From assembly GCF_018424695.1 (NCBI RefSeq), contig NZ_QTNQ01000001.1, forward strand, positions 124,001 to 188,000: 64,000 bases of DNA. Reading direction: 5' to 3'. This DNA is from Vannielia litorea. GTDB taxonomy: Bacteria; Pseudomonadota; Alphaproteobacteria; Rhodobacterales; Rhodobacteraceae. Within the stretch, counting starts at the first letter, position 1. Each line of letters starts with the position of its first letter. Shown here in pieces: positions 1-64,000 of the stretch. The position numbers and the translations under genes were made by a program. The notes beneath the pieces are model-generated. The model was given only the letters and a program-made list of their open reading frames with translations. It was not told where the DNA came from and did not search any database.

Positions 1-66
1 ACTGAGATTGCGGAAGTTCCGCCAAATGTTGTTCCATCGAATCTTCCTTGAACAGATGTTTCCACC

Positions 67-97
67 GTTCTAGGGTCTGTAGTTGATACAGGCTCAA
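67..97 (-). promoter_or_regulatory. MerR-type promoter/operator reading leftward out of the window
   Basis: On the minus strand a -35 element TTGAGC (97-92) and a -10 element TAGAAC (72-67) are separated by 19 bp. The spacer holds a perfect 5-5-5 dyad, CTGTA-gttga-TACAG (77-91). A 19-20 bp spacer with a centred dyad is the hallmark of promoters untwisted by MerR-family activators. The site lies just upstream of the MerR-family gene at 114 and would drive a divergent gene beyond the left edge. The structure is seen directly; the link to that regulator is inferred. Confidence 0.7.
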
Positions 98-113
98 GGG
101 ATTTTTCGGCACA

Positions 114-527
114 ATGAGTAACACAAGCGTGAGATCAATTCGGCGGGGCGATTTGGCCCGCGCAACGGGCTGCAACCTGGAAACCATTCGCTATTACGAG
201 AAAATCGGGATCATGCCGGACCCGCCGCGCAGTACGAAGGGCTACCGAAGCTACGACGATGCCCACGTCAAGCGGCTGAAATTCGTCATGCGGTCCCGCG
301 ATCTAGGCTTTTCTCTCGAAGAGGTTCGCGGGCTGCTTGGGCTGGTCGATGACCGATCCCGGACATGCGCCGAGGTGCAGATCATCGCCGAAGATCATCT
401 GACTGACGTTCAGGCCAAGATTGCCGATCTGCAGCGCATCGAGCGCGTCCTGTCGGACACTGTTGCGCGATGCACCGGCGATGCTGCCCCAGAATGCGCG
501 GTGATCGATGCGTTACTCGATGCTTAG
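114..527 (+). CDS. MerR-family heavy-metal-responsive regulator
   Basis: This 137-residue protein has an N-terminal MerR winged helix (about residues 8-76; ETIRYYEKIGIMPDP and KGYRSYDD are typical), a long dimerisation helix and a C-terminal metal loop. The Cys residues are C85, C120 and C128. C85 sits where ZntR/CadR/PbrR-type divalent sensors carry Cys and CueR carries Ser. The loop CTGDAAPEC has the shorter C-x7-C spacing of CueR. Family knowledge says such proteins activate metal-efflux genes by distorting a 19-20 bp spacer promoter, and one lies immediately upstream facing left. The metal cannot be read with certainty; a thiophilic metal is likely. No strong Shine-Dalgarno sequence is seen, so the start is the first in-frame ATG. 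Confidence 0.9.
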   Translation: MSNTSVRSIRRGDLARATGCNLETIRYYEKIGIMPDPPRSTKGYRSYDDAHVKRLKFVMRSRDLGFSLEEVRGLLGLVDDRSRTCAEVQIIAEDHLTDVQAKIADLQRIERVLSDTVARCTGDAAPECAVIDALLDA

Positions 528-711
528 TCCACCCTAAAGAAGAGGGGGCAACGGACCTTCGTGAACGGCGCAGCGAAAGCCCGAAAAGTCCCGCAGAGCG
601 GACTATTGGAACTGTTTGGTTCGGGCAGGTTTGGACCGGGTTCCTCCGCCAAGCGGAAAAGGAAAAGTGGGCTTTGAGAAGGGTGTTTCAAACCTCTCAA
701 AGGAGATCCCC

Positions 712-1101
712 ATGTCCATGAATGTTCAACCCCAGCCAGACCTTCCGGATCCGACCGTGATCGCGGCGCAAAACGACGCGTTTCGCAAGCTCGCGTGCCT
801 TGGGGTGCCGCCCGCGCAGCCCATCCAGGGCCGCATGCATGTCACCCGCGCGCTTATGGAGGCCGGTGACGGCTTCATGGCCGAGGCGGTGAAGGCGACC
901 GGTGCGTTTGATACATTCGAGCCTGAGAATGATCCCGAGGGATGGCACGATTTCGGGGCGGTCGAGATCCGGGGCGAGACCGTGTTCTGGAAGATCGATC
1001 TCTACGAAGCAGACTCGGACTTCCGCTACGGGGCTGAGACCCCGGACAATCCTGCCACCACCATGCGCGTGCTGACCATCATGCTGGCGCGCGACTGGTA
1101 G
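712..1101 (+). CDS. DUF3768 domain protein
   Basis: The protein has 129 residues. The start is set by AAAGGAG about 8 nt before ATG; an in-frame upstream extension lacks a ribosome site. It resembles DUF3768, whose members carry an IAAxNDxFR-like N-terminal stretch (here IAAQNDAFRK), a central NDPEGWHDFGAVE block and a C-terminal RVLTIMLA. The molecular function of DUF3768 is unknown. Members are common on plasmids and integrative elements of Alphaproteobacteria, often close to antirestriction and partitioning genes, so it marks mobile DNA here. A terminator-like hairpin follows. Confidence 0.8.
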   Translation: MSMNVQPQPDLPDPTVIAAQNDAFRKLACLGVPPAQPIQGRMHVTRALMEAGDGFMAEAVKATGAFDTFEPENDPEGWHDFGAVEIRGETVFWKIDLYEADSDFRYGAETPDNPATTMRVLTIMLARDW

Positions 1102-1137
1102 GGCAGGGGACTCCTCCCCCTGACATCTGAGACGATG

Positions 1138-1176
1138 AAGGCCCGCTGAACCCTCAAAGGGAAAGTGGGCCTTTTG
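1138..1176 (+). terminator. Rho-independent-like terminator after the DUF3768 gene
   Basis: AAGGCCCGCT (1138-1147) pairs with AGTGGGCCTT (1164-1173) through one G-U pair. A nested CCCT/AGGG hairpin lies in the loop, and the stem runs into TTTTG. The position 37 bp after the stop codon at 1101 fits transcript termination. Confidence 0.7.
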
Positions 1177-1179
1177 TCG

Positions 1180-1771
1180 TGGTGATCCCTGAAGCCGGGG
1201 ATTGGTCACGCGCGTGAGCGCGCGGGCCGCGCGAGGCATTCCCCGCGCGGGTCGAAGTCCGGCGCGCGGTCGTAGTGAACGCTCTGCAACCCCACGCCGC
1301 AATTCGCAGCGCCACAGTGCAGGAAGTCAGTAAACAGTGAACGATGATAGGGGTGAGGGCGTCGCGATCGCCAATCTGATCGGGACCGATGGGTGCAGTG
1401 TTGTTGGTTGGGTTTATCGTTGGAGTACAGGCTCACATGCGGTGATGTGGGACGTCCAAGGGCCCCAGCCGGTATCGGAAACCCGGCCGGATATAAGTGA
1501 CGAACAGAAGCAAGAAATCGACTTCGATGCGCTCACGCGGATTCGAAAAAGTGACAGTGGATAGGATTCTCACGCAGCCGCCAGTTCATATTGATGGAAA
1601 GGGTCTGCGAGCGTACCGGTCATTTGAGCTGATGGCAGCGAAGGTCTCGAAGGAGCCCAGAGTGAGCGATGCTGCGCGCTCCACCAATGTCAGTTTTGGT
1701 GGTGATCGGCGAAATTGTGTATTTTTGGAAGCACCGCCAAAAGCTCTACAAAGTGTTCGCGGTGCGCGGTA
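1180..1771. other. Intergenic stretch with no supported gene
   Basis: This 590-bp stretch holds only short open frames without recognisable domains or good ribosome sites. A very GC-rich patch of alternating GCGC runs from about 1207 to 1275. It lies between a plus-strand terminator and the 3' end of the minus-strand cytochrome gene, and may be degraded mobile-element sequence. Confidence 0.5.
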
Positions 1772-2317
1772 TCACGGGAACCCCGCACGCATGTATGCGA
1801 TGATTTTCCAGATTTCTTCTTCAGTCAGCGCTTCCCTGAAGGCTGGCATTTCTGTTCCGAAGCGCTGACCGCCCTCAGAAATTGCCCAGAGCAGATACTC
1901 GTCTCCCGACATCGGCATCTGAACAAACCATCTAAGGAGAGCCGGAGAAGGCACGAGAGACCGACCGGCCTCACCATCCCCGAGACCCTCGGCTCCATGA
2001 CAACTTGCGCAGTTCGCTGTGTATAGCGTCTTGCCTTCCGCGATAACTTCAGGCGTCGCGCGAATAGTGTTCCGAGCACCCCGATAAGCTGCGGGCACGC
2101 CCTCGTTCATGTAAGTCCAGTGTCGTTGCATGCGCTGCTGCTGGCCTGGTCCCATGTTTCCGTGCCCCCAGCCAGGCATGCGTTCAGACCACATGTGGCC
2201 CGGTCCCATCGGCCCGTGGCCCCACCAATCGCCTCGTTGCTGCTGTGCGACGGCCACAGTGGCAATGATGACAAACACCGCGCCCAAACCCATAAATCGT
2301 AGTCTATGCTGTGTCAT
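1772..2317 (-). CDS. Exported mono-haem c-type cytochrome
   Basis: The protein has 181 residues. It has an N-terminal signal peptide (hydrophobic GLGAVFVIIATVAVAQ), then a Gly/His/Met/Trp-rich segment (about residues 28-65) that could bind metal, then a class I cytochrome c domain. The haem site is CASCH at about residue 103 and the likely axial Met is in GTEMPAF. GGGAGAAGACG precedes the ATG. It is the last gene of an apparent ArsR-DUF411-cytochrome operon. Periplasmic cytochromes next to DUF411 proteins occur in copper and metal-response clusters, so a role in periplasmic redox or metal handling is inferred. Confidence 0.85.
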   Translation of the reverse strand: MTQHRLRFMGLGAVFVIIATVAVAQQQRGDWWGHGPMGPGHMWSERMPGWGHGNMGPGQQQRMQRHWTYMNEGVPAAYRGARNTIRATPEVIAEGKTLYTANCASCHGAEGLGDGEAGRSLVPSPALLRWFVQMPMSGDEYLLWAISEGGQRFGTEMPAFREALTEEEIWKIIAYMRAGFP

Positions 2318-2355
2318 CGTCTTCTCCCTATTATTTCTGATCGTCTAATTTCACC

Positions 2356-2823
2356 TCAGGCTGCGTCATAACTCGTGAACACTTCGGTGCTACCGTCGCG
2401 CCGGATCAGGAATACTTCGTAGGCTTCCCGCTGATCTTCCGGCCCCATTCCGGGTGATCCATAGGGCATGCCTGGAACGGCGAGACCGACTGCATCTGGA
2501 CGTTCGTCCAGAAGGCGACGGATGTCTGCAGCCGGCACATGGCCCTCGATCATGTAGCCATCGATCTCGCCCGTGTGGCACGACATCATGTCTTGAGGGA
2601 TGCCATTGTCCAACTTGTGCCGAACCAGCAGAGTGCCAAAGCTGCGCTCCTCGGTTACACGAAAGCCTTCCGCTCGAAGAATATCGACCCAAACCCGGCA
2701 ACAGCTGCAATTCGGGTCCTTAAGAACGTGGATCGACGGAGCTCCCTGCGCAATCGCGGCGAAGGGTGCAATGATGGTAAGACCTACAGCGGCTATAATA
2801 ATTTGACGGCGCGTTACATCAAT
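2356..2823 (-). CDS. DUF411 periplasmic metal-binding protein with an apparent ATT start
   Basis: The DUF411 domain is complete only if the frame is read from upstream of all canonical start codons. From an ATT codon at 2823 it gives about 155 residues: a twin-arginine-like signal (TRRQIIIAAVG), the metal site DPNCSCC at about residues 36-42, then MMSCHTGEIDGYMIEGHVP and GLAVPGMPYGSPGM. AAAGGA lies about 8 nt before the ATT, and an in-frame TAA lies just upstream, so the start must be within a few codons. A TTG-based call at 2613 would remove the signal and the Cys cluster. DUF411 proteins are linked to copper resistance. The gene sits between the ArsR repressor and cytochrome c genes on the same strand. 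Confidence 0.8.
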   Translation of the reverse strand: MDVTRRQIIIAAVGLTIIAPFAAIAQGAPSIHVLKDPNCSCCRVWVDILRAEGFRVTEERSFGTLLVRHKLDNGIPQDMMSCHTGEIDGYMIEGHVPAADIRRLLDERPDAVGLAVPGMPYGSPGMGPEDQREAYEVFLIRRDGSTEVFTSYDAA

Positions 2824-2874
2824 ATCAGTCGTCCTTTAGCTCTGTCCTAGTCTATTTCATCGCTTAGTGGCTGC

Positions 2875-3231
2875 TTATCTCCCGCGATAGTTGTCGCAGG
2901 ACTCAACGCCCCCTGCGACCACATCGAGAAGTGCGTCCACATCGCTCAACAGCGTTGCGATACGTGCGCTACTGATACGGTAGCGGATGAAGCGCCCATC
3001 TCGGTCGCTGTTAACTAGCCCGCACTCCAACAAGCATCGCAAGTGGTTGGATACGTTTGGTTGTGATAGTCCCGTACGCTCGACGAGTTCGTGAACAACC
3101 AGCGGCTCCCCGCACAGCGCGCCGAGAATAGACAAGCGGCTTGGGTCGGCAAAGCCGCGAAATAGTTTTGCTCGTTGTTCAATGGTACCGACCTTGCGGT
3201 CCACAACGATCTGCGTCATATCATTGCTCAC
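2875..3231 (-). CDS. ArsR/SmtB-family repressor, CmtR-like metal site
   Basis: The protein has 118 residues with a compact winged helix; the recognition region is about residues 53-72 (GLSQPNVSNHLRCLLECGLV). Two cysteines in that helix, C66-x3-C70, plus C112 near the C-terminus, match the alpha4C-type site of the Cd/Pb sensor CmtR. Metal binding would release DNA. The first start is GTG at 3231; an in-frame ATG at 3219 is an alternative. An inverted repeat (3218-3237) overlaps both, suggesting autoregulation. The gene is divergent from the CDF-lspA pair and probably controls both directions. Confidence 0.88.
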   Translation of the reverse strand: MSNDMTQIVVDRKVGTIEQRAKLFRGFADPSRLSILGALCGEPLVVHELVERTGLSQPNVSNHLRCLLECGLVNSDRDGRFIRYRISSARIATLLSDVDALLDVVAGGVESCDNYRGR

Positions 3232-3237
3232 TGATAT
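3218..3237. promoter_or_regulatory. Candidate ArsR/CmtR operator
   Basis: ATATCA (3218-3223) and TGATAT (3232-3237) form a perfect 6-bp inverted repeat with an 8-bp spacer. It sits over the start of the ArsR gene and 39 bp before the divergent CDF transporter start, a typical place for an ArsR-family operator. Confidence 0.5.
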
Positions 3238-3275
3238 ATTATCCTTTGATCCACTTTAGCAGGAGAACTGCGATC

Positions 3276-4124
3276 ATGGCCAACGCAGAAAGCGCGATAG
3301 CAGATATCCCATCCTTTCGTTACCGCGTTTCCGGCATGGATTGCGCCAAGGATGCCGCCCAGATCGAGCGGGCGGCGCAATCTGCGGGTATCGCGCCTGA
3401 CGCCGTGAAAGTGTCTACTGCAACGCACATAATGACTTTGACAGCTCCCGAAGCGCGCTTGCCGGAAATTGAAAAAGCCGTCGAGACAACAGGGTATGGG
3501 TTTGACCGCATCGAGAGCGACGAAGATATTCAGCAAGGTGCGGCCCATCAGGACCCTGGCTATCGCCGCGCGCTCTGGATCGTTGTGATCCTGAATGTTG
3601 GTTATGGCGTTCTTGAAATGATCGGCGGGTTCATTGCCGGATCACAGGCCGTGAAGGCCGACGCGTTGGATTTCATCGGCGACGGCGCAATCACCTTCCT
3701 CGGCCTGTTGGCCATCGGCTGGAGCCTCGCTTGGCGAGCGCGGTCGGCCCTGATCCAGGGCATCTTCCTCGGCCTGCTTGGTCTTGGAGTCTTTGGCACG
3801 ACCATCATAAGGGCATTCGAGCCGACAACCCCAGACGCCACTTTGATGGGGATTCTGGGCCTGATTGCTCTTGTGATAAATGTCATCTCCGTGCTGCCGT
3901 TGCTGCGGTACCGCAAGGGCGACGCGAACATGCGCGCTGTCTGGCTGTTCTCGCGCAACGACGCCATCGGCAACGCCGCAGTCGTTATCGCCGCCGGGCT
4001 GGTGGTTTGGCTAGGCAGCGCATGGCCCGATCTCATCGTAGCCTTCGGGATCGCCGGACTGTTCCTGCACTCGTCATGGGCGATCATCCGCGACGCGCGG
4101 GCCGATCTGAAGGCGGTGGCATGA
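3276..4124 (+). CDS. CDF-family cation efflux transporter with N-terminal HMA-like domain
   Basis: The protein has 282 residues. The start is set by AGGAGA 9 nt before the ATG; an upstream in-frame extension has no support. Residues about 12-75 resemble a heavy-metal-associated domain (VSGMDC), but the second metal Cys is replaced by Asp (GMDCAKD). A cation-diffusion-facilitator membrane region follows with about six helices, the Asp-rich motif KADALDFIGDG in helix 2 and RNDAIGN in helix 5. Such proteins export divalent cations from the cytoplasm. It overlaps lspA by ATGA, and CDF-lspA pairs are a recurrent metal-resistance arrangement. The neighbouring CmtR-like repressor suggests Cd, Pb or Zn as substrate. 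Confidence 0.88.
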   Translation: MANAESAIADIPSFRYRVSGMDCAKDAAQIERAAQSAGIAPDAVKVSTATHIMTLTAPEARLPEIEKAVETTGYGFDRIESDEDIQQGAAHQDPGYRRALWIVVILNVGYGVLEMIGGFIAGSQAVKADALDFIGDGAITFLGLLAIGWSLAWRARSALIQGIFLGLLGLGVFGTTIIRAFEPTTPDATLMGILGLIALVINVISVLPLLRYRKGDANMRAVWLFSRNDAIGNAAVVIAAGLVVWLGSAWPDLIVAFGIAGLFLHSSWAIIRDARADLKAVA

Positions 4125-4630
4125 ACAGCCGCGTTCTCGGTGGGCTTTGCGCCATCGCCGCGTTTGGTGTTGATCAGGGCACCAAGGCTCTTGCCCTGAA
4201 CTCCCCGGCGCTTGAGAACGGGGTCGAGGTTCTGCCCTTTCTCAACCTCGTGCGGGTTTTGAACGATGGGGTCAGCTTCGGTATGCTCGGCGGGGTCGTA
4301 CCCTGGTGGGGTCTGGTCGCACTTGCTGCCGTGGTCGTGGCATGGCTGCTGATCTGGCTGTGGAAGGCTCCGGACAGGCTGACAGGTGCGGCGCTCGGTC
4401 TGATCATCGGAGGCGCGCTTGGCAATATCCTTGACCGTCTGCGCTATCAGGCCGTCCCTGACTTTCTCGACTTCCATTACGGGTCATACCACTGGCCGTC
4501 CTTCAACTTGGCTGACGTGGCGATCTTTTGTGGGGCAGCATTGCTGTTCTGGGACAGCTTTCGCACCTCGAAAGTCAGGCCGGAAAATCGGGAACAAGAC
4601 AATCGCAAGGGAGATGTCACGGGGGGATAA
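4121..4630 (+). CDS. lspA: Lipoprotein signal peptidase (signal peptidase II)
   Basis: This inner-membrane aspartyl protease of 169 residues cleaves prolipoprotein signal peptides. Four hydrophobic segments are visible. The conserved blocks are NDGVSFGML (usually NxGAAF), GNILDRLRY with the first catalytic Asp, and FNLADVAIF with the second. The start ATG overlaps the CDF stop (ATGA), so translation is coupled. A second, metal-cluster-linked LspA is common on resistance elements and is probably extra to a chromosomal copy. Confidence 0.93.
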   Translation: MNSRVLGGLCAIAAFGVDQGTKALALNSPALENGVEVLPFLNLVRVLNDGVSFGMLGGVVPWWGLVALAAVVVAWLLIWLWKAPDRLTGAALGLIIGGALGNILDRLRYQAVPDFLDFHYGSYHWPSFNLADVAIFCGAALLFWDSFRTSKVRPENREQDNRKGDVTGG

Positions 4631-4667
4631 CAGCTAACAGGCAAAGAACTTTGGGAGGGAATTCGGC

Positions 4668-5189
4668 TTGAGATTTTTGGATTGGATTGACCGTGGCATT
4701 CGCGGCATCGGCGTCGTGACTGCGTGGCTGACAGTTGTTTCGATTGCTGCTTATGGCGCGCTTCAGATGCTGGATCGCAAGCTACAACTTGGCGTGTCGA
4801 GCTATTTGCCGGACCTGTCCACGTCACTGCTGTTCATCCTAATTTTCTTGACCTTTGGGTATACCTATCTGCGCGACGGTCACGTGCGCGTTGATGTTCT
4901 TCGCAGACATTGGTCCGCCCGCCGCATTGCTTGGATCGAACTGATTGGCGGCCTTTTTGTCCTTCTGCCGCTCGCCGCCATCCTGACCTATTACGGATGG
5001 GACGGTTTGATGCGCACCACGAAATACGCGGAAACTCAGTTGTGGGCACAACGCATTGCCGGGGTCATCGGCCCCATCTTGCTGGCTCTTGCCGGGATGA
5101 TCGTAGCCCTTCGCAACATCGCCTTTCTGACAGGGAGACGTGCGCAAGGTGCACCGGAACAAGCAAGCGGCCTGCACAATGGTGAATGA
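4668..5189 (+). CDS. dctQ: TRAP transporter small permease (DctQ family)
   Basis: The protein has 173 residues and four predicted membrane segments. The motif FGYTYLRDGHVRVDVL is typical of DctQ. The start is TTG, supported by GGGAGG about 8 nt upstream; no ATG fits. It lies 37 bp after lspA and overlaps DctM. In TRAP systems DctQ pairs with DctM and a periplasmic DctP to import carboxylates using Na+. No DctP gene is present nearby. Confidence 0.88.
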   Translation: MRFLDWIDRGIRGIGVVTAWLTVVSIAAYGALQMLDRKLQLGVSSYLPDLSTSLLFILIFLTFGYTYLRDGHVRVDVLRRHWSARRIAWIELIGGLFVLLPLAAILTYYGWDGLMRTTKYAETQLWAQRIAGVIGPILLALAGMIVALRNIAFLTGRRAQGAPEQASGLHNGE

Positions 5190-6552
5190 GGTCCTCACGG
5201 TTGCCATGCTTGTCGTGATGGCGATTGGGGTTTTCAGTGGCTTTCCGGTGGCGCTGGTGCTCGCGGGGACAGGCTTCTTGGGGTTTGTCGCTGCGGTTTG
5301 GGTGGGGATCACTGATTTTCAGCATCTGGGGCTGATCTACCTGCGGGCCCGTGGTGTACTGACCAATGAATCAGTCCAATTCACCAGCGTTCCAATGTTG
5401 ATTTTTCTTGGCCTGATCCTGAATGCCAGCGGGATTGCCGAAACCATGTTTCGCTTGCTGGGGCGTCTTCTGACAGGCGTTCCCGGTCGCTACGCCATTG
5501 CGACTTTGCTGATCGGCCTCGTTCTTGCGCCCGCCGCCGGGGTGATCGGTGCTTCCGTCATAACTGTGGCGTTGGTGGCCTATGCCCCGATGATGGCGTC
5601 GGGCTACGCACCGCGAACCGCAGGAGGCGCTGTCGCAGCTTCTGGAGCATTGGGTGTCGTGTTCCCGCCAGCCGTGATGCTGTTCTTCATCTCGAACGTG
5701 TTCTATCTGCGCATCGGATTGATGTATGTGGCCCTCATCGTACCTGTGCTTCTGATGGTCATGGCCTTCGCGGTCTACTTTGCGGTCACCTTGAGAAAAA
5801 CGGTCGAAATCCCGCTGGACACACCCAAGACCAATCTTGTGTCAGACCTCTTGTTTGTACTCGCGTCTGTCGCGGTCATCGCATCCATTCCGCTCAGCAT
5901 CATTCTGGGCTTTGCGACACTAACAGAGGCGGCTGGAGTAGGGGTTTTTGGCGCGCTATTGGTCGCGCTGGCGCGAAAGCGCTTGTCTTTCTCATCGTTG
6001 AACTCTGTCACGGTGCAGACAAGCACGATGACGTCGATGGTCTTCTTCATCGTATTGGGCGCATCGGTATTCTCGCTCAGTTTCCACCTGGTCGGTGGAC
6101 CGGACGTCATCTTCGAGTGGATATCCGCATTCGATCTCACCCGGTGGGAACTGTTGGCGATCCTCCTTGGCGTGATCATCATACTTGGGTTTGTTTTTGA
6201 CTGGATCGAGGTGCTGCTGGTCTTTGTACCCGTACTGATGCCGATTATTTCAGAGCTCGACTTCGCAGATCACGTCGGCTCTGCCTACTTTGCGCAGATC
6301 TGGATCGCTGGCCTGATTGCGTTGGCCTTGCAAACGTCCTTCCTGACGCCTCCTTTCGGCTATGCCCTGTTCTTTGCCAAGATGGCCGCACCGAAGGGTA
6401 TCAATCTGTCTGATATCTATCGCGGAGCGGTACCCCTTGTTGCCATTGAGATTGCATTGATCGCGGCGCTGATCTCGTTTCCTCAGCTTATCACTTGGCT
6501 GCCCGAAATGGCCCTTGGGGATGCCGATGCGCCGCAATTGATACAGCGGTGA
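5179..6552 (+). CDS. dctM: TRAP transporter large permease (DctM family)
   Basis: The protein has 457 residues with about a dozen membrane segments. The family features VPMLIFLGLILNASGIAE, the Gly/Ala-rich PAAGVIGASVITV and ASGALGVVFPPAVML are visible. The ATG at 5179 overlaps the end of DctQ; an earlier in-frame ATG at 5140 would overlap DctQ more and has no ribosome site. It catalyses secondary uptake with DctQ and a DctP protein. The substrate is unknown. The 219 bp that follow (6553-6771) show no supported gene. Confidence 0.88.
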   Translation: MVNEVLTVAMLVVMAIGVFSGFPVALVLAGTGFLGFVAAVWVGITDFQHLGLIYLRARGVLTNESVQFTSVPMLIFLGLILNASGIAETMFRLLGRLLTGVPGRYAIATLLIGLVLAPAAGVIGASVITVALVAYAPMMASGYAPRTAGGAVAASGALGVVFPPAVMLFFISNVFYLRIGLMYVALIVPVLLMVMAFAVYFAVTLRKTVEIPLDTPKTNLVSDLLFVLASVAVIASIPLSIILGFATLTEAAGVGVFGALLVALARKRLSFSSLNSVTVQTSTMTSMVFFIVLGASVFSLSFHLVGGPDVIFEWISAFDLTRWELLAILLGVIIILGFVFDWIEVLLVFVPVLMPIISELDFADHVGSAYFAQIWIAGLIALALQTSFLTPPFGYALFFAKMAAPKGINLSDIYRGAVPLVAIEIALIAALISFPQLITWLPEMALGDADAPQLIQR

Positions 6553-6771
6553 GTGATGTAGCCTGCAGCGGGGGAAAGCATTCCCTTGTGGGTTCTCTAG
6601 GTTTAACCGTTTTTTCGGATTGAGCTGAAGCGGCCACTGGCGCAGCCGCAGCGAAATGGTGCTTAGTCCGCTCTCCGGACAAACGCACCGAAAGCAGCGA
6701 AGGGCCGGTATTTGAACAACTCAGCACGCTAAAATTCTCGCAGCATGATGGCAAAGCTGTCTTTGTCAGCG

Positions 6772-7467
6772 CTAGTAGTTCACCTGTTCGAAGCCGTAAT
6801 TGCCCTCATAGTCACGCCAATCGACGAAGACAGATCGGTGATAGATACCCGGGCAATTCTGGCCCCAACGTTCAAGTCCCACATGGGCCTCGGGCAGGGC
6901 AGTTATGGAAGATCGCTGCCATGAGAAATCGCCTTGGGTCCCGTAGGTGCCGAGGACCACGGTCGCGCTTCGGTTACAATCCCCATCGCGCCCGGACTCG
7001 TGCTGTCGTGCATACCGTACATCGAAGACGCGGATGGACCGCACGAAATTGAACTCTGGCCCGCTGATATCGATGTCCGCGCGGTCCTGAACAAGCCGAA
7101 GGGTGAAGTCTGTGGGAACGAGATTATCTACTGGCAAGGATTGGAGCGGTCGACGGTTGTCGGTCCGGTACAAGGCTTCAATTATGCGGTCAGCGTTGTT
7201 TGATTGCCGATCGCTCTCATAGGACGCGCCCATGGGACAGCGCCAGATTTGCAGCGGCGGTTCCACTGGCCAAGGCGTAATCCGCCGGATGAACTCGGCG
7301 CGGGCTCGGGCGCAAGGGACGGAAGCGGGCCAGCCGCCAGACAGGCACAAGAGGATCGCGCAATCGATCGGGTAGGTCTGCGCGCGGGCGGGTGCCGGCA
7401 GCGAAAAGCTTGTCACGGCCAAAGCGACTGCGACCGAGGGGAGGAGCTTCTTGAGTAAATGGCGCAT
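6772..7467 (-). CDS. TrbM-like exported conjugation-associated protein
   Basis: The protein has 231 residues. The start is chosen by GGAGG 9 nt before the ATG at 7467. A signal peptide (AVALAVTSFSLPAPARA) is followed by the conserved block IDCAILLCLSGGWPAS, then TPWPVEPPLQIWRCPM, which resembles TrbM/MpfK-type proteins of conjugative plasmids. The C-terminal half (about residues 110-231) is not recognised. No other transfer gene is seen in the window, so it is probably an orphan left by, or still carried on, a conjugative element. Confidence 0.7.
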   Translation of the reverse strand: MRHLLKKLLPSVAVALAVTSFSLPAPARAQTYPIDCAILLCLSGGWPASVPCARARAEFIRRITPWPVEPPLQIWRCPMGASYESDRQSNNADRIIEALYRTDNRRPLQSLPVDNLVPTDFTLRLVQDRADIDISGPEFNFVRSIRVFDVRYARQHESGRDGDCNRSATVVLGTYGTQGDFSWQRSSITALPEAHVGLERWGQNCPGIYHRSVFVDWRDYEGNYGFEQVNY

Positions 7468-7556
7468 ACTGGGGGACCTCCGTGAGAGGAGTTCAGCATA
7501 CATACGATAATATACTATCGCAACGAAAAATATAAAGCCGCATAATTAAGTTTATG

Positions 7557-8390
7557 TTAATTTACCCTCCAGATCCCTTCTTCCTGAGCCACTCGCGATT
7601 CAGAAAGAAGTTTCTGTAAATGAGCCACAACATTCCTTTCGGCGGCCATTGCAATATGCGGGTCAGATTTCTTGTAGACTGAAGCGGCGATATTCTGGAC
7701 TGTATCGGAAGTATTTAGGAGATGCTTGAGGATCTGGGTCTCGCGGCGCATCCGGTTGGCAAGTAACCGTTCGATGTAAGGGCGCGGATCCTGGAGTACG
7801 GGCCCGTGACCCGGCAGGCAGATCCTATCGTCGCGATCAATAAGCCGTTGAAGCTGGTCGCAGTAATCACGCATGTTGCCGTCAGGGGGGCTGACGATCG
7901 AACTGTTCCAACTCATCACGTGGTCGCCCGTGAATAACACTCCATCCAGCCTCGCAAAGCAGAGGTGATCGCTCGCGTGACCGGGTGTGTGAAGGACAGT
8001 AAGACCGGCAATCCTTTGCCCGTCTTCCAAAAACCCGTCGGGTTGAAATGCATCGTCTGGAAAGGCACGCGAAACATAAACGGGCAGACCTGTCCGTTCG
8101 CGCAATCCCGGCACGGCACCGAAATGATCGGAATGGTGGTGTGACACTAGAATTCCGGCCGGGTTGCCTCCCAGATTCTCGACAATTGCTTCGAAATGTG
8201 CACTGTCTTCTGCTGGACCCGGATCGAGAATGAACCGACCGTCAGGTGTATCAATGATGTAGCTGTTCGTCCCGTGATAGGTCATCTTCCCGGGATTGCT
8301 CGCAACGATCCTCAGGATTCCCTCGGCCACCTGTTCTGCACGCGCGCGACACGGTTCCGGCTCTGTGTGAAACATGCTGCGTTTTGTCAT
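7557..8390 (-). CDS. Metallo-beta-lactamase-fold hydrolase
   Basis: The protein has 277 residues and a full MBL metal site: SHHHSDHFG (HxHxDH), the next His in HTPGHASDHL, and the bridging Asp in FTGDHVM, with a final GHGP. It resembles the LACTB2/glyoxalase-II branch, which hydrolyses thioesters or phosphodiesters; the substrate cannot be told. The first ATG is used; MFHTEPEP 15 bp in is an alternative. It lies past the end of the bioY operon and may be independently transcribed. Confidence 0.85.
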   Translation of the reverse strand: MTKRSMFHTEPEPCRARAEQVAEGILRIVASNPGKMTYHGTNSYIIDTPDGRFILDPGPAEDSAHFEAIVENLGGNPAGILVSHHHSDHFGAVPGLRERTGLPVYVSRAFPDDAFQPDGFLEDGQRIAGLTVLHTPGHASDHLCFARLDGVLFTGDHVMSWNSSIVSPPDGNMRDYCDQLQRLIDRDDRICLPGHGPVLQDPRPYIERLLANRMRRETQILKHLLNTSDTVQNIAASVYKKSDPHIAMAAERNVVAHLQKLLSESRVAQEEGIWRVN

Positions 8391-8479
8391 TGAATACGAC
8401 CACTTTCTGACAGTGAAAAGTCTGGGACTTGCAAAGCCGCCTTTTGCTTTGCATAGCTTTGGAAGCCTCGGGCTGGCGT

Positions 8480-8505
8480 CCAGCGCCGGTCAGAACCGGC
8501 GCTGG
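8480..8505 (-). terminator. Strong hairpin downstream of bioY
   Basis: CCAGCGCCGGT (8480-8490) and ACCGGCGCTGG (8495-8505) form a perfect 11-bp stem with a 4-nt loop, 24 bp after the bioY stop on the minus strand. No T-run follows in either direction, so it may be a Rho-dependent end or an mRNA-stabilising structure rather than a classical terminator. Confidence 0.45.
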
Positions 8506-8528
8506 AACAAGGCAACAAAGCCCAGCAG

Positions 8529-9095
8529 TCAAGCGTGACCCCGATTATGGAAACCTGTATACAGCACTACAGCAATTGCTGCCTTCGTCAGGTCTCCAAG
8601 CAGGAACGGGTAAAGCCCGGCGTTCAGCAATTTTTCGCCATAGCCGACAAAGCCACCCAACCAGAATAGCCCTGCGCAATACATAAGTATCGAACCGGAG
8701 AGGACCGCTACAGATGCTCTGATTGAAGGCGGAAGCCCTGCCAGCTTTTGAACCATCCATCCTGCAGCCGCCGCCGCGAGCGCAAACCCAATCAAGAATC
8801 CGCCAGTGGGACCCGCAAAATAGGCCAGACCCGCCGGTGCGGGAGGCGTGCCAGCGAAAACCGGCAGGCCAAACAGACCTTCCAGAAGGTACGCAGCGAC
8901 AACTAGACTACTGCGCACCGGCCCCAGGAAAAGGCCGAGACCCAAGACCACCAGGGTTTGTGTTGACATCGGTACCGGGTAGAATGGCACCGCGATTTTG
9001 GCGGATAGTGTCAGAAGTATTGTGCCGATGAGTATTATTGAGATCTCTCGGGTCAGTCTTGCGACCGGTTGGCGTTGAGTGGCTTCCAAATTCAT
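8529..9095 (-). CDS. bioY: Biotin ECF transporter substrate-binding protein BioY
   Basis: The protein has 188 residues and about six membrane helices. The motifs PFYPVPMSTQTLVVLGLG and AGPTGGFLIGF are diagnostic of BioY. The start at 9095 is set by AAGGA about 8 nt upstream. BioY binds biotin at the inner membrane and works with EcfT/EcfA or alone. It is the last gene of the operon with the first acyl-CoA carboxylase, 49 bp after the acyl-CoA dehydrogenase. It therefore links biotin supply to carboxylase production. No bioM or bioN gene is nearby. Confidence 0.93.
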   Translation of the reverse strand: MNLEATQRQPVARLTREISIILIGTILLTLSAKIAVPFYPVPMSTQTLVVLGLGLFLGPVRSSLVVAAYLLEGLFGLPVFAGTPPAPAGLAYFAGPTGGFLIGFALAAAAAGWMVQKLAGLPPSIRASVAVLSGSILMYCAGLFWLGGFVGYGEKLLNAGLYPFLLGDLTKAAIAVVLYTGFHNRGHA

Positions 9096-9144
9096 CTGTT
9101 TCGTCCTTGTTTCTGTAGATCGTTGATTTGCTGGATAGGGAAGC

Positions 9145-10311
9145 TCACATGCGCTTGGCGACTTCTTCCAGCATGACCTCGCTCGCACCGCCGCCGATGG
9201 CCTGAACACGGGCGTCGCGCGACATGCGTTCAACCGGGGTTTCGCGCATATAGCCCATGCCGCCGTGAAACTGGACGCAGTCGTAGAGCACGCTGTTTAC
9301 CAGTTCGCCGCAATAGGCCTTGACCATCGAGACCTCCTTCACGCAATCGTGGCCCGCCGCGTCCAGACCTGCGGCATGATAGACCAGCTGCCGTCCCGCC
9401 GCGATCCTCGTCTGGCAGTCTGCCAGCCGCTGGCGCACCACCTGCTTTTCCCATAGAACACCGCCAAAGGCCTTGCGCTGCTTGACGTATTCCACTGTCA
9501 TGTCCAGCGCGGATTGCGCTTCGGCACAGGCCATCGCACCCAGCACGATGCGTTCGTTCTGGAAGTTCTTCATCACCGAATAGAAGCCGCGGTTGACCTC
9601 GCCCAAAACGTTTTCGGCCGGGATGCGGACATCTTCGAAGATCAGTTCGGCAGTGTCCGAGCACAGCCAGCCGGTCTTGTTCAGCGCCCGACCGACCGAA
9701 AAGCCCGGCGTGCCCTTTTCGACCGCGAACATGGTGATCCCGCGCGAGCCCTTGGCATCGGGGTCGGTCTTGGCGCCGACGAAATACAGATCGGCATGTA
9801 CACCGTTGGTGATGAACATCTTGGTGCCGTTCAGCACCCAGTCCGACCCGTCCTGCACCGCGCGGGTGCGCATGCCGGCCACGTCCGAGCCCGCGCCCGG
9901 TTCGGTCACGGCCACGGCGGTGATCTTTTCGCCCGACGTGATCGACGGCATCCAACGCGCCTTTTGTTCGGGCGTACCGGCGTTTTCCAGATGCGGCGAG
10001 GCCATGTCGGTATGGACAAGAACCGTGGCCGAAAAGCCGCCGAAGGTGGAACGCCCCACTTCCTCGGCCAGCACGACGCTGGACATCACATTCAGCCCTG
10101 CGCCGCCATATTGCGCGTCATAGCGCATGCCCAGCACGCCCAGATCGCCCATCCGGCGCAGCACGTCGCGCGGCACCATGCCGTCATTTTCCCAGGACTC
10201 GGCCTTGGTTGTCACTTCGGTTTCAATGAACCGGCGCAGCTGGTCGCGGATCATGTTGAGGTCTTCGTTGAACGGGCCGGTGGCCGCGGTGATGGTGTCT
10301 TGTCTGGTCAT
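9145..10311 (-). CDS. Acyl-CoA dehydrogenase, citronellyl/isovaleryl-CoA type
   Basis: This flavoprotein of 388 residues makes a 2,3-double bond in an acyl-CoA and passes electrons to ETF. The FAD region is AVTEPGAGSDVAGMRT with FITNG. The catalytic Glu is in the helix-G motif FQNERI, as in isovaleryl-CoA, long-chain and AtuD-type enzymes, and the MCAD position is replaced (AIGGGASEVM). The start ATG overlaps the stop of the carboxylase alpha gene (ATGA). In the operon TetR-beta-hydratase-alpha-ACAD-bioY it probably makes the alpha,beta-unsaturated substrate for the carboxylase, as LiuA or AtuD do. Confidence 0.9.
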   Translation of the reverse strand: MTRQDTITAATGPFNEDLNMIRDQLRRFIETEVTTKAESWENDGMVPRDVLRRMGDLGVLGMRYDAQYGGAGLNVMSSVVLAEEVGRSTFGGFSATVLVHTDMASPHLENAGTPEQKARWMPSITSGEKITAVAVTEPGAGSDVAGMRTRAVQDGSDWVLNGTKMFITNGVHADLYFVGAKTDPDAKGSRGITMFAVEKGTPGFSVGRALNKTGWLCSDTAELIFEDVRIPAENVLGEVNRGFYSVMKNFQNERIVLGAMACAEAQSALDMTVEYVKQRKAFGGVLWEKQVVRQRLADCQTRIAAGRQLVYHAAGLDAAGHDCVKEVSMVKAYCGELVNSVLYDCVQFHGGMGYMRETPVERMSRDARVQAIGGGASEVMLEEVAKRM

Positions 10312-12323
10312 GTGTTTTCCTCCGGGTCGAGTTTGATAAGTGGGGCGTGCCCGGCGACCGTATCGTCTGGTGCACAATAGATTTCCGTCACCACGCCCGC
10401 GACCGGCGCGGGCAGGCTTTGCAAGAGCTTCATGGCCTCCAGCACCACCAGCGTGTCACCGGCTTCGACGCGGTCGCCGAGCGCAACACGTACCTCGGCA
10501 ACGGCGCCGGGCATGGGCGCCGACAACATGTCAGCGCCGCCAGATCCGCCGGTGGCACGTTGCAGATGCTGATCTTCCAGCGTACGCAGGTCTGTCGCGG
10601 TCATTCCGGCAGGGGTTTGCAGGTGCACCCGCCAGTGACCCGGCGCGCGCACGACATGGGCGATGCGCGAAAACGGAACGCCGTCGATGCGTCCGCTCAG
10701 ACGGTTCCCTTTCAGGGCGACATTTTCGGCCGTTATTGTCTGGCCGTCCGGCTGTACGGCGGCAAGCACCGTCCCGGGCCCCGGCCCGGACTCGGTCACG
10801 CGGATCGGCGCTTCGTTGGTTGTGTCCCAATAGAAGGCCGCACCGGGCTGTCCCGCAGGGGCTGTGAGTCGCCATGACCCCAGGCTTTCCCAGGGCGACG
10901 CGCCTGCCGGGACGAGACGCAGATGCAGCGCCATCGCGGCAAAGGCCATGTCCCGGGGATCAGCGGACGGTTCAGTCCAGCCGCCTGGGAACATCTCGGG
11001 CAGGCCCGAGGTATGGTGCCGGAACGCCTCAAAATCCGGGTGTGCCAGTAACGCGCGCTGATAGGCCAGGTTCAGGCCGACGCCGCCGACGGCAAAAGCA
11101 TCGATCGCGGTGATCGCCCGGCGGATCGCCCCGGCCCGATCCGGCGCGTGGACGATCAGCTTAGCAATCATGGAATCATAGTGGTGGCCGACGACCGAAC
11201 CGCACTCTACCCCAGTGTCCAGCCGCACATCCGCGGGCGGCGCCCAAAGGGTGATCTCGCCCGTTTCGGGGCGGAAATTCTCGCCCGGGTTTTCGGCGGC
11301 GATGCGGATTTCAATGCCGTGCCCTTCAAACTGCACATCGCTTTGCGTCAGCGCCAACGGCTCGCCCCGCGCGATGCGCAACTGCCATTCAACAAGGTCG
11401 ATGCCGGTGATTGCCTCGGTCACAGGGTGTTCCACCTGCAACCGGGTGTTCATCTCGAGAAAGTAGTACTCGCCGCGCTCGGGATCATAGAGGTATTCCA
11501 CCGTCCCGGCGGACCGATAACCTATCGCCTGCGCCAGTCGCACAGATGCTGCGCGCATTTCGTCGCGAAGGGCCTCGGGAAGATCGGCAGCAGGGGCTTC
11601 TTCGATCAGCTTCTGATGATTGCGTTGAAGCGAACAGTCGCGATCACCGAGGTGCAGGACATTGCCATGGCTGTCGCCGAACACTTGCACTTCGACATGC
11701 CGCGCACGAGGCGCGTAGCGCTCAAGGAACACTGCGGGATCGCCGAAGGCGCCTTGCGCTTCGGCCCGGGCAGATGCGATTGCTTCAGACGCGCCGCTCA
11801 GATCAGAAACAAGCCGCATGCCGCGCCCGCCCCCACCGGCGCTGGCCTTAACCAGAAACGGGGTGCCAAGCATGCGCGCCTCTTCCAGCAATCGTGCGTC
11901 GGACTGATCTTCGCCGCGATAGCCGGGCAGCACAGGAACTCCCGCATCCTCGGCGGCGGCCTTGGCTTCGATCTTGCTTCCCATCCGTGCGATTGCAGCG
12001 GCAGAAGGCCCGATGAACACAAGGCCCGCCGCCTCGACCGCTGCCGCGAAATCGGCATTTTCCGACAAGAAGCCATAGCCGGGATGCACCGCCCCGGCGC
12101 CGGTTGCGCGGGCGGCATCAAGGATGGCCTCAATGTTCAAATAACTTTCCGACGGCGCGGACGGACCGAGGCAGACCGCATGATCGGCCTCGGCCACGAA
12201 GGGCGCATCGCGGTCGGCCTCGGAGAACACCGCCACGCTTTCCAGCCCCAGCTTGCGGCATCCGCGCTGGATGCGCCGGGCAATCTCGCCCCGGTTGGCG
12301 ATCAGGACGCGGGTAAAGCTCAT
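10308..12323 (-). CDS. Acyl-CoA carboxylase alpha subunit (biotin carboxylase + BCCP), methylcrotonyl-CoA carboxylase-like
   Basis: The protein has 671 residues. The biotin carboxylase domain spans about residues 1-450 (LIANRGEIARRI, ASAGGGGRGMR, EMNTRLQVEHPVTE). A middle BT-like region follows, and a biotinyl domain lies at about 600-671 with the biotin Lys in VLEAMKLLQ. It uses ATP and bicarbonate to carboxylate biotin, which the beta subunit transfers to an acyl-CoA. The ATG at 12323 overlaps the hydratase stop. The gene order with a LiuC-like hydratase suggests 3-methylcrotonyl-CoA or a longer beta-methyl homologue such as geranyl-CoA. Confidence 0.92.
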   Translation of the reverse strand: MSFTRVLIANRGEIARRIQRGCRKLGLESVAVFSEADRDAPFVAEADHAVCLGPSAPSESYLNIEAILDAARATGAGAVHPGYGFLSENADFAAAVEAAGLVFIGPSAAAIARMGSKIEAKAAAEDAGVPVLPGYRGEDQSDARLLEEARMLGTPFLVKASAGGGGRGMRLVSDLSGASEAIASARAEAQGAFGDPAVFLERYAPRARHVEVQVFGDSHGNVLHLGDRDCSLQRNHQKLIEEAPAADLPEALRDEMRAASVRLAQAIGYRSAGTVEYLYDPERGEYYFLEMNTRLQVEHPVTEAITGIDLVEWQLRIARGEPLALTQSDVQFEGHGIEIRIAAENPGENFRPETGEITLWAPPADVRLDTGVECGSVVGHHYDSMIAKLIVHAPDRAGAIRRAITAIDAFAVGGVGLNLAYQRALLAHPDFEAFRHHTSGLPEMFPGGWTEPSADPRDMAFAAMALHLRLVPAGASPWESLGSWRLTAPAGQPGAAFYWDTTNEAPIRVTESGPGPGTVLAAVQPDGQTITAENVALKGNRLSGRIDGVPFSRIAHVVRAPGHWRVHLQTPAGMTATDLRTLEDQHLQRATGGSGGADMLSAPMPGAVAEVRVALGDRVEAGDTLVVLEAMKLLQSLPAPVAGVVTEIYCAPDDTVAGHAPLIKLDPEENT

Positions 12324-13114
12324 TTGACCCGCCATGACGGAATGTCTTTGTTGATGAAGCTGTTGATGCCCTCGATGCCTTCTTCGGTTTCCCAGGCATC
12401 GGCCAGTCGGTCGGCGGTGTAGATCATGTTGGTTTCAAGGTCGTGGGAGGCGACATAGGCGACCAGCGCCTTGGTATCGGCCACGGCCCCCGGCGCAGCC
12501 TGAAGGTGATCGTGCACCACCCGGTCCACCGCGGCGTCCAGGTCGTCCGGAGCGACAACTTCGGTCAGCAGACCGATCCGTTCAGCGCGCGCCGTGTCGA
12601 ACAGGGCGCCCGACAGCATGGTTTCGCGCGAATGCACCTTGCCGATGCGGGCCACGACGTAGGGCGAGATATTCGCGGGCAGCAGACCCAGTTTCACCTC
12701 GGTCAGGCCAAAGCGCGCGCCTTCGACGCCGATGGTATAGTCGCAGACCGAAATCATGCCGACCCCACCGCCATAGGCCGGCCCGTTGATCCGCCCGATC
12801 AGTGGCTTGGGCAACGTGTCCAGCCGGCGCAGCAGATGCGCCAGCGTGGCGCTTTGTTCGACCCGCTCGGCGCGGGTTTTCTCGACGTTCGAGGCGAACC
12901 AGTTGAAATCCCCCCCGGCGCAGAAGCTCTTGCCGGTGCCCGTCAGCACAACGATGCGCACATCGTCGTCTGAAGCCAGCCGCCCGGTCGCGTCATAAAG
13001 TTCCGCAATCAGCGTACCGTTCAGGGCGTTGTGCTTGTCCGGCCGGTTCAGGGTCAGGGTGGCGACGCCACGCGCGTCGGTCTCAAGCTGGATGGTTTCA
13101 TGAACTGTCGTCAT
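12320..13114 (-). CDS. Methylglutaconyl-CoA hydratase-like protein (LiuC/AtuE type)
   Basis: This crotonase-fold protein has 264 residues. The oxyanion region FCAGGDFNW and GGGVGMISVCD is present. The Glu equivalent to rat E144 is replaced by Gly, while the E164 equivalent is kept in FGLTEVKLGLLP. The GGGVG...FGLTEVxLGLxPxxISPYVV pattern matches methylglutaconyl-CoA hydratases, which hydrate the product of methylcrotonyl-CoA carboxylase. It lies between the carboxylase beta and alpha genes, as liuC does between liuB and liuD. Confidence 0.85.
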   Translation of the reverse strand: MTTVHETIQLETDARGVATLTLNRPDKHNALNGTLIAELYDATGRLASDDDVRIVVLTGTGKSFCAGGDFNWFASNVEKTRAERVEQSATLAHLLRRLDTLPKPLIGRINGPAYGGGVGMISVCDYTIGVEGARFGLTEVKLGLLPANISPYVVARIGKVHSRETMLSGALFDTARAERIGLLTEVVAPDDLDAAVDRVVHDHLQAAPGAVADTKALVAYVASHDLETNMIYTADRLADAWETEEGIEGINSFINKDIPSWRVK

Positions 13115-13124
13115 TTTTCCGATC

Positions 13125-14723
13125 TCACATTCTGAATACGGGCGTGTGGCGCCCTAGGTCGGGCACCGAAGAGACTATGGCCAGGCATAGACCCAGAATG
13201 TCGCGAGTTTGCCCGGGCTCGATCAGCCCGTCATCCCAGAGCCGCGAAGTGGCGTAATAGGGATCGGACTGTTCGCCATATTGGGCACGCACCTGCGCCT
13301 CGATCTGTGCAAGATCGGTCTCCATCTTTTCAGGCTCGCCGCCTTTCTGGCGGCGCAGCTCCAGCATCACATTGGAGGCGATGTCTGCCGACATCGTGGC
13401 CAGTTCCGCCGTGGGCCAGGCAAAGAGGAAATTCGGCGCGAAGCCACGCCCGCACATGCCATAGTTGCCCGCCCCGTAGGATCCGCCCAGCAGGACCGAC
13501 AGGCGCGGAACCTTGGCGACGGACATGGCATAGACCAGCTTGGCGCTGTCTTTGGCGATGCCGCCGCGCTCGGCTTCGGTGCCGACCATGAAACCGGAAA
13601 TGTTGTGCAGGAACAATAGCGGGATGTTCCGCTGATCGCACATTGATATGAATTGCGCGCCCTTGAGCGAGCTGTCGGAAAGAAGCGCGCCGTTATTGGC
13701 CAGGATACCGACCCGGTAGCCGTGGATCCGCGCCGTGCCGCAGACCAGTGTTTCGCCCCAGCCGGGCTTGAATTCGCGGAACTCGCCGGCGTCGATCATG
13801 CGCAGCAGAACCTCGCGCATGTCATAGGGCTGTTTGCGGTCGGCGCTGATGACGCCAAGCAATTCCGACGGATCATGCGCCGGCGGTGCAGGCGCCGTGT
13901 CGGGCTGCATCGGGCGCGACTGGCCCAGCTCGGCCACGATATCGCGCATCAGCGCGAGCGCGTGATGTTCGTCCTCGGCCAGATGGTCGGAAACACCCGA
14001 CACGCGCGAATGCATCTCGGCCCCGCCCAGCGTCTCGCCATCGACCTCTTCGTTGATCGCAACCTTGACGATCGAGGGTCCGCCCAAATGGATGCGCGCA
14101 TTGCCGCGCACCATGATGACCTCGTCTGACAGTGCTGGAATATAGGCGCCGCCCGCCGTGCAGCCGCCGAATACCGCCGAGATCTGCGGCAAGCCACTAG
14201 CCGACATGTTGGTCTGGCGATAGAAGGAATTGCCGAAATGGCGGGCATCGGGAAAGACCCTGTCCTGTTCGGGCAGATATGCCCCGCCGCAGTCCACCAG
14301 ATAGAGGCAGGGCAGCCGGTTTTCCGCCGCGATCTCCTGCGCGCGGATGTGCTTCTTGACGGTTTCGTGGTAAAATGATCCGCCTTTCACCGTGGCATCA
14401 TTGGCGATGATCATGCAAGGCAGGCCGTGCACGTTACCAATGCCCGTGACGATCCCGGCGCCGGGTACGGCTCCGCCGTATTGTCCGTGGGCCGCCAACG
14501 ACGACAGCTCCAGGAACGCAGTGCCCGGATCGACCAGCAGGTCGATTCTTTCGCGGACCAGAAGCTTGCCGCGCTTGCGGTGACGTTCGACCATATCGGG
14601 CCGCCCGCCCGACGTGGCCTCGGCAATACGCGCGCGCAGGGTTTCGACACGCTCGCTTTGCGCCGCGTGATTGCGGGCATAGGCCTCCGATGCGGTCAGC
14701 ACCGCCGTGTCAAGTCGTGCCAT
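13125..14723 (-). CDS. Acyl-CoA carboxylase beta subunit (carboxyltransferase), methylcrotonyl-CoA carboxylase-like
   Basis: The protein has 532 residues and two crotonase-like halves. The N-half carries GGCTAGGAYIPALSDE and HLGGPSIVKVA; the C-half carries LLGGSYGAGNYGMCGR, the CoA and carboxybiotin oxyanion regions. It ends VFRM like LiuB/AtuC proteins. It forms an alpha6-beta6-type complex with the alpha subunit encoded two genes downstream. It starts 3 bp after the TetR stop, so regulator and enzyme share one transcript. Confidence 0.92.
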   Translation of the reverse strand: MARLDTAVLTASEAYARNHAAQSERVETLRARIAEATSGGRPDMVERHRKRGKLLVRERIDLLVDPGTAFLELSSLAAHGQYGGAVPGAGIVTGIGNVHGLPCMIIANDATVKGGSFYHETVKKHIRAQEIAAENRLPCLYLVDCGGAYLPEQDRVFPDARHFGNSFYRQTNMSASGLPQISAVFGGCTAGGAYIPALSDEVIMVRGNARIHLGGPSIVKVAINEEVDGETLGGAEMHSRVSGVSDHLAEDEHHALALMRDIVAELGQSRPMQPDTAPAPPAHDPSELLGVISADRKQPYDMREVLLRMIDAGEFREFKPGWGETLVCGTARIHGYRVGILANNGALLSDSSLKGAQFISMCDQRNIPLLFLHNISGFMVGTEAERGGIAKDSAKLVYAMSVAKVPRLSVLLGGSYGAGNYGMCGRGFAPNFLFAWPTAELATMSADIASNVMLELRRQKGGEPEKMETDLAQIEAQVRAQYGEQSDPYYATSRLWDDGLIEPGQTRDILGLCLAIVSSVPDLGRHTPVFRM

Positions 14724-14726
14724 CTG

Positions 14727-15356
14727 TCAGGTTTCCTTTTCTTGCAAGATTCCGTGCAGGAACACGTCGGCATAGGTGCGTGACAGGGCATCGGCACCGC
14801 CGCGTTCGGGGTCGAACCATTCCAGCGTGGCGTTCAGCGCGCCAATCAGCATCAGGCGCAGGCGGCGGATATCCACGTTTCGTTTCAGCGCTCCATCCCG
14901 CTGAAGCCGGGACAACAGGCTGTCCCATTCGGCCTCGTAGGCGCGGCGCGTGGGCAGATTGGCATCCCGGACGGACTGCGGAACCTGCCCGAAAATGCGC
15001 ACATTGGCCGAGGAATAATCGCTGACATCCAGAAGCGCGCGCAGATGCGCCCCGATTGCGGCCCGAAGGGCCGCCTCGGCGCCGGTATCCGCAGGCAATG
15101 CACCAACAGCCTGGCGCATATCGTCGTGAACGGCCTGGATGCCCGCATCCAGAATGGCCACGACGATCTCATCCTTGGAGCCGAAATGGTAATAGATGCT
15201 GCCCGCCTTGATCCCTGCGGCCTCGGCGATTTTTCTGAGCGACACGGGCCCATAGCCCTGTTCCCGAAAGAGCCTGGCAGCGACATCCAGAACGCCTTTA
15301 CGCCCGACCGCGCTGCGCGATGTCTCGCTGACCTCTCCGGCTGTCGTATCCGCCAT
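14727..15356 (-). CDS. TetR-family regulator of the acyl-CoA operons
   Basis: The protein has 209 residues. The start at 15356 (MADTTAG) is chosen for GAAGGGA about 8 nt upstream; ATGs at 15380 and 15389 would lie within or beside the operator. The HTH covers about residues 22-66 (EAAGIKAGSIYYHFGSKDEI), followed by a helical ligand domain ending in NATLEWFDPERGGAD. That ending recurs in both halves of the tandem regulator at 29932-31263 (NWTVEWYD, NWTVEWFDPNKAG). It heads its operon, and the palindrome at 15383-15396 lies 27 bp before the start. Acyl-CoA-responsive autorepression is inferred. Confidence 0.88.
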   Translation of the reverse strand: MADTTAGEVSETSRSAVGRKGVLDVAARLFREQGYGPVSLRKIAEAAGIKAGSIYYHFGSKDEIVVAILDAGIQAVHDDMRQAVGALPADTGAEAALRAAIGAHLRALLDVSDYSSANVRIFGQVPQSVRDANLPTRRAYEAEWDSLLSRLQRDGALKRNVDIRRLRLMLIGALNATLEWFDPERGGADALSRTYADVFLHGILQEKET

Positions 15357-15382
15357 GCGATTCCCTTCGGTACGATACATAA

Positions 15383-15396
15383 CTAACATCTGTTAG
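15383..15396. promoter_or_regulatory. TetR-type operator CTAACA-TC-TGTTAG, site 1
   Basis: Perfect 6-bp arms with a 2-bp centre lie between the SDR gene end and the TetR start, where the promoter of the TetR-carboxylase-bioY operon must be. This is one of seven intergenic copies of the palindrome in the window. Confidence 0.75.
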
Positions 15397-15468
15397 GTTG
15401 CTAGCGCCAATGAGTCAACAAACAATTATTCCAAACCTGGCTCGGGTTGGAACTTGTGGAAAATGCCG

Positions 15469-15497
15469 TCCGGGCAACCGTGATACAGCCGCCCGGA
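15469..15497 (-). terminator. Weak candidate terminator hairpin after the thiolase-SDR pair
   Basis: TCCGGGC (15469-15475) and GCCCGGA (15491-15497) form a 7-bp stem with a 15-nt loop, 50 bp beyond the SDR stop on the minus strand. Only a short TTTT follows further on, so the call is weak. Confidence 0.3.
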
Positions 15498-15546
15498 AAT
15501 GTCAGTCGTACGCCGGACCCCGAACAGGTGGCCCGGGTGGCGGGGA

Positions 15547-16377
15547 TCAGATCGAAAAGCCCCCGCCGCAGATGATGTGCTGACCCGAGATGAAGTTCGA
15601 TTCCGGCGCACAGAACAAATAGACCGCGCCCGCGGCCTCTTCCGGTGTGCCTACCCGGCCCAGCGGAATCATGCGTTCCATCTGGGACAAGAGATCAGGG
15701 TTCACGCCGACCTTGATTTCTTTTTCCTCGATCTTGATCGTGCTGTCGCCGTCTGCGCTGCCCTCCGTCAGGCGGGTGCGGATCGGGCCGAAGGCCACGG
15801 CATTGACGTTGACCTTGTAGCGGCCCCATTCCTTGGCCATCGTCCTGGTGACACCCAGGATACCGGCCTTGGCGGCAGAGTAGTTGATCTGGCCGGCATT
15901 GCCGCCGGTCCCCGCGATGGACGAGATATTCACCACCTTGCGGAACACCTCTTGCCCGGCCGCGGCCTCTTCCTTGGCCTTGGCGCTGATTACCGGCTGG
16001 GCGGCGCGCAGGATCTTAAAGGGCGCTGTCATGTGAACGTCGATGATCGCCTGCCACTGCTCGTCGGTCATCTTCTGAACGACGCTGTCCCAGGTGTAGC
16101 CGGCGTTGTTCACGATGATGTCGAGTCCGCCGAAGCTGTCCACGCCCGTCTTGATGAACCGTTCGGCAAAACCGTCTTCGGTCACGCTGCCGGCGCAGAC
16201 CACCGCTTCGCTGCCAGCGGCGCGGATAGCTTCAGCGGCTTCATTGGCCGGGTCGGCGTCCAGATCGTTGACCACTACCCGGGCCCCTTCCGAGGCCAGT
16301 TTGAGTACGATTTCGCGGCCAATGCCTCGGCCCGAACCCGAGACCAGGGCAACACGACCGTCGAGTTTTCCAGTCAT
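15547..16377 (-). CDS. SDR-family 3-hydroxyacyl-CoA/3-oxoacyl dehydrogenase
   Basis: The protein has 276 residues. The Rossmann motif is SGSGRGIGRE, followed by VNNAG, the catalytic Ser in VNISSIAG, and YSAAK. GGGAGG lies 8 nt before the ATG. It would oxidise a 3-hydroxyacyl-CoA with NAD(P)+. It follows the SCP2-type thiolase by 24 bp, so the pair could perform the last two steps of a beta-oxidation turn. A roughly 20-residue insertion (about 215-235, TEGSADGDSTIKIEEKEI) is unusual for the family. Confidence 0.85.
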   Translation of the reverse strand: MTGKLDGRVALVSGSGRGIGREIVLKLASEGARVVVNDLDADPANEAAEAIRAAGSEAVVCAGSVTEDGFAERFIKTGVDSFGGLDIIVNNAGYTWDSVVQKMTDEQWQAIIDVHMTAPFKILRAAQPVISAKAKEEAAAGQEVFRKVVNISSIAGTGGNAGQINYSAAKAGILGVTRTMAKEWGRYKVNVNAVAFGPIRTRLTEGSADGDSTIKIEEKEIKVGVNPDLLSQMERMIPLGRVGTPEEAAGAVYLFCAPESNFISGQHIICGGGFSI

Positions 16378-16401
16378 ATTAATTCCTCCCGAAAGGCGCT
16401 A

Positions 16402-17586
16402 TCAGGCTTTTTCATAGAGTGTGGTGACACAGGCCCCACCGAGGCCCAGATTGTGCTGAAGTGCCAAGCGCGCGCCATCGACCTGGCGCGCATCAGCCTG
16501 CCCGCGCAACTGCTGGACAAGCTCGGTACATTGCGCAAGGCCGGTCGCCCCAAGAGGATGACCTTTGGACAACAAACCGCCCGACGGGTTGGTCACGTAT
16601 TTTCCGCCATAGGTGTTGTCGCCATCATCAACAAACTTCGCAGCCTCGCCTCGGCCGCAAAGGCCAAGCGCCTCGTAGGTGATGAGTTCGTTGTGGGCGA
16701 AACAGTCGTGCAGTTCGACCACATCCACGTCTTCGGGCCCGATGCCCGCAGCCTCGTAGACCTGATCGGCGGCGCGCTTGGCCATCGAAAAGCCGACCAC
16801 CTCGCGCATATCATGGGCTTCGAAGGTTTCCGGGCCGTCCGTTGTCATGGCCTGCGCCGCGATCCGAACCGAACTGTCCAGTCCGTGCTTGTCGGCGAAT
16901 TCCTTGGAACAGATGATCGCGGCGGCTGCGCCACAGGTTGGCGGACAGGCCATAAGCTTGGTCATGACGCCGGGCCAGACCACCTGCGCAGCCATGACGT
17001 CTTCCGCCGTCACTTCCTGGCGGAATAGGGCCACCGGGTTCTTGGCCGCATGGCGGCTGGCCTTGGCTCGGATTTTGGCGAAGGTCTCAAGAGGCGTGCC
17101 GAACTCGTCCATATGCGCTTTGCCCGCGCCCCCGAAATAGCGCAGCGCCAGCGGAATATCGGGGTTGCCAACCAGATCGTCGGTTTCTTCGTCGAAAGCC
17201 GCAAACGGGCTGACCCGATCGTGGAACATCGCGCCGATTGCGCCGGGCTGCATCTGCTCGAATCCTAGTGCCAGAGCACATTCCACCGCGCCGCTTTCAA
17301 CTGCCTGGCGGGCCAGGAACAGGGCAGACGACCCGGTCGAGCAGTTGTTGTTCACATTCAGAACCGGGATGCCGGTCATGCCGACCTGATACAAAGCCCG
17401 CTGGCCACAGGTGCTATCGCCATAGACATAGCCAACATAGGCCTGCTGAACCTTGTCATAATCCAGACCCGCGTCGGCCAGGGCAGAACGGGTGGCTGCG
17501 CTCGCCATCACATCATAGCTTTCGGATTTTCCCGGCTTCTGGAACGGGACCATCCCGACGCCGGTGACATAGGCTTTGCCTGTCAT
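16402..17586 (-). CDS. SCP2/lipid-transfer-type thiolase
   Basis: The protein has 394 residues. The start at 17586 (MTGKAYVTGVG) has GGGAGAG upstream; an earlier in-frame ATG lies within the promoter region. The nucleophilic Cys is in NNNCSTGSSAL, with VVELHDCFAHNE and the C-terminal GHPLGATG. This branch (SCP-x-like) cleaves 3-oxoacyl-CoAs with branched or bulky chains, such as sterol side chains and methyl-branched acids. That fits a pathway for non-linear acyl-CoAs. It is the first gene of its operon, downstream of two operator copies. Confidence 0.88.
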   Translation of the reverse strand: MTGKAYVTGVGMVPFQKPGKSESYDVMASAATRSALADAGLDYDKVQQAYVGYVYGDSTCGQRALYQVGMTGIPVLNVNNNCSTGSSALFLARQAVESGAVECALALGFEQMQPGAIGAMFHDRVSPFAAFDEETDDLVGNPDIPLALRYFGGAGKAHMDEFGTPLETFAKIRAKASRHAAKNPVALFRQEVTAEDVMAAQVVWPGVMTKLMACPPTCGAAAAIICSKEFADKHGLDSSVRIAAQAMTTDGPETFEAHDMREVVGFSMAKRAADQVYEAAGIGPEDVDVVELHDCFAHNELITYEALGLCGRGEAAKFVDDGDNTYGGKYVTNPSGGLLSKGHPLGATGLAQCTELVQQLRGQADARQVDGARLALQHNLGLGGACVTTLYEKA

Positions 17587-17643
17587 TTCTTTCTCTCTCC
17601 CATGCTTGGTCTGGCTATTGTGAACGGTAAGCCATATCATTTT

Positions 17644-17657
17644 CTAACACATGTTTG
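17644..17657. promoter_or_regulatory. TetR-type operator CTAACA-CA-TGTTTG, site 2
   Basis: The left arm is perfect and the right arm has one mismatch to TGTTAG. It lies 57 bp upstream of the thiolase start in the divergent region shared with paaY and is flanked by TTT and ATTTT, as at site 4. Confidence 0.7.
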
Positions 17658-17725
17658 ATTTTAGCGCTTAGCCTCGATAACTGTCAACATAGTTAAAACG
17701 TGATGTAGGGCGCTTGCGTCATTTG

Positions 17726-17739
17726 CTAACACATGACTG
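17726..17739. promoter_or_regulatory. TetR-type operator CTAACA-CA-TGACTG, site 3 (degenerate)
   Basis: The left arm is perfect and the right arm has two mismatches. It is 82 bp from site 2 in the same divergent region, also followed by ATTTT, and is closer to paaY. This may be a second operator or a decayed copy. Confidence 0.5.
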
Positions 17740-17866
17740 ATTTTCTTGACCGCGCGTTCCGGAAGCCAGCACCTTTCAGGCTTTTGGGTCCCGGCATGAC
17801 GGTTGATGAGCGTTTGACGTCTGGTTCCGGTAATCAGTGGCACCCAACCCACTAAAGGGAGAGAGA

Positions 17867-18478
17867 ATGGCGTATTGTTATGAATTCAAAGGGTTCGTGC
17901 CCGTTGTGCCTGAGGATACATATGTCCATCCTCAGGCGGTTCTGATCGGAAATGTCATCCTGGGTCATGGATGCTATATCGGACCCGGAGCAAGCCTGCG
18001 GGGCGATTTCGGCAGGATCGTGATTGGAGACGGTGCCAATGTTCAGGATAATTGCATCATGCATTCCTTCCCCGGCCGCGACGCGGTGGTGGAACCGGAC
18101 GGGCATGTCGGCCACGGCGCGATTCTGCATGGTTGCATCGTTGGACGAAACGCTTTGATCGGCATGAACGCGGTCATCATGGACGGCGTCGAGCTTGGCG
18201 CGGAATCGATTGTCGGCGCGCAAGCCTTCGTGCGTGGTGAAACGGTGATTCCGCCACGCTCGATGGTTGTCGGGTCGCCTGCGAAGGTGATCCGCGACGT
18301 CACCGAGAAGGAAGTCGCTTGGAAAACACGCGGAACTGCCGAGTATCAGCAACTCGCGCGCGACTGTCTGGCCGGATTGAAGCCCGTCGAGCCGCTGAAG
18401 GCGGTCGAGGCCAACCGACCGGAGATGGCTGCCTCCGACGTCGTCTCCATTCAGGAAGCGCGGCAGAAGCCGTCCTGA
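17867..18478 (+). CDS. paaY: PaaY-like hexapeptide-repeat acyl-CoA thioesterase
   Basis: The protein has 203 residues. The start at 17867 is set by AAAGGGAGAGAGA before the ATG. A left-handed beta-helix of hexapeptide repeats carries [30 protein letters not shown] and GMNAVIMDG, closely like PaaY of the phenylacetate pathway. The zinc-ligand His residues of the gamma-carbonic-anhydrase fold are visible. PaaY hydrolyses dead-end ring-type CoA thioesters, freeing CoA. No paaABCDE genes are here, so it probably plays the same housekeeping role for another cyclic or branched CoA intermediate. It is divergent from the thiolase. Confidence 0.88.
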
Positions 18479-18596
18479 CCTGCCCGGAAGCCGGACAGGG
18501 GCGGGTCTCTGCAGGTGCCGAATGCGCCAAGTGGTATCGCCTTGGCACGGGCCGGCCCCAGCGGAAAGCCGGCGTGCCGCCCTACCCCTCAAGCCG

Positions 18597-20204
18597 TCAC
18601 AGCCGGAAGATCCCGTAGTGCGGATCATCGATCGGCGCGTTCAGCGAGGCGGAAATCGACATGCCAAGCGCATTGCGTGTGTCCGCCGGGTCAAGGATGC
18701 CATCGTCCCACAATTCCGAGGTCGAGGTATAGGCTTCGACATCTCGGCGGAATTTCTCCAGCACGGGATCACGGATCGCGGCGATTTCTTCCTCGCTCAG
18801 TTCTTTGCCTTCGCGCTGAAGCTGCCGGATCTTGACGTCGGCCATGGTATTGGCAGCCTGATCCGCACCCATCACGCCGATTTCGGCCTGCGGCCACATG
18901 AACAGCGTGCGTGCATCCCAGGCCCGTCCGCACATGCCGTAATTGCCTGCCCCATAGGACGCATTGGCGATCACGGTAAACTTCGGCACGACCGAGCCGC
19001 CCTGCGCCATCAGCATCTTGGCGCCGTCCTTGGCGATGCCGCGTTCTTCGTATTCGCGGCCCACCATATAGCCAGTGATGTTCTGAAAAAAGACCAGTGG
19101 CGTACGGTTCTGGTTGCATAGCTGCATGAAATGCGCGGCCTTCAGCGAGCTGTCGTTGAACAGCACCCCGTTATTGGCGAGGATCCCCACCTTGAAACCC
19201 CAGATATGGGCAAAACCACAGACCATCGTGGTGCCGTAATCGGGCTGGTATTCGTGAAAGCGCGAACCGTCCACGATCCGGGCCAGAACCTCGCGCATGT
19301 CGAATTGGGTTTTCCGGTCCTTGGGAATGATCCCGTAAAGCTCGGTCGGGTCGTAGTAAGGCTCTTCATAGGAAGCAGTTTCGATGATCGTTTTCGGTGT
19401 GCGTTTCCATTGGCTGACAATCTCGCGCGCCAGTGAAAAGGCGTGCTGTTCGGTCGCGGCACGATAATCTCCCGTCCCCGAGACAGAGGTGTGCATCACC
19501 GCGCCGCCAAGCTCCTGCACGCCGACCTCTTCGCCGGTGGCCGCCTTGACCAGCGGGGGACCGCCAAGGAAAATCGCCCCAGTGCCTTCGATGATGATGT
19601 TGTAATCGCTCAGCGTAGGTACATAGGCACCGCCTGCGGTGCAATGCCCGCCGACCACAGCAATCTGCGGGATATTGGCCTGACTCAGCTTGACCTGGTT
19701 GCGAAACACCCGCCCGCCCAGATAGCGGTCGGGAAAGACGCCATGTTGCAGCGGCAGGAAACCGCCGGCGCTGTCGCAGATATGGATGACCGGCAAACGG
19801 TTTTCCAATGCCACATCCAGAAGTCGCACGATCTTTTTAACCGTATGCGGATACCAAGCACCGCCCTTGACGCTGGCGTCATTGGCATGAATAGCGACCT
19901 CGCGGCCCTGCACGATGCCGATACCCGTTACCACGGCGGCGCCGGGCACCGCACCATCGTATTCGCGGCAGGCGGCCAGGGTTGAAAACTCCAGAAACGG
20001 TGTGCCGGGATCCAGCAATAGCTTCAGCCGCTCGCGCACCCCCAGCTTGTTTTGCCGCGCAAGGCGGTCAATGTCCCGTTGCGGGCGTTCGAAACGCGCC
20101 GCGTGCTGGCGGGCGTGAAATTCCTTCAGCCGCACGGACATGGCGGCATAATTTGCCTTGTAGTCGGCGGCGTTGGTATCGACCAGACTTTCAATCCTGC
20201 GCAT
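18597..20204 (-). CDS. Acyl-CoA carboxylase beta subunit, second system (AtuC-like)
   Basis: The protein has 535 residues. GGAGGAGGAG lies upstream; ATG at 20204 has better spacing than GTG at 20210, which overlaps the BCCP stop. Signatures are GGHCTAGGAYVPTLSD, FLGGPPLVKAATGEE and ANASYGAGNYGMCGR. The protein ends GIFRL. It is the last gene of the operon hydratase-AtuA-BC-BCCP-beta. Presence of the AtuA-like gene suggests geranyl-CoA carboxylase or a relative acting on a longer isoprenoid or cyclic enoyl-CoA. Substrate assignment is inference. Confidence 0.88.
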   Translation of the reverse strand: MRRIESLVDTNAADYKANYAAMSVRLKEFHARQHAARFERPQRDIDRLARQNKLGVRERLKLLLDPGTPFLEFSTLAACREYDGAVPGAAVVTGIGIVQGREVAIHANDASVKGGAWYPHTVKKIVRLLDVALENRLPVIHICDSAGGFLPLQHGVFPDRYLGGRVFRNQVKLSQANIPQIAVVGGHCTAGGAYVPTLSDYNIIIEGTGAIFLGGPPLVKAATGEEVGVQELGGAVMHTSVSGTGDYRAATEQHAFSLAREIVSQWKRTPKTIIETASYEEPYYDPTELYGIIPKDRKTQFDMREVLARIVDGSRFHEYQPDYGTTMVCGFAHIWGFKVGILANNGVLFNDSSLKAAHFMQLCNQNRTPLVFFQNITGYMVGREYEERGIAKDGAKMLMAQGGSVVPKFTVIANASYGAGNYGMCGRAWDARTLFMWPQAEIGVMGADQAANTMADVKIRQLQREGKELSEEEIAAIRDPVLEKFRRDVEAYTSTSELWDDGILDPADTRNALGMSISASLNAPIDDPHYGIFRL

Positions 20205-20206
20205 TC

Positions 20207-20710
20207 TCACTCCTCCTCCGGGGCCAATTGGGCCAGGATATCTTTCAGCCCAAAACTGTCGCCTTCGGCGAATGGCATTTCGGCAACGACCCCGTCGCGT
20301 GGCGCCGTCAGTGTGGTTTCCAGCTTCATGCTTTCGATAACCAAAAGCGGCTGGCCTTCTTCAACTGTGTCGCCGGGTTTGACCGCGACCGAAACCACGA
20401 CCCCAGGCATTGGTGCCACCAGTCGATCGTCGCTTGCGCCCCCGTCACGCCCCGCCAGACGTTCGGCGGGGTCAACCCGCCCGACTCCGTAGGTTCGCCC
20501 GTCCATGTGCACAAAAGTCGCCTCCGGCCCCACGGCCAGTCGCAATTCGCGCACAACACCCTTGGCCCGCAACGTGTAACCGCCCGGCAGGCCAGTCGGG
20601 TCCAATTGGCAGGCAACAGTACCATCGGGGGTATTCAGCACGAACCGGCTGCCATCATGGCCCAGCCAGCATTCAGTCTCTTCGCCGTCGATCTGAAAAA
20701 TCCGTTGCAT
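20207..20710 (-). CDS. Stand-alone biotin carboxyl carrier protein of the second carboxylase
   Basis: The protein has 167 residues. The C-terminal biotinyl domain (about residues 95-165) carries the biotin Lys in VIESMKLETTL and the hairpin APMPGVVVSV. The N-terminal 90 residues resemble the linking (BT) domain of fused alpha subunits. The ATG at 20710 overlaps the biotin carboxylase stop (ATGA). Liu/Atu-type carboxylases normally have BC, BT and BCCP in one chain of about 660 residues. Here BC and BT-BCCP are two polypeptides encoded in the same order, consistent with gene fission. Confidence 0.88.
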   Translation of the reverse strand: MQRIFQIDGEETECWLGHDGSRFVLNTPDGTVACQLDPTGLPGGYTLRAKGVVRELRLAVGPEATFVHMDGRTYGVGRVDPAERLAGRDGGASDDRLVAPMPGVVVSVAVKPGDTVEEGQPLLVIESMKLETTLTAPRDGVVAEMPFAEGDSFGLKDILAQLAPEEE

Positions 20711-22179
20711 CAGTTTCTCCACCCGCCCATCTTGCGGTGCATTTTCGGTATTTGCATTACGTCGCTCACCAGCCGATCGTCTGACAGGGCCGCCGCCGCC
20801 ATCAGCAGGTCAGAGACATCTTCGCCCGGTGCGGTCAGCATTTCGGATTGTTCAGCCAGGAAGCCGGTTGAAACGTCACCCGAGGCAAAATCTGGATGTG
20901 AAAGGATCGCATCCAGGTATCCGGTGTTGGTCGTCACCCCGAGAATCACATAGTTTTGCACCGCATTCCGGGCACGGGCGATGGCCTGCGCGCGATCCCG
21001 GCCATGCACGATCAGCTTGGACAACATCGGGTCGAAATCGGTGGTCACCTTGCCACCGTCCAGAATGCCGCTGTCCACGCGGACACCCTCGCCTTGGGGT
21101 TCGTCCAGCAGCAGGATATCCCCGATCGCGGGGCGGAAATCGGCCGTCGCGTCCTCGGCACAGATGCGCAGTTCGATCGAATGGCCGGTCTGCGGAATAT
21201 CCGCCTGCACCGCGCTCAGCCCTTCGCCCGCAGCGATGCGCAGCTGTTCGGCCACCAGATCAAAACCCGTGACCATCTCGGTCACCGGATGTTCGACCTG
21301 AAGGCGGGTGTTCATTTCCAGGAAGTAAAACGCCCCGTCCCGCGCATAGATGAACTCGACCGTCCCGGCCCCGCGATACTTGACCGCGCGGGCGATCCCG
21401 GCGGCGGTTTCGCAGATTTCCTGACGTTGCTCGGGCGAGAGCGCCGGTGACGGCGTTTCCTCGATGATCTTCTGGAACCGGCGCTGGATCGAGCACTCGC
21501 GTTCCCAGAAATGCACCACGTTGCCCTGCCCGTCGCCCATCACCTGCACCTCGATATGGCGCGGGCTCTCGATGTAGCGTTCGACGAACAGCCGGCCATC
21601 GCCGAAATAACGCTCGCCCTCGCGGCGCGCGGTCTCGATCTCGGTCTCCAGGGCGCTGTCCTCGCGCACGACGCGCATCCCCTTGCCGCCGCCGCCGGCT
21701 GAGGGCTTGATCAGCAGCGGGTAGCCCACGGCGCGGGCGCGGTCCACAAAGGTGGCGGGGTCGTCATCCTCAATCGCCGACGGCGCGACGGGAAAGCCGC
21801 GCTCCTCGACAAAGGCGCGCGCGCGCACCTTGTCGCCCATCAGGTCGATGGCTTGGGAGGTCGGGCCGACAAATGTCACACCGGCCTCTTCCAGCGCCGC
21901 GACGAACCCGGCATTTTCCGACAGGAAACCATAGCCGGGATGCACCGCGTCGGCGCCGATTTTCTTTGCAGCCGCGACGATCTGCGAAATATCGAGATAG
22001 GCGGCCACGGGCGTCGGGCCGTCGATCATCGCGACCTCATCCGCGATCAGATGGGCCGGCCCCTCTTGCTCGGCGACATGGCGCAACACGACCGTCGCAA
22101 GCCCGCGGGCCTTGGCGGTGCGCAACACGCGCGCCGCGATTTCACCCCGATTGGCGACCAGGAGTTTCGAAATGGTCAT
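20710..22179 (-). CDS. Biotin carboxylase subunit of the second carboxylase
   Basis: The protein has 489 residues: an ATP-grasp biotin carboxylase with LVANRGEIAARV, HPGYGFLSENAGF, SAGGGGKGMRVV and EMNTRLQVEHPVTEM. It ends soon after the BC domain and lacks a biotinyl domain. It carboxylates the biotin of the next gene product. The first gene codon is ATG 12 bp after the AtuA-like stop. The two other carboxylase alpha subunits in this window are fused proteins of 668-671 residues, so the split form is specific to this system. Confidence 0.92.
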   Translation of the reverse strand: MTISKLLVANRGEIAARVLRTAKARGLATVVLRHVAEQEGPAHLIADEVAMIDGPTPVAAYLDISQIVAAAKKIGADAVHPGYGFLSENAGFVAALEEAGVTFVGPTSQAIDLMGDKVRARAFVEERGFPVAPSAIEDDDPATFVDRARAVGYPLLIKPSAGGGGKGMRVVREDSALETEIETARREGERYFGDGRLFVERYIESPRHIEVQVMGDGQGNVVHFWERECSIQRRFQKIIEETPSPALSPEQRQEICETAAGIARAVKYRGAGTVEFIYARDGAFYFLEMNTRLQVEHPVTEMVTGFDLVAEQLRIAAGEGLSAVQADIPQTGHSIELRICAEDATADFRPAIGDILLLDEPQGEGVRVDSGILDGGKVTTDFDPMLSKLIVHGRDRAQAIARARNAVQNYVILGVTTNTGYLDAILSHPDFASGDVSTGFLAEQSEMLTAPGEDVSDLLMAAAALSDDRLVSDVMQIPKMHRKMGGWRN

Positions 22180-22191
22180 GGTATTGTCCTT

Positions 22192-23991
22192 TTAGTTCCG
22201 GTCCGAGGCGTTCAGCCCGTCGCGGGCGGCCAGATCGACCGGCACAGGAATTTCAATATCAAGCAGCATCTGCGCGAACCCTTTGCCTTGCGGGTCGATG
22301 CGGACCGAGGCGATGCCGCCACCACCAAGCGATTCATGCAGCAGGAAGTTCAGCGAATGGCTTCCGGGCAGGTCGAACCGCTCGACCTTGCCTTCGCAGA
22401 CGTGGGCGAAATAGTCTTTCACCGCCTCTTCGCTAAGAGCCGAGCGGATATAAGGCAGGTAGTCCGGCTTGCGCGCGAGGATGCCGATATTGGCGATATC
22501 CCCCTTGTCGCCCGAGCGGCCCCAGGCCAGATCGACGAGGCGGACCTTGACAACGTCCGGACCGGGCTCGTGGCTATCTGCGGGCCGTGCAGCGGGCGGG
22601 TCGAGCTTCACTGCATTCGTAGCGATGGTGACTGGAACCTCCTTGCCGTCCACCTCGACCGCGACGGGGGTATCGGCCTTGCTCTGAAGGAAGGAAAATA
22701 GACGGACCACCGGCTGCACCTTGGGCCGCCCGGCAAAGAACCCGGTCAGGCCCTGCGCGGTGGAAATCGCCATCGGCGCGATCTCGCCCGCAAAGATGTT
22801 GAGCGCCGCGCGGTCGTCATGCACCGCGCCGATCTTGAGCACGACCTCGCGGGTTTGGGCGCATGCATTGGCCCCATAGGCGGCCTCGGCGCCCAGCACC
22901 TCGACGCTGACCTGCCGGAAATCGCCCAGGTTCTTTTCGCGGAATATCCGGCGGCAACGGGTCAGGATGGCCTCGGCCACGCGCTCGGCCTTGGCGGGCG
23001 CGTCGATGGCGGCGAGGGTCAGCGTGGTGACGGCGCGCCAGCCATCGGCATGGGTCGCCGACACCTTGTAACTGCCGGTGCGCCCCAGCCCCTTGCCGCC
23101 CTTCACCAGCACCCGGTCGGGGCCCACCTGTTCCAGCGTGACCTGCGACCAGTCGCAGATCACATCAGGCAGCAGATAGGCGCGCGGATCGCCGATTTCA
23201 TAAAGCATCTGTTCGCCGACCGCGCCGGGCACGACCAGCCCGCCGGTATCCGGCGTCTTGGTCATGACGAAACTGCCGTCTTCCGACACCTCGACGATGG
23301 GCATCCCCATATCGTCCCAACCCGGCACGTCCTGCCAGTCGGTGAAATTGCCGCCCGTCCCCTGAGGGCCGCATTCGATCAGGTGCCCGGCCAGCGACCC
23401 TTGGCTGAGCCTGTCCCAGTCGTCATCGCCCCAGCCGTATTCATGCATCAAGGGACCGAGCGCCACCGCACTGTCGGCGCAGCGCCCGGTGATCACGATC
23501 TCGGCCCCGGCATCCAGCGCGGCCGCGATGGGGCGGGCACCCAGATAGGCATTCATGCTCCAGATATCGTCTGGAAACTCAACACCCGAGAACATTTCCG
23601 TCTGACCGCTTTTGCGAATTTCATCGACCCTAGGCAACAGGTCATCGCCCAGCACGACTCCGATGGACAGATCGATCCCGGCTTGGGCGGCGGCTTTGGC
23701 AAGCGCATCGCTGCAGCCACGCGGGTTCACGCCCCCGGCATTGGCAACGACCTTGATCCCTCTTGCCTTGATATCCGGCAACCAGGGAGCCAGCGCCTTG
23801 ACGAAGTCCGGCGCATAGCCCGACTCGGGCGCTTTGGCGCGGGCCCGCGCCATCAGCGACATTGTCACCTCTGCCAGATAGTCAAACACCAGATAGTCGA
23901 TCTCGCCCTTTGAGACCAGTTGACCGATCGCTTCGGGCGTATCGCCCCAGAATCCCGAGGCGCATCCGATGCGCAGTTTCCGATCTGACAT
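22192..23991 (-). CDS. AtuA-like protein (DUF1446, acyclic terpene utilisation family)
   Basis: The protein has 599 residues. The DUF1446 domain is about residues 5-455 (IGCASGFWGD, YLVFDYLAE, NAGGVNPRG, EIVITGRCADSA) and is followed by the AtuA C-terminal domain (about 500-590; DLAWGRSGDKGDIANIG). AtuA is required for growth on citronellol and geraniol in Pseudomonas, but its exact reaction is not settled. The gene is translationally close to the carboxylase genes, as in atu clusters. It is the strongest single pointer to isoprenoid-type substrates, though DUF1446 proteins also occur elsewhere. Confidence 0.85.
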   Translation of the reverse strand: MSDRKLRIGCASGFWGDTPEAIGQLVSKGEIDYLVFDYLAEVTMSLMARARAKAPESGYAPDFVKALAPWLPDIKARGIKVVANAGGVNPRGCSDALAKAAAQAGIDLSIGVVLGDDLLPRVDEIRKSGQTEMFSGVEFPDDIWSMNAYLGARPIAAALDAGAEIVITGRCADSAVALGPLMHEYGWGDDDWDRLSQGSLAGHLIECGPQGTGGNFTDWQDVPGWDDMGMPIVEVSEDGSFVMTKTPDTGGLVVPGAVGEQMLYEIGDPRAYLLPDVICDWSQVTLEQVGPDRVLVKGGKGLGRTGSYKVSATHADGWRAVTTLTLAAIDAPAKAERVAEAILTRCRRIFREKNLGDFRQVSVEVLGAEAAYGANACAQTREVVLKIGAVHDDRAALNIFAGEIAPMAISTAQGLTGFFAGRPKVQPVVRLFSFLQSKADTPVAVEVDGKEVPVTIATNAVKLDPPAARPADSHEPGPDVVKVRLVDLAWGRSGDKGDIANIGILARKPDYLPYIRSALSEEAVKDYFAHVCEGKVERFDLPGSHSLNFLLHESLGGGGIASVRIDPQGKGFAQMLLDIEIPVPVDLAARDGLNASDRN

Positions 23992-24012
23992 ATTCTTCTC
24001 CTCCCCGCTTGA

Positions 24013-24798
24013 TTAACGGCCCGTCCATTCAGGTTTGCGTTTCGCAATGAAGGCATCAAAGCCCTCGCGCGCGTCTTCTGTCTGCGCAACGCGGGGTAAA
24101 AGTGTTTCCGCAAACCGCATCTGCTGCGGATAGGTCATGTCCTCCATCGCGTGACAGGCGTATTTTCCCAGCCGGATCGCGCTCGGCGACTGCGCAGCAA
24201 TCTGGGCGACCAGTTCTGCAACCTTGTTGTCCAGTTCCGCGGCATCGGTCACATAGTTGACCAGATTGAATTGCAGGGCTTCCGAGGCCGTCAGAGGAAC
24301 GCCGGTGATGAACATCTCCATCAGCCTGCGCCGGGGCAGCACGCGCATCATGGGTGGTACGATCGTCATGGGAAACAGGCCCACCTTGACTTCGGGCGTC
24401 CCAATGCGGGCATGCTCTGCCATTACAGCCAGATCGCAGGCACAGATGATGCCAGCCCCCGCCCCCATCGCGGCTCCATTGATGCGCGCGATGGTTGGCT
24501 TGCGGCACGCCTGTATCGTTTCAAACAACCTTCCGGCAAAGTGATCCGGATCTGCCGGATCCTGAACAAACGGGCCGCCATCCGCCCCCGCCTTGATGTC
24601 GCCCCCGGCACAGAAGGCGCGCTCACCCTCGCCGGTCAGAACGATCACGCGGCAATCGCTGTCCCTCTCGGCAGCACAAATGGCAGCAATGATCCCGTCT
24701 GCGACTTCACGGTTGAGGGCATTTCGGTTTTCAGGACGTCGAATCGTGATACGCACTTCCTGGCCGAGCGCCTGCGATTGAACAGCGGTCTCAGTCAT
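24013..24798 (-). CDS. Enoyl-CoA hydratase-family protein
   Basis: This crotonase protein has 261 residues. The FCAGGDIKAG and GAGAGIICACDLAV oxyanion loops are present. The E144 equivalent is Gly, while the E164 equivalent is kept in IGTPEVKVGLFP, the same pattern as methylglutaconyl-CoA hydratases. It is the first gene of the AtuA-carboxylase operon, 78 bp from the operator at 24876 and divergent from the acyl-CoA dehydrogenase pair. It probably hydrates the carboxylated product of the second carboxylase (an AtuE-type role). The C-terminus KRKPEWTGR is typical. Confidence 0.85.
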   Translation of the reverse strand: MTETAVQSQALGQEVRITIRRPENRNALNREVADGIIAAICAAERDSDCRVIVLTGEGERAFCAGGDIKAGADGGPFVQDPADPDHFAGRLFETIQACRKPTIARINGAAMGAGAGIICACDLAVMAEHARIGTPEVKVGLFPMTIVPPMMRVLPRRRLMEMFITGVPLTASEALQFNLVNYVTDAAELDNKVAELVAQIAAQSPSAIRLGKYACHAMEDMTYPQQMRFAETLLPRVAQTEDAREGFDAFIAKRKPEWTGR

Positions 24799-24875
24799 TT
24801 CCGTAGCTCCCCCCTGTATTCAGCGCACCGCGCATTCATACGTCGGGTCGTCAAAAGCTTGGCTTGATCTATTTT

Positions 24876-24889
24876 CTAACATATGTTTG
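24876..24889. promoter_or_regulatory. TetR-type operator CTAACA-TA-TGTTTG, site 4
   Basis: One mismatch in the right arm. It is centred in the 133-bp divergent region between the hydratase-AtuA-carboxylase operon (minus) and the acyl-CoA dehydrogenase operon (plus), so one site can control both. Confidence 0.75.
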
Positions 24890-24931
24890 ATTTTGGTCAA
24901 CACTGCAGACGACATTTTTCGGGAGGATGAT

Positions 24932-26146
24932 ATGACCACTCAAAGAGAGGCTCTCGCGGCTGATCTGGAGGCCATCAGGGCAAACTATTCGTTGACTGAT
25001 GAGCAACGCCAGATTGTCGATCACGTGGATCGGGTATCGCGCGAGGTGCTGCACCCGCTGCAAGCGCGTATGGATGACGAGGAATGGTGGCCCGATGATC
25101 TGTTCAAGCAGATGGGCGGGCTGGGCCTGCTGGGGATTACCGCACCCGAAGAGCTGGGCGGATCGGGACAGAACGAGTTCACCCAGGCGCTGGTGTCCGA
25201 GGTGATTTCGAAGTGGAATCCGGCTGTGGGCCTCTCACACGGGGCGCATGACAACCTGTGCCTGAATAACCTGCTGCGCAATGGATCCGAAGAGCATGTG
25301 AAGAAATACGTGCCGGGTCTTTGCTCGGGCGAGCTGGTTGGTGCTTTAGGCCTGACCGAACCGGGCGCGGGGTCCGATGCGCTTGGGTCCATGGCGACCA
25401 CCGCGCGCCGCGACGGCGATGACTACGTCATCAACGGCTCGAAGATCTATATCACCAACGGGCCGATTGCCGATGTGATCCTGCTTTACGCTAAAACCGA
25501 CAAGTCGAAGGGTGCCAAGGGCATTTCCGCTTTCATAATCGAGACGGACAATCCCGGTTTCAAGGTGGCGCAAAAGCTTGACAAGATGGGCTTTCGCGGC
25601 TCGCCTACCGGAGAACTGGTGTTTGAGGACTGCCGCGTACCCGCGTCCGCCATGGTTGGACAGGAAAACACCGGCGTTTCGGTGGTCATGAGCGGGCTGG
25701 ACCTTGAACGCGCGATGGTCGCTTCGGTCTGCGTGGGCATGGCGGAACGCGCGCTGGAACTGGGGCTGGAATACGCCAAGATTCGCGAACAATTCGGCCG
25801 ACCAATCTCGAGCTTCCAGATGATGCAGTCGAAGCTGGCCGAGATCTACACCGAGGTCGAAACCGCGCGTGCCTTCAGTTATCGGGCGCTGGCCGCCTGT
25901 ACCGGGTTGCCGAAGGGCGCCGGGGGTCGCGGTGAAATACACAAACTGACGGCGGCGGCCTGTCTCTATGCGGGCGAGGCTTTCAACAAGGCAGTGACCG
26001 AAGCCTGCCACATCCACGGCGGCTCTGGCTACATGCAGGACACCGAGATCAACCGGCTCTACCGCGCCAACAAGCTGTTGGAGATCGGCGCGGGCACAAG
26101 CGAAGTCCGCAAGATCATCATCGCCGAAGAACTTCTGCGCGCCTGA
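24932..26146 (+). CDS. Acyl-CoA dehydrogenase, isovaleryl-CoA dehydrogenase-like
   Basis: The protein has 404 residues. GGGAGGATGAT precedes the ATG at 24932; an in-frame ATG at 24887 overlaps the operator. FAD motifs are LTEPGAGSDALGSM and IYITNGPIA. The catalytic Glu is in helix G (GLDLERAM), and the MCAD position carries Gly (EIGAGTSEVR), as in isovaleryl-CoA dehydrogenase. An N-terminal extension of about 25 residues is unusual. The next gene is a close paralogue. It is the first gene of a six-gene operon. Confidence 0.92.
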   Translation: MTTQREALAADLEAIRANYSLTDEQRQIVDHVDRVSREVLHPLQARMDDEEWWPDDLFKQMGGLGLLGITAPEELGGSGQNEFTQALVSEVISKWNPAVGLSHGAHDNLCLNNLLRNGSEEHVKKYVPGLCSGELVGALGLTEPGAGSDALGSMATTARRDGDDYVINGSKIYITNGPIADVILLYAKTDKSKGAKGISAFIIETDNPGFKVAQKLDKMGFRGSPTGELVFEDCRVPASAMVGQENTGVSVVMSGLDLERAMVASVCVGMAERALELGLEYAKIREQFGRPISSFQMMQSKLAEIYTEVETARAFSYRALAACTGLPKGAGGRGEIHKLTAAACLYAGEAFNKAVTEACHIHGGSGYMQDTEINRLYRANKLLEIGAGTSEVRKIIIAEELLRA

Positions 26147-26159
26147 GGGAGACAAGACC

Positions 26160-27359
26160 ATGAACAAGCAACTGCGCAACGACACCGCTCTGCCCACCCA
26201 TTTCATGACCGACGAACAGCAGGCCCTGGCCGATCTGGCCGAAAAGTTCTTCATGTCCGAGTTTCATCACCTGAACGCGGAGATGGACGATACCGATGAC
26301 CTGCCGGCCTCGGTCTTTCCCAAGCTGGGCGAGATGGGCTATCTGGGCCTCAACGTACCGCCGGAATTTGGCGGTGCCGGGCTGGACTTCACCTCGGCCT
26401 GTATCATCACCGAACAGATGTCGCGGGCCTCTGCCGCGATCGGGCTGACCCACGTGGCCCACGACAACCTGTGCGTCAACAACATCTATCGCAACGCGAA
26501 TGACGATCTGCGCCACAAATATCTGCCGGGCCTGTGCGATGGCACGCTGATCGGCGCTCTGGGTCTGACCGAACCCGGCGCGGGGTCCGATGCGCTTGGG
26601 TCCATGCGGACCACGGCCACGAAGGATGGCGACGATTACATCCTGAATGGCGCCAAGATCTACATTACCAATGGGCCGATCGCCGATTTGGTGCTGGTCT
26701 ATGCCAAGACCGCGCCCGAGAAGGGAGCCAAGGGTATCTCCGCTTTCATCGTGGAAACCGACACGCCGGGTTTCAAGGTTGCGCAGAAGCTCAACAAGAT
26801 GGGGTTCCGCGGCTCGCCGACGGGGGAGCTCGTGTTCGAAGACTGCCGCGTTCCGGCGGGGAACATGGTGGGCAAGCTCGATGGCGGCGTTGCCGTGACC
26901 ATGTCCGGGCTTGATCTGGAACGTGCCATCGTCTGTTTCAACGCAATGGGCATCGCGCAGCGGGCACTGGATATTTCCATCGATTACGCCAAGACACGCC
27001 AGCAATTCGGCAAACCGATCGCCAGTTTTCAGATGGTTCAGGCGATGCTGGCCGACATGTATACGCAGATCGAGTCCGCGCGGAGCCTTTCCTTGCGCAC
27101 CGCAGCCATGTGTGAAGGCCTCGAAGAGGGCGAAGGCGGGCGTGGCGAAATCCACAAGCTCACCGCTGCGGCGATCTACAAGGCCGCCGAGGCGACGTCC
27201 TTCGTGCTCGACAAGGCCGTCCAGATTCACGGCGGCTCGGGTTACATGCGTGATACCGAAGTGAACCGGCTGTACCGGACCGGTCGCGTGCTTGAGGTCG
27301 GCGCGGGCACCCAGGAGGTTCGCAAACTCATCATATCCGGCGAATTGCTGAAGAACTAG
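26160..27359 (+). CDS. Acyl-CoA dehydrogenase, tandem paralogue of the preceding gene
   Basis: The protein has 399 residues and follows the previous gene by 13 bp. It shares LTEPGAGSDALGSM, KIYITNGPIADL, FRGSPTGELVFEDCRVPA, GLDLERAI and EVGAGTQEVRK with that gene. Both keep the helix-G Glu and the flavin residues, so both should be active. The pair may have different chain-length or branch preferences, or may form a mixed tetramer; the sequence does not decide. Some stretches are also nearly identical in DNA (around 25352 and 26568). Confidence 0.92.
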   Translation: MNKQLRNDTALPTHFMTDEQQALADLAEKFFMSEFHHLNAEMDDTDDLPASVFPKLGEMGYLGLNVPPEFGGAGLDFTSACIITEQMSRASAAIGLTHVAHDNLCVNNIYRNANDDLRHKYLPGLCDGTLIGALGLTEPGAGSDALGSMRTTATKDGDDYILNGAKIYITNGPIADLVLVYAKTAPEKGAKGISAFIVETDTPGFKVAQKLNKMGFRGSPTGELVFEDCRVPAGNMVGKLDGGVAVTMSGLDLERAIVCFNAMGIAQRALDISIDYAKTRQQFGKPIASFQMVQAMLADMYTQIESARSLSLRTAAMCEGLEEGEGGRGEIHKLTAAAIYKAAEATSFVLDKAVQIHGGSGYMRDTEVNRLYRTGRVLEVGAGTQEVRKLIISGELLKN

Positions 27360-27368
27360 GGGCGGAAC

Positions 27369-28223
27369 ATGAGCGAAGCGAAATCAACGCGTTACGCGTC
27401 GGATCTCATGGCGGGCCAGGTTGCCCTGGTCACGGGGTCCGGATCCGGAATGGGCCGGGCGACGGCGATCGAAATGGCCTCTTGCGGGGCCAGGCTTGTG
27501 CTGTTCGCGCGCCGGGAAGAGCCGCTGGAGGAGACCGCCGAGATGATCCGGTCGGCGGGGGGCGAGGCCTTTGTCGTGCCCGGAGATACCCGCGACGAAG
27601 TCAGTATCGAAACTGCGATGGGGCGGATCAAGGACCACTACGGGCAGTTGGATGTTTTGGTGAACAATGCCGGCGGCCAATATATCGCGGCCGCCCGTGA
27701 TATCACCAACAAGGGCTTCGAAGCCGTGATCCGAAACAACCTGATCGGATCTTGGCAAATGACCCGGGCAGCGGCGGATCACTTCATGTACGACAATGGT
27801 GGATCGGTTGTGTTTGTCACCGCCATCTCGGCGCGCACCGCGCTTACCGGCTTTACACACACCGTCGCCGCCCGCGCCGGTGTGACGGGCATGATGAAAA
27901 CGCTGGCCGCCGAATGGGGCGAATACGGCATCCGCCTGAACTGTGTCGCGCCGGGCACGATCAAGACCGATGCGCTTGGCCGCTATCCGATTCCGCCGGA
28001 ACAGTGGAAAAAGCTGAACCGCTCGGTGCTAAACCGGATGGGGGCGGCCGAGGACATCGCAGGCACGATCATTTTCCTGGCCTCGAAACTTGGCGGTTTC
28101 ATCACCGGAGAAGACATTTATGTAGACGGCGGTGAAACCCTGCACATGGGTCACGACGCGCGGGACATGATCAACCCAGCGATGTTCGAGAAACGCGAAC
28201 GGGGAGATGGCAAGAATGAGTAA
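27369..28223 (+). CDS. SDR-family protein with an altered active site, dienoyl-CoA-reductase-like
   Basis: The protein has 284 residues. The Rossmann motif is TGSGSGMGRA, then NNAGG. Where classical SDRs have YxxxK, this reads HTVAARAGV, so Tyr is lost and Lys is Arg. Its neighbourhood (KTLAAEWGEYGIRLNCVAPG) resembles 2,4-dienoyl-CoA reductases of the SDR fold, which also lack the Tyr and act on CoA esters. It probably reduces or isomerises an unsaturated acyl-CoA. A C-terminal tail of about 30 residues extends beyond the core. Confidence 0.78.
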   Translation: MSEAKSTRYASDLMAGQVALVTGSGSGMGRATAIEMASCGARLVLFARREEPLEETAEMIRSAGGEAFVVPGDTRDEVSIETAMGRIKDHYGQLDVLVNNAGGQYIAAARDITNKGFEAVIRNNLIGSWQMTRAAADHFMYDNGGSVVFVTAISARTALTGFTHTVAARAGVTGMMKTLAAEWGEYGIRLNCVAPGTIKTDALGRYPIPPEQWKKLNRSVLNRMGAAEDIAGTIIFLASKLGGFITGEDIYVDGGETLHMGHDARDMINPAMFEKRERGDGKNE

Positions 28224-29019
28224 GCAACCCGTCCTTCTGGAGATTTCCGACAGGATCGCCACGGTCACGCTGAACGACCCCGAGCGGCGCAACCCGGTCA
28301 CCGGCAACGACATGATCGCTGCCCTTCTGGAGACCTTCGCCAAGGTGCAGGCCGACCCGCAAGTCAGCGTCATGATCCTGACCGGCGCCGACCCGGCCTT
28401 TTGTGCCGGCGGCGACGTCAAGGAGATGAACGATCCCGAAAGCGTGTTCCGCAAGGAACCGCTGGCGGCGGCGCAGAGCTATGTCGACGGGGTGCAGCGC
28501 CTGCCGCAGGCGCTCTACAACATGGACATTCCCACCATCGCCGCAGTCAATGGCCCGGCGGTTGGCGCGGGGTGTGACCTGACCATGATGTGCGACATGC
28601 GCATCGCGTCGGAAAAAGCAAGGTTCGGCGAGGTGTTTCTGAATCTCGGAATCATTCCGGGCGATGCGGGCAGCTGGTTCCTGTTGCGTCGTCTGGGCCA
28701 CCAGAAGGCCGCCGATCTGACCTTCTCAGGGCGCATGGTCGAGGCCAAGGAAGCGCTGGAGCTTGGCATGGTGCTTGAGCTGGTGCCGCATGAAAAATTG
28801 ATGGCACGAGCCCGCGAACGGGCCGCTGTCATCGCCGCGAAACCGCCGCGCGCGGTTCGGATCGCCAAGCGTCTGATGCGCAATGCCGAACGGATGGACC
28901 TGCCGGATTACCTGAATTCTGCGGCGGCTTATCAGGCGCTCATGCATCAGACCGAAGACCATCACGAGGCGGTTGCTGCGTTCATCGAGAAACGAAAACC
29001 CAACTTCACGGGGCGTTAA
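28216..29019 (+). CDS. Enoyl-CoA hydratase/isomerase-family protein lacking canonical Glu pair
   Basis: The protein has 267 residues. The start at 28216 is chosen because GGGGAG is well spaced for it, while ATG at 28207 directly abuts that sequence; it overlaps the SDR stop by 8 bp. Oxyanion loops FCAGGDVKEM and GAGCDLTMMCD are present. The equivalents of rat E144 and E164 are Asp (GCDL) and Phe (FGEVFLNLG), so simple hydration is doubtful. Isomerase, hydrolase or C-C cleaving activity are alternatives. It ends KRKPNFTGR. Confidence 0.82.
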   Translation: MSKQPVLLEISDRIATVTLNDPERRNPVTGNDMIAALLETFAKVQADPQVSVMILTGADPAFCAGGDVKEMNDPESVFRKEPLAAAQSYVDGVQRLPQALYNMDIPTIAAVNGPAVGAGCDLTMMCDMRIASEKARFGEVFLNLGIIPGDAGSWFLLRRLGHQKAADLTFSGRMVEAKEALELGMVLELVPHEKLMARARERAAVIAAKPPRAVRIAKRLMRNAERMDLPDYLNSAAAYQALMHQTEDHHEAVAAFIEKRKPNFTGR

Positions 29020-29031
29020 GGAAAAGATCGC

Positions 29032-29514
29032 ATGTCTGACATCACCCAAAAGAAGATGGAGCAAATCGCGCAGATGTGGAATGCGCGCGGCAAGGGTCTG
29101 ATTACGCATATGGCGCTTGAGATCGAAGAGGTCTCGACCGAAGTCGTTCGCGTTCGGATGCCGTTCAATAAGGACTTTTGCGTCGATGCGGCACAAACCC
29201 TGCTTCATGGTGGTATCCTGACGGCCCTTCTGGACAGTGTCTTCGGACTGGCAAACTTTGTGGCCATCGAAGGCGTCAGTACCATGGCCACTCTTGACCT
29301 GAGAGTTGATTACCTGCGCCCTGCTCGTTCGCGCGCGGATGTCATCGTTCAAGCGCATTGTTTTCGCGAGACTCGCCACATCGCCTTCAATTCCGGCAAC
29401 GTCTGGTTCGATGGCCATGAGGACGCTGAAATAGCCCGTGGAACCGCGTCGTTTGCTTTGACGCGCGGTGCGACCAGCCTGTTTGACGCGATGACAAAAG
29501 GAAAAGCCTCGTGA
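29032..29514 (+). CDS. PaaI-type hot-dog acyl-CoA thioesterase
   Basis: The protein has 160 residues with a single hot-dog domain. The catalytic-loop motif is LLHGGILTALLDSVFGLA and the strand LDLRVDYLRPARS is typical of the PaaI family. It likely hydrolyses accumulating acyl-CoAs to release CoA. It is followed immediately (GTGATG overlap) by a second thioesterase, so the operon ends with a tandem pair. Confidence 0.85.
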   Translation: MSDITQKKMEQIAQMWNARGKGLITHMALEIEEVSTEVVRVRMPFNKDFCVDAAQTLLHGGILTALLDSVFGLANFVAIEGVSTMATLDLRVDYLRPARSRADVIVQAHCFRETRHIAFNSGNVWFDGHEDAEIARGTASFALTRGATSLFDAMTKGKAS

Positions 29515-29915
29515 TGGATTTGCAAACTGTCAATGCGCACGTATCCCGAGTGCCGTTTTTTCGATTCCTCAACTTTGAAGTCCACAGTTTGGATAGCCTC
29601 CATGCCGAAGCGGAAATGACCTTTGATGACCGCCATATCGGGAACCCGGTCATGGAGTACTACCATGGCGGTATAATCGCGAGTTTTATGGAAGCCACGG
29701 CTGCCATCGCGGTACAGCCCGATTTCGCCGACGTTCCGGCCAAGCCGATCAACCTAACCGTCGATTACCTCAGACCCGGTGTGAAAGGACCGCTTCTTGC
29801 GCGCGCCAATGTCACGCGCAAGGGCCATAGGATGGCCAGCGTTAGCGTACAAAGCTGGCAGGCGGAACGGGAAAAGGCGGTTGCCGAGGGGTTGTATCAC
29901 TTCCTTCTGGTTTGA
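29514..29915 (+). CDS. PaaI-type hot-dog thioesterase, second of a pair
   Basis: The protein has 133 residues from ATG at 29514; GTG at 29511 is an alternative, and AAGGA lies upstream. The motifs are YYHGGIIASFMEATAAIA and INLTVDYLRPG. It lacks the N-terminal helix of its neighbour. Two adjacent PaaI proteins may form a heteromer or differ in substrate. It ends 16 bp from the convergent tandem TetR gene. Confidence 0.83.
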   Translation: MDLQTVNAHVSRVPFFRFLNFEVHSLDSLHAEAEMTFDDRHIGNPVMEYYHGGIIASFMEATAAIAVQPDFADVPAKPINLTVDYLRPGVKGPLLARANVTRKGHRMASVSVQSWQAEREKAVAEGLYHFLLV

Positions 29916-29931
29916 CAAAAGCCAATCGCTT

Positions 29932-31263
29932 TCAGGGCGTGCCTTGTCCCGTGGACGGGGTCGCCTCCCGGCTACAAATTCCTTCGAGTAACAGATTGAT
30001 GAGCATGCTGGAGAATTCAGGCAGTGATAGATATCCTTCCGCTCCTGCCTTGTTCGGGTCGAACCATTCCACCGTCCAATTCAAGGCGCCCAACATTACT
30101 TGGCGTAAGGGGACGATCTTGATATCTGACCGTATGGCACCGTCGTCCTGAGCGTCACGGAGTACCCCGTCCCAGAGTTCTCCATATTCATGGCGAATAC
30201 CCCTGTGCCTCTCCCTGAAATGATTGGGGAGCATTCCATAGCTTCTGATATTCGCCGAAGTGAATTCGCTTGCCTTGAAGAGGAAATCCAGGTGCGCCCA
30301 GATTGCAGTCGCTATCCTGGCGTGATGATCGTACGGGGCATCGAATTTCCGCACGGCGCTTTCGACACCTGATAGCAAGTCCTTCAGTCCGGCGTTTAGA
30401 ACTTCGTCAACGATTGCATCCTTGGAATCGAAGTGGTAATAGACGCTGCCCGCCTTCATGTTCGCTTCTTCCGCGATCTTCCTGAGCGTCGTCGCCTTGT
30501 AGCCATTGTCCCTCAGAACGCGCGCCGCGGCCGTCAGGATTTCTGCACGGGTCTTAGCCGCCTTGCCGTCGGGGTCCGGAGTTTTAACGTGTGTGGCGGG
30601 GCACTGCTTCAAGCCTTCGGTATCCGCCTTACAATGCAGACACATTCCGTCAAGTATCAGCTTACTCATTCGTTCCGCGAGGATGTGCACCGGATACTTG
30701 TCGACATCGTACCATTCTACGGTCCAGTTCATGGCACTTAGGATGAACTGGCGGATCACAGCAGTGGATATGTCGCTTCGAAGGTGGCCGGCGCGTTTGG
30801 CGTCATTCAGGAATTTGCCCCAGGCACCCGCATATGATGCACGCAATTCGCGATGCGGGGTGCGTGTTTCGTCCGACAACATCGGATAGTTCCGAATATT
30901 GGCTGACGTAAAGTCGCTGTCGGTCAATAGGTAGGTAAGGTGTGTTTCAATCAGCACTTCGAAAGTCTTGCGAAAATCCTCCGAACTTGTCGGTGCCGAC
31001 CGAACGATTTCACTGACCGCCTCATATAGTTGACGGACGCCAAGATCGAGAACTTCGCTCAGAATCTGGTCCTTGGATTGAAAATGATAATAAATGCTGC
31101 CGGCCTCAATGCCAGCTTCCTGCGCGATGTCGCGCATAGTCGTTGCGTAGTAACCTTCGTATCGAAACAGTCGAGCAGCCGCCGAGAGGATGCCTTCGCG
31201 TGTCCTCTCAGACTTGCTCAAGTCGTCGCTCAGTGTCCTGGGTGGGTCAGTCTTGTGTACCAT
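29932..31263 (-). CDS. Single-chain tandem TetR regulator (two complete TetR modules)
   Basis: The protein has 443 residues from ATG at 31263; ATG at 31299 gives 455, and neither has a clear ribosome site. Module 1 has its HTH at about residues 18-66 (GIEAGSIYYHFQSKDQI) and a ligand domain to about 207. Module 2 has its HTH at about 236-283 (NMKAGSVYYHFDSKDAI) and a ligand domain to about 430. Both contain FTSANIR and NWTVEW, so they are duplicated copies of one subfamily shared with the TetR at 14727-15356. The linker holds C208, H210, C211, C221 and H225, a possible metal site. Normal TetR proteins are about 200 residues and dimerise. An operator lies 47 bp upstream, so autoregulation is likely. 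Confidence 0.88.
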   Translation of the reverse strand: MVHKTDPPRTLSDDLSKSERTREGILSAAARLFRYEGYYATTMRDIAQEAGIEAGSIYYHFQSKDQILSEVLDLGVRQLYEAVSEIVRSAPTSSEDFRKTFEVLIETHLTYLLTDSDFTSANIRNYPMLSDETRTPHRELRASYAGAWGKFLNDAKRAGHLRSDISTAVIRQFILSAMNWTVEWYDVDKYPVHILAERMSKLILDGMCLHCKADTEGLKQCPATHVKTPDPDGKAAKTRAEILTAAARVLRDNGYKATTLRKIAEEANMKAGSVYYHFDSKDAIVDEVLNAGLKDLLSGVESAVRKFDAPYDHHARIATAIWAHLDFLFKASEFTSANIRSYGMLPNHFRERHRGIRHEYGELWDGVLRDAQDDGAIRSDIKIVPLRQVMLGALNWTVEWFDPNKAGAEGYLSLPEFSSMLINLLLEGICSREATPSTGQGTP

Positions 31264-31309
31264 TCCATTTCGATACTTGCGGGACACGAGACTGTCCATT
31301 GCATTAAAT

Positions 31310-31323
31310 CTAACAAATGTTAG
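31310..31323. promoter_or_regulatory. TetR-type operator CTAACA-AA-TGTTAG, site 5
   Basis: Perfect arms. It lies in the divergent region between the tandem TetR gene (minus) and the BadH-like SDR (plus) and is only 10 bp from the alternative regulator start at 31299. Confidence 0.78.
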
Positions 31324-31390
31324 AATAACGCAAGGAACGTTCCGAATCAAGTTCTTTGCCAAGATGATAGCGGAAGAGGAGGACCTCCAT

Positions 31391-32152
31391 ATGCGAGGGT
31401 TGAGTGGAAAACGCGTGATCGTGACCGGCGGCGGCAGCGGCATCGGGCGCGCGGTGTGCGAACGGTTCGGCGAAGAAGGTGCCGAGATTGCGATCTTTGA
31501 CATGAGCGAAGACGGGGCGAAGGAAACGGTTCGCCTGATCACCGAGGCCGGCGGCAAGGCGCAGGCCTTCAAGGTGGACATCACCGACCGTGCCCAGGTC
31601 GACAAGGCTGTAGCCGAGTTCGAGGCTGGGGGTCCGGTCGATGTGCTGGTGAACAATGCCGGCTGGGACGTAATCAAACCGTTCCTCGACACAGATGCCG
31701 ATCTTTGGAAAAAGGTCATCGACATCAATCTTTACGGTCCGCTGAATATGCATCACGCGGTGCTTCCGAGCATGGTCAAGAACGGGGGCGGCCGTGTGGT
31801 CAACATCGCGTCCGACGCCGGACGCGTCGGATCATCCGGCGAAGCCGTGTATTCGGCCTGCAAGGGTGGCATCATCTCGTTCACCAAAACCGTAGCCCGC
31901 GAACTGGCGCGTAAAGGTATTCAATTGAATGCGGTCGCCCCCGGCCCGACCGATACGCCGCTGTTCGCTCAGGTTGCCGAGGGCGAGGCCGGTCAAAAGA
32001 TCGCCGAAGGTCTCAAGCGGGCGATTCCGATGAAGCGTCTTGCGCAGCCGACAGATTACCCCGGCATCATCTGCTTCCTGTCGTCGGACGACGCAGGGTT
32101 CATTACCGGCCAGGTGATTTCGGTTTCGGGCGGCTTGTCCATGCACGGTTAA
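31391..32152 (+). CDS. BadH-like 2-hydroxycyclohexanecarboxyl-CoA dehydrogenase (SDR)
   Basis: The protein has 253 residues. The ATG at 31391 follows GAGGAGG by 8 nt. Beyond SDR motifs (TGGGSGIGRA, YSACK) it carries blocks I recognise from BadH of Rhodopseudomonas: VNNAGWDVIKPF, MHHAVLPSM, SDAGRVGSSGEAVY, GPTDTPLF and DDAGFITGQV. BadH oxidises the ring hydroxyl of 2-hydroxycyclohexanecarboxyl-CoA. This points to an alicyclic CoA intermediate. No BadI-type ring-cleaving hydrolase was recognised here, so the ring substrate or cleavage step may differ. Confidence 0.82.
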   Translation: MRGLSGKRVIVTGGGSGIGRAVCERFGEEGAEIAIFDMSEDGAKETVRLITEAGGKAQAFKVDITDRAQVDKAVAEFEAGGPVDVLVNNAGWDVIKPFLDTDADLWKKVIDINLYGPLNMHHAVLPSMVKNGGGRVVNIASDAGRVGSSGEAVYSACKGGIISFTKTVARELARKGIQLNAVAPGPTDTPLFAQVAEGEAGQKIAEGLKRAIPMKRLAQPTDYPGIICFLSSDDAGFITGQVISVSGGLSMHG

Positions 32153-32158
32153 AACGCT

Positions 32159-32190
32159 GGCAGCAGCGCCGGACACAAGGCGCTGCTGCC
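32159..32190 (+). terminator. Strong intergenic hairpin after the BadH-like gene
   Basis: GGCAGCAGCGCC (32159-32170) and GGCGCTGCTGCC (32179-32190) form a perfect 12-bp stem with an 8-nt loop, 6 bp after the SDR stop. No T-run follows. It may terminate part of the transcription or protect the SDR mRNA. Confidence 0.5.
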
Positions 32191-32265
32191 AAACCGTGCC
32201 AAGAGTTACCTCCCCGACTGGTCGCGCCTTAAGTGCGGCCCTTTTTCGTTGTAGAAAGGTTGCGA

Positions 32266-34203
32266 ATGTTTCAGCCAGGCTCTGACATCCAGCGGACAAG
32301 CACGCTGACCGCATTTCTGAGGGGCTGCGGCATTGACAGTTACGAGGATCTCGTCCGCCGTTCGAATGAAGACCCAGACTGGTTCTGGGGCCAGATCATT
32401 GACCATGCCGGGATACGGTTCGCGCGGCCCTACAGCCGGTTGCGAGATATCTCCGAAGGGCCCGAATCGATCCGGTGGGCCGTCGGGAGTACTTTGAATC
32501 TGACGGAAACCTGTCTTGACGCCCGAATTGCCGATGGCTTGGGCGACAAGGTCGCAATCGACTGGGTCGGCGAAGACGGAAGCCGCCGCCGCTGGACCTA
32601 TTCCGACCTTACCGCCGAAGCCTCCCGCGTCGCCTCGGCCCTTGCCGCGCGCGGTGTAAAGCCGGGTCAGGCGGTGGGCATCTATATGCCGATGATCCCC
32701 GAAATCGAGGCCGCGCTTCTTGGTATTGCCCGGCTGGGCGCGGTTGCGGTGCCGCTGTTTTCCGGTTTTGCGCCCCATGCCATCGTATCGCGTCTGAACG
32801 ACGCGGATGCCGTGGCGGTGTTGACGGCGGATGCCACACCCCGGCGAGGCAAGCCGGTCTGGATGGAAGCGACCCTTGCCCAAGCTTTGACCGACGTGCC
32901 ATCGGTTCATACCGTGATCAGCCTGCGACGGTTCGGCGGTGCGGTGGCCGATCCGGCCCGCGATCTGGACTGGACCGAAACCGTGGGCCGCGCCAGTCCG
33001 GAGTTTGCCGCCATTCCCGTCAGTGCCGACGACACCTTTCTGATCGCCTATACATCGGGCACCACCGGGCGGCCCAAGGGGGTGGTGCATACCCATCTGG
33101 GGGTACAGGCCAAGGCCACCGCCGATTTCCTGCTTTGTCTCGACATGAAACGGGACGACCGGCATCTTTGGATGACCGACATGGGGTGGGTTATGGGGCC
33201 GCTCACGCTGTTGTCGGTGCTCTTGTCCGGTTCGACGCTGGTGCTGGCCGAAGGCGCACCTTCAATGCCCGGCGATCCCTTCAGACTTCTGCGCCTTGCG
33301 TCCGAAATGGAGGTCACGCATCTTGGCGTGGCCCCGACTCTGGTCCGGCAGTTCATGACGCAGGATACTGAACCTTTGTCGGGCTACGACCTGTCGCCCC
33401 TGCGCATTGTCGCCTCGACCGGTGAACCCTGGACCGACGACGCCTGGCTCTGGCAGCTCGATCATATCTGCCGCCGCCGCGCGGTGCCGCTGAACATCTC
33501 GGGCGGGACCGAGCTTTTTGGCGCGATCCTGACCTCGACCGTGCTGCATGAAATCAAGCCCGGCGGATTTTCGGCCCAGGCCTTGGGTGTCGGCGCCAAG
33601 GTGCTGCGCCAGGACGGCAGCGAAGCCGCGCCGGGCGAGGTCGGCGAACTGGTCGTGACTCAACCGCCACTGGGTCTGACCCCGGCCATTTGGGGGGACC
33701 GCGATCGCTATCTTGAAACCTATTGGTCCACCTTCCCCGGCCTCTGGCGGCACGGCGACTGGGTGCGCTGCGATCCGGACGGGACATGGTATATTCTGGG
33801 CCGGTCCGACGACACGCTGAACATCGCCGGCAAACGCATCGGCCCGCCCGAGATTGAGGCGGCCCTGACCGAAACCGGAGAGGTGGTGGACGCCGCTGCC
33901 ATTGCCGCACCCGACGATATCAAAGGCGTGGCCGTCGTCTGCGTCTGTGTGGCAGCCCAGGGCGTCACGCCTGACGCAGAGCTTGTGGAGCGGCTCAAGG
34001 ATCGGGTCGGAGAGATCGTCTCGAAACCCTTCCGCCCGCGCGAGATCCACTTTGTCGAGGCCCTGCCCAAGACCCGCAGCATGAAAACCATGCGCCGGAT
34101 CGTGCGCGCGGCCTTTCTGGGCGAAGATCCGGGCGATCTGTCGTCGATCAGCAACCCGGAAACCATTCAACCCATCGCAGACCTGCAAAAGGAAAAGCCA
34201 TGA
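32266..34203 (+). CDS. Acetyl/acetoacetyl-CoA-synthetase-type acyl-CoA ligase
   Basis: The protein has 645 residues. The ATG at 32266 follows GAAAGG. An ACS-type N-terminal segment (about residues 20-90) precedes the AMP-binding domain (YTSGTTGRPKGVVHTH, SGGTELFG, GRSDDTLNIAGKRIGP). The C-terminal catalytic Lys is in TRSMKTMRR. It forms an acyl-CoA through acyl-AMP, probably from a short acid or 3-oxoacid such as acetoacetate, a predicted product of an HMG-CoA-lyase route. It overlaps the next gene by ATGA. Confidence 0.85.
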   Translation: MFQPGSDIQRTSTLTAFLRGCGIDSYEDLVRRSNEDPDWFWGQIIDHAGIRFARPYSRLRDISEGPESIRWAVGSTLNLTETCLDARIADGLGDKVAIDWVGEDGSRRRWTYSDLTAEASRVASALAARGVKPGQAVGIYMPMIPEIEAALLGIARLGAVAVPLFSGFAPHAIVSRLNDADAVAVLTADATPRRGKPVWMEATLAQALTDVPSVHTVISLRRFGGAVADPARDLDWTETVGRASPEFAAIPVSADDTFLIAYTSGTTGRPKGVVHTHLGVQAKATADFLLCLDMKRDDRHLWMTDMGWVMGPLTLLSVLLSGSTLVLAEGAPSMPGDPFRLLRLASEMEVTHLGVAPTLVRQFMTQDTEPLSGYDLSPLRIVASTGEPWTDDAWLWQLDHICRRRAVPLNISGGTELFGAILTSTVLHEIKPGGFSAQALGVGAKVLRQDGSEAAPGEVGELVVTQPPLGLTPAIWGDRDRYLETYWSTFPGLWRHGDWVRCDPDGTWYILGRSDDTLNIAGKRIGPPEIEAALTETGEVVDAAAIAAPDDIKGVAVVCVCVAAQGVTPDAELVERLKDRVGEIVSKPFRPREIHFVEALPKTRSMKTMRRIVRAAFLGEDPGDLSSISNPETIQPIADLQKEKP

Positions 34204-35054
34204 TCACTGTTTTCGGAGCCACGGGCACCACCGGCGCCCCTCTTGTCGATACGCTTATGGCAAAAGGCGCGACCGTGCGTGCTGTCACCAGCGACCCTTC
34301 CAGGCTCGATGCGCTAAAAGCCAAAGGATGCGAGGCGGTCGTTGCGAATTTCACGGACCCTGCCGCGCTGGCGCGGGCCTGTGACGGGGCAGAAAAGATA
34401 TACCTGGTCACGCCTGCCCATCTGGACATGCGTCAGTGGAAGGCGAATGTGATCGCGGCGGCCAAGACCGCGGGGGTGCGCCATGTTGTCGTGGCCACCG
34501 GGCTTGGCGCCTCGCCCAAGGCGGGGCTGACATTTGGGAAATGGCATTCCGAAACCCAGGAACTGCTGAAGCAAAGCGGCCTTGACTGGACCTTCGTCCA
34601 GCCGACCTATTTCATGCAGAACCTGCTCTGGCAGGCCGGCAATATTGCAAAAGATGGGGTCTATTACGACGATCTGGGCGGCCCTGTGGCCTGGATCGAC
34701 GCCCGCGACATCGCGGATGTCGCTGCCGAGGCGCTGACCGCTCCGGGGTACGAAGGCAAGGGTCTTGGTCTGACCGGACCCGAAGCTCTTGCCGGAGAGG
34801 ATATCGCGGCGCTTCTGTTCGAGGTGACAGGTCGGACTGTCACCTGCGCACCCCTGTCGGCCGAGGATGCCAAGGCGGGTATGATCGCAGGCGGAATGCA
34901 GGACGAGGTCGCCGGGGCCATGGTCGAACTGGCCTCCATCGCGCCCAAGGGCTATCTTGCTGGCATAGAAACTACGGTCAGCGACGTGCTGGGACGCCCG
35001 GCGCGCCGGTTTGCCGATTTCGTCGCCGAAAACCGGGATGCTTTCGTCAAGTAA
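34200..35054 (+). CDS. NmrA-like atypical SDR (NAD(P)-binding) protein
   Basis: The protein has 284 residues. The motif VFGATGTTGAPLVDTLMAKG is the N-terminal dinucleotide site of the NmrA/atypical SDR group. VVVATGLGAS and a WTFVQPTYFMQNL segment follow, as in NmrA-like and azoreductase-type proteins. The YxxxK pair is not in the classical place. It may be a redox sensor or an NAD(P)H-dependent reductase. It is translationally coupled to the ligase before it. Confidence 0.75.
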   Translation: MITVFGATGTTGAPLVDTLMAKGATVRAVTSDPSRLDALKAKGCEAVVANFTDPAALARACDGAEKIYLVTPAHLDMRQWKANVIAAAKTAGVRHVVVATGLGASPKAGLTFGKWHSETQELLKQSGLDWTFVQPTYFMQNLLWQAGNIAKDGVYYDDLGGPVAWIDARDIADVAAEALTAPGYEGKGLGLTGPEALAGEDIAALLFEVTGRTVTCAPLSAEDAKAGMIAGGMQDEVAGAMVELASIAPKGYLAGIETTVSDVLGRPARRFADFVAENRDAFVK

Positions 35055-35058
35055 CCTG

Positions 35059-35763
35059 ATGGCGGCGCCGCTTTATCTCGAACTGGCGCCGCCTGAGGAA
35101 GCGCCCAGACAGATCGACCACTTGTTCGTGTTCCGCGATACCGGTGTGCTGAGCGGTGGTGGACGCGGGCGGTTCGCAACCGACCTCTTTACCCTTTCGG
35201 TAACGCGCGACGACTGCGGCGGCGGGCGCGTATCGCTGGCAGAACCGCGCCCCTATTTTTCGCCCCGCCCAAGGCCATTCCAGGGTGTCGTGGCCGGGCT
35301 GCGACTGTCGTCACGACCGCAGCGATTTCCCGACTCCAAAGGGCTGGACATGCTGGCCTCAGAACTGGCCCGGGTTCAGACCGGGGACGATGACCTGCCT
35401 GCGCTCATCGCGGTGCTTGACGGCCTTGCGAGAGACCTGCGCTTTGCCGCACCACCCGGAGCTTACAGCGACCGGACCAAACGTCGAAAGGCGCGGGCGG
35501 AAACCGGCGTGTCGCGGCGGCGGCTTGCGACCTTGCGACGCTTTCGCCGGGCTCTCGGGCAGCTTGCGTCAAAGACCCTGCCGCTGTGCGATCTGGCGCT
35601 GGACGCCGGATATTACGATCAATCTCACTTGTCCGCCGCTTGCCGGATCTTCGCCGGCAAACCGCCCGGCGCGTTGCGCGCTCTGTCTATTCCGCGTCGT
35701 TTTGACCTTTCGCTACAAGATACGCGCCTCAAAGACCGCCTAAGATTGGTCATTGACGAATGA
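35059..35763 (+). CDS. AraC-family transcriptional regulator
   Basis: About 234 residues from the ATG at 35059; ATG at 35038 is possible and neither has a good ribosome site. The C-terminal HTH (about residues 130-220) includes LCDLALDAGYYDQSHLSAA and FAGKPPGAL, the conserved second half of AraC DNA-binding domains. The N-terminal half is not a recognised sensor. It follows the NmrA-like gene by 4 bp, so it is likely co-transcribed. Its targets are unknown. Confidence 0.75.
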   Translation: MAAPLYLELAPPEEAPRQIDHLFVFRDTGVLSGGGRGRFATDLFTLSVTRDDCGGGRVSLAEPRPYFSPRPRPFQGVVAGLRLSSRPQRFPDSKGLDMLASELARVQTGDDDLPALIAVLDGLARDLRFAAPPGAYSDRTKRRKARAETGVSRRRLATLRRFRRALGQLASKTLPLCDLALDAGYYDQSHLSAACRIFAGKPPGALRALSIPRRFDLSLQDTRLKDRLRLVIDE

Positions 35764-35784
35764 AATCGAAGAGGAAGACCCGCC

Positions 35785-36240
35785 ATGACACAATTCAAAC
35801 CGAAAAACCCCGACTATGACGCACGCGTGCGCAACAGTTTCGATCGCCAGAAGGCAATGAACACGTTGGGGATCAGCATTGCCGAGTTGTTACCCGGCCG
35901 CATCGTTCTGGAAATGGCACATCAGGTTGCACTGACCCAGCAGCATGGGTTTTTGCATGCCGGAATCGTGTCGACAGCGCTGGACAGCGCCTGCGGATAC
36001 GCGGCCTTTTCGCTGATGCCAGCGGACGCGGCAGTGTTGACGGCCGAATTCAAGATCAACCTACTCAACCCGGCGGACGGCGAACGGTTTCGCTTCGTCG
36101 CTGACGTGGTGAAACCAGGCAGGACGCTGACCATATGCGAGGCGCGTGCCTATGCCGTGAAGGGCCAGGATGAAAAGCTCGTCGCAACGATGACCGGAAC
36201 GCTCATGGCGCTGATCGGGCGGGCGGGGGTCGCGGACTGA
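35785..36240 (+). CDS. PaaI-type hot-dog thioesterase
   Basis: The protein has 151 residues. GAAGAGGAAGACC precedes the ATG. The motifs are HGFLHAGIVSTALDSACGY, FKINLLNPA and, near the C-terminus, KLVATMTGTLMAL. It is the last gene of the ligase-NmrA-AraC unit. A second, broken copy of its 3' end lies 4.3 kb away at 40552-40632. Confidence 0.83.
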   Translation: MTQFKPKNPDYDARVRNSFDRQKAMNTLGISIAELLPGRIVLEMAHQVALTQQHGFLHAGIVSTALDSACGYAAFSLMPADAAVLTAEFKINLLNPADGERFRFVADVVKPGRTLTICEARAYAVKGQDEKLVATMTGTLMALIGRAGVAD

Positions 36241-36301
36241 GCGCAACCCGGCCGCAGCACATCCGATCCGGGCGGCCGGGCCGATTATTCAGACAGCTGG
36301 A

Positions 36302-36400
36302 TCAGCTGTTCCAGCGGCTCGCGACCTCGGCCAACCGTTTCCCATAGGCGCGCGCGGTATCCAGATCGCCGCCAGCAGGTTCAGACCTGCCAAGCGGTAA
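36302..36400 (-). pseudogene. Possible 3' fragment of a flavodoxin/quinone-reductase-like gene
   Basis: Read on the minus strand, about 32 codons before a TGA give LPLGRSEP and LDTARAYGKRLAEVASRW, resembling the C-terminus of WrbA-like flavodoxin-fold reductases. There is no upstream part and no start. The stretch 36241-36580 otherwise shows no gene. This is a weak identification. Confidence 0.25.
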
Positions 36401-36587
36401 TGTTAGCCTTTAGCAGTGCGGTCGCCGATTGTCCGTCATCAGGGTTTTTCGGAGAGCTGAGACTGTATCGTAACGGAGGATCTGGTTCGGTTTCTGTTCA
36501 AGTTTATGCTGCAGCGGCCTGATGCTGCAACCGTAATTGGAACGGATGGACGCCCACGGTGCCGATGGGCTGCCGTCACGCCGGAGT

Positions 36588-37046
36588 TTCCAGTCAGGGC
36601 TGAGCTGGCGCACCATTCTGGCCAAGCGCGAAAACTTTCGTGCTGCCCTCGCCGGGTTCGACTTTCGGGGAGTTGCGAACTTTGACGACAACGACATTGA
36701 GCGCCTACTTGCCGATGAAGGAATTGTTCGCTATCGAGGCAAGATCGAAGCCGTGATCAACAACGCTCGCCGTACTTTCGAGGTCGTCCAAGAGGAAGGC
36801 TCCTTCGCTGCATTCATCTGGCTATATGAACCTGCCAAGGACGACGCACTGCCACAAATGCGGTCCAAATCACCAGCGTCCGAGACCCTGTCCAAAGATC
36901 TACGAAAGCTTGGCTTCAAATTCGTGGGACCGACCACCGTATATGCATTCATGCAGGCCATGGGATTTATCAACGATCACGCAGAAGTCTGTTGGATGCG
37001 AAAGGACGTCGAAACAGCCCGAAACACCCTTCGCACACCGACATAG
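36588..37046 (+). pseudogene. tag: DNA-3-methyladenine glycosylase I, 5'-truncated
   Basis: From QSGLSWRTILAKRENFRAAL onward (36588) the frame matches Tag: GIVRYRGKIEAVINNAR, PASETLSKDLRKLGFKFVG and FMQAMGFINDHAEVCW. The first 40 or so residues are absent. That region should hold the N-terminal Cys and His zinc ligands and the HDEEWG-like segment, and upstream sequence does not supply it in any frame. Only the C-terminal His/Cys ligands remain. It is probably inactive, truncated by a rearrangement at about 36588. Confidence 0.75.
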
Positions 37047-37055
37047 GCAACTGTC

Positions 37056-37095
37056 GGCCAATTAACGTGAAAAAAATCAGGGCCACTTAGCGTGG
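37056..37095 (+). repeat. Repeated motif resembling an IS21-family terminal end
   Basis: GGCCAATTAACGTGA (37056-37070) and GGCCACTTAGCGTGG (37081-37095) are direct repeats 25 bp apart, preceded by TGTC at 37053. A third copy, GACCACTTAGCGTAA, is at 39135-39149. Multiple short direct repeats starting with TG are typical of IS21-family ends. No istA or istB gene is present, so these would be remnants. Confidence 0.4.
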
Positions 37096-37133
37096 AAAGT
37101 CAAAGACAGGTTTCGCGTCAGTCGACCGAGACT

Positions 37134-37562
37134 TCAGAGCCTTGAGAGTAGCGTGGCCAATTGAGCGGCGTCTTTGGGTTTCAGCTTTGCGCCGATCCTT
37201 TCCGACAGAACCCGTTCATAGATCGGCCACATCGCCCTCCTGACAGATTTACCCTTTTCAGAGATAGAAATGTTTTGACCTCGCCCATCTTCCGAGCAGT
37301 TCCGTCGGTCCACCAGCCCTGCTTTCACCATGCGGTCCAGCAACCGCGATGTACCGTATTGGGGTAACAAAATCCGGTCTTTGAGTTCGAATGGACGGAG
37401 TCCGTCCGGGCCTGCCTTCTCGAGTTCGAGAAGCGCGTCATACCATGCAAGTGGCGGGTATCCTGCCGATTTCAGAGACGATTCGACAGCCTCAAGCAAA
37501 ACGCGGCTTTTAGTCATGAGGGCTGTCCAGGCGGCCTCAGTAGCATGGTCAATCTCGTTCAT
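37134..37562 (-). CDS. MarR-family regulator
   Basis: The protein has 142 residues from ATG at 37562 (AGGTG 7 nt upstream); GTG at 37571 is an alternative. The winged helix is about residues 35-100 (LKDRILLPQYGTSRLLDRMVKAGLVDR; wing SEDGRGQNISI). MarR proteins release DNA on binding phenolic or oxidative ligands. It is divergent from DoxX-GST, with two similar dyads in the 98-bp gap, so it probably represses both directions. Confidence 0.87.
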   Translation of the reverse strand: MNEIDHATEAAWTALMTKSRVLLEAVESSLKSAGYPPLAWYDALLELEKAGPDGLRPFELKDRILLPQYGTSRLLDRMVKAGLVDRRNCSEDGRGQNISISEKGKSVRRAMWPIYERVLSERIGAKLKPKDAAQLATLLSRL

Positions 37563-37580
37563 ATCCAGCACCTATCATAT

Positions 37581-37642
37581 ACATGTAAGTGCATCAACCT
37601 TGACGTCGCATGTGACGCGTTATATATAGATGCAAATGCATC
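37581..37642. promoter_or_regulatory. Paired MarR operator candidates
   Basis: GATGCA-AA-TGCATC (37629-37642) is a perfect 6-2-6 palindrome. ACATGTAAGTGCATC (37581-37595) matches AGATGCAAATGCATC (37628-37642) at 12 of 15 positions. The copies are 47 bp apart in the divergent promoter region of the MarR and DoxX genes. Confidence 0.6.
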
Positions 37643-37660
37643 GACACATGGGATCATATC

Positions 37661-38095
37661 ATGTCACAATCGCACCTCACAGAATTTGGGATATTCCTGC
37701 TCCGTATAGCACTCGGTATCATGTTCCTGGCGCACAGCCTGTTTCTCAAGCTCTTCATTTTCACACTTCCCGGAACGGCGCAGTTCTTCGTTTCGATCGG
37801 GCTGCCCGGCTGGTTTGCCTATATGATCTTTGCAGTCGAGGCGATTGCCGGTGCCCTTTTGGTCCTCGGCGTACAGGCTCGGTGGGTCGCGTCGGCGACC
37901 GTGCCCATCTTGGCCGGAGCGACCTGGGCTCACTCAGGAAACGGCTGGATGTTCGGATACGAGAACGGCGGGTGGGAATACCCGGCCTATCTGACGCTGC
38001 TTGCCGTCGTGCAAGGACTTCTGGGCGACGGCCGTTTCGCCCTCAGCCCCTCCTTCGCGCCCGGCAACGTGCAGATGGAGGGAGAGACAACATGA
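37661..38095 (+). CDS. DoxX-family membrane protein
   Basis: The protein has 144 residues and four membrane helices. The features LLRIALGIMFLAHSLFLKL, GLPGWFAYMIFAVE and the C-terminal GGWEYPAYL are typical of DoxX. DoxX-type proteins are quinol or thiol-redox associated membrane components of mostly undefined function. It overlaps the GST gene by ATGA and is controlled from the MarR divergent region. Confidence 0.87.
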   Translation: MSQSHLTEFGIFLLRIALGIMFLAHSLFLKLFIFTLPGTAQFFVSIGLPGWFAYMIFAVEAIAGALLVLGVQARWVASATVPILAGATWAHSGNGWMFGYENGGWEYPAYLTLLAVVQGLLGDGRFALSPSFAPGNVQMEGETT

Positions 38096-38796
38096 GCCTC
38101 CACCTCATTAGCCATGCGCTCTGCCCATATGTGCAGCGCGCAGCGATCTCGCTCACTGAGAAAAGTGTCACGTTCGAGAGAACTCACATCGATCTTTCGA
38201 ACAAGCCCGACTGGTTTCTTGCCATATCTCCGCTGGGCAAGACGCCTGTCCTGGTTGTGGACGGGACGCCGATTTTCGAATCTGCGGTTATCCTCGAATA
38301 TCTTGAGGATACACAACCCCACGCGCTTCATCCGCACGACGCTCTCGATCGCGCCCGCCACCGTGCCTGGATTGAATTTGGATCTGCTGTCTTGAACGAC
38401 ATTGCGGGGTTCTACTCGGCGCCGAACGATAAAGCGTTGGAAGCAAAAGTCGCGGCGCTCCGCGCAAAGTTCCTTCGGCTGGACGCGGAGCTTGGGGAGG
38501 GACCATGGTTCGACGGCCACCAGTTCAGCCTCGTCGATGTCGTCTTCGGCCCGGTCTTCCGCTATTTCGACGTTTTTGACGCCATCGGAGAGTTTGGCGT
38601 CTTCACAGGGCTTGCCCGTGTAAGGGCCTGGCGATATGAACTGGAGCGTCGGGTTTCTGTGAAGAGTGCCGTCAGTGAAGACTACCCGACTCTTCTGCGT
38701 GACTTCATCAGACGGCGCAATTCTTACCTGTCCCAGATCATGCAGACAGGAAGGCCGAAGAAGACTGTTACACAGGTGCAATCGGCTGACCGCTGA
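38092..38796 (+). CDS. Glutathione S-transferase-like protein
   Basis: The protein has 234 residues. GGAGGGAGAG precedes the ATG, which overlaps the DoxX stop. The thioredoxin-like N-domain (about residues 1-80) has CPYVQRAAI, so a Cys is at the active site as in omega-class enzymes, then GKTPVLVVDG and FESAVILEYLE. The helical C-domain follows. It may conjugate or reduce electrophiles such as quinones. MarR-DoxX-GST forms a small detoxification unit inside the catabolic region. Confidence 0.87.
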   Translation: MSLHLISHALCPYVQRAAISLTEKSVTFERTHIDLSNKPDWFLAISPLGKTPVLVVDGTPIFESAVILEYLEDTQPHALHPHDALDRARHRAWIEFGSAVLNDIAGFYSAPNDKALEAKVAALRAKFLRLDAELGEGPWFDGHQFSLVDVVFGPVFRYFDVFDAIGEFGVFTGLARVRAWRYELERRVSVKSAVSEDYPTLLRDFIRRRNSYLSQIMQTGRPKKTVTQVQSADR

Positions 38797-39190
38797 TCAC
38801 TTGATATCGTTTTGTCGGGCCGCAGTGCAGAACCGGACGTTTGAGTTCGCTTGGTGAATACCCGCTCTGTCCCGCACATCGGATAGTCGCCGACTTTCCC
38901 TTGAAGGCCCGCAGCAGCCCCAACCGGCACTTGCCGGCATTCCATGCCCGTCCGTGCGAAGCGCCGGGTGACCTGCTGCCCCCACAGCGCAACCGGGAAC
39001 AAACCACCGATCGCGCTGATGAATGGCTCAGGGATCGAAGAATCCGCCTGAGCTCAAACCCCCGGGAAACCCCCAGCCGTGTGGTCCGACAGAGGGCAGC
39101 ACGTCAATCGCGGGTCAATCTATCCCGGTTGGTGGACCACTTAGCGTAATCGCGGGTGGGCCTTCTCGACGAACGCCCGGATCTCCCACA
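38797..39190. other. Intergenic stretch with no supported gene
   Basis: No convincing coding frame. It contains a short CCGGCA/TGCCGG hairpin (about 38921-38934), AATCGCGGGT twice (about 39113 and 39148) and the third copy of the IS21-like motif (39135-39149). It probably comprises debris of older insertions plus the left flank of the IS110 element. Confidence 0.4.
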
Positions 39191-40545
39191 CTGGTCATCC
39201 AATGATCGGCGTTTTGCCGATATGTAGAAGGAGAACCAGCATGCCGAGTTATGCCGCTCTTGATGTTGCCCAAGAGACGACCGCGATCTGTGTTGTCGAC
39301 GACGAGGGCCGCACCCTGACAGAGAAGAAGGTGCCGACCTGTCCGATTGCGATCTCCGACTTCCTGGCGCACGGCGCGCCCGATTTGGTGCGGGTCGGAA
39401 TGGAGACAGGCCCCCTTGCAGTATGGTTGTGGAACGAACTGGCGGAGCGCCAAGTGCCCATCATCTGCATGGATGCTCGTCACGCCAACGCGGCCTTGAA
39501 GATGCGTCCAGTCAAGACGGACCGAAACGATGCTGCCGGCCTTGCTCAGATCGTGCGCACCGGCTGGTTCAAGCAGGTGCGCATCAAGAGCCGCAGCAAC
39601 TATCAGATCCGTTCGCTGCTCACGGCACGCGAGATGCTGGTGCGCACGCGCGTAAGGATCGAGAATGAGCTGCGCGGGCTGTTGCGTACCTTCGGCGTGT
39701 TGTTCGGCAAACGTGTTGGCAGCTTTACGGAGCGCGCTGGCGAGATCATCTCGGGCGAGCTCGAGGCCGCACCCGAGATGCGTCTGGTTGCCGAAACGCT
39801 GATGAAAGCGCGCGCCTCGATTATGGACCAGATCAAGGTGCTCGACCGGCGCCTGTCCGCCGTTGCCAAGGCAACGCCGGTGGTGCGCTTGTTCATGACC
39901 GCGCCCGGAGTGGGCGTGATCACCGCCTTGTCCGTCGCTTCGGTCTTCGACGATGGGTCGCGGTTCAGGCGATCATCAAGTGCGGGAGCGTATCTCGGCC
40001 TGACTCCCCGCCGATACGAGTCTGGCGAGACCAGCCGCAACGGCCGCATCTCCAAACAGGGCAACCAGTTAACCAGAAAGCACCTCTACGAGGCGGCCAC
40101 CACCCTGCTGACGCGCAACCTGCGCTTCTCAACGCTGAAGGCATGGGGCATGAAGCTGGCCAAGGCGTCGGGCTTCAAGAAGGCACGCGTGGCCGTTGCC
40201 CGCAAGCTTGCTGTCATTCTCCACGCCATGTGGAAGACAAACAGCCCGTTCCGCTGGAGCGAGGTCAATTCATGAGAACAAAGGAGTGCTACTGACCAAC
40301 TGAAGACTTCAGGAATGCGTCCAGCCGGGACGCGTGGCCAGGATCAGGCCGGCCCTCTGAAACGCGGCGCTTCCGCAAGACGCACGGAAGATGACCGCGA
40401 GGACCACTTCGGCCGATCCACCATCTGACGCCAACATGCAGCGACACCAAGAGCGATCGACTGCGGAGAGAACCCTGAACCCGGCGAAGGCGCAGTCATG
40501 TAACAGAACCCTTGACCAGTGCGATTAGAGAACTTTCAGGGGGCT
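39190..40545 (+). mobile_element. IS110-family insertion sequence (ends approximate)
   Basis: The element is defined by its transposase (39241-40275). IS110 elements lack clear terminal inverted repeats, so the ends cannot be fixed by eye. The left part holds the hairpin ATCGGC-gtttt-GCCGAT (39205-39221). The right part is about 265 bp of non-coding DNA ending near the thioesterase remnant at about 40545. Known IS110/IS1111 elements encode a bridge (seek) RNA in one non-coding end, so these flanks are candidates. Confidence 0.55.
39241..40275 (+). CDS. IS110-family transposase (DEDD recombinase)
   Basis: The protein has 344 residues. AAGGAGAACCAGC precedes the ATG. The N-terminal RuvC-like DEDD domain shows D8 in AALDVAQE, Glu in GMETGP and the Asp pair in KTDRNDAAGLAQIV. 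The C-terminal transposase_20 domain has APGVGVITAL, AYLGLTPRRYESG and RISKQGNQLTRKHL, with the catalytic Ser in ISKQGN. The frame is intact, so the enzyme may be active. Confidence 0.93.
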   Translation: MPSYAALDVAQETTAICVVDDEGRTLTEKKVPTCPIAISDFLAHGAPDLVRVGMETGPLAVWLWNELAERQVPIICMDARHANAALKMRPVKTDRNDAAGLAQIVRTGWFKQVRIKSRSNYQIRSLLTAREMLVRTRVRIENELRGLLRTFGVLFGKRVGSFTERAGEIISGELEAAPEMRLVAETLMKARASIMDQIKVLDRRLSAVAKATPVVRLFMTAPGVGVITALSVASVFDDGSRFRRSSSAGAYLGLTPRRYESGETSRNGRISKQGNQLTRKHLYEAATTLLTRNLRFSTLKAWGMKLAKASGFKKARVAVARKLAVILHAMWKTNSPFRWSEVNS

Positions 40546-40551
40546 ACTCCA

Positions 40552-40632
40552 AAGGGCGGGGATGAGAAGCTCGTCGCAACGATGACAGGAACGCTTAAAT
40601 CGCTAGTGGGGCGAACGGGCGTGGCGGGGTGA
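40552..40632 (+). pseudogene. 3' remnant of a PaaI-type thioesterase gene
   Basis: The last 27 codons read KGGDEKLVATMTGTLKSLVG and end TGVAG before a stop. They align with the end of the intact thioesterase at 36165-36240 (KGQDEKLVATMTGTLMALIG). The DNA is similar but not identical, so this is a paralogue fragment or an old duplication. Upstream is IS110 flank, not thioesterase, so the gene is broken. The surrounding 40276-40550 holds no gene. Confidence 0.75.
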
Positions 40633-40652
40633 CGATCGGGTCGGAGCAAAAA

Positions 40653-42173
40653 TTAATCTGCGAGCCGGGCTTCGAGGATATGCCGCTGGACCTTTCCGCT
40701 GGTCGATCTGGGAAAATCCTCGAACGCGATGAACAGAAACTTGCGCGGCCGTTTGTAGCCAGCGAGGTTTTCGCGGCACAATTTCATCAGCGCCTCGGCA
40801 TCCGGCCCGCCCTTGCTGCAGGCGACAAAGGCCACCGGGCTTTCCCCCCATTTCACGTCGAATGCCCGCACTACCGCGGCATCGACCACACCGGGATGAG
40901 ATAGAAGCACACGTTCGATTTCCGCCGGATAGACGTTCTCGCCACCGGTCTTGATCAGGTATTTCGCCCGATCCACGAAGTCGACGGTGCCGTCCGCATT
41001 GCGCCGGAACAAGTCGCCCATGTGGAAAAAGCCGTTGCGAAAATCGCGAGCGTTGGTGTCCTCGGCGTTCCAGTACCCTGAAAACAATGTCGGGCCCCGC
41101 ACAGCCATTTCGCCCGGCGTCCCATCGGGGACTTCGCGGTCGTCAGGATCGACCAGCCGAACCTCACAAAATGCGCTGATGCGCTTGGAAAGCCGGTTCG
41201 GGGTAACACCCGGCGCAATCAGATCGGCGGTCCCCGGCGGCAGGCCGGTTTCGGTTGCGCCGAAAGAATTCAGATAGGGCGTGTCCAGAAGGGCTGTCAG
41301 TTCCGCGATCTGATGCGGCGGCACCAGATCGGCCATTGCGCCGCAAACCTTGATCCCCTTCACGGGCAAAGGGTTGGCGCGTCGTTCTGCGATAAAGGCG
41401 TCCAGCGCACCGGGCATCATCACGAACCAGCCGATCCGGTAGCGCGACAGCGCCTCGTTGATGACTGCAGGCTGCAATCCGTCCACCATCACCACGGTCC
41501 CGCCCCGCAAGATCGTTGCCAGCGCATGATCGGTGGAGGCCATGTGGAACATCGGCGCCCAGGCGATGAACCCGTCACCGGGATCCAGCGCCAGTTGTGC
41601 CGCAAATGCCATGGATCGGGCGATATGCGCGCGGTGGCTGATGAGCGCCCCCTTGGGCAGGCCCGTAGTCCCCGAGGTATATAGAATCGTCAGACCGGCC
41701 TCTGGATCGTCGACCATGCTTCCGATGCGCGGGTCCGGCCCGGCCCCGGCAATGGCCGTTTCCAGGTCTGGCCCGACGGTTAGACAGGGTGTCGACGCGA
41801 CGGCGCGATACGCTTCTGAAAGTTCCGGTTCGACAACCGCGAGCACCGGCTCAACCAGATCGATGCAGTGCCACAGTTCATCGGGGACAAGCCGCCAGTT
41901 CAGACAGGCGACGATCGCGCCGATTCCCGCTGCGGCGAGTTCGACCTCCAAGTATTCAGAGCGGTTGTGCGACAGGATCGCAATCCTGTCGCCCGGTGCA
42001 ACGCCCTTGGCCAGAAACACGGCAGCCAGACGATCGACCCGCTCCAGCAGCTCGGCATAGGTCAATTTCCTGCTGCCGTCCTCGATGGCGAGGGCGCGGG
42101 CGCAGTCATGTGCGCGGGTTCGAAAGATCGAATACAGATCAGCGCGCCCCGCGCGGATGACGTCGGTCAGCAT
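40653..42173 (-). CDS. Acyl-CoA synthetase (AMP-forming), fatty-acid/aryl-acid ligase type
   Basis: The protein has 506 residues. AMP-binding motifs are ILYTSGTTGLPKGALISH, NSFGATETGL and GDLFRRNADGTVDFVDRAKYLIKTGGENVYP. The catalytic Lys is in RSTSGKVQRH. It activates a carboxylic acid to its CoA ester; the length and motifs fit medium-chain or cyclic acid ligases. It is the second gene after the dienoyl-CoA reductase on the minus strand, 26 bp downstream, and so under the operator at 44272. Confidence 0.88.
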   Translation of the reverse strand: MLTDVIRAGRADLYSIFRTRAHDCARALAIEDGSRKLTYAELLERVDRLAAVFLAKGVAPGDRIAILSHNRSEYLEVELAAAGIGAIVACLNWRLVPDELWHCIDLVEPVLAVVEPELSEAYRAVASTPCLTVGPDLETAIAGAGPDPRIGSMVDDPEAGLTILYTSGTTGLPKGALISHRAHIARSMAFAAQLALDPGDGFIAWAPMFHMASTDHALATILRGGTVVMVDGLQPAVINEALSRYRIGWFVMMPGALDAFIAERRANPLPVKGIKVCGAMADLVPPHQIAELTALLDTPYLNSFGATETGLPPGTADLIAPGVTPNRLSKRISAFCEVRLVDPDDREVPDGTPGEMAVRGPTLFSGYWNAEDTNARDFRNGFFHMGDLFRRNADGTVDFVDRAKYLIKTGGENVYPAEIERVLLSHPGVVDAAVVRAFDVKWGESPVAFVACSKGGPDAEALMKLCRENLAGYKRPRKFLFIAFEDFPRSTSGKVQRHILEARLAD

Positions 42174-42199
42174 AGTTTCCCCCTTGCCCGAGCTTCGGT

Positions 42200-44233
42200 T
42201 CAGAGATCCTGCGCCAGGCGCACGCCTTCATCAATGGCGCGCAGCGCATCCAGTTCGGCGGCCTCCTTTGCCCCGCCGATCATCGTAACCGGGACGCTGC
42301 GCGCGGCAAGCTCTTGGGCCAGGGTCCGTTCCGGTTCCTGACCGGTGCACAGCACAATTGTATCGGCTGCGATGACCTTTGGCATTCCGTCCGCGACGAT
42401 ATGCAGCCCCGCATCGTCGATATGTTCATAGGTCACGCCGCCCATTGCCTCGACCCCATGTTTGCGCAGCGCGTTGCGCAGGATCCACCCTGTCGAAACA
42501 CCAAGCCCCGCCCCCGGTTTAGCGGTCTTGCGCTGCAGCATGACGACCTTGCGGCGCGACGGCTTCGGTGCCAGAGGGTCGCCCGCCAGGGCACCTGATG
42601 AGACAAATTCGGGGTCCACAGCCCAGGTTTCGCAAAAGACGTCGGAGTTGGCGGTCTCGGCGGGTTCGGTCACCAGGAACTCGGCCACATCATGACCGAT
42701 GCCCCCTGCCCCCATCACGACGACACGGTCGCCCGCCACACGGTCGCCGGACAGAATTTCGGCGTAAGTCGCGACGCTGTGATGGTCGATACCCGGCAGG
42801 TCGGGAATGCGCGGCATGACCCCGGTGGCGATAACCACATGGTCGAAGCCTTCAAGATCGCTCGCCTCTACCCGCTGTCCCAGACGCTGCGTGACCCCGT
42901 GTTTCTGCATCTGACCGGCATAATACCGAAGGGTTTCGTCGAATTCGTCCTTGCCCGGTGCGGCGCGGGCCAGATTCAGTTGACCGCCCAGCTTGTCCTG
43001 CGCCTCGAACAGCGTGACAGCATGGCCCAGCCGCGCCGCCTCGGCGGCTGTGGCCATGCCCGCGGCACCACCGCCAACGACGGCCACTTTCTTTGGCGTG
43101 TCGGCTGGCGTATCCCGGAATTCCGTTTCACGCCCGGCCCTTGGATTGACCAGACATCCGACCGGCCGGTCCGAAAAGATGAAATCCAGACAGGCCTGGT
43201 TGCAGGCGATGCAGGTGTTGATCTCGTCCGCGCGGCCCTCTCGCGCCTTTTTCACGAAATGTGGATCGGCCAGAAACGGGCGCGCCATCGAGATCATGTC
43301 CGCATCGCCAGAGGCAAGTATGTCTTCGGAAAGCTGGGGTGTGTTGATCCGGTTCGAGGCGACCACCGGGATCGACACCGCCGCTTTCACGTTGGCTGCC
43401 GCCTTGCGCCAGGCACCGCGCGGCACCGGATAGGCGATCGTCGGCACGCGGGCCTCGTGCCAGCCGATGCCGGTGTTCAGAATATCCGCACCTGCGGCCT
43501 CGATCTTGCGTGCCAGTGCGGCAATTTCATCGGCGGGCGCGCCGCCCTCGATCAGATCGGCCGCCGAAATCCGGTAGATAACCAGAAATTCGGACCCACA
43601 GCGTTCGCGCACCGCGCGCACGATCTCGACCGGGAATCGGTGGCGGTTCGCGGCGCTGCCGCCCCAGTCGTCTTGGCGCTTGTTGGTATGGGTGACGGTG
43701 AATTCGTTGATCAGGTATCCCTCGGACCCCATGATCTCGACGCCATCAAAGCCTGCGGCCTGCGCATTGGCGGCTGCCACGGCAAAATCCTCGATGGTAC
43801 GGAGAATGTCGGCTTCGGTCATTTCACGCGGGATGAAACGGTTGATCGGAGCGCGGATCGGCGACGGGGCGACACAGCCTTCGATCTTGGCATAGCGCCC
43901 GGCGTGGAGGAGTTGCGCGCAGATCAGGCTGCCTTCGGCCTGCACCGCCTCGCAGATCGGGCGCAGGCTAAGCGCTTCTTCCGGATCATCGATTCGCGGA
44001 CCTTCTGGATCGAATATGCCCTCGGCATTGGGCGAAAACCCGCCGGTGACCAGAATCGCCGCCTCCCCCCGCGCCCGCTCAGAGTAAAAAGCGACCTGTT
44101 TGGCTATGCCGTCAGGCTCGGTTTCCAACCGCGTGTGCATCGACCCCATGATGACACGATTTCGCAATGTATGCTGGCCTGCGCGGATGGGCGAGAGCAT
44201 GGTCCCAAAGCTCTCCGTTGGCTTATTCTCCAC
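42200..44233 (-). CDS. FadH-like 2,4-dienoyl-CoA reductase (FMN/4Fe-4S/FAD)
   Basis: About 677 residues. The ATG at 44242 directly abuts AAGGAGG, too close to be used, while GTG at 44233 is 9 nt from it, so GTG is preferred. The N-terminal old-yellow-enzyme barrel has LLHAGRYAK and GFDGVEIMGSEGYL. A 4Fe-4S motif CIACNQACLD with a later Cys (VGCLVNP) and an FAD/NAD domain (VGGGAAGMATA) follow. FadH reduces 2,4-dienoyl-CoA to 3-enoyl-CoA, needed for unsaturated chains. It is divergent from the large catabolic operon across operator site 6. Confidence 0.9.
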   Translation of the reverse strand: MENKPTESFGTMLSPIRAGQHTLRNRVIMGSMHTRLETEPDGIAKQVAFYSERARGEAAILVTGGFSPNAEGIFDPEGPRIDDPEEALSLRPICEAVQAEGSLICAQLLHAGRYAKIEGCVAPSPIRAPINRFIPREMTEADILRTIEDFAVAAANAQAAGFDGVEIMGSEGYLINEFTVTHTNKRQDDWGGSAANRHRFPVEIVRAVRERCGSEFLVIYRISAADLIEGGAPADEIAALARKIEAAGADILNTGIGWHEARVPTIAYPVPRGAWRKAAANVKAAVSIPVVASNRINTPQLSEDILASGDADMISMARPFLADPHFVKKAREGRADEINTCIACNQACLDFIFSDRPVGCLVNPRAGRETEFRDTPADTPKKVAVVGGGAAGMATAAEAARLGHAVTLFEAQDKLGGQLNLARAAPGKDEFDETLRYYAGQMQKHGVTQRLGQRVEASDLEGFDHVVIATGVMPRIPDLPGIDHHSVATYAEILSGDRVAGDRVVVMGAGGIGHDVAEFLVTEPAETANSDVFCETWAVDPEFVSSGALAGDPLAPKPSRRKVVMLQRKTAKPGAGLGVSTGWILRNALRKHGVEAMGGVTYEHIDDAGLHIVADGMPKVIAADTIVLCTGQEPERTLAQELAARSVPVTMIGGAKEAAELDALRAIDEGVRLAQDL

Positions 44234-44271
44234 TGTGGGCATCCTCCTTAAAACTACGCTTGATCTGCATT

Positions 44272-44285
44272 CTAACATTTGTTAG
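44272..44285. promoter_or_regulatory. TetR-type operator CTAACA-TT-TGTTAG, site 6
   Basis: Perfect arms. It lies between the FadH-like gene (minus) and the first gene of the 11-gene catabolic operon (plus), 38 bp from one start and 40 bp from the other, so it can control both. Confidence 0.78.
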
Positions 44286-44325
44286 ATTTTTTAAAAGAAG
44301 ATTTTCGCTCATGGGAGGAGCACCG

Positions 44326-45507
44326 ATGCAGTTCCAGCCAACAGACGATCAGAAGGCGTTTCGCGAGACCGCAAAGCGCTTCGCAACTGAAAAGCTTGCG
44401 CCCACCTATCAGGCGCGCGCAAGCGGCCATACGTTCGATCGCGCCCTGATCAAGGAGATGGGTTCGCTTGGATTGATCGGGGCCGATCTGCCCGAAGACT
44501 TCGGCGGGCTCGGCGAAAGCTCTGTCACATCAGGGTTGATCGTCGAAGAAATCGCCTATGCCGATTTCAACGCGAGCTATGTGCAGCTTCTTGGCTCTCT
44601 CATGGGGGGCATGGTGGCCAAGCACGCCTGTCGGGATATCGCTGCGGAGTGGGTGCCCAAGGTGGTCTCCGGCGATGCCGTCATTGGCCTGGGCCTGACA
44701 GAGCCGCGCGGCGGATCGGATGCGGCGAACCTGATCCTGAAGGCCGAGAAGTCCGGAAACGGCTGGCGGCTGAACGGTGAAAAGACGTCCATGAGCTTTG
44801 CCAGCCAGGCCGATGCGGCCGTGGTTTTCGCCCGCACCGGCAATCCCGATGGCGGTTCGCGCGGGGTCAGCGCCTTTTTTGTCGATTTGAACCAGGACGG
44901 CATCAAGCGAACCCATTTCGACGACATCGGCACCAAGCCTGTCGGCCGCGGATCGGTGTTCTTTGATGACGTGTTTGTGCCGGCCGAAAACCTGATGGCC
45001 GAGCAGGACCGTGCCTTCGGGACGATCATGGCGGGCTTCGATTATTCCCGCGCGCTGATCGGGCTGGAATGCCTTGGCGCGGCGCAGGCCTCGGTGGATG
45101 AAACCTGGGCCTATGTGCAGGAACGCGAGGCGTTCGGTGCGCCGATCGTACAGTATCAGGGCGTCAGCTTTCCCTTGGCCGAGGCCGAAACCCAGCTGAC
45201 CATGATGCGTCAGCTTTGCTATTACACGCTGGACCTGCGCGACCGGGGCATGCCCCACACGTCGCAAGCGGCGATGTGCAAATGGTACCTGCCTAAGACC
45301 GCCTGCGAAATCCTGCACCAATGTCTGATCCTGCACGGACATTACGGGTACACGACCGACCTGCCCCACCACCAGCGCTACAACGATGTGCTTGGTCTGC
45401 AGATCGGTGACGGCACCGCACAGATCCAGAAGCTTGTGATCGCCCGCGAAAAGGCCGGCCGCGTGGCGCTGCAATATGACAAGAAAGCAAAGGGGGCATC
45501 GAAATGA
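44326..45507 (+). CDS. Acyl-CoA dehydrogenase with Asp at the catalytic-base position (AliB-like)
   Basis: The protein has 393 residues. GGGAGGAG precedes the ATG at 44326. The FAD region is LGLTEPRGGSDAANL. The helix-G Glu of isovaleryl-CoA dehydrogenase is absent (GFDYSRAL). At the MCAD Glu position the sequence is IGDGTAQIQK, giving Asp at about residue 362. I tentatively relate it to cyclohexanecarboxyl-CoA dehydrogenases (AliB). With the BadH-like SDR this would support an alicyclic substrate. It is the first gene of the 11-gene operon. Confidence 0.8.
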   Translation: MQFQPTDDQKAFRETAKRFATEKLAPTYQARASGHTFDRALIKEMGSLGLIGADLPEDFGGLGESSVTSGLIVEEIAYADFNASYVQLLGSLMGGMVAKHACRDIAAEWVPKVVSGDAVIGLGLTEPRGGSDAANLILKAEKSGNGWRLNGEKTSMSFASQADAAVVFARTGNPDGGSRGVSAFFVDLNQDGIKRTHFDDIGTKPVGRGSVFFDDVFVPAENLMAEQDRAFGTIMAGFDYSRALIGLECLGAAQASVDETWAYVQEREAFGAPIVQYQGVSFPLAEAETQLTMMRQLCYYTLDLRDRGMPHTSQAAMCKWYLPKTACEILHQCLILHGHYGYTTDLPHHQRYNDVLGLQIGDGTAQIQKLVIAREKAGRVALQYDKKAKGASK

Positions 45508-46283
45508 GCGCTCCCGTCGCAGTAATCACCCAAGGCAGCGTCGGCATTATCGAGCTGGCGCGCCCCGAGAAGTTCAATTGCCTGTCGCTTGAGGTGCATG
45601 AGTGCATTTCGAGCGCGCGCGCCAGGTTCGAGGCGGACCCGGATATCCGGTCGATCCTGATCCGGGCGCAGGGCAAACATTTTTGCACCGGAGCCGACCT
45701 GACCGAGGTGAAGGGCAAACTGAACGATCCCGCCGCGCTGGACCATTTCCTCGCCTTTGGCATGGAAAACCTGCGAGCGCTCGAAACCTCCTCCCTCCCT
45801 GTCGTAGTCGCAGTGCAGGGGTTGTGTCTGGCCGGCGGGGTCGAACTGATGCTGGGATGTGACGTGTGCTTTGCGGCCGAAACCGCGCAGTTCGGCGATC
45901 AACACGCACAGTTTGGGTTGATCCCTGGTTGGGGCGGCTCGCAACGGCTGACGCGGCTAATGGGGGAACGCCGGGCGCTTGACCTGATGTTCTCAGCGCG
46001 CTGGCTCAAAGCCGACGAGGCCAAGGAGGTCGGGCTGGTCAACTACATCGTACCGGATGCGGATCTGCACCAAGCCGCGCTGGAATATTGCGAAAAGATC
46101 GCGACCCGATCGCGCCCAGGGATCGCGGAAATGAAGCGGCTGGCGCGCGAAGGCGCAGATCTCGGCATCGACCAGCAGATGCGGCTTGAGCGTGACGCCG
46201 CCGTGCGCGCACTGCCCAGCGATGACGTCGCCGAGGGCCTCGACGCATTCGAGAACCGGCGCGCCCCCGAATTCAAGGCTTGA
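45504..46283 (+). CDS. Enoyl-CoA hydratase-family protein
   Basis: The protein has 259 residues and overlaps the dehydrogenase stop by ATGA. FCTGADLTEV and LAGGVELMLGCD are present, so the E144 equivalent is kept. The second Glu is replaced in FGDQHAQFGLIPGWGGSQ (His at the E164 place). It would hydrate the enoyl-CoA from the preceding enzyme, possibly a cyclic 1-ene-carboxyl-CoA. The His substitution leaves the exact reaction open. Confidence 0.84.
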   Translation: MSAPVAVITQGSVGIIELARPEKFNCLSLEVHECISSARARFEADPDIRSILIRAQGKHFCTGADLTEVKGKLNDPAALDHFLAFGMENLRALETSSLPVVVAVQGLCLAGGVELMLGCDVCFAAETAQFGDQHAQFGLIPGWGGSQRLTRLMGERRALDLMFSARWLKADEAKEVGLVNYIVPDADLHQAALEYCEKIATRSRPGIAEMKRLAREGADLGIDQQMRLERDAAVRALPSDDVAEGLDAFENRRAPEFKA

Positions 46284-46292
46284 GGACGAAAC

Positions 46293-47453
46293 ATGGAATT
46301 CACTCTGAACGATGAACAGCGTCAGATTTACGAATATGGCGGTCAGCTGGCGCAGACATATGACAATGCTTATTGGCTGGAACACGCGCGCAAGCACGAG
46401 TTTCCCCACGATATGTTCAAGCAGATTGCCGATGACGGTTTTCTCGGCATCATGGTGCCCGAGGAATACGGCGGCGCGGGCCTCGGCATGACCGAAATGG
46501 CGCTGTTCATGGAAGGCACCGCCAATCACGGCATTCCGCTTTTGATGATGGTGGTCGGGCCGACCATGTCGCTGGCTCATATCGCCAGCCACGGGAGTGA
46601 ATTCCACAAGAAAGAGCTGCTGCCGGCGGCCTGCCGCGGTGATATCCAGTTCTGTTTTGCGATCACGGAACCGGGCGCCGGGTCGAACACGATGAAGGCC
46701 ACTACGCTGGCCAAACGTCGGGGCAACCGGTTCAGCCTGTCGGGCGAAAAGACCTTTATCACTGGCGCCGAGGTCTCGGACTATTGCCTAGTCGTGGCGC
46801 GAACCAAGCCGCATACCGAGGTCAGCCGCAAGACCGACGGCTTTACCCTGTTCGCAGTGGATCTGAAGAAAAAGGGCGTCGACAAGCAGCGGGTGAAGAT
46901 CTCGATCCCCCTGCCCGAGGAACAGTGGACCCTGTTCTTCGACGAGGTGGATCTGGGCCCGGAGGACGTGGTCGGCGAGGTGGACGAAGGGTTCTCGATC
47001 CTGTTCGACAGTCTCAACCCCGAACGCATCATCCTGGCCGCCCTGTGCTGCGGCATCGGCCGGTTCGCCCTGAACAAGGGCGTGGCCTATGCCTCCGAAC
47101 GCAATGTGTTCGGCCAACCCATCGGTGCGCATCAGGGCGTGCAGCACCCGATGGCCAAGGCGCACACAGCGGTCGAGATGGCCAGCCTGATGACCCGTCG
47201 GGCGGCCTGGGAGTTTGACAACAAACTGCCGGCAGGGGCGTCGTCAAACATGGCAAAATACGCCGCCGCCGAAGCCGGGATCGACGCGGTGGACGCCGCG
47301 CTGCAGGCGCATGGCGGATCGGGCTTCACCGAGGATACGGGACTATACGAGATGTACCCGCTGGTGCGCTTGTTGCGCACGGCGCCCGTGAACCGCGAGC
47401 TGTGCCTCAGCTTCATCGGCGAAAAGGTCATGGGTCTGCCGCGGTCTTATTGA
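46293..47453 (+). CDS. Acyl-CoA dehydrogenase
   Basis: The protein has 386 residues. FAD motifs are AITEPGAGSNTM and SLSGEKTFITGAE. The catalytic Glu is in helix G (LNPERIIL). The C-terminus lacks the usual GAGTSE loop and instead reads RTAPVNRELCLSFIGEKVMG. The protein resembles the dehydrogenase at 55181-56332, which has the same kind of ending (GEHILGMPRSF). It starts 10 bp after the hydratase. Confidence 0.88.
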   Translation: MEFTLNDEQRQIYEYGGQLAQTYDNAYWLEHARKHEFPHDMFKQIADDGFLGIMVPEEYGGAGLGMTEMALFMEGTANHGIPLLMMVVGPTMSLAHIASHGSEFHKKELLPAACRGDIQFCFAITEPGAGSNTMKATTLAKRRGNRFSLSGEKTFITGAEVSDYCLVVARTKPHTEVSRKTDGFTLFAVDLKKKGVDKQRVKISIPLPEEQWTLFFDEVDLGPEDVVGEVDEGFSILFDSLNPERIILAALCCGIGRFALNKGVAYASERNVFGQPIGAHQGVQHPMAKAHTAVEMASLMTRRAAWEFDNKLPAGASSNMAKYAAAEAGIDAVDAALQAHGGSGFTEDTGLYEMYPLVRLLRTAPVNRELCLSFIGEKVMGLPRSY

Positions 47454-47479
47454 TCGCTCTGCCCGACATGGAGAACGAC

Positions 47480-48871
47480 ATGCAATTTGGAATGCGCTTC
47501 AGGCGGCAGGATGCCGCCGACAAGATAAATGATCGCTTCTGGCACACGATCGAGGGCACACCGCTCGACGAGGTGCGCCGTATTCAGGAAGAGCGGCTGC
47601 GCGATCAGATGGCGTATCTCAAGGCGAACTCGACCTTCTATCAGGAAAAGTTCGCCGAGGCCGGTGTGGACTTCGACGATATCCGCACCATCGAAGACCT
47701 GCAAAAACTGCCCTATACCTACAAGACCGAGATCCGCGAAAGCCTCGCTGCCGAGCCGCCCTTTGGCAAGCACCGTGCCGCGCCCATGTCGGACATCATC
47801 CAGATGCAGGCCTCGTCGGGCACGACCGGCAGCCCCTCATATGTGGCCCTGACAGAATCCGACGCCGAGATGTGGCACGAGATGACAGCGCGCTGCTTCT
47901 TTGCCAATGGCGTGCGCCCCGGCGACATGGTGTTGCACGCGTTTTCGCTGGCCAAGGGCTTTGTCGGCGGCATCCCCGTGATGCAGGGGTTGCAGTATAT
48001 GGGCGCGATCGATGTGCCGGTGGGGGCGGATGGCGGTGCCGAACGGCTGCTGCGTGCCTGCGCGGATACGCGCCCGCGCTGCATCGTTGGTGCTCCGAAT
48101 TTCGTTCTGCACCTGGCCGAAAAAGCGCCCGAAGTGCTGGGCTGCAAGGCTAGTGAGTTGGGCGTGGAACAGGTCATCGTCGGTGGCGAACCCGGCGGCG
48201 GCATCCCTGCTATCCGCGCCAAGATCGAAGCGGCTTGGGGGGCGAAATGCACCGAAATGCTGGGCGGAACCGATCTGGGCGTGACTTACTGGGCCGAATG
48301 CGACGAACAGTCGGGAATGCATATGGTCAACATGGACTATATCATCACCGAATTGCTCGATCCCGATAGCGGCAGGATCATTCCCTGGGAAAAGGGCGCC
48401 GAGGGCGAGATGATCTATACCGCGATCGGCCGCCAGGCGAGCCCGCTCGTGCGGTTCCGGTCAGGCGACTATATCGAGGTCATCGACACCGAATGCGCCT
48501 GCGGGCGCACCGGCCCCAAGATCCGCTGCACCGGTCGCACCGACGACATGCTGATCGTGCGCGGGGCCAATGTATTCCCGTCCGCCATCAACAGCGTAAT
48601 CACCGAGATGGTGCCAGACACCAATGGCGTCATGCGGATCGTCGCTGATTTCGAGGGCCACACCACGCAGGGCGCGCTGACGGTGATTGTCGAACGCGGC
48701 CCCGGTCGTGATCCGGCCGATGACGCCGCCCTCAAGAAGAAGATCGAGCAACGCCTGCGCGACGCGCTTGTCTTCAAGGCCGACGTTCACCTGGTGGCGG
48801 CTGACACTTTCGAAAAACCCGGCGCCGCCAAGGTCGCCTTTGTTCTCAGGGAATATCCGAACCTGCCATGA
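47480..48871 (+). CDS. Phenylacetate-CoA ligase-family (PaaK-like) acyl-CoA ligase
   Basis: The protein has 463 residues. The start at 47480 has GGAG 8 nt upstream; longer in-frame starts overlap the previous gene. The PaaK-type N-terminal block is RLRDQMAYLKANSTFYQEKF. ATP motifs are QASSGTTGSPSYVAL and EMLGGTDLGVTYWAEC, then RFRSGDYIEV and CACGRTGPK. It activates an aryl or other carboxylic acid. Placement inside the operon suggests it re-activates an acid released during the pathway. It overlaps the carboxylase beta gene by ATGA. Confidence 0.87.
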   Translation: MQFGMRFRRQDAADKINDRFWHTIEGTPLDEVRRIQEERLRDQMAYLKANSTFYQEKFAEAGVDFDDIRTIEDLQKLPYTYKTEIRESLAAEPPFGKHRAAPMSDIIQMQASSGTTGSPSYVALTESDAEMWHEMTARCFFANGVRPGDMVLHAFSLAKGFVGGIPVMQGLQYMGAIDVPVGADGGAERLLRACADTRPRCIVGAPNFVLHLAEKAPEVLGCKASELGVEQVIVGGEPGGGIPAIRAKIEAAWGAKCTEMLGGTDLGVTYWAECDEQSGMHMVNMDYIITELLDPDSGRIIPWEKGAEGEMIYTAIGRQASPLVRFRSGDYIEVIDTECACGRTGPKIRCTGRTDDMLIVRGANVFPSAINSVITEMVPDTNGVMRIVADFEGHTTQGALTVIVERGPGRDPADDAALKKKIEQRLRDALVFKADVHLVAADTFEKPGAAKVAFVLREYPNLP

Positions 48872-50475
48872 CCAAAATGAAATCCCTGCTTGATACCGGG
48901 TCCGACGACTTTCGGGCAAATGACGCACACTACCGTGAAAAACTCTCCGATCTGCACGCGCTGCGGCTGCTGCAACGTGTCGGCGGCCCCAAAAAGGCGC
49001 GCGACCGGCATGTGGAGAAGGGCAAGATCCTGCCGCGGGAACGGATTGAACGCCTGATCGACCCGGGCACACCATTTCTGGAACTCGGAGAACTTGCCGG
49101 GTTGAACAAATACAATGGCGTGCCGCCGGGCGCGGGCATCATCACCGGGATCGGTGTGATCGAGGGCCGTCAATGCATGATCATCGCCAATGATGCCACG
49201 GTAAAGGGCGGCACCTATTTCGGCATGACATCGCGCAAACATGTGCGGGCGCAGAAGATCGCATGGAAGAACCGTCTGCCCGTTATCACCCTCGTGGACT
49301 CCGGCGGCGCCTTCCTGCCGGATCAGGAAAACATCTTTCCCGACGAAGGCCAGTTCGGGTCCATCTTTCACCAACAGGTTGGCATGTCCGGCGATGGTGT
49401 GCCGCAAATCGCCGTGGTCATGGGGCCCTGCACTGCGGGTGGTGCCTATATCCCCGCGCTCTGTGACGAAGTGGTGATCGTGCGCGGTCAGGGCTTTATG
49501 TATCTGGGCGGACCGGAATTGACCTTTGCCGCAACCGGCGAAAAGGTCGAAGCCGAAGAACTGGGTGGCGGCAAGATGCATTCGTCCGTCTCCGGCGTGA
49601 CCGACCATTTGGCTGAAGATGACGCCCATGCTCTGGCCATCACGCGCGAAATTGTCAGCCATCTTGGCGAAAAACCCCAACCCCGCAAGACGCCCGAAGC
49701 GCCCCGTGCGCCCGCCTACCCGGTCGAAGAGATTTATGGACTCATCAGCCGCGACCCCAAGGTACCGACCGACAACCGCGAAATCGTGGCTCGGTTGGTC
49801 GATGAGAGCGATTTTCACGAATTCAAACCGCTTTATGGCGACACGATCATGACCGGCTGGGGTCGCATCCACGGCCACGAGGTCGGTATTCTCGCCAATA
49901 CAGGTGTGCTTTTCGTCGAAGCCGCGCTGAAGGCCACGCATTTCATCAATCTCTGCGTGCAGCGTGATATTCCGCTGCTGTTCCTGGCCGATGTGAACGG
50001 CTTCATGGTCGGGCGCGAGGTCGAGCAGATGGGCATCGCAAAAGCCGGTGCGAAGATGATCACGGCCATGTCTTCGGCCCGGGTGCCGAAATTCACAATC
50101 ATCACCGGTGGCTCTTACGGGGCCGGATACCTGGCGATGCTGGGCCGCCCGTTCCAGCCGGACGCAATGTTCGCCTGGCCGACGGGACGGTCGGCGATCA
50201 TGGGGCCGGAACAGGCCGCCAGCGTGCTGGCGCAGGTGCGCGCGCAGATCAACGAACGCGAAGGCAGAAACTGGACCGCCGAGGAGGAGGAGGCCTTCAA
50301 GGCACCGATCCGCGAGGAATACGAAGATTTTCAGGGAGCCTATAATTTTGCTTCCAACCTTTGGATCGACAGCGTGATCGAGCCCTGTGAGACCCGTGAC
50401 GTCATGGCGCTGATGCTAGATGTGACATCGCGCAGACCCAAGGTCGAGACCAACTTCGGCGTGTTCAGGATGTGA
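48868..50475 (+). CDS. Acyl-CoA carboxylase beta subunit, third system
   Basis: The protein has 535 residues. The carboxyltransferase halves carry GPCTAGGAYIPALCDE, YLGGPELTFAATGEKVEAEE and GGSYGAGYLAMLGRPFQPD. The C-half NYGMCGR seen in the other two systems is YLAMLGR here. The segment FMYLGGPELTFAATGE also differs, implying a different acyl group. It pairs with the alpha subunit 11 bp downstream. Confidence 0.9.
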   Translation: MTKMKSLLDTGSDDFRANDAHYREKLSDLHALRLLQRVGGPKKARDRHVEKGKILPRERIERLIDPGTPFLELGELAGLNKYNGVPPGAGIITGIGVIEGRQCMIIANDATVKGGTYFGMTSRKHVRAQKIAWKNRLPVITLVDSGGAFLPDQENIFPDEGQFGSIFHQQVGMSGDGVPQIAVVMGPCTAGGAYIPALCDEVVIVRGQGFMYLGGPELTFAATGEKVEAEELGGGKMHSSVSGVTDHLAEDDAHALAITREIVSHLGEKPQPRKTPEAPRAPAYPVEEIYGLISRDPKVPTDNREIVARLVDESDFHEFKPLYGDTIMTGWGRIHGHEVGILANTGVLFVEAALKATHFINLCVQRDIPLLFLADVNGFMVGREVEQMGIAKAGAKMITAMSSARVPKFTIITGGSYGAGYLAMLGRPFQPDAMFAWPTGRSAIMGPEQAASVLAQVRAQINEREGRNWTAEEEEAFKAPIREEYEDFQGAYNFASNLWIDSVIEPCETRDVMALMLDVTSRRPKVETNFGVFRM

Positions 50476-50485
50476 GGAGCGAACC

Positions 50486-52492
50486 GTGAAAATCAAAACG
50501 CTTCTGATCGCCAACCGCGGCGAAATTGCCTGCCGGATCGCGCGCACTGCGCGGGCCAGCGGTATCACACCTGTCGGCATACATTCGCAGGCCGACGCCA
50601 ATGCCCTGCATGTCCGCGAGATCGGCAAATCTGTCTGTATCGGCGGCGGACCGGCCTCCGAAAGTTACCTGAAGATCGACGCGGTGATTGCCGCCGCGCA
50701 ATCGGTGGGCGCGGATGCGATCCATCCCGGTTACGGCTTTCTGGCCGAAAACCCCGATTTTGCCCGCGCGGTCGAAGCCGCCGGCATGATATTCATGGGG
50801 CCGACGCCGGAAACGCTGGAACGTTTCGGCGACAAGGCCAGCGCCAAAGAGGCCGCCGTGGCGGCCAGCGTCCCGGTGATTTCGGGCGCCGAAGGTGCGC
50901 GGTCCGATCCCGAGCAGATTGCCGAGGAGGTGCGCCAAATGGGCCTGCCGGTGCTGCTCAAGGCTGTCGGCGGCGGTGGTGGGCGAGGGCAACGGCTCGT
51001 CACCGACGAAACCACGCTGGTCGAGGACATCGAAGGCGCGCTGCGCGAAGCAAAATCCACCTTCGGTTCCGAAGGGCTGCTGTTGGAGCGTTTCCTGCCC
51101 GAGGCGCGCCATGTCGAAGTGCAGATCGCAGGTGACGGCAAGGGCCATGTGGTGCACCTGTTCGAACGCGATTGCACGCTTCAGCGCCGTCACCAGAAGG
51201 TCATCGAGGAAGCCCCGGCCTGGGGATTGCCGCGCACGCTTCTGGACGACATCGCGCGCGACGCGGTGCGCCTCGGTGAAACGCTGGACTATCGCGGGCT
51301 GGGCACGGTCGAATTTCTGGTCGCGGGGGACGAATATTTCTTTCTTGAGGTGAACCCGCGCATTCAGGTGGAACATCCCGTCACCGAAGCGATCACCGGG
51401 CTGGACCTTGTCGCGCTTCACCTGCGCATTGCCGAAGGCGCGGGCCTCGGGCTGGTGCAGGAGGATCTGGCGATCAACGGCCATGCGGTCGAGGCACGGC
51501 TATACGCCGAAGATCCGGCGATGCAATTCGCCCCGTCGACGGGTACGCTCACCACGCTCAGCCTGCCATCGGGCCTGCGTATCGACAGCGGCGTCGAGGA
51601 AGGCGATGCCGTCACGCCCTACTACGACCCGATGATCGCCAAGCTGATCGTGCACGCGCCCGACCGGGAAACCGCATTGGCACGTCTGGCCACGGCGCTT
51701 GATCATGTCGCGGTCGAAGGTGTCGAAACCAATCGCGCCTTTTTGACGGCGCTGGCGCGAAACCATGAATTCGAACGGATGCAGGTGCATACCCGCTGGA
51801 TCGACGGCAGGCTGGATGAGCTGACACAGGCACCCGGCCTGACCCGCCCCGATCTGTGGAAAGCAACCGCTGCCATTCTCTTCGTGACCCAGTCGCGCAG
51901 CGACACAAACGCCAATCCCTGGACCAACCGTGATGCCTTTACCGGCTGGCGGCTTGGACTGGGCGGCGATGCGATGGAAGCGGGGCAGCGCGTGACGCTT
52001 ACCGATTCTGACGAGGTATCCGAGGAATTGCGCGTCAGTCCTGTCAAACCGGGTGCCAGATACACCGTCTATTCGGAAAACGGCGAGGCGCTGACACTGT
52101 CGGCACGCGAAATCACGCCGGGCCGTTGGCGCCTGAACGAGGGCGACACTGTCCACCTGATCGAGGCACGTCTGCATGCCGGCGTGATCGAACTGGGCAC
52201 GCCCGAAGGCCGCCTGGTCTTCCGCCCCGCCGCGCCCCTTGCCTTTGCCGGCGGCGATGCCGCGGCGGATCGCGCCGTGACCTCTCCGCTGACCGGCATG
52301 ATTGTCGAAATCAAGGTCTCCGATGGTCAGAGCGTGGCCGAAGGCGACGTGGTTGCGGTCCTGGAATCCATGAAACTCGAAATCTCGATCCGGGCGGCCG
52401 CGGCCGGGATCGCCAGCCACATATCCGTCTCGAATGGAGACATGGTCGACCGGGGCCAGGTCATCGCCGAGATTCTGCCATCCGAGGAGTGA
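50486..52492 (+). CDS. Acyl-CoA carboxylase alpha subunit (BC + BCCP), third system
   Basis: The protein has 668 residues with a GTG start; AGGAG lies upstream. The biotin carboxylase domain is about residues 1-450 (LIANRGEIACRI, HPGYGFLAENPDF, VGGGGGRGQRLV, EVNPRIQVEHPVTEA). A BT-like region and a biotinyl domain (about 595-668) with the biotin Lys in LESMKLEISI follow. It is a fused subunit, unlike the second system. It precedes an HMG-CoA-lyase-like gene, the arrangement expected when the carboxylated product is hydrated and cleaved. Confidence 0.92.
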   Translation: MKIKTLLIANRGEIACRIARTARASGITPVGIHSQADANALHVREIGKSVCIGGGPASESYLKIDAVIAAAQSVGADAIHPGYGFLAENPDFARAVEAAGMIFMGPTPETLERFGDKASAKEAAVAASVPVISGAEGARSDPEQIAEEVRQMGLPVLLKAVGGGGGRGQRLVTDETTLVEDIEGALREAKSTFGSEGLLLERFLPEARHVEVQIAGDGKGHVVHLFERDCTLQRRHQKVIEEAPAWGLPRTLLDDIARDAVRLGETLDYRGLGTVEFLVAGDEYFFLEVNPRIQVEHPVTEAITGLDLVALHLRIAEGAGLGLVQEDLAINGHAVEARLYAEDPAMQFAPSTGTLTTLSLPSGLRIDSGVEEGDAVTPYYDPMIAKLIVHAPDRETALARLATALDHVAVEGVETNRAFLTALARNHEFERMQVHTRWIDGRLDELTQAPGLTRPDLWKATAAILFVTQSRSDTNANPWTNRDAFTGWRLGLGGDAMEAGQRVTLTDSDEVSEELRVSPVKPGARYTVYSENGEALTLSAREITPGRWRLNEGDTVHLIEARLHAGVIELGTPEGRLVFRPAAPLAFAGGDAAADRAVTSPLTGMIVEIKVSDGQSVAEGDVVAVLESMKLEISIRAAAAGIASHISVSNGDMVDRGQVIAEILPSEE

Positions 52493-52496
52493 TGAA

Positions 52497-53456
52497 ATGA
52501 ACGACTTTCCCAAATTCGTCGAATTTCGTGAAGAAGGCCCGCGCGAGGGTTTTCAGATCGAAAAGAAGATTTATCCGATCGAAGAGCGGATCGAACTGAT
52601 CGACATGCTCAGCGAAACCGGTCTGAAGCGCATTCAGGTCGGAAGTTTCGTCAGCCCGAAATACGTACCGCAAATGGCCGACACCGGCGAGTTGTTCCAG
52701 CGTATCAAGCGCAAGCCGGGCGTGAATTACACATCGCTGTGGCTGAACGACAAAGGGTTTCGCAAGGCCCTGACCGCGCATGAGGTCGATATCGACCCGC
52801 GCCTGCTGTTCTATCCCTCCGAGGCATTCGCCCAATCGAACAACAATTGTTCCTCGGCGGAGATGCGGGAAAAACAACGCGACTGGGTCCGTCTTTACAA
52901 GGAAGAAGGATATACCGTCGACGCGGCCTATGTGATGACGGCATTTGGCTGCAACTTCGAAGGCCCCATCCCGCAAGAGCGAATCTTGGACGATTTCCGC
53001 TTTATCCTTCAGCTGTGCGAAGAAGAGAACATCCCCGTGCCGATCCTCGTGGTCGCCGACACCATGGGTTGGGGAAACCCCGAGGCGGTCAAACGGATGA
53101 TCGGCGCGCTGCGCGAAATGGCGCCCGAGGCGCGCATCGGTATGCACATCCATGATACGCGTGGGCTGGGGATCGCCAATCTCCATGCCGCCCTGTCGAT
53201 GGGCGTGGACATGTTCGAAAGCTCGGTCGCCGGTCTTGGCGGCTGTCCTTTCGCGGGCCACGGTCACGCCCGCGCCGCAGGCAATGTCTGCACCGAGGAT
53301 GCGGTGTTCCTGTGTCACGAGCTCGGCATCGAAACCGGCATTGATCTGGACAAGCTGATCGCAGCGGCGAACAAGGCAGAAGAGATCATCGGCGTGCCGC
53401 TCATGGGCCGGGTCATGCATACCGGCGGCCTGGACAAATATCGCAAGGCAAGCTGA
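52497..53456 (+). CDS. HMG-CoA lyase-family enzyme
   Basis: The protein has 319 residues. GAGGAG lies 8 nt before the ATG at 52497. The TIM-barrel start EEGPREGFQIEKK has Glu where HMG-CoA lyase has Asp (GPRDGLQ). The metal and acid sites IHDTRG and GLGGCPFAGHGHARAAGNV, with the catalytic Cys, are present. HMG-CoA lyases split 3-hydroxy-3-methylglutaryl-CoA into acetyl-CoA and acetoacetate. The altered N-terminal motif and an insertion in the Cys loop suggest a different 3-hydroxy-3-alkyl-glutaryl-CoA. Confidence 0.85.
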   Translation: MNDFPKFVEFREEGPREGFQIEKKIYPIEERIELIDMLSETGLKRIQVGSFVSPKYVPQMADTGELFQRIKRKPGVNYTSLWLNDKGFRKALTAHEVDIDPRLLFYPSEAFAQSNNNCSSAEMREKQRDWVRLYKEEGYTVDAAYVMTAFGCNFEGPIPQERILDDFRFILQLCEEENIPVPILVVADTMGWGNPEAVKRMIGALREMAPEARIGMHIHDTRGLGIANLHAALSMGVDMFESSVAGLGGCPFAGHGHARAAGNVCTEDAVFLCHELGIETGIDLDKLIAAANKAEEIIGVPLMGRVMHTGGLDKYRKAS

Positions 53457-53468
53457 GGGAGAATGAAG

Positions 53469-54383
53469 ATGACAAAGGCACTTGATGGGAAGGTGGTTCT
53501 GGTCACCGGGGCCGGCGGTGGGATCGGGCGTGATATCGCCTTGATGGCAGCCTCGGAAGGCGCCGCCGTGGTGGTCAATGATCTGGGCGCGTCACTGAAG
53601 GGCACCGGACAGACGGAAACCGCGGCGCAGAAAGTCGTTGAAGAAATCAAGGCGGCGGGCGGCGATGCGATCGCCGATGGCGGCAACGTCACCGATCCGG
53701 ACGCCGCGCGCGCGATGATCGAAGCCGGAGTCAGCGAATTCGGCCGCATCGACGCGGTGGTGAACAACGCGGGCATCCTGCGCGACGGGTTCTTCCACAA
53801 GATGACCTACGAGGATTTCGACGCGGTTGTGAAGGTCCATCTCTACGGTGCGTTCAACACCAGCCGCGCGGCGGCCGATTATTTCCGCGAACAAGAGGGC
53901 GGTGCTCTGGTGCACATGACCTCGACCTCGGGGCTGATTGGCAATCTGGCGCAGGCGAATTATTCGGCGGCAAAGCTGGGCATCGCGGCCTTCTCGAAAT
54001 CGGTCGCGCTCGACCTGAAACGCTGGAACGTGCGGTCAAACTGCATCGCGCCCTTCGCCTGGAGCCGGATGATCTCGTCTATCAAGACAGACACCCCGGA
54101 ACAGGCGGCACGGGTCGAAAAGATCAAGGAAATGACACCGGCCAAAGTCGCTCCAATGGCCTGTTTCCTGATGAGCGACCGCGCGGCCGACGTGTCCGGA
54201 CAGATCTTTGCGGTTCGCAAGAACGAAATCTTCCTGTTCAACCAGCCCCGCCCGGTGCGGTCGGTTCATTCCGGTGATGGCTGGACCGCCGACGAAATCG
54301 CCGAGCGTGCCATTCCCGCGCTCAAATCGCAATTCACACCGCTCGAAGTTTCGGCGGATGTCTTTTCGTGGGATCCTGTCTGA
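53469..54383 (+). CDS. SDR of the peroxisomal-MFE2-like 3-hydroxyacyl-CoA dehydrogenase type
   Basis: About 304 residues. ATG at 53469 has better spacing to GAGGGAGA than ATG at 53463, which abuts it. Features are VTGAGGGIGRDIAL, VVNDLGAS with the long loop KGTGQTETAAQ typical of HSD17B4/MFE2 domains, VNNAGILRDG, and YSAAK. It oxidises (3R)-hydroxyacyl-CoAs with NAD+. The C-terminal 50 residues extend past the SDR core. Its stop overlaps the next start (TGATG). Confidence 0.87.
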   Translation: MTKALDGKVVLVTGAGGGIGRDIALMAASEGAAVVVNDLGASLKGTGQTETAAQKVVEEIKAAGGDAIADGGNVTDPDAARAMIEAGVSEFGRIDAVVNNAGILRDGFFHKMTYEDFDAVVKVHLYGAFNTSRAAADYFREQEGGALVHMTSTSGLIGNLAQANYSAAKLGIAAFSKSVALDLKRWNVRSNCIAPFAWSRMISSIKTDTPEQAARVEKIKEMTPAKVAPMACFLMSDRAADVSGQIFAVRKNEIFLFNQPRPVRSVHSGDGWTADEIAERAIPALKSQFTPLEVSADVFSWDPV

Positions 54384-55177
54384 TGGGAAGACGCAAAGAA
54401 AAAATCAGCTCCGACATTGCCTGGAGCACCTCTGACAAGATCAGCGTGCGCGGGCTCGATCTGCCCAACGAAATCCTGGGCCACATGAACCTCGGCGATC
54501 TGGCGTTTCTTCAGTTGACGGGTCGCAAGGCCACATCCGAGGAAAGCCGGGTGTTCAACGCCATCGTCATTACCCTGGTCGAACATGGCATCACGCCGTC
54601 GGCCCTGGCGGCGCGGATGACCTATATGGGGGCGCCGGAATCGCTTCAGGCGGCCGTGGCGGCTGGCTTGTGTGGGCTGGGCACCGTCTTTGTCGGTTCT
54701 ATGGAAGGTGCCTCGAAAATGCTTTACGAGGCACTGCCACAGGACAAGTTGGGCACCGGTGTCGATCTGGATGCGCTGGCCGTCGAGACGGTGGACAAAT
54801 TCCGTGCCCGCAAGGCCATCGTGCCGGGGCTGGGCCATCCGGTGCACAAGCCCGTCGATCCGCGCACCCCGCGCCTTTTCCAAATCGCCGCCGAGAACGG
54901 AAAATCCGGCGAATACATCGCGTTGATCCAGAAAATTCAGACCGTGGCCGAGGAAAGATCGGGCAAGATGCTGCCGATCAACGCCACCGGCGCGATCGGG
55001 GCGATCTGCTGCGAATTCGGCTTCCCCTGGAAGATCGTGCGCGGTTTCGGCGTCATGGCGCGGGCCATCGGCCTGGTGGGACATATCCTCGAGGAAAGCG
55101 AAAACCCGATTTCCTATGAGCTGTGGCAGCGTGCCGAAGAAGAAATCCTTGAAACCTCCGGACCGGGGGCGAAATAG
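54383..55177 (+). CDS. Citryl-CoA lyase-like protein (citrate synthase superfamily)
   Basis: The protein has 264 residues, much shorter than citrate synthase (about 430) and matching the stand-alone citryl-CoA-lyase group. It retains the second active-site His region in GLGHPVHKPVDPRTPRLF. Where citrate synthase has the catalytic Asp the sequence reads NATGAIGAICCEFG, so chemistry may be altered. It would cleave a citryl-CoA-like or other 3-hydroxy-3-carboxy acyl-CoA. It is wedged inside the operon between an SDR and a dehydrogenase, so a role in this pathway is likely rather than in the TCA cycle. Confidence 0.8.
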   Translation: MGRRKEKISSDIAWSTSDKISVRGLDLPNEILGHMNLGDLAFLQLTGRKATSEESRVFNAIVITLVEHGITPSALAARMTYMGAPESLQAAVAAGLCGLGTVFVGSMEGASKMLYEALPQDKLGTGVDLDALAVETVDKFRARKAIVPGLGHPVHKPVDPRTPRLFQIAAENGKSGEYIALIQKIQTVAEERSGKMLPINATGAIGAICCEFGFPWKIVRGFGVMARAIGLVGHILEESENPISYELWQRAEEEILETSGPGAK

Positions 55178-55180
55178 GCG

Positions 55181-56332
55181 ATGCAGACCTCGGCCCCCGA
55201 CACCCATAATGATCTGCGCGACGCAATGCGCGCGCTTTGTGCGCAGTTTCCGCCGGAATATCATCGCCGCGAAAGCTACCCCGAGGAGTTTGTCGATGCG
55301 CTGACCCGCGAGGGCTGGCTTGCCGCGATGATCCCAGAGGAATACGGTGGCTCGGGTCTGGGGTTGACGGAAGCCTCGATCATCATGGAGGAGGTGAACC
55401 GCTGCGGCGGAAACGCGGGCCATTGCCACGGGCAGATGTATAACATGGGCACGCTTCTGCGGCATGGTTCGGATGAGCAAAAGCAGAAATACCTGCCCGG
55501 TATTGCCAGCGGCGCGTTGCGCCTGCAATCCATGGCCGTGACCGAACCGACAACCGGGACCGACACCACCAAACTGAAGACGACCGCGGTCAAGAAGGGT
55601 GACCGGTATGAGATCAACGGCCAGAAGGTCTGGATCAGCCGTATCCAGCATTCCGACCTGATGATCCTGCTGGCGCGCACCACGCCCTTGAAAGAGGTCA
55701 GGAAAAAGTCGCAGGGCCTGTCGATCTTCATGGTCGATCTGAAGGCGGCAATCGGCAAGGGCATGGAGATCTGCCCGATCGACAACATGCCCAACCACGA
55801 AACCAACGAAGTGTTCTTCGACAACCTGGAAATACCCGCCGAGAACCTGATCGGCACCGAGGGGCGCGGGTTTTACCATATCCTTGACGGTCTGAACGCC
55901 GAACGCACCCTGATTGCTGCGGAATGTATCGGTGACGGCTACTGGTTCACCGACAAGGCCCGCGCCTATGCCGGCGAGCGGATCGTTTTCGACCGTCCCA
56001 TCGGGCAGAACCAGGGCGTGCAGTTTCCCATTGCCAAGGCCTATGTCAACATCGAGGCCGCCAATCTGATGCGCTTTGAAGCCTGCAGGCGCTTCGATGC
56101 CGGGCTGGATTGCGGAGCGCAGGCTAATATGGCCAAGCTGCTGGCCTCGGAGGCCAGCTGGGAAGCGGCCAATGCCTGCATCCAGACCCACGGCGGCTTT
56201 GGCTTCGCACGGGAATACGATGTCGAGCGCAAGTTCCGCGAGGCGCGGCTTTACCAGGTGGCCCCGATCTCGACCAACCTGATCCTCTCCTATGTCGGTG
56301 AACATATCCTCGGCATGCCGCGATCCTTCTGA
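55181..56332 (+). CDS. Acyl-CoA dehydrogenase
   Basis: The protein has 383 residues. The FAD region is AVTEPTTGTDTTKLKT (family consensus TEPxAGSD, here diverged to TTGTD). The helix-G Glu is in LNAERTLIAAEC. The ending VAPISTNLILSYVGEHILG resembles that of the dehydrogenase at 46293. With three non-equivalent dehydrogenases in one operon, successive desaturations of different intermediates are likely. Confidence 0.87.
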   Translation: MQTSAPDTHNDLRDAMRALCAQFPPEYHRRESYPEEFVDALTREGWLAAMIPEEYGGSGLGLTEASIIMEEVNRCGGNAGHCHGQMYNMGTLLRHGSDEQKQKYLPGIASGALRLQSMAVTEPTTGTDTTKLKTTAVKKGDRYEINGQKVWISRIQHSDLMILLARTTPLKEVRKKSQGLSIFMVDLKAAIGKGMEICPIDNMPNHETNEVFFDNLEIPAENLIGTEGRGFYHILDGLNAERTLIAAECIGDGYWFTDKARAYAGERIVFDRPIGQNQGVQFPIAKAYVNIEAANLMRFEACRRFDAGLDCGAQANMAKLLASEASWEAANACIQTHGGFGFAREYDVERKFREARLYQVAPISTNLILSYVGEHILGMPRSF

Positions 56333-56344
56333 GGTTTGAGGCCC

Positions 56345-57196
56345 ATGAGCGAGATTGACCTTGAGGCGCTGGCACCCTGGCAGGGGCGCACCGAAACCCG
56401 CGAAGACTTGCTGACACAGGGGCTGATCGACAAGTTCCGCGCCACGTTTGGCGGCCATCTTTGGGACGGCGCGGGCGATGTTCCGCTGGGCATTCACTGG
56501 TGTCTGGCCCTTGATGCCGAGCCGACCTCGGCCCTCTCAGAGGACGGCCATGCCGAAAAGGGCGGGTTTCTGCCGCCTGTCCCGCTGCCTGCCCGCATGT
56601 GGGCTGGCGGCAATGTCACCCATATCGCGCCGCTGGCAATCGGCGAGACCGTCACCCGACGCTCGACGATCGGGGATATAGCGGCCAAGCAGGGCCGCAG
56701 CGGCGTGTTGGTCTTTGTTGACCTCGAACAGGAGTTTCAAAGCGGCGACCGGCTTTGCATCCGCGAGACACAAACCATTGTCTTTCGCGGGATCACACCG
56801 CCCGGCCCGGCGCGGACCGCACCTGCACCAGCCCCCGCAGCGCCCGACGCCGCCACGCTGGCATCAAGCCTGACACCCGATCCGGTGCTGCTGTTTCGCT
56901 ATTCCGCGCTGACGTTCAATTCGCATCGCATCCATTATGACCACGTCTATGCGACCGAAACCGAGTCCTATCGCGGACTGGTTGTGCACGGCCCCTTGCA
57001 GGCCACGCTGCTTCTCAACCTGGCCGCGGATGCCTTAAAAGAACCGCCAGGACGGTTTTCTTTCCGGGGTCTTGCCCCGTTGACGCTGCCCTGCAACTTG
57101 CAACTGCATAATGATGGAACCGGTGCCTCCGGAACAGTATGGTGCCAGGATCAAACCGGGATGCGGAGTTTTTCCGCCGAATATTCAGAAGTCTGA
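56345..57196 (+). CDS. FAS1-like/MaoC-type dehydratase (mesaconyl-C4-CoA hydratase-like)
   Basis: The protein has 283 residues from ATG at 56345; TTG at 56336 is an alternative. It has a double hot-dog architecture: an N-terminal FAS1-like half (LPPVPLPARMWAGGNV, IGETVTRRSTI) and a C-terminal MaoC half (FRYSALTFNSHRIHYDHVY, GLVVHGPLQATLLLNL). Members hydrate or dehydrate branched dicarboxylic acyl-CoAs such as mesaconyl-C4-CoA or itaconyl-CoA. A branched dicarboxylic CoA is exactly what the carboxylase would make. It is the last gene of the operon. Confidence 0.85.
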   Translation: MSEIDLEALAPWQGRTETREDLLTQGLIDKFRATFGGHLWDGAGDVPLGIHWCLALDAEPTSALSEDGHAEKGGFLPPVPLPARMWAGGNVTHIAPLAIGETVTRRSTIGDIAAKQGRSGVLVFVDLEQEFQSGDRLCIRETQTIVFRGITPPGPARTAPAPAPAAPDAATLASSLTPDPVLLFRYSALTFNSHRIHYDHVYATETESYRGLVVHGPLQATLLLNLAADALKEPPGRFSFRGLAPLTLPCNLQLHNDGTGASGTVWCQDQTGMRSFSAEYSEV

Positions 57197-57239
57197 ATGG
57201 TTCTTTAGGGTCAACGGACTCCGGTGTTGATTTAAATTT

Positions 57240-57253
57240 CTAACATATGTTAG
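57240..57253. promoter_or_regulatory. TetR-type operator CTAACA-TA-TGTTAG, site 7
   Basis: A fully symmetric 14-bp palindrome including its centre. It lies 42 bp before the leader ORF and 131 bp before livG, in the promoter region of the transporter operon, so uptake shares control with catabolism. Confidence 0.78.
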
Positions 57254-57294
57254 TTTTCAGCAAGCCTCTGAAAAAAGAGGTGGGAGGAGAAACG

Positions 57295-57387
57295 ATGCGA
57301 CGAAACCATGTCACAAGCGGATCACCGTTCGATCGGGTTGAATACGGCCCGGCGGGTTGCTCAGGCCAGTCATGTGCCTTGTCATGA
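57295..57387 (+). CDS. Possible 30-residue leader peptide upstream of livG
   Basis: GGGAGGAG lies 5-6 nt before ATG at 57295. This is the best ribosome site in the region, while livG itself has none. The ORF encodes 30 residues (begins MRRNHVTSGSPFDRVEYGP) and its TGA overlaps the livG ATG as ATGA. Translation of livG is therefore probably coupled to it. No homology is recognised. A frameshifted livG N-terminus is an alternative, but livG is already full length without it. Confidence 0.5.
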   Translation: MRRNHVTSGSPFDRVEYGPAGCSGQSCALS

Positions 57388-58163
57388 CACTGGATGCGGG
57401 ACATGCTTCAACACCGCTCGCCGTGCGCGGCGCTACACTGAAATTCGGCGGTGTGACTGCGCTCAACGATGTGAGCATTTCTGTCAACGACGATGAATTG
57501 CTTGCGATCATCGGCCCGAACGGTGCCGGGAAAACATCTTTTCTGAACGTGACCGCCGGCTTTTACCGCCCGCAAAAGGGACATGTCGAAATCTCGGGGC
57601 AGAACGTGACCGGCCTGCGCGTCGATCAGATCGCCCGGCGCGGTGTGGCGCGTACGTTTCAGGGCACCCATCTTTTTGCCGGGCAGACCGTGGTGGAAAA
57701 CATCATGATTGGTCGTCACATGCTGATGAAATCGAATGTGGTCCAGGCCTTCTTCCAGTTCGGTCCCGTGATGCGCGAGGAATCGGAACATCGGGAAGCC
57801 GCAGAAGAGATCATCGACTTTCTAGAGATCGAGGCAATCCGCAACCGGCCGGTGGGCACGTTGGGATATGGGCTGCGAAAGCGTGTCGATCTGGGCCGTG
57901 CATTGGCGCAGGAACCGTCGATCCTCCTGATGGATGAACCGATGGCCGGCATGAACTCGGAAGAGAAAGAAGACCTGGCGCGCTTCATTCTCGATGTGCG
58001 CGAGGCACGCAAGATCCCAGTGGTTCTGGTCGAGCACGACATGGGCGTTGTCATGGACCTTGCCGACCGGATCGTGGTGCTGGATTTCGGGCGGGTCATT
58101 GCCGAAGGCACCCCGGAAGAAATCCAGAAGGACCCGGCTGTCATAAAGGCATATCTGGGGTAG
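57384..58163 (+). CDS. livG: Branched-chain-amino-acid-type ABC transporter ATPase (LivG)
   Basis: The protein has 259 residues. Walker A is GPNGAGKT, the signature region is LGYGLRKRVDLGRALA (variant usual in this LivG branch) and Walker B is ILLMDEPMAG, followed by the H-loop VLVEHDMGVV. The start at 57384 overlaps the leader ORF stop. With LivF, LivH, LivM and the binding protein it imports a solute into the cytoplasm. An acyl-CoA ligase between livG and livH suggests a carboxylic acid rather than an amino acid. Confidence 0.92.
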   Translation: MTLDAGHASTPLAVRGATLKFGGVTALNDVSISVNDDELLAIIGPNGAGKTSFLNVTAGFYRPQKGHVEISGQNVTGLRVDQIARRGVARTFQGTHLFAGQTVVENIMIGRHMLMKSNVVQAFFQFGPVMREESEHREAAEEIIDFLEIEAIRNRPVGTLGYGLRKRVDLGRALAQEPSILLMDEPMAGMNSEEKEDLARFILDVREARKIPVVLVEHDMGVVMDLADRIVVLDFGRVIAEGTPEEIQKDPAVIKAYLG

Positions 58164-58167
58164 CGGC

Positions 58168-60165
58168 ATGGTCAAACAACGGACAGCAATGGTCTTTTCG
58201 GACCCGGCAGTGACACCTAGCGAAACCCTGCCGCAGGTTTTGCTCGCGCGAGCGACATCTACACCGACCAAACTCGCGGAACGGCACAAGCGCCTGGGTA
58301 TCTGGCGTGAGTTCACCTGGGCCGATGTTCTCGACAGGGTTCGCGCCTTGGCTCTCGGGTTGGAGAACCTGGGCTTGTCGGCCGGCGAATCCGTCATGAT
58401 GATCGGCGAAAACGAACCCGAACATTTCTGGGCTGAATACGCGGTGCAGTCGCTGGGTGGTAAGGTTCTTTCCGTCTATCCGGATCAGACCGCCGAGGAG
58501 ATCCTCTATCTGGCTGAGGATTCCCAGACGCGGATATTCCTGGCGCAGGATCAGGAGCAGGTCGATAAATGCGTCGAGATCTCTGGCACGTACTCGGGTG
58601 CGTTGGCGATCGTTTACTGGGACGATTCCGGCCTGTGGGGCTATGATCATCCCCTGTTGCATTCCTTTGAAAGTGTAAGCGCGGCAGGACGTCAGATCCA
58701 CGCCAAGGAACCAACCAGATTTGAAGAACACGTAAAACGTGGACGGGCGGATGATATCGCGTTGCTGTCCTATACGTCGGGGACCACCGGAAAGCCCAAG
58801 GGTGTGGTCATCAGCCAACGCTATCTGTTCGACAACTGTTCGCGGGTGATGGGGGCGGTCGATATCGCGCCGGGCACCGAATACCTGACCTATATTTCCC
58901 CCGCCTGGGTAACTGAACAGATTTTCGGCCTTTCGATCGGACTGCTCGCGCCCATGGTCGTCAACTTTCCCGAAGGCCCCGAGGATGTGCTTGCCAACAT
59001 CCGCGAACTGGCGGTTGACGCCCTGGTGTTCAGCCCGCGGCAATGGGAAAACCTTGCCTCGATCGTTCAGGCCCGGATGCTGGGCGCGGGCAAGTTTCGC
59101 AATGCGATGTACGACTGGGGTATGAAGGTTGGCCGCGACGTTCATGTCGAACGGCTGGAAGGGCGAAAGCCCAGGCTTGCCGCGCGCCTGCAGCTTCCCT
59201 TTGCCGAGGCGCTTGTGCTGCATCACCTGCGCGACAATCTTGGCCTTGGTAAGGCCAAAAACGCAATGAGCGGCGGCGCCCTGATGGCGCCAGACGTTTT
59301 TCGTATGTTCCACGCGATGGGGGTTAAGCTGCGCAACGTGTATGGCGCGACCGAAATCGGCCTTTTGACCGCGCATGTCGGCGAAAGCTATCAGCTGGAA
59401 ACCAGCGGCAGTTGGATGCAAAGCAACAAGAACTACGGCGAACCGCTAGAATACAGGGTTTCGGACGAAGGGGAGCTTCAGGTGCGTGGCGGATCGGGCT
59501 TCGGTGGCTATCACGGCAAGCCCGAGAAGACCGCCGAGGAGCTGACCGAAGACGGTTGGTACAAAACCGGTGACGCGGTGTCGATGACCGACAGTGGCGA
59601 ACTTTTGTTCTTTGACCGCGTCAAGGACATGCGCCGTTTGGCAAACGGGCACAGCTATCCGCCGCAATTCATCGAGACGCGGTTGCGCTACAGCCCCTAT
59701 ATCAAGGATCTCATGACGCTGGGCGACGAAACCCGAAACTTCGTCAGCGCGTTGATCAATATCGATATGGAAGTCCTTGGCCGCTGGGCGGAAGAGAACA
59801 ATATCAGCTTTTCGACCTACACCGATCTGTCGCAAAAAACCGAGATTCTGGAACTTATAAAAAGCGAAGTGGCGCGCATCAATGCGCTTTTGCCCGAAGG
59901 CTCACGCCTGGAGCGGTTTGCGAATTTCCCAAAGGAACTCGACCCGGACGAAGGCGAGTTGACCCGCAGCCGCAAGCTTCGGCGTGCCTTTCTGGAAGAG
60001 CGATATGCCAAGCTTGTCGATGCAATCTATGGCGGCGACAACCAGACTGACCTTGAGATCGCCGTGACCTATCAGGATGGACGCCAAGGCGTGCTCAAAG
60101 CCACGGTTCGCATATCGGACGTCAAAAACGCATCGAAGGCTGCCAGCCGGCAGTCGCAAAATTAG
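58168..60165 (+). CDS. Long-chain-type acyl-CoA synthetase embedded in the transporter operon
   Basis: The protein has 665 residues, the size of FAA1/FadD15-type ligases. AMP-binding motifs are LLSYTSGTTGKPKGVVIS, VYGATEIGLL and WYKTGDAVSM, with a late LTRSRKLRR where the catalytic Lys is expected. It activates the incoming acid to a CoA ester, trapping it in the cell. Liv-type operons with a ligase of this kind are frequent in proteobacterial aromatic, alicyclic and fatty acid catabolism. It is 4 bp after livG. Confidence 0.9.
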   Translation: MVKQRTAMVFSDPAVTPSETLPQVLLARATSTPTKLAERHKRLGIWREFTWADVLDRVRALALGLENLGLSAGESVMMIGENEPEHFWAEYAVQSLGGKVLSVYPDQTAEEILYLAEDSQTRIFLAQDQEQVDKCVEISGTYSGALAIVYWDDSGLWGYDHPLLHSFESVSAAGRQIHAKEPTRFEEHVKRGRADDIALLSYTSGTTGKPKGVVISQRYLFDNCSRVMGAVDIAPGTEYLTYISPAWVTEQIFGLSIGLLAPMVVNFPEGPEDVLANIRELAVDALVFSPRQWENLASIVQARMLGAGKFRNAMYDWGMKVGRDVHVERLEGRKPRLAARLQLPFAEALVLHHLRDNLGLGKAKNAMSGGALMAPDVFRMFHAMGVKLRNVYGATEIGLLTAHVGESYQLETSGSWMQSNKNYGEPLEYRVSDEGELQVRGGSGFGGYHGKPEKTAEELTEDGWYKTGDAVSMTDSGELLFFDRVKDMRRLANGHSYPPQFIETRLRYSPYIKDLMTLGDETRNFVSALINIDMEVLGRWAEENNISFSTYTDLSQKTEILELIKSEVARINALLPEGSRLERFANFPKELDPDEGELTRSRKLRRAFLEERYAKLVDAIYGGDNQTDLEIAVTYQDGRQGVLKATVRISDVKNASKAASRQSQN

Positions 60166-60180
60166 GGGAGGTCGGCGACA

Positions 60181-61065
60181 ATGGTCTATTTCATAAATGA
60201 CATCATAACCGGGGCTTTGATCGGCCTGCTGTATGCATTGGTGGCCATGGGGTTCGTGGTGATTTACCGGGCCAGCAAGGTGTTCAACTTCGCTCAGGGT
60301 GAACTGGTGATCATCGGCGGTTTCATCGTCTGGTTCACGACGATGCAGGCAGGGCTTAGCCTGTGGTTGTCGATACCCCTTTCGCTGGTTCTGGCCGGGC
60401 TGGTCGGGTACGCAATCGAACGAATTTTCTTGACAAAGCTGATCGGTGAATCGGTCTTTTCGATGGTCATGGTCACGGTTGGCCTGCTGATCCTGTTGCG
60501 CGGTCTGGTGCTGCTTGTGTTCGGTCCCGCCGTGCGGCCCTTCCCGATCATTTTCCCACTGAAGCCCCTGTTCGTCGGCGATATGCTGATCCCGATGAAC
60601 CTGCTGATCGGCGGGATCATCACCATTGTTGCCGCTGTCGGCCTGTCGTGGTTCTTCAACCGGACCCGGTCGGGCCTGCGGATGACCGCAGTGGCGGAAG
60701 ATCACGTCGTCGCATCCTCGATGGGCATTTCGGTCAAGGGTTCGATTGCCTTTGCCTGGGTTCTCGGGGCAATCCTGTCCACGATTGGTGCAATGATCTT
60801 TCTCAGCGGCAAGTCGCTGACCTTTCTGGCCTCGGATATCGGGTTTGCCGCGCTGCCGGTGGCATTGTTTGCCGGGTTGGAATCTATCGGCGGGCTGATC
60901 CTGGCGGGTGTGATCATCGGTGTCGCCCAGAGCCTGACCACCAACTACCTTGATCCGTTGATCGGCGGCTCACTTGGCAGTGTCGTGCCTTACATCATCA
61001 TGCTCGCCATCCTACTGATCCGGCCCACCGGCCTGTTCGGCTGGCGCACAATCGAGCGGGTGTAA
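60181..61065 (+). CDS. livH: ABC transporter permease (LivH)
   Basis: The protein has 294 residues and about eight membrane helices. It begins NDIITGALIGLLYALVAMGF and has KVFNFAQGELVIIGGF, the conserved LivH Asn-Ala-Gln-Gly motif. The cytoplasmic coupling region TRSGLRMTAVAEDHVVASSMGI is visible. GGGGAGG precedes the ATG. It forms the channel with LivM. Confidence 0.92.
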   Translation: MVYFINDIITGALIGLLYALVAMGFVVIYRASKVFNFAQGELVIIGGFIVWFTTMQAGLSLWLSIPLSLVLAGLVGYAIERIFLTKLIGESVFSMVMVTVGLLILLRGLVLLVFGPAVRPFPIIFPLKPLFVGDMLIPMNLLIGGIITIVAAVGLSWFFNRTRSGLRMTAVAEDHVVASSMGISVKGSIAFAWVLGAILSTIGAMIFLSGKSLTFLASDIGFAALPVALFAGLESIGGLILAGVIIGVAQSLTTNYLDPLIGGSLGSVVPYIIMLAILLIRPTGLFGWRTIERV

Positions 61066-61068
61066 ACC

Positions 61069-62121
61069 ATGGATCCTTCCGGCATTTTTTCCACAAGCTA
61101 TCGCAGTGACAGACGTGTTGTCCGGACGCGCTGGCAGGCGCTTGCCCTGGTCGTTTTCATGGCTCTGATGCTGGCAGCACCCTATCTGGTGAGCGGGCGC
61201 ATCATCGCCATCCTGAACATGATGCTGATCAGCGCCGTCATTGCTGTCGGGCTTCAGATCTGCACCGGTTATGCGGGCCAGATCAACCTGGGCCAGGCGG
61301 CGTTCATGGGGGTCGGGGCCTATACGGCTTCGATACTGGCCTCCAAGACCGGTCTGACATTCCTGCTGACGATTCCCCTGGCCGGGATCTCGGCCGCCCT
61401 GTTCGGTTTTCTCTTTGGCCTGACTGCGGCACGGATCAAGGGATTTTACCTGGCTCTGACCACGATTGCGGCGCAGTTCATCTTTCACTTTGCCGTCCTG
61501 AACCTGCCATCGAGCTGGATGGGCGGGTCAAACGGGATCACCGTCCCGCCGGCAGAACTTTTAGGACTGCGCTTTGTCGGCGAGTCTTCTCAGTTCTACC
61601 TGAATCTTGCAGTCGCGGCAATCATGATCGCGGGCGCGTTCGGGATCGTGCGATCCCGCTTTGGCCGCGCATTTGTGGCGGTCCGGGACGACGACGTGGC
61701 AGCGGGGATCATGGGGATCAATGTCGCGGCCACAAAGGCGAATGCCTTTCTGATCGGAGCGTTCTATGCCGGCGTCGGCGGGGCGCTGTGGGCCTATCTG
61801 ATCCGCTTTGTCGGGGTGGATCAGTTCACCCTGTTCCATTCGATCTTCTTCGTGGCAATGATCATCGTCGGCGGCATGGGCTCGATCGTGGGGGCTCTGG
61901 TCGGGGTCTTCGTCATCCGCATCATTCAGGAAATCATCGCGACGGTTGGCCCCAATATCGCCGAGTCGGTGTCCTTTCTTGGCGGCGATATCGTGTTCGC
62001 CGGCATGAATGTCGTTCTTGGCGGCGTGATCGCGATGTTCATGATCCTTGAACCCAAGGGGCTGATGCACCGCTGGAACATCCTGAAATCATCATACCGT
62101 ATCTGGCCGTTTCCTTACTGA
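61069..62121 (+). CDS. livM: ABC transporter permease (LivM)
   Basis: The protein has 350 residues and about nine membrane helices. The LivM motif is CTGYAGQINLGQAAFMGVGAY, and the coupling loop is RSRFGRAFVAVRDDDVAAGI. It starts 3 bp after livH. An N-terminal extension of about 25 residues precedes the first helix. Confidence 0.92.
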   Translation: MDPSGIFSTSYRSDRRVVRTRWQALALVVFMALMLAAPYLVSGRIIAILNMMLISAVIAVGLQICTGYAGQINLGQAAFMGVGAYTASILASKTGLTFLLTIPLAGISAALFGFLFGLTAARIKGFYLALTTIAAQFIFHFAVLNLPSSWMGGSNGITVPPAELLGLRFVGESSQFYLNLAVAAIMIAGAFGIVRSRFGRAFVAVRDDDVAAGIMGINVAATKANAFLIGAFYAGVGGALWAYLIRFVGVDQFTLFHSIFFVAMIIVGGMGSIVGALVGVFVIRIIQEIIATVGPNIAESVSFLGGDIVFAGMNVVLGGVIAMFMILEPKGLMHRWNILKSSYRIWPFPY

Positions 62122-62153
62122 TCTGGGGCGGCATTCAACCTGGGAGGAAGAAC

Positions 62154-63392
62154 ATGACATACCAAACGAAACGGGGGCTTCGCGGCTTTCTGGCAGCGGG
62201 CGCCATGGCCGTCGCGGCGACCATGCCTTTGAAAGCGAAGGCCGAAGAGATCTATAATCTGGCCCTGCTGTCGGACTTTTCCGGCCCCTATGCTGACATC
62301 ATGCCCATTCTGGCCGGCGGACGCGAAGCCGTGTTCACCTGGTGGAATGAAACCCGAGGTCAGGACCTTGGCGTCACGCTGAACTACAAGAATTACGAAA
62401 CCCGCTATGACGCGGCACAGGTGGCAAGTCTCTGGCCCGGGATCAAATCGGAACTGGACCCGATTGCGGTTGTCGGGCTCGGCGGGCCTGACGTGGCGGC
62501 TCTTTCCGAACGCCTGCCGGAAGACAAAATTCCGATGTTCATGGCGACAGCGGCCTACGGTTTTGCCTGGCAGCCGGATGCCTGGATTTTCAACCCACGC
62601 CCGACCTACTCGCACGAAAGCGCGGGCTTTCTGAACTGGATGCGTGAACAGCGCGGCGGAGACGAACCGTTCAAGGTTGCAATCCTCGCCTCCGAAGCCT
62701 CGCCTGCCTATGTCGACATGGCAAAGGGCCTTGAACTCTATGCCGAAGAGCACCCCAAAGAGATCGACCTCGTAGAGGTCATTTATACCGAGGTGCAACC
62801 CACCGATCTGACGGGGCAAATGCGCCGCGTTGTACGGGCCGGGGCCGAGGCGCTGATTATCCAAACGAACACCTCTATCGTGGTTGCCGCGAAACGTGGC
62901 CTGCAGGCCAATGGGGCGAACATCCCGATCATGATGAGTTCGCATAACGGTCTTCCAGCCTCGGGGGCGGCACTTGGCGGCCTTGAGCAACTGGAGGGAG
63001 ACTTTGAAGCCTACGGCATGGCGATTGCGGCCGATGAGGACACTCCCGCGCGACAATTCTACGAGACATTGGTTACAGAGTACGGGCTCGAGGCACCTTG
63101 GAACGTCGTGACAGCAATGGGTGTGTCGCAGGGTCTTTATACCGTGACCGTGATCCAGCACGCGATCGAGGCGAACGGCGCCGAAGGACTGACCGGCGAG
63201 AAAGTACGCGAAGCCCTCTTTGCTCAAACGATCACGACCGAAGAAACCCACGGCTTTCTTCCCTCCCTCACGTTTACTCCCGAAGCGCCTTTTCCATTGG
63301 AAGGCCTCAAAGTGAATGTCGGGACCGTCAAAAACGGGAAAATCACCATCGAAGCGACCGGCGTCGATATTCCTGAAGTCAAGAAATGGTGA
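62154..63392 (+). CDS. Periplasmic substrate-binding protein of the Liv-type transporter
   Basis: The protein has 412 residues. GGGAGGAAG precedes the ATG. The signal peptide is AAGAMAVAATMPLKAKA, with mature EEIYNLALLSDFSGPYADI typical of the LivJ/peripla_BP_6 family. It defines transporter specificity. The sequence alone does not give the ligand, and the context suggests an acid. A strong hairpin follows its stop, as often seen where the binding protein must be made in excess. Confidence 0.9.
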   Translation: MTYQTKRGLRGFLAAGAMAVAATMPLKAKAEEIYNLALLSDFSGPYADIMPILAGGREAVFTWWNETRGQDLGVTLNYKNYETRYDAAQVASLWPGIKSELDPIAVVGLGGPDVAALSERLPEDKIPMFMATAAYGFAWQPDAWIFNPRPTYSHESAGFLNWMREQRGGDEPFKVAILASEASPAYVDMAKGLELYAEEHPKEIDLVEVIYTEVQPTDLTGQMRRVVRAGAEALIIQTNTSIVVAAKRGLQANGANIPIMMSSHNGLPASGAALGGLEQLEGDFEAYGMAIAADEDTPARQFYETLVTEYGLEAPWNVVTAMGVSQGLYTVTVIQHAIEANGAEGLTGEKVREALFAQTITTEETHGFLPSLTFTPEAPFPLEGLKVNVGTVKNGKITIEATGVDIPEVKKW

Positions 63393-63400
63393 ACCAAACT

Positions 63401-63422
63401 GGGCACCGCATCAGCGGTGCCC
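63401..63422 (+). other. Intergenic hairpin between the binding protein and livF
   Basis: GGGCACCGC (63401-63409) and GCGGTGCCC (63414-63422) form a perfect 9-bp stem with the loop atca. No T-run follows, so a partial terminator or mRNA-protecting structure that raises binding-protein yield is likelier than full termination. Confidence 0.55.
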
Positions 63423-63453
63423 GTCCTTATCCTCAGCCCCGGGCAATACGACC

Positions 63454-64000
63454 ATGCTGGAACTCAACAACGTAGAAGTGACATATTCCGATGTCATCCT
63501 GGCGCTCAAAGGCGTGTCCATGACAGTGCAGGAAGGTCAATGTGTTGCGCTGCTGGGCGGCAATGGCGCGGGCAAGAGCACGACACTCAAGGCCATCTCG
63601 GGAACGCTCAAATCCGAGGATGGCAACGTCTCGGCGGGGTCCATCATTCTGGACGGCACCCCTGTTCAGAACATGGAAGCGTCGAAGGTTGTGAAGAACG
63701 GCCTGATCCACGTAATGGAGGGCCGGCGCGTGCTGCGTCATCTGACGTCTGAGCAAAACCTGATCGTGGGCGGGCATATGGTGCCCAACGCCGCCGAGCT
63801 GAAAACCCGGCTGGATCATGTTTATACCCTGATTCCGCGGCTTGCGGACCTGCGCAACCGCACCGCGGGCTTCATGTCCGGCGGCGAACAGCAACTGTTG
63901 CTGATCGGCCGGGCTATGATGGCCAAGCCCAAGATCATCGCGATCGACGAGCCGTCCCTGGGACTGGCGCCGATGATGATCCGGGATGTCTATGACGTTC
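63454..64000 (+). CDS. livF: ABC transporter ATPase (LivF), cut by the window end
   Basis: The first 182 residues are present and the gene continues past 64000. It begins MLELNNVEVTYSDVILALKG. Walker A is GGNGAGKST, the signature is MSGGEQQLLLIGRAM and Walker B is IIAIDEPSLGL. The LivF-typical VMEGRRVLRHLTSEQNL is visible. It is the second ATPase of the transporter, 61 bp after the binding-protein gene. Confidence 0.92.
   Translation, partial: MLELNNVEVTYSDVILALKGVSMTVQEGQCVALLGGNGAGKSTTLKAISGTLKSEDGNVSAGSIILDGTPVQNMEASKVVKNGLIHVMEGRRVLRHLTSEQNLIVGGHMVPNAAELKTRLDHVYTLIPRLADLRNRTAGFMSGGEQQLLLIGRAMMAKPKIIAIDEPSLGLAPMMIRDVYDV

Follow-up and report, generated by a model that had tools for sequence, protein, structure and literature searches.

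A natural double TetR protein of an alphaproteobacterial catabolic island, predicted to act as a single-chain pseudo-dimer on one palindrome

Two TetR units have been placed on one chain by design in the man-made, engineered single-chain Tet repressor. For natural proteins, the structure of Mce3R from Mycobacterium tuberculosis was presented by its authors as the first of a double TetR (PMC11667970). As described in that report, a four-helix bundle forms inside one chain, both helix-turn-helix motifs contact the same DNA site, and the single ligand-binding domain is built by both halves (PMC11667970). The same report predicts 204 putative double TetR proteins in actinomycetes and describes KstR2 as a single-module chain acting as a homodimer (PMC11667970). 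Our literature search, covering a limited collection, returned no paper on the alphaproteobacterial family described here.

We analyzed a stretch of 64,000 nucleotides from Vannielia litorea (RefSeq assembly GCF_018424695.1), hereafter called the window, which carries a gene for a double TetR protein on its minus strand (29932-31299). The 455-residue translation of this gene contains no internal stop. Pfam assigned to it two PF00440 (TetR_N) stretches (125.5 bits) and two TetR_C_24 stretches (100.9 bits), the latter one per half. This bore out an earlier note on this DNA, which had described one uninterrupted frame of two complete TetR modules sharing the motifs AGS(I/V)YYHF, FTSANIR, and NWTVEW; each of the motifs occurs in the N half as well as in the C half. 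Aligned with each other over 194 columns, these halves show 43.8% identity, and half-to-half identity ranges from 40 to 51% among 12 members including the window protein. Its helix-turn-helix domains (two PF00440 stretches) are those of the TetR family, while its 455 residues and two modules depart from the family rule of one ~200-residue module per chain; in having two complete modules in one unbroken chain, it agrees with double TetR regulators of the Mce3R kind. Because five relatives (L038, L047, L058, L071, and L072) have a stop codon 5' of the start equivalent to M13, translation may begin 12 codons downstream (31263), which would give 443 residues. Assignment to the NCBIfam family NF041196 (ScbR-like) was rejected, since the score of 155.4 bits against a cut-off of 150 bits was reached by summing two stretches; the single-domain paralogue from the same island scored 68.2 bits, far under the cut-off. 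Owing to such summing, NF041196 may be an annotation trap for double TetR proteins.

A contig scan for relatives found 138 loci, the best 80 of which (53 to 100% identity) were retained. Both modules are read through in 79 of these 80, and the one exception (L076) ends with its contig at 372 residues. A plasmid copy in Sulfitobacter alexandrii is likewise annotated as a single CDS by NCBI. Counted between residues 219 and 246, the linker measures 25-27 residues in all 32 aligned members, in which mean column identity is 0.79-0.85 for the four domains and 0.41 for the linker. Pairwise comparison with close relatives gave dN lower than dS for every domain in all five cases. The fused frame in 79 of 80 relatives, the constant linker length, and dN below dS exclude the sequencing or assembly error that the earlier note had wanted checked at the junction, which is genuine. 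Long matches had suggested a triple TetR protein in four loci (L088, L090, L093, and L094); this candidate was dismissed, as the third module there is a separate single TetR frame after stops. These four loci thus have an additional single TetR frame downstream of the double TetR gene.

Structure prediction with AlphaFold2 was performed on one chain only, for the window protein (32 sequences) and for a Bradyrhizobium protein (L091, 51% identical to it; 10 divergent sequences). The first model reached a mean pLDDT of 82.8 and a whole-chain pTM of 0.81, the second a pTM of 0.79; the latter is a partial replicate, with 8 of its 10 sequences also contained in the first alignment. In structural searches of the PDB, the match to Mce3R (9b7y) spans both halves of the window model (Z 28.4, 369 residues, 4.4 Å) as well as of the L091 model (Z 28.7, 360 residues, 3.4 Å). 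The next-ranked hits are single TetR chains (Z 15.3 for the window model and 18.7 for the L091 model), and Mce3R was the sole double TetR met in these searches. In our judgement, halves without a fixed arrangement would be expected to give a far lower pTM. Both pTM values and the full-length match to 9b7y point to a predicted intrachain omega fold with a shared four-helix bundle. The monomer prediction proposed in the earlier note thus yielded docked halves, for the window protein and for its relative; together with the conserved palindrome described below, the models and the full-length Mce3R match support the idea put forward there that the protein is an intramolecular pseudo-dimer acting on a single palindrome.

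The candidate operator is a near-perfect 16-bp palindrome, TCTAACA-NN-TGTTAGA. Six sites with at most two mismatches occur within the window, all of them within or at the promoters of genes in the island (Table 1). At least 11 of the 14 arm bases were found in the gene's own promoter in 78 of the 80 loci, with the arms kept and the two central bases varying. The exceptions are L076, which lacks upstream sequence, and L087 from Acidocella, whose island contains one site 2.5 kb off and none in the own promoter. An SDR-like glycine motif is encoded divergently upstream in 76 of the 78 loci having enough sequence. Across the 4.74-Mb host genome, ten places match with at most two mismatches, nine of these with at most one, and all ten lie on a single contig (C111, 139382-221464), corresponding to one 82-kb catabolic island; the reversed control pattern occurs at five places in the host genome at the same threshold. 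Nine islands together hold 60 sites versus 0-0.2 per shuffled island. With one mismatch allowed, many of 21 other genomes contain as many control matches as matches to the real pattern among those listed. Because controls are often equally frequent, the evidence lies in the clustering within islands and not in genome-wide counts.

Table 1. Features of the double TetR locus and its island (window positions)
Feature	Position	Strand	Remark
Double TetR gene	29932..31299	-	455 codons from M1; 443 if the start is M13 (codon 31261-31263)
N-half DNA-binding domain	31075..31215	-	residues 29-75
N-half ligand/pairing domain	30640..31074	-	residues 76-220
Linker	30565..30639	-	residues 221-245
C-half DNA-binding domain	30424..30564	-	residues 246-292
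C-half ligand/pairing domain	29977..30423	-	residues 293-441
Perfect palindrome TCTAACAAATGTTAGA, proposed autoregulatory operator	31309..31324	.	between double TetR gene and divergent SDR gene
Divergent SDR gene, likely direct target	31391..32152	+	
Variant site ACTAACATCTGTTAGG	15382..15397	.	start of single-domain paralogue gene
Operator-like site, 1 mismatch	17643..17658	.	5' of thiolase-like gene 16402-17640 (-)
Operator-like site, 1 mismatch	24875..24890	.	enoyl-CoA hydratase (-) / acyl-CoA dehydrogenase (+) intergenic
Perfect operator-like site	44271..44286	.	Oxidored_FMN/Pyr_redox gene (-) / acyl-CoA dehydrogenase gene (+) intergenic
Operator-like site, 1 mismatch	57239..57254	.	5' of ABC transporter gene 57357 (+)
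Single-domain TetR paralogue, 220 aa	14727..15389	-	39% identical to C half

According to Pfam, the island encodes acyl-CoA dehydrogenases, enoyl-CoA hydratases, carboxyl transferases, biotin carboxylases, AtuA, an HMGL-like protein, AMP-binding CoA ligases, thioesterases, an Oxidored_FMN/Pyr_redox protein, and transporter parts. This make-up, of a beta-oxidation/carboxylase (AtuA) type, resembles the breakdown of branched or isoprenoid acids, which would be the likely substrates. Three sets of genes for biotin-dependent carboxylases were recognized (10308-14723, 18597-22179, and 48868-52492), two of which flank the AtuA region (22192-23991). The 14-kb island core (22192-36240) matches 39 plasmid records, 13 of which cover 80% or more of the core; among all 39, 13 are predicted to be conjugative. 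Ten plasmid records are 90-95% identical, including those from Sulfitobacter, Marinovum, Roseibium, Paracoccus, Roseovarius, and Sagittula. An IS110-family transposase gene lies within the island at 39202-40275.

Based on gene content, sites, and models, we consider it probable that the protein is a natural double TetR repressor working as a single-chain pseudo-dimer, with one chain per palindrome, and that it represses itself and the island. The N and C halves are predicted to pair within the chain via their alpha-8 and alpha-9 helices in the manner of the subunits of an ordinary TetR dimer, so that one chain would grip one 16-bp palindrome. Bound there, it would repress its own gene and the divergent SDR gene as well as several island operons, i.e., those for acyl-CoA dehydrogenases, enoyl-CoA hydratases, biotin-dependent carboxylases, AtuA, the HMG-CoA-lyase-like protein, and the transporter. 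An acyl-CoA-type intermediate of the pathway would probably release the repressor. That the two ligand domains might take up two different acyl-CoA signals, as the earlier note suggested, is a speculative possibility: both domains are conserved, but in Mce3R the two halves are described as building one ligand-binding domain (PMC11667970).

Two chains could instead pair N half with N half and C half with C half, creating a four-headed protein on two palindromes that loops or bridges DNA. Bridging of two operators was raised in the earlier note and has a counterpart in Mce3R, whose chains are described as a C2 dimer on two DNA duplexes and whose operator is described as two 25-bp sites with 53 bp between them (PMC11667970). 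The thiolase-type promoter likewise speaks for it, as a second site is found there 77-82 bp away in some genomes: it is strong in G445 (77 bp), also present in G426 and G450 among the matches listed, and degenerate in G433 and in the window, where the promoter (17643-17740) has a second site with 4 mismatches at 17725, 82 bp apart from the first. However, this promoter is the exception; 17 partners within 150 bp were counted for the 60 sites versus 10 expected by chance, which is about chance level. Judged by the match to 9b7y, both models moreover pair N with C within the chain, although models of one chain are also compatible with pairing between chains, and Mce3R-like higher-order bridging of intrachain units would explain site pairs too. 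Pairing of like halves between chains is thus unlikely in our estimation; the spacing of 77-82 bp at the thiolase-type promoter resembles that of the Mce3R operator, and two-site bridging at this promoter is possible by analogy.

A further question is which protein reads the palindrome. The single-domain TetR paralogue lies in the same island and is found together with the double TetR in the majority of 31 genomes, AGS(I/V)YYHF is common to the recognition helices, and a very similar site is located in the paralogue's own promoter. The paralogue alone might therefore read the palindromes, leaving the double TetR with another target or a role as partner or antagonist. Against this, the paralogue's only hits (E ≤ 1e-25) in 5 of the 31 genomes (G428, G440, G445, G447, and G449, three of the five being metagenome-assembled) are the double TetR halves, yet the sites are kept: the four of these islands that were scanned contain 7, 5, 5, and 1 palindrome sites, and the fifth genome (G449) has the own-promoter site (L089). 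Furthermore, the outer bases of the paralogue's own-promoter sites are A or C where the palindrome has T. Because sites persist in genomes without a close paralogue, the double TetR is favored as the reader, although this is not proof, and sole reading by the paralogue appears quite unlikely; in view of the similar site in its promoter, some island sites may be shared with the paralogue or belong to it. Equally to be weighed is cleavage of the linker, or re-initiation within it, yielding two ordinary TetR proteins. Such processing would be compatible with the variable sequence and low pLDDT of the linker; nevertheless, the fusion is maintained in nearly all relatives and the linker length in every aligned member, and a cut protein would require neither. 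We hold processing to be highly improbable and retain the intact single-chain pseudo-dimer as the preferred reading.

Whether the two halves see equal half-sites was approached via the bases flanking 57 of the 60 sites, with the three paralogue-type sites omitted. At 41 sites, the T-rich flanks shared a strand; at 10 they were on opposite strands, and 6 sites were undecided. In 11 sites, one arm departs from the consensus at position 3, and the T-rich flank lies beyond the departing arm in 10 of these. Counted by promoter class, with the weak site G428:42096 also omitted, six of the 7 classes followed the pattern and one did not (p = 0.125, not significant); deviations at arm position 1 or 3 split 4 versus 1. 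The own promoters of L055, L075, and L089 carry the deviation in the opposite arm. Given the class-level p value and these reversed own promoters, a directional operator was discarded as a firm claim and is kept as a lead only. As a doubtful scenario, a homodimeric repressor on a symmetric palindrome may have become a single-chain pseudo-dimer that kept the ancestral operator, which then drifted toward a directional site (TTCTAACA-NN-TGTT(A/T)GATT), with the N and C halves on unequal half-sites and perhaps two ligand inputs. Such a protein would be an intermediate between an ordinary TetR and the fully asymmetric Mce3R.

The origin of the two halves was examined in a tree of 16 N halves, 16 C halves, and single-domain proteins, calculated without L012, a distant double TetR with long branches; with L012 included, the C halves were not kept on one side. 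In the former tree, one branch (100/97) separates the N halves from all other sequences, and another (100/99) does so for the C halves. Both halves form a group (100/97) with the single-domain proteins L114, L118, and L153, apart from 29 other single-domain proteins. L114 stands beside the C halves (89/85, and 95/89 in a second tree), and L118 has a weakly supported position next to the N halves in that second tree (90/66). Since these two single-domain proteins join different halves, either duplication of one gene or fusion of two sister genes may have occurred. L114 has a one-mismatch site ~100 bp upstream and a further site inside or just past its gene; the nearest sites of L118 (0.8 kb beyond the gene) and of L153 (~2 kb away on its contig, among the matches listed) are outside the promoters. 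These sequence relations are most simply read as descent from a homodimer that bound such a palindrome and was subsequently duplicated or fused. A distant double TetR type is present in two other genomes of the class, with frames of 427 and 468 codons and 23-26% identity (L012 and L013).

This family is well sampled and has close single-domain relatives, at least one of them with a like site upstream, which makes the step from homodimer to single chain directly testable. It would represent a natural single-chain switch of TetR type acting on a compact palindrome, with predicted control of a mobile catabolic island in marine bacteria.

In comparison with known systems, the double TetR on Rhodococcus plasmid pRB98 (WP_230990348.1) likewise has two TetR modules per chain, is 30.8% identical to the window protein over residues 29-442, and is encoded next to acyl-CoA dehydrogenase, CoA-transferase, and HMG-CoA-lyase genes. 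In the tree, its two halves pair with each other (100/97), which makes a separate origin probable. The overlapping palindromes CCTAATCCAGATTAGG and AGATTAGGCTCTAATCT lie 5' of its gene (L225:2686-2712) and are possibly its operator. Repressors of the KstR2/TetR_C_24 type share the TetR_C_24 domain found in each half of the double TetR, and KstR2 is one of the top single-domain hits in the structural searches with both models. Mce3R (Rv1963c, PDB 9b7y) also has two TetR modules per chain, and the models share its intrachain arrangement; lipid catabolism and autoregulation, reported for Mce3R, are suggested for the window protein by its genomic setting. In sequence, Mce3R is more distant: it is 16-19% identical to both models in structural alignments, it ranks 6th and 11th among PDB chains in two sequence searches, under single-domain TetRs (82.9 bits for single-domain chains versus 53.9 bits), and its second module is the one with which the N half of the window protein aligns. 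Its sites are described as 25-bp and non-palindromic (PMC11667970), whereas the family investigated here is predicted to bind a near-perfect palindrome. An Mce3R orthologue would have a non-palindromic operator and Mce3R as nearest sequence relative; the candidate site is instead a near-perfect palindrome, and among PDB chains Mce3R is not the nearest. The double TetR kind is thus already known from Mce3R, and the palindromic operator and a probably separate origin, both read from sequence, distinguish the present variant.
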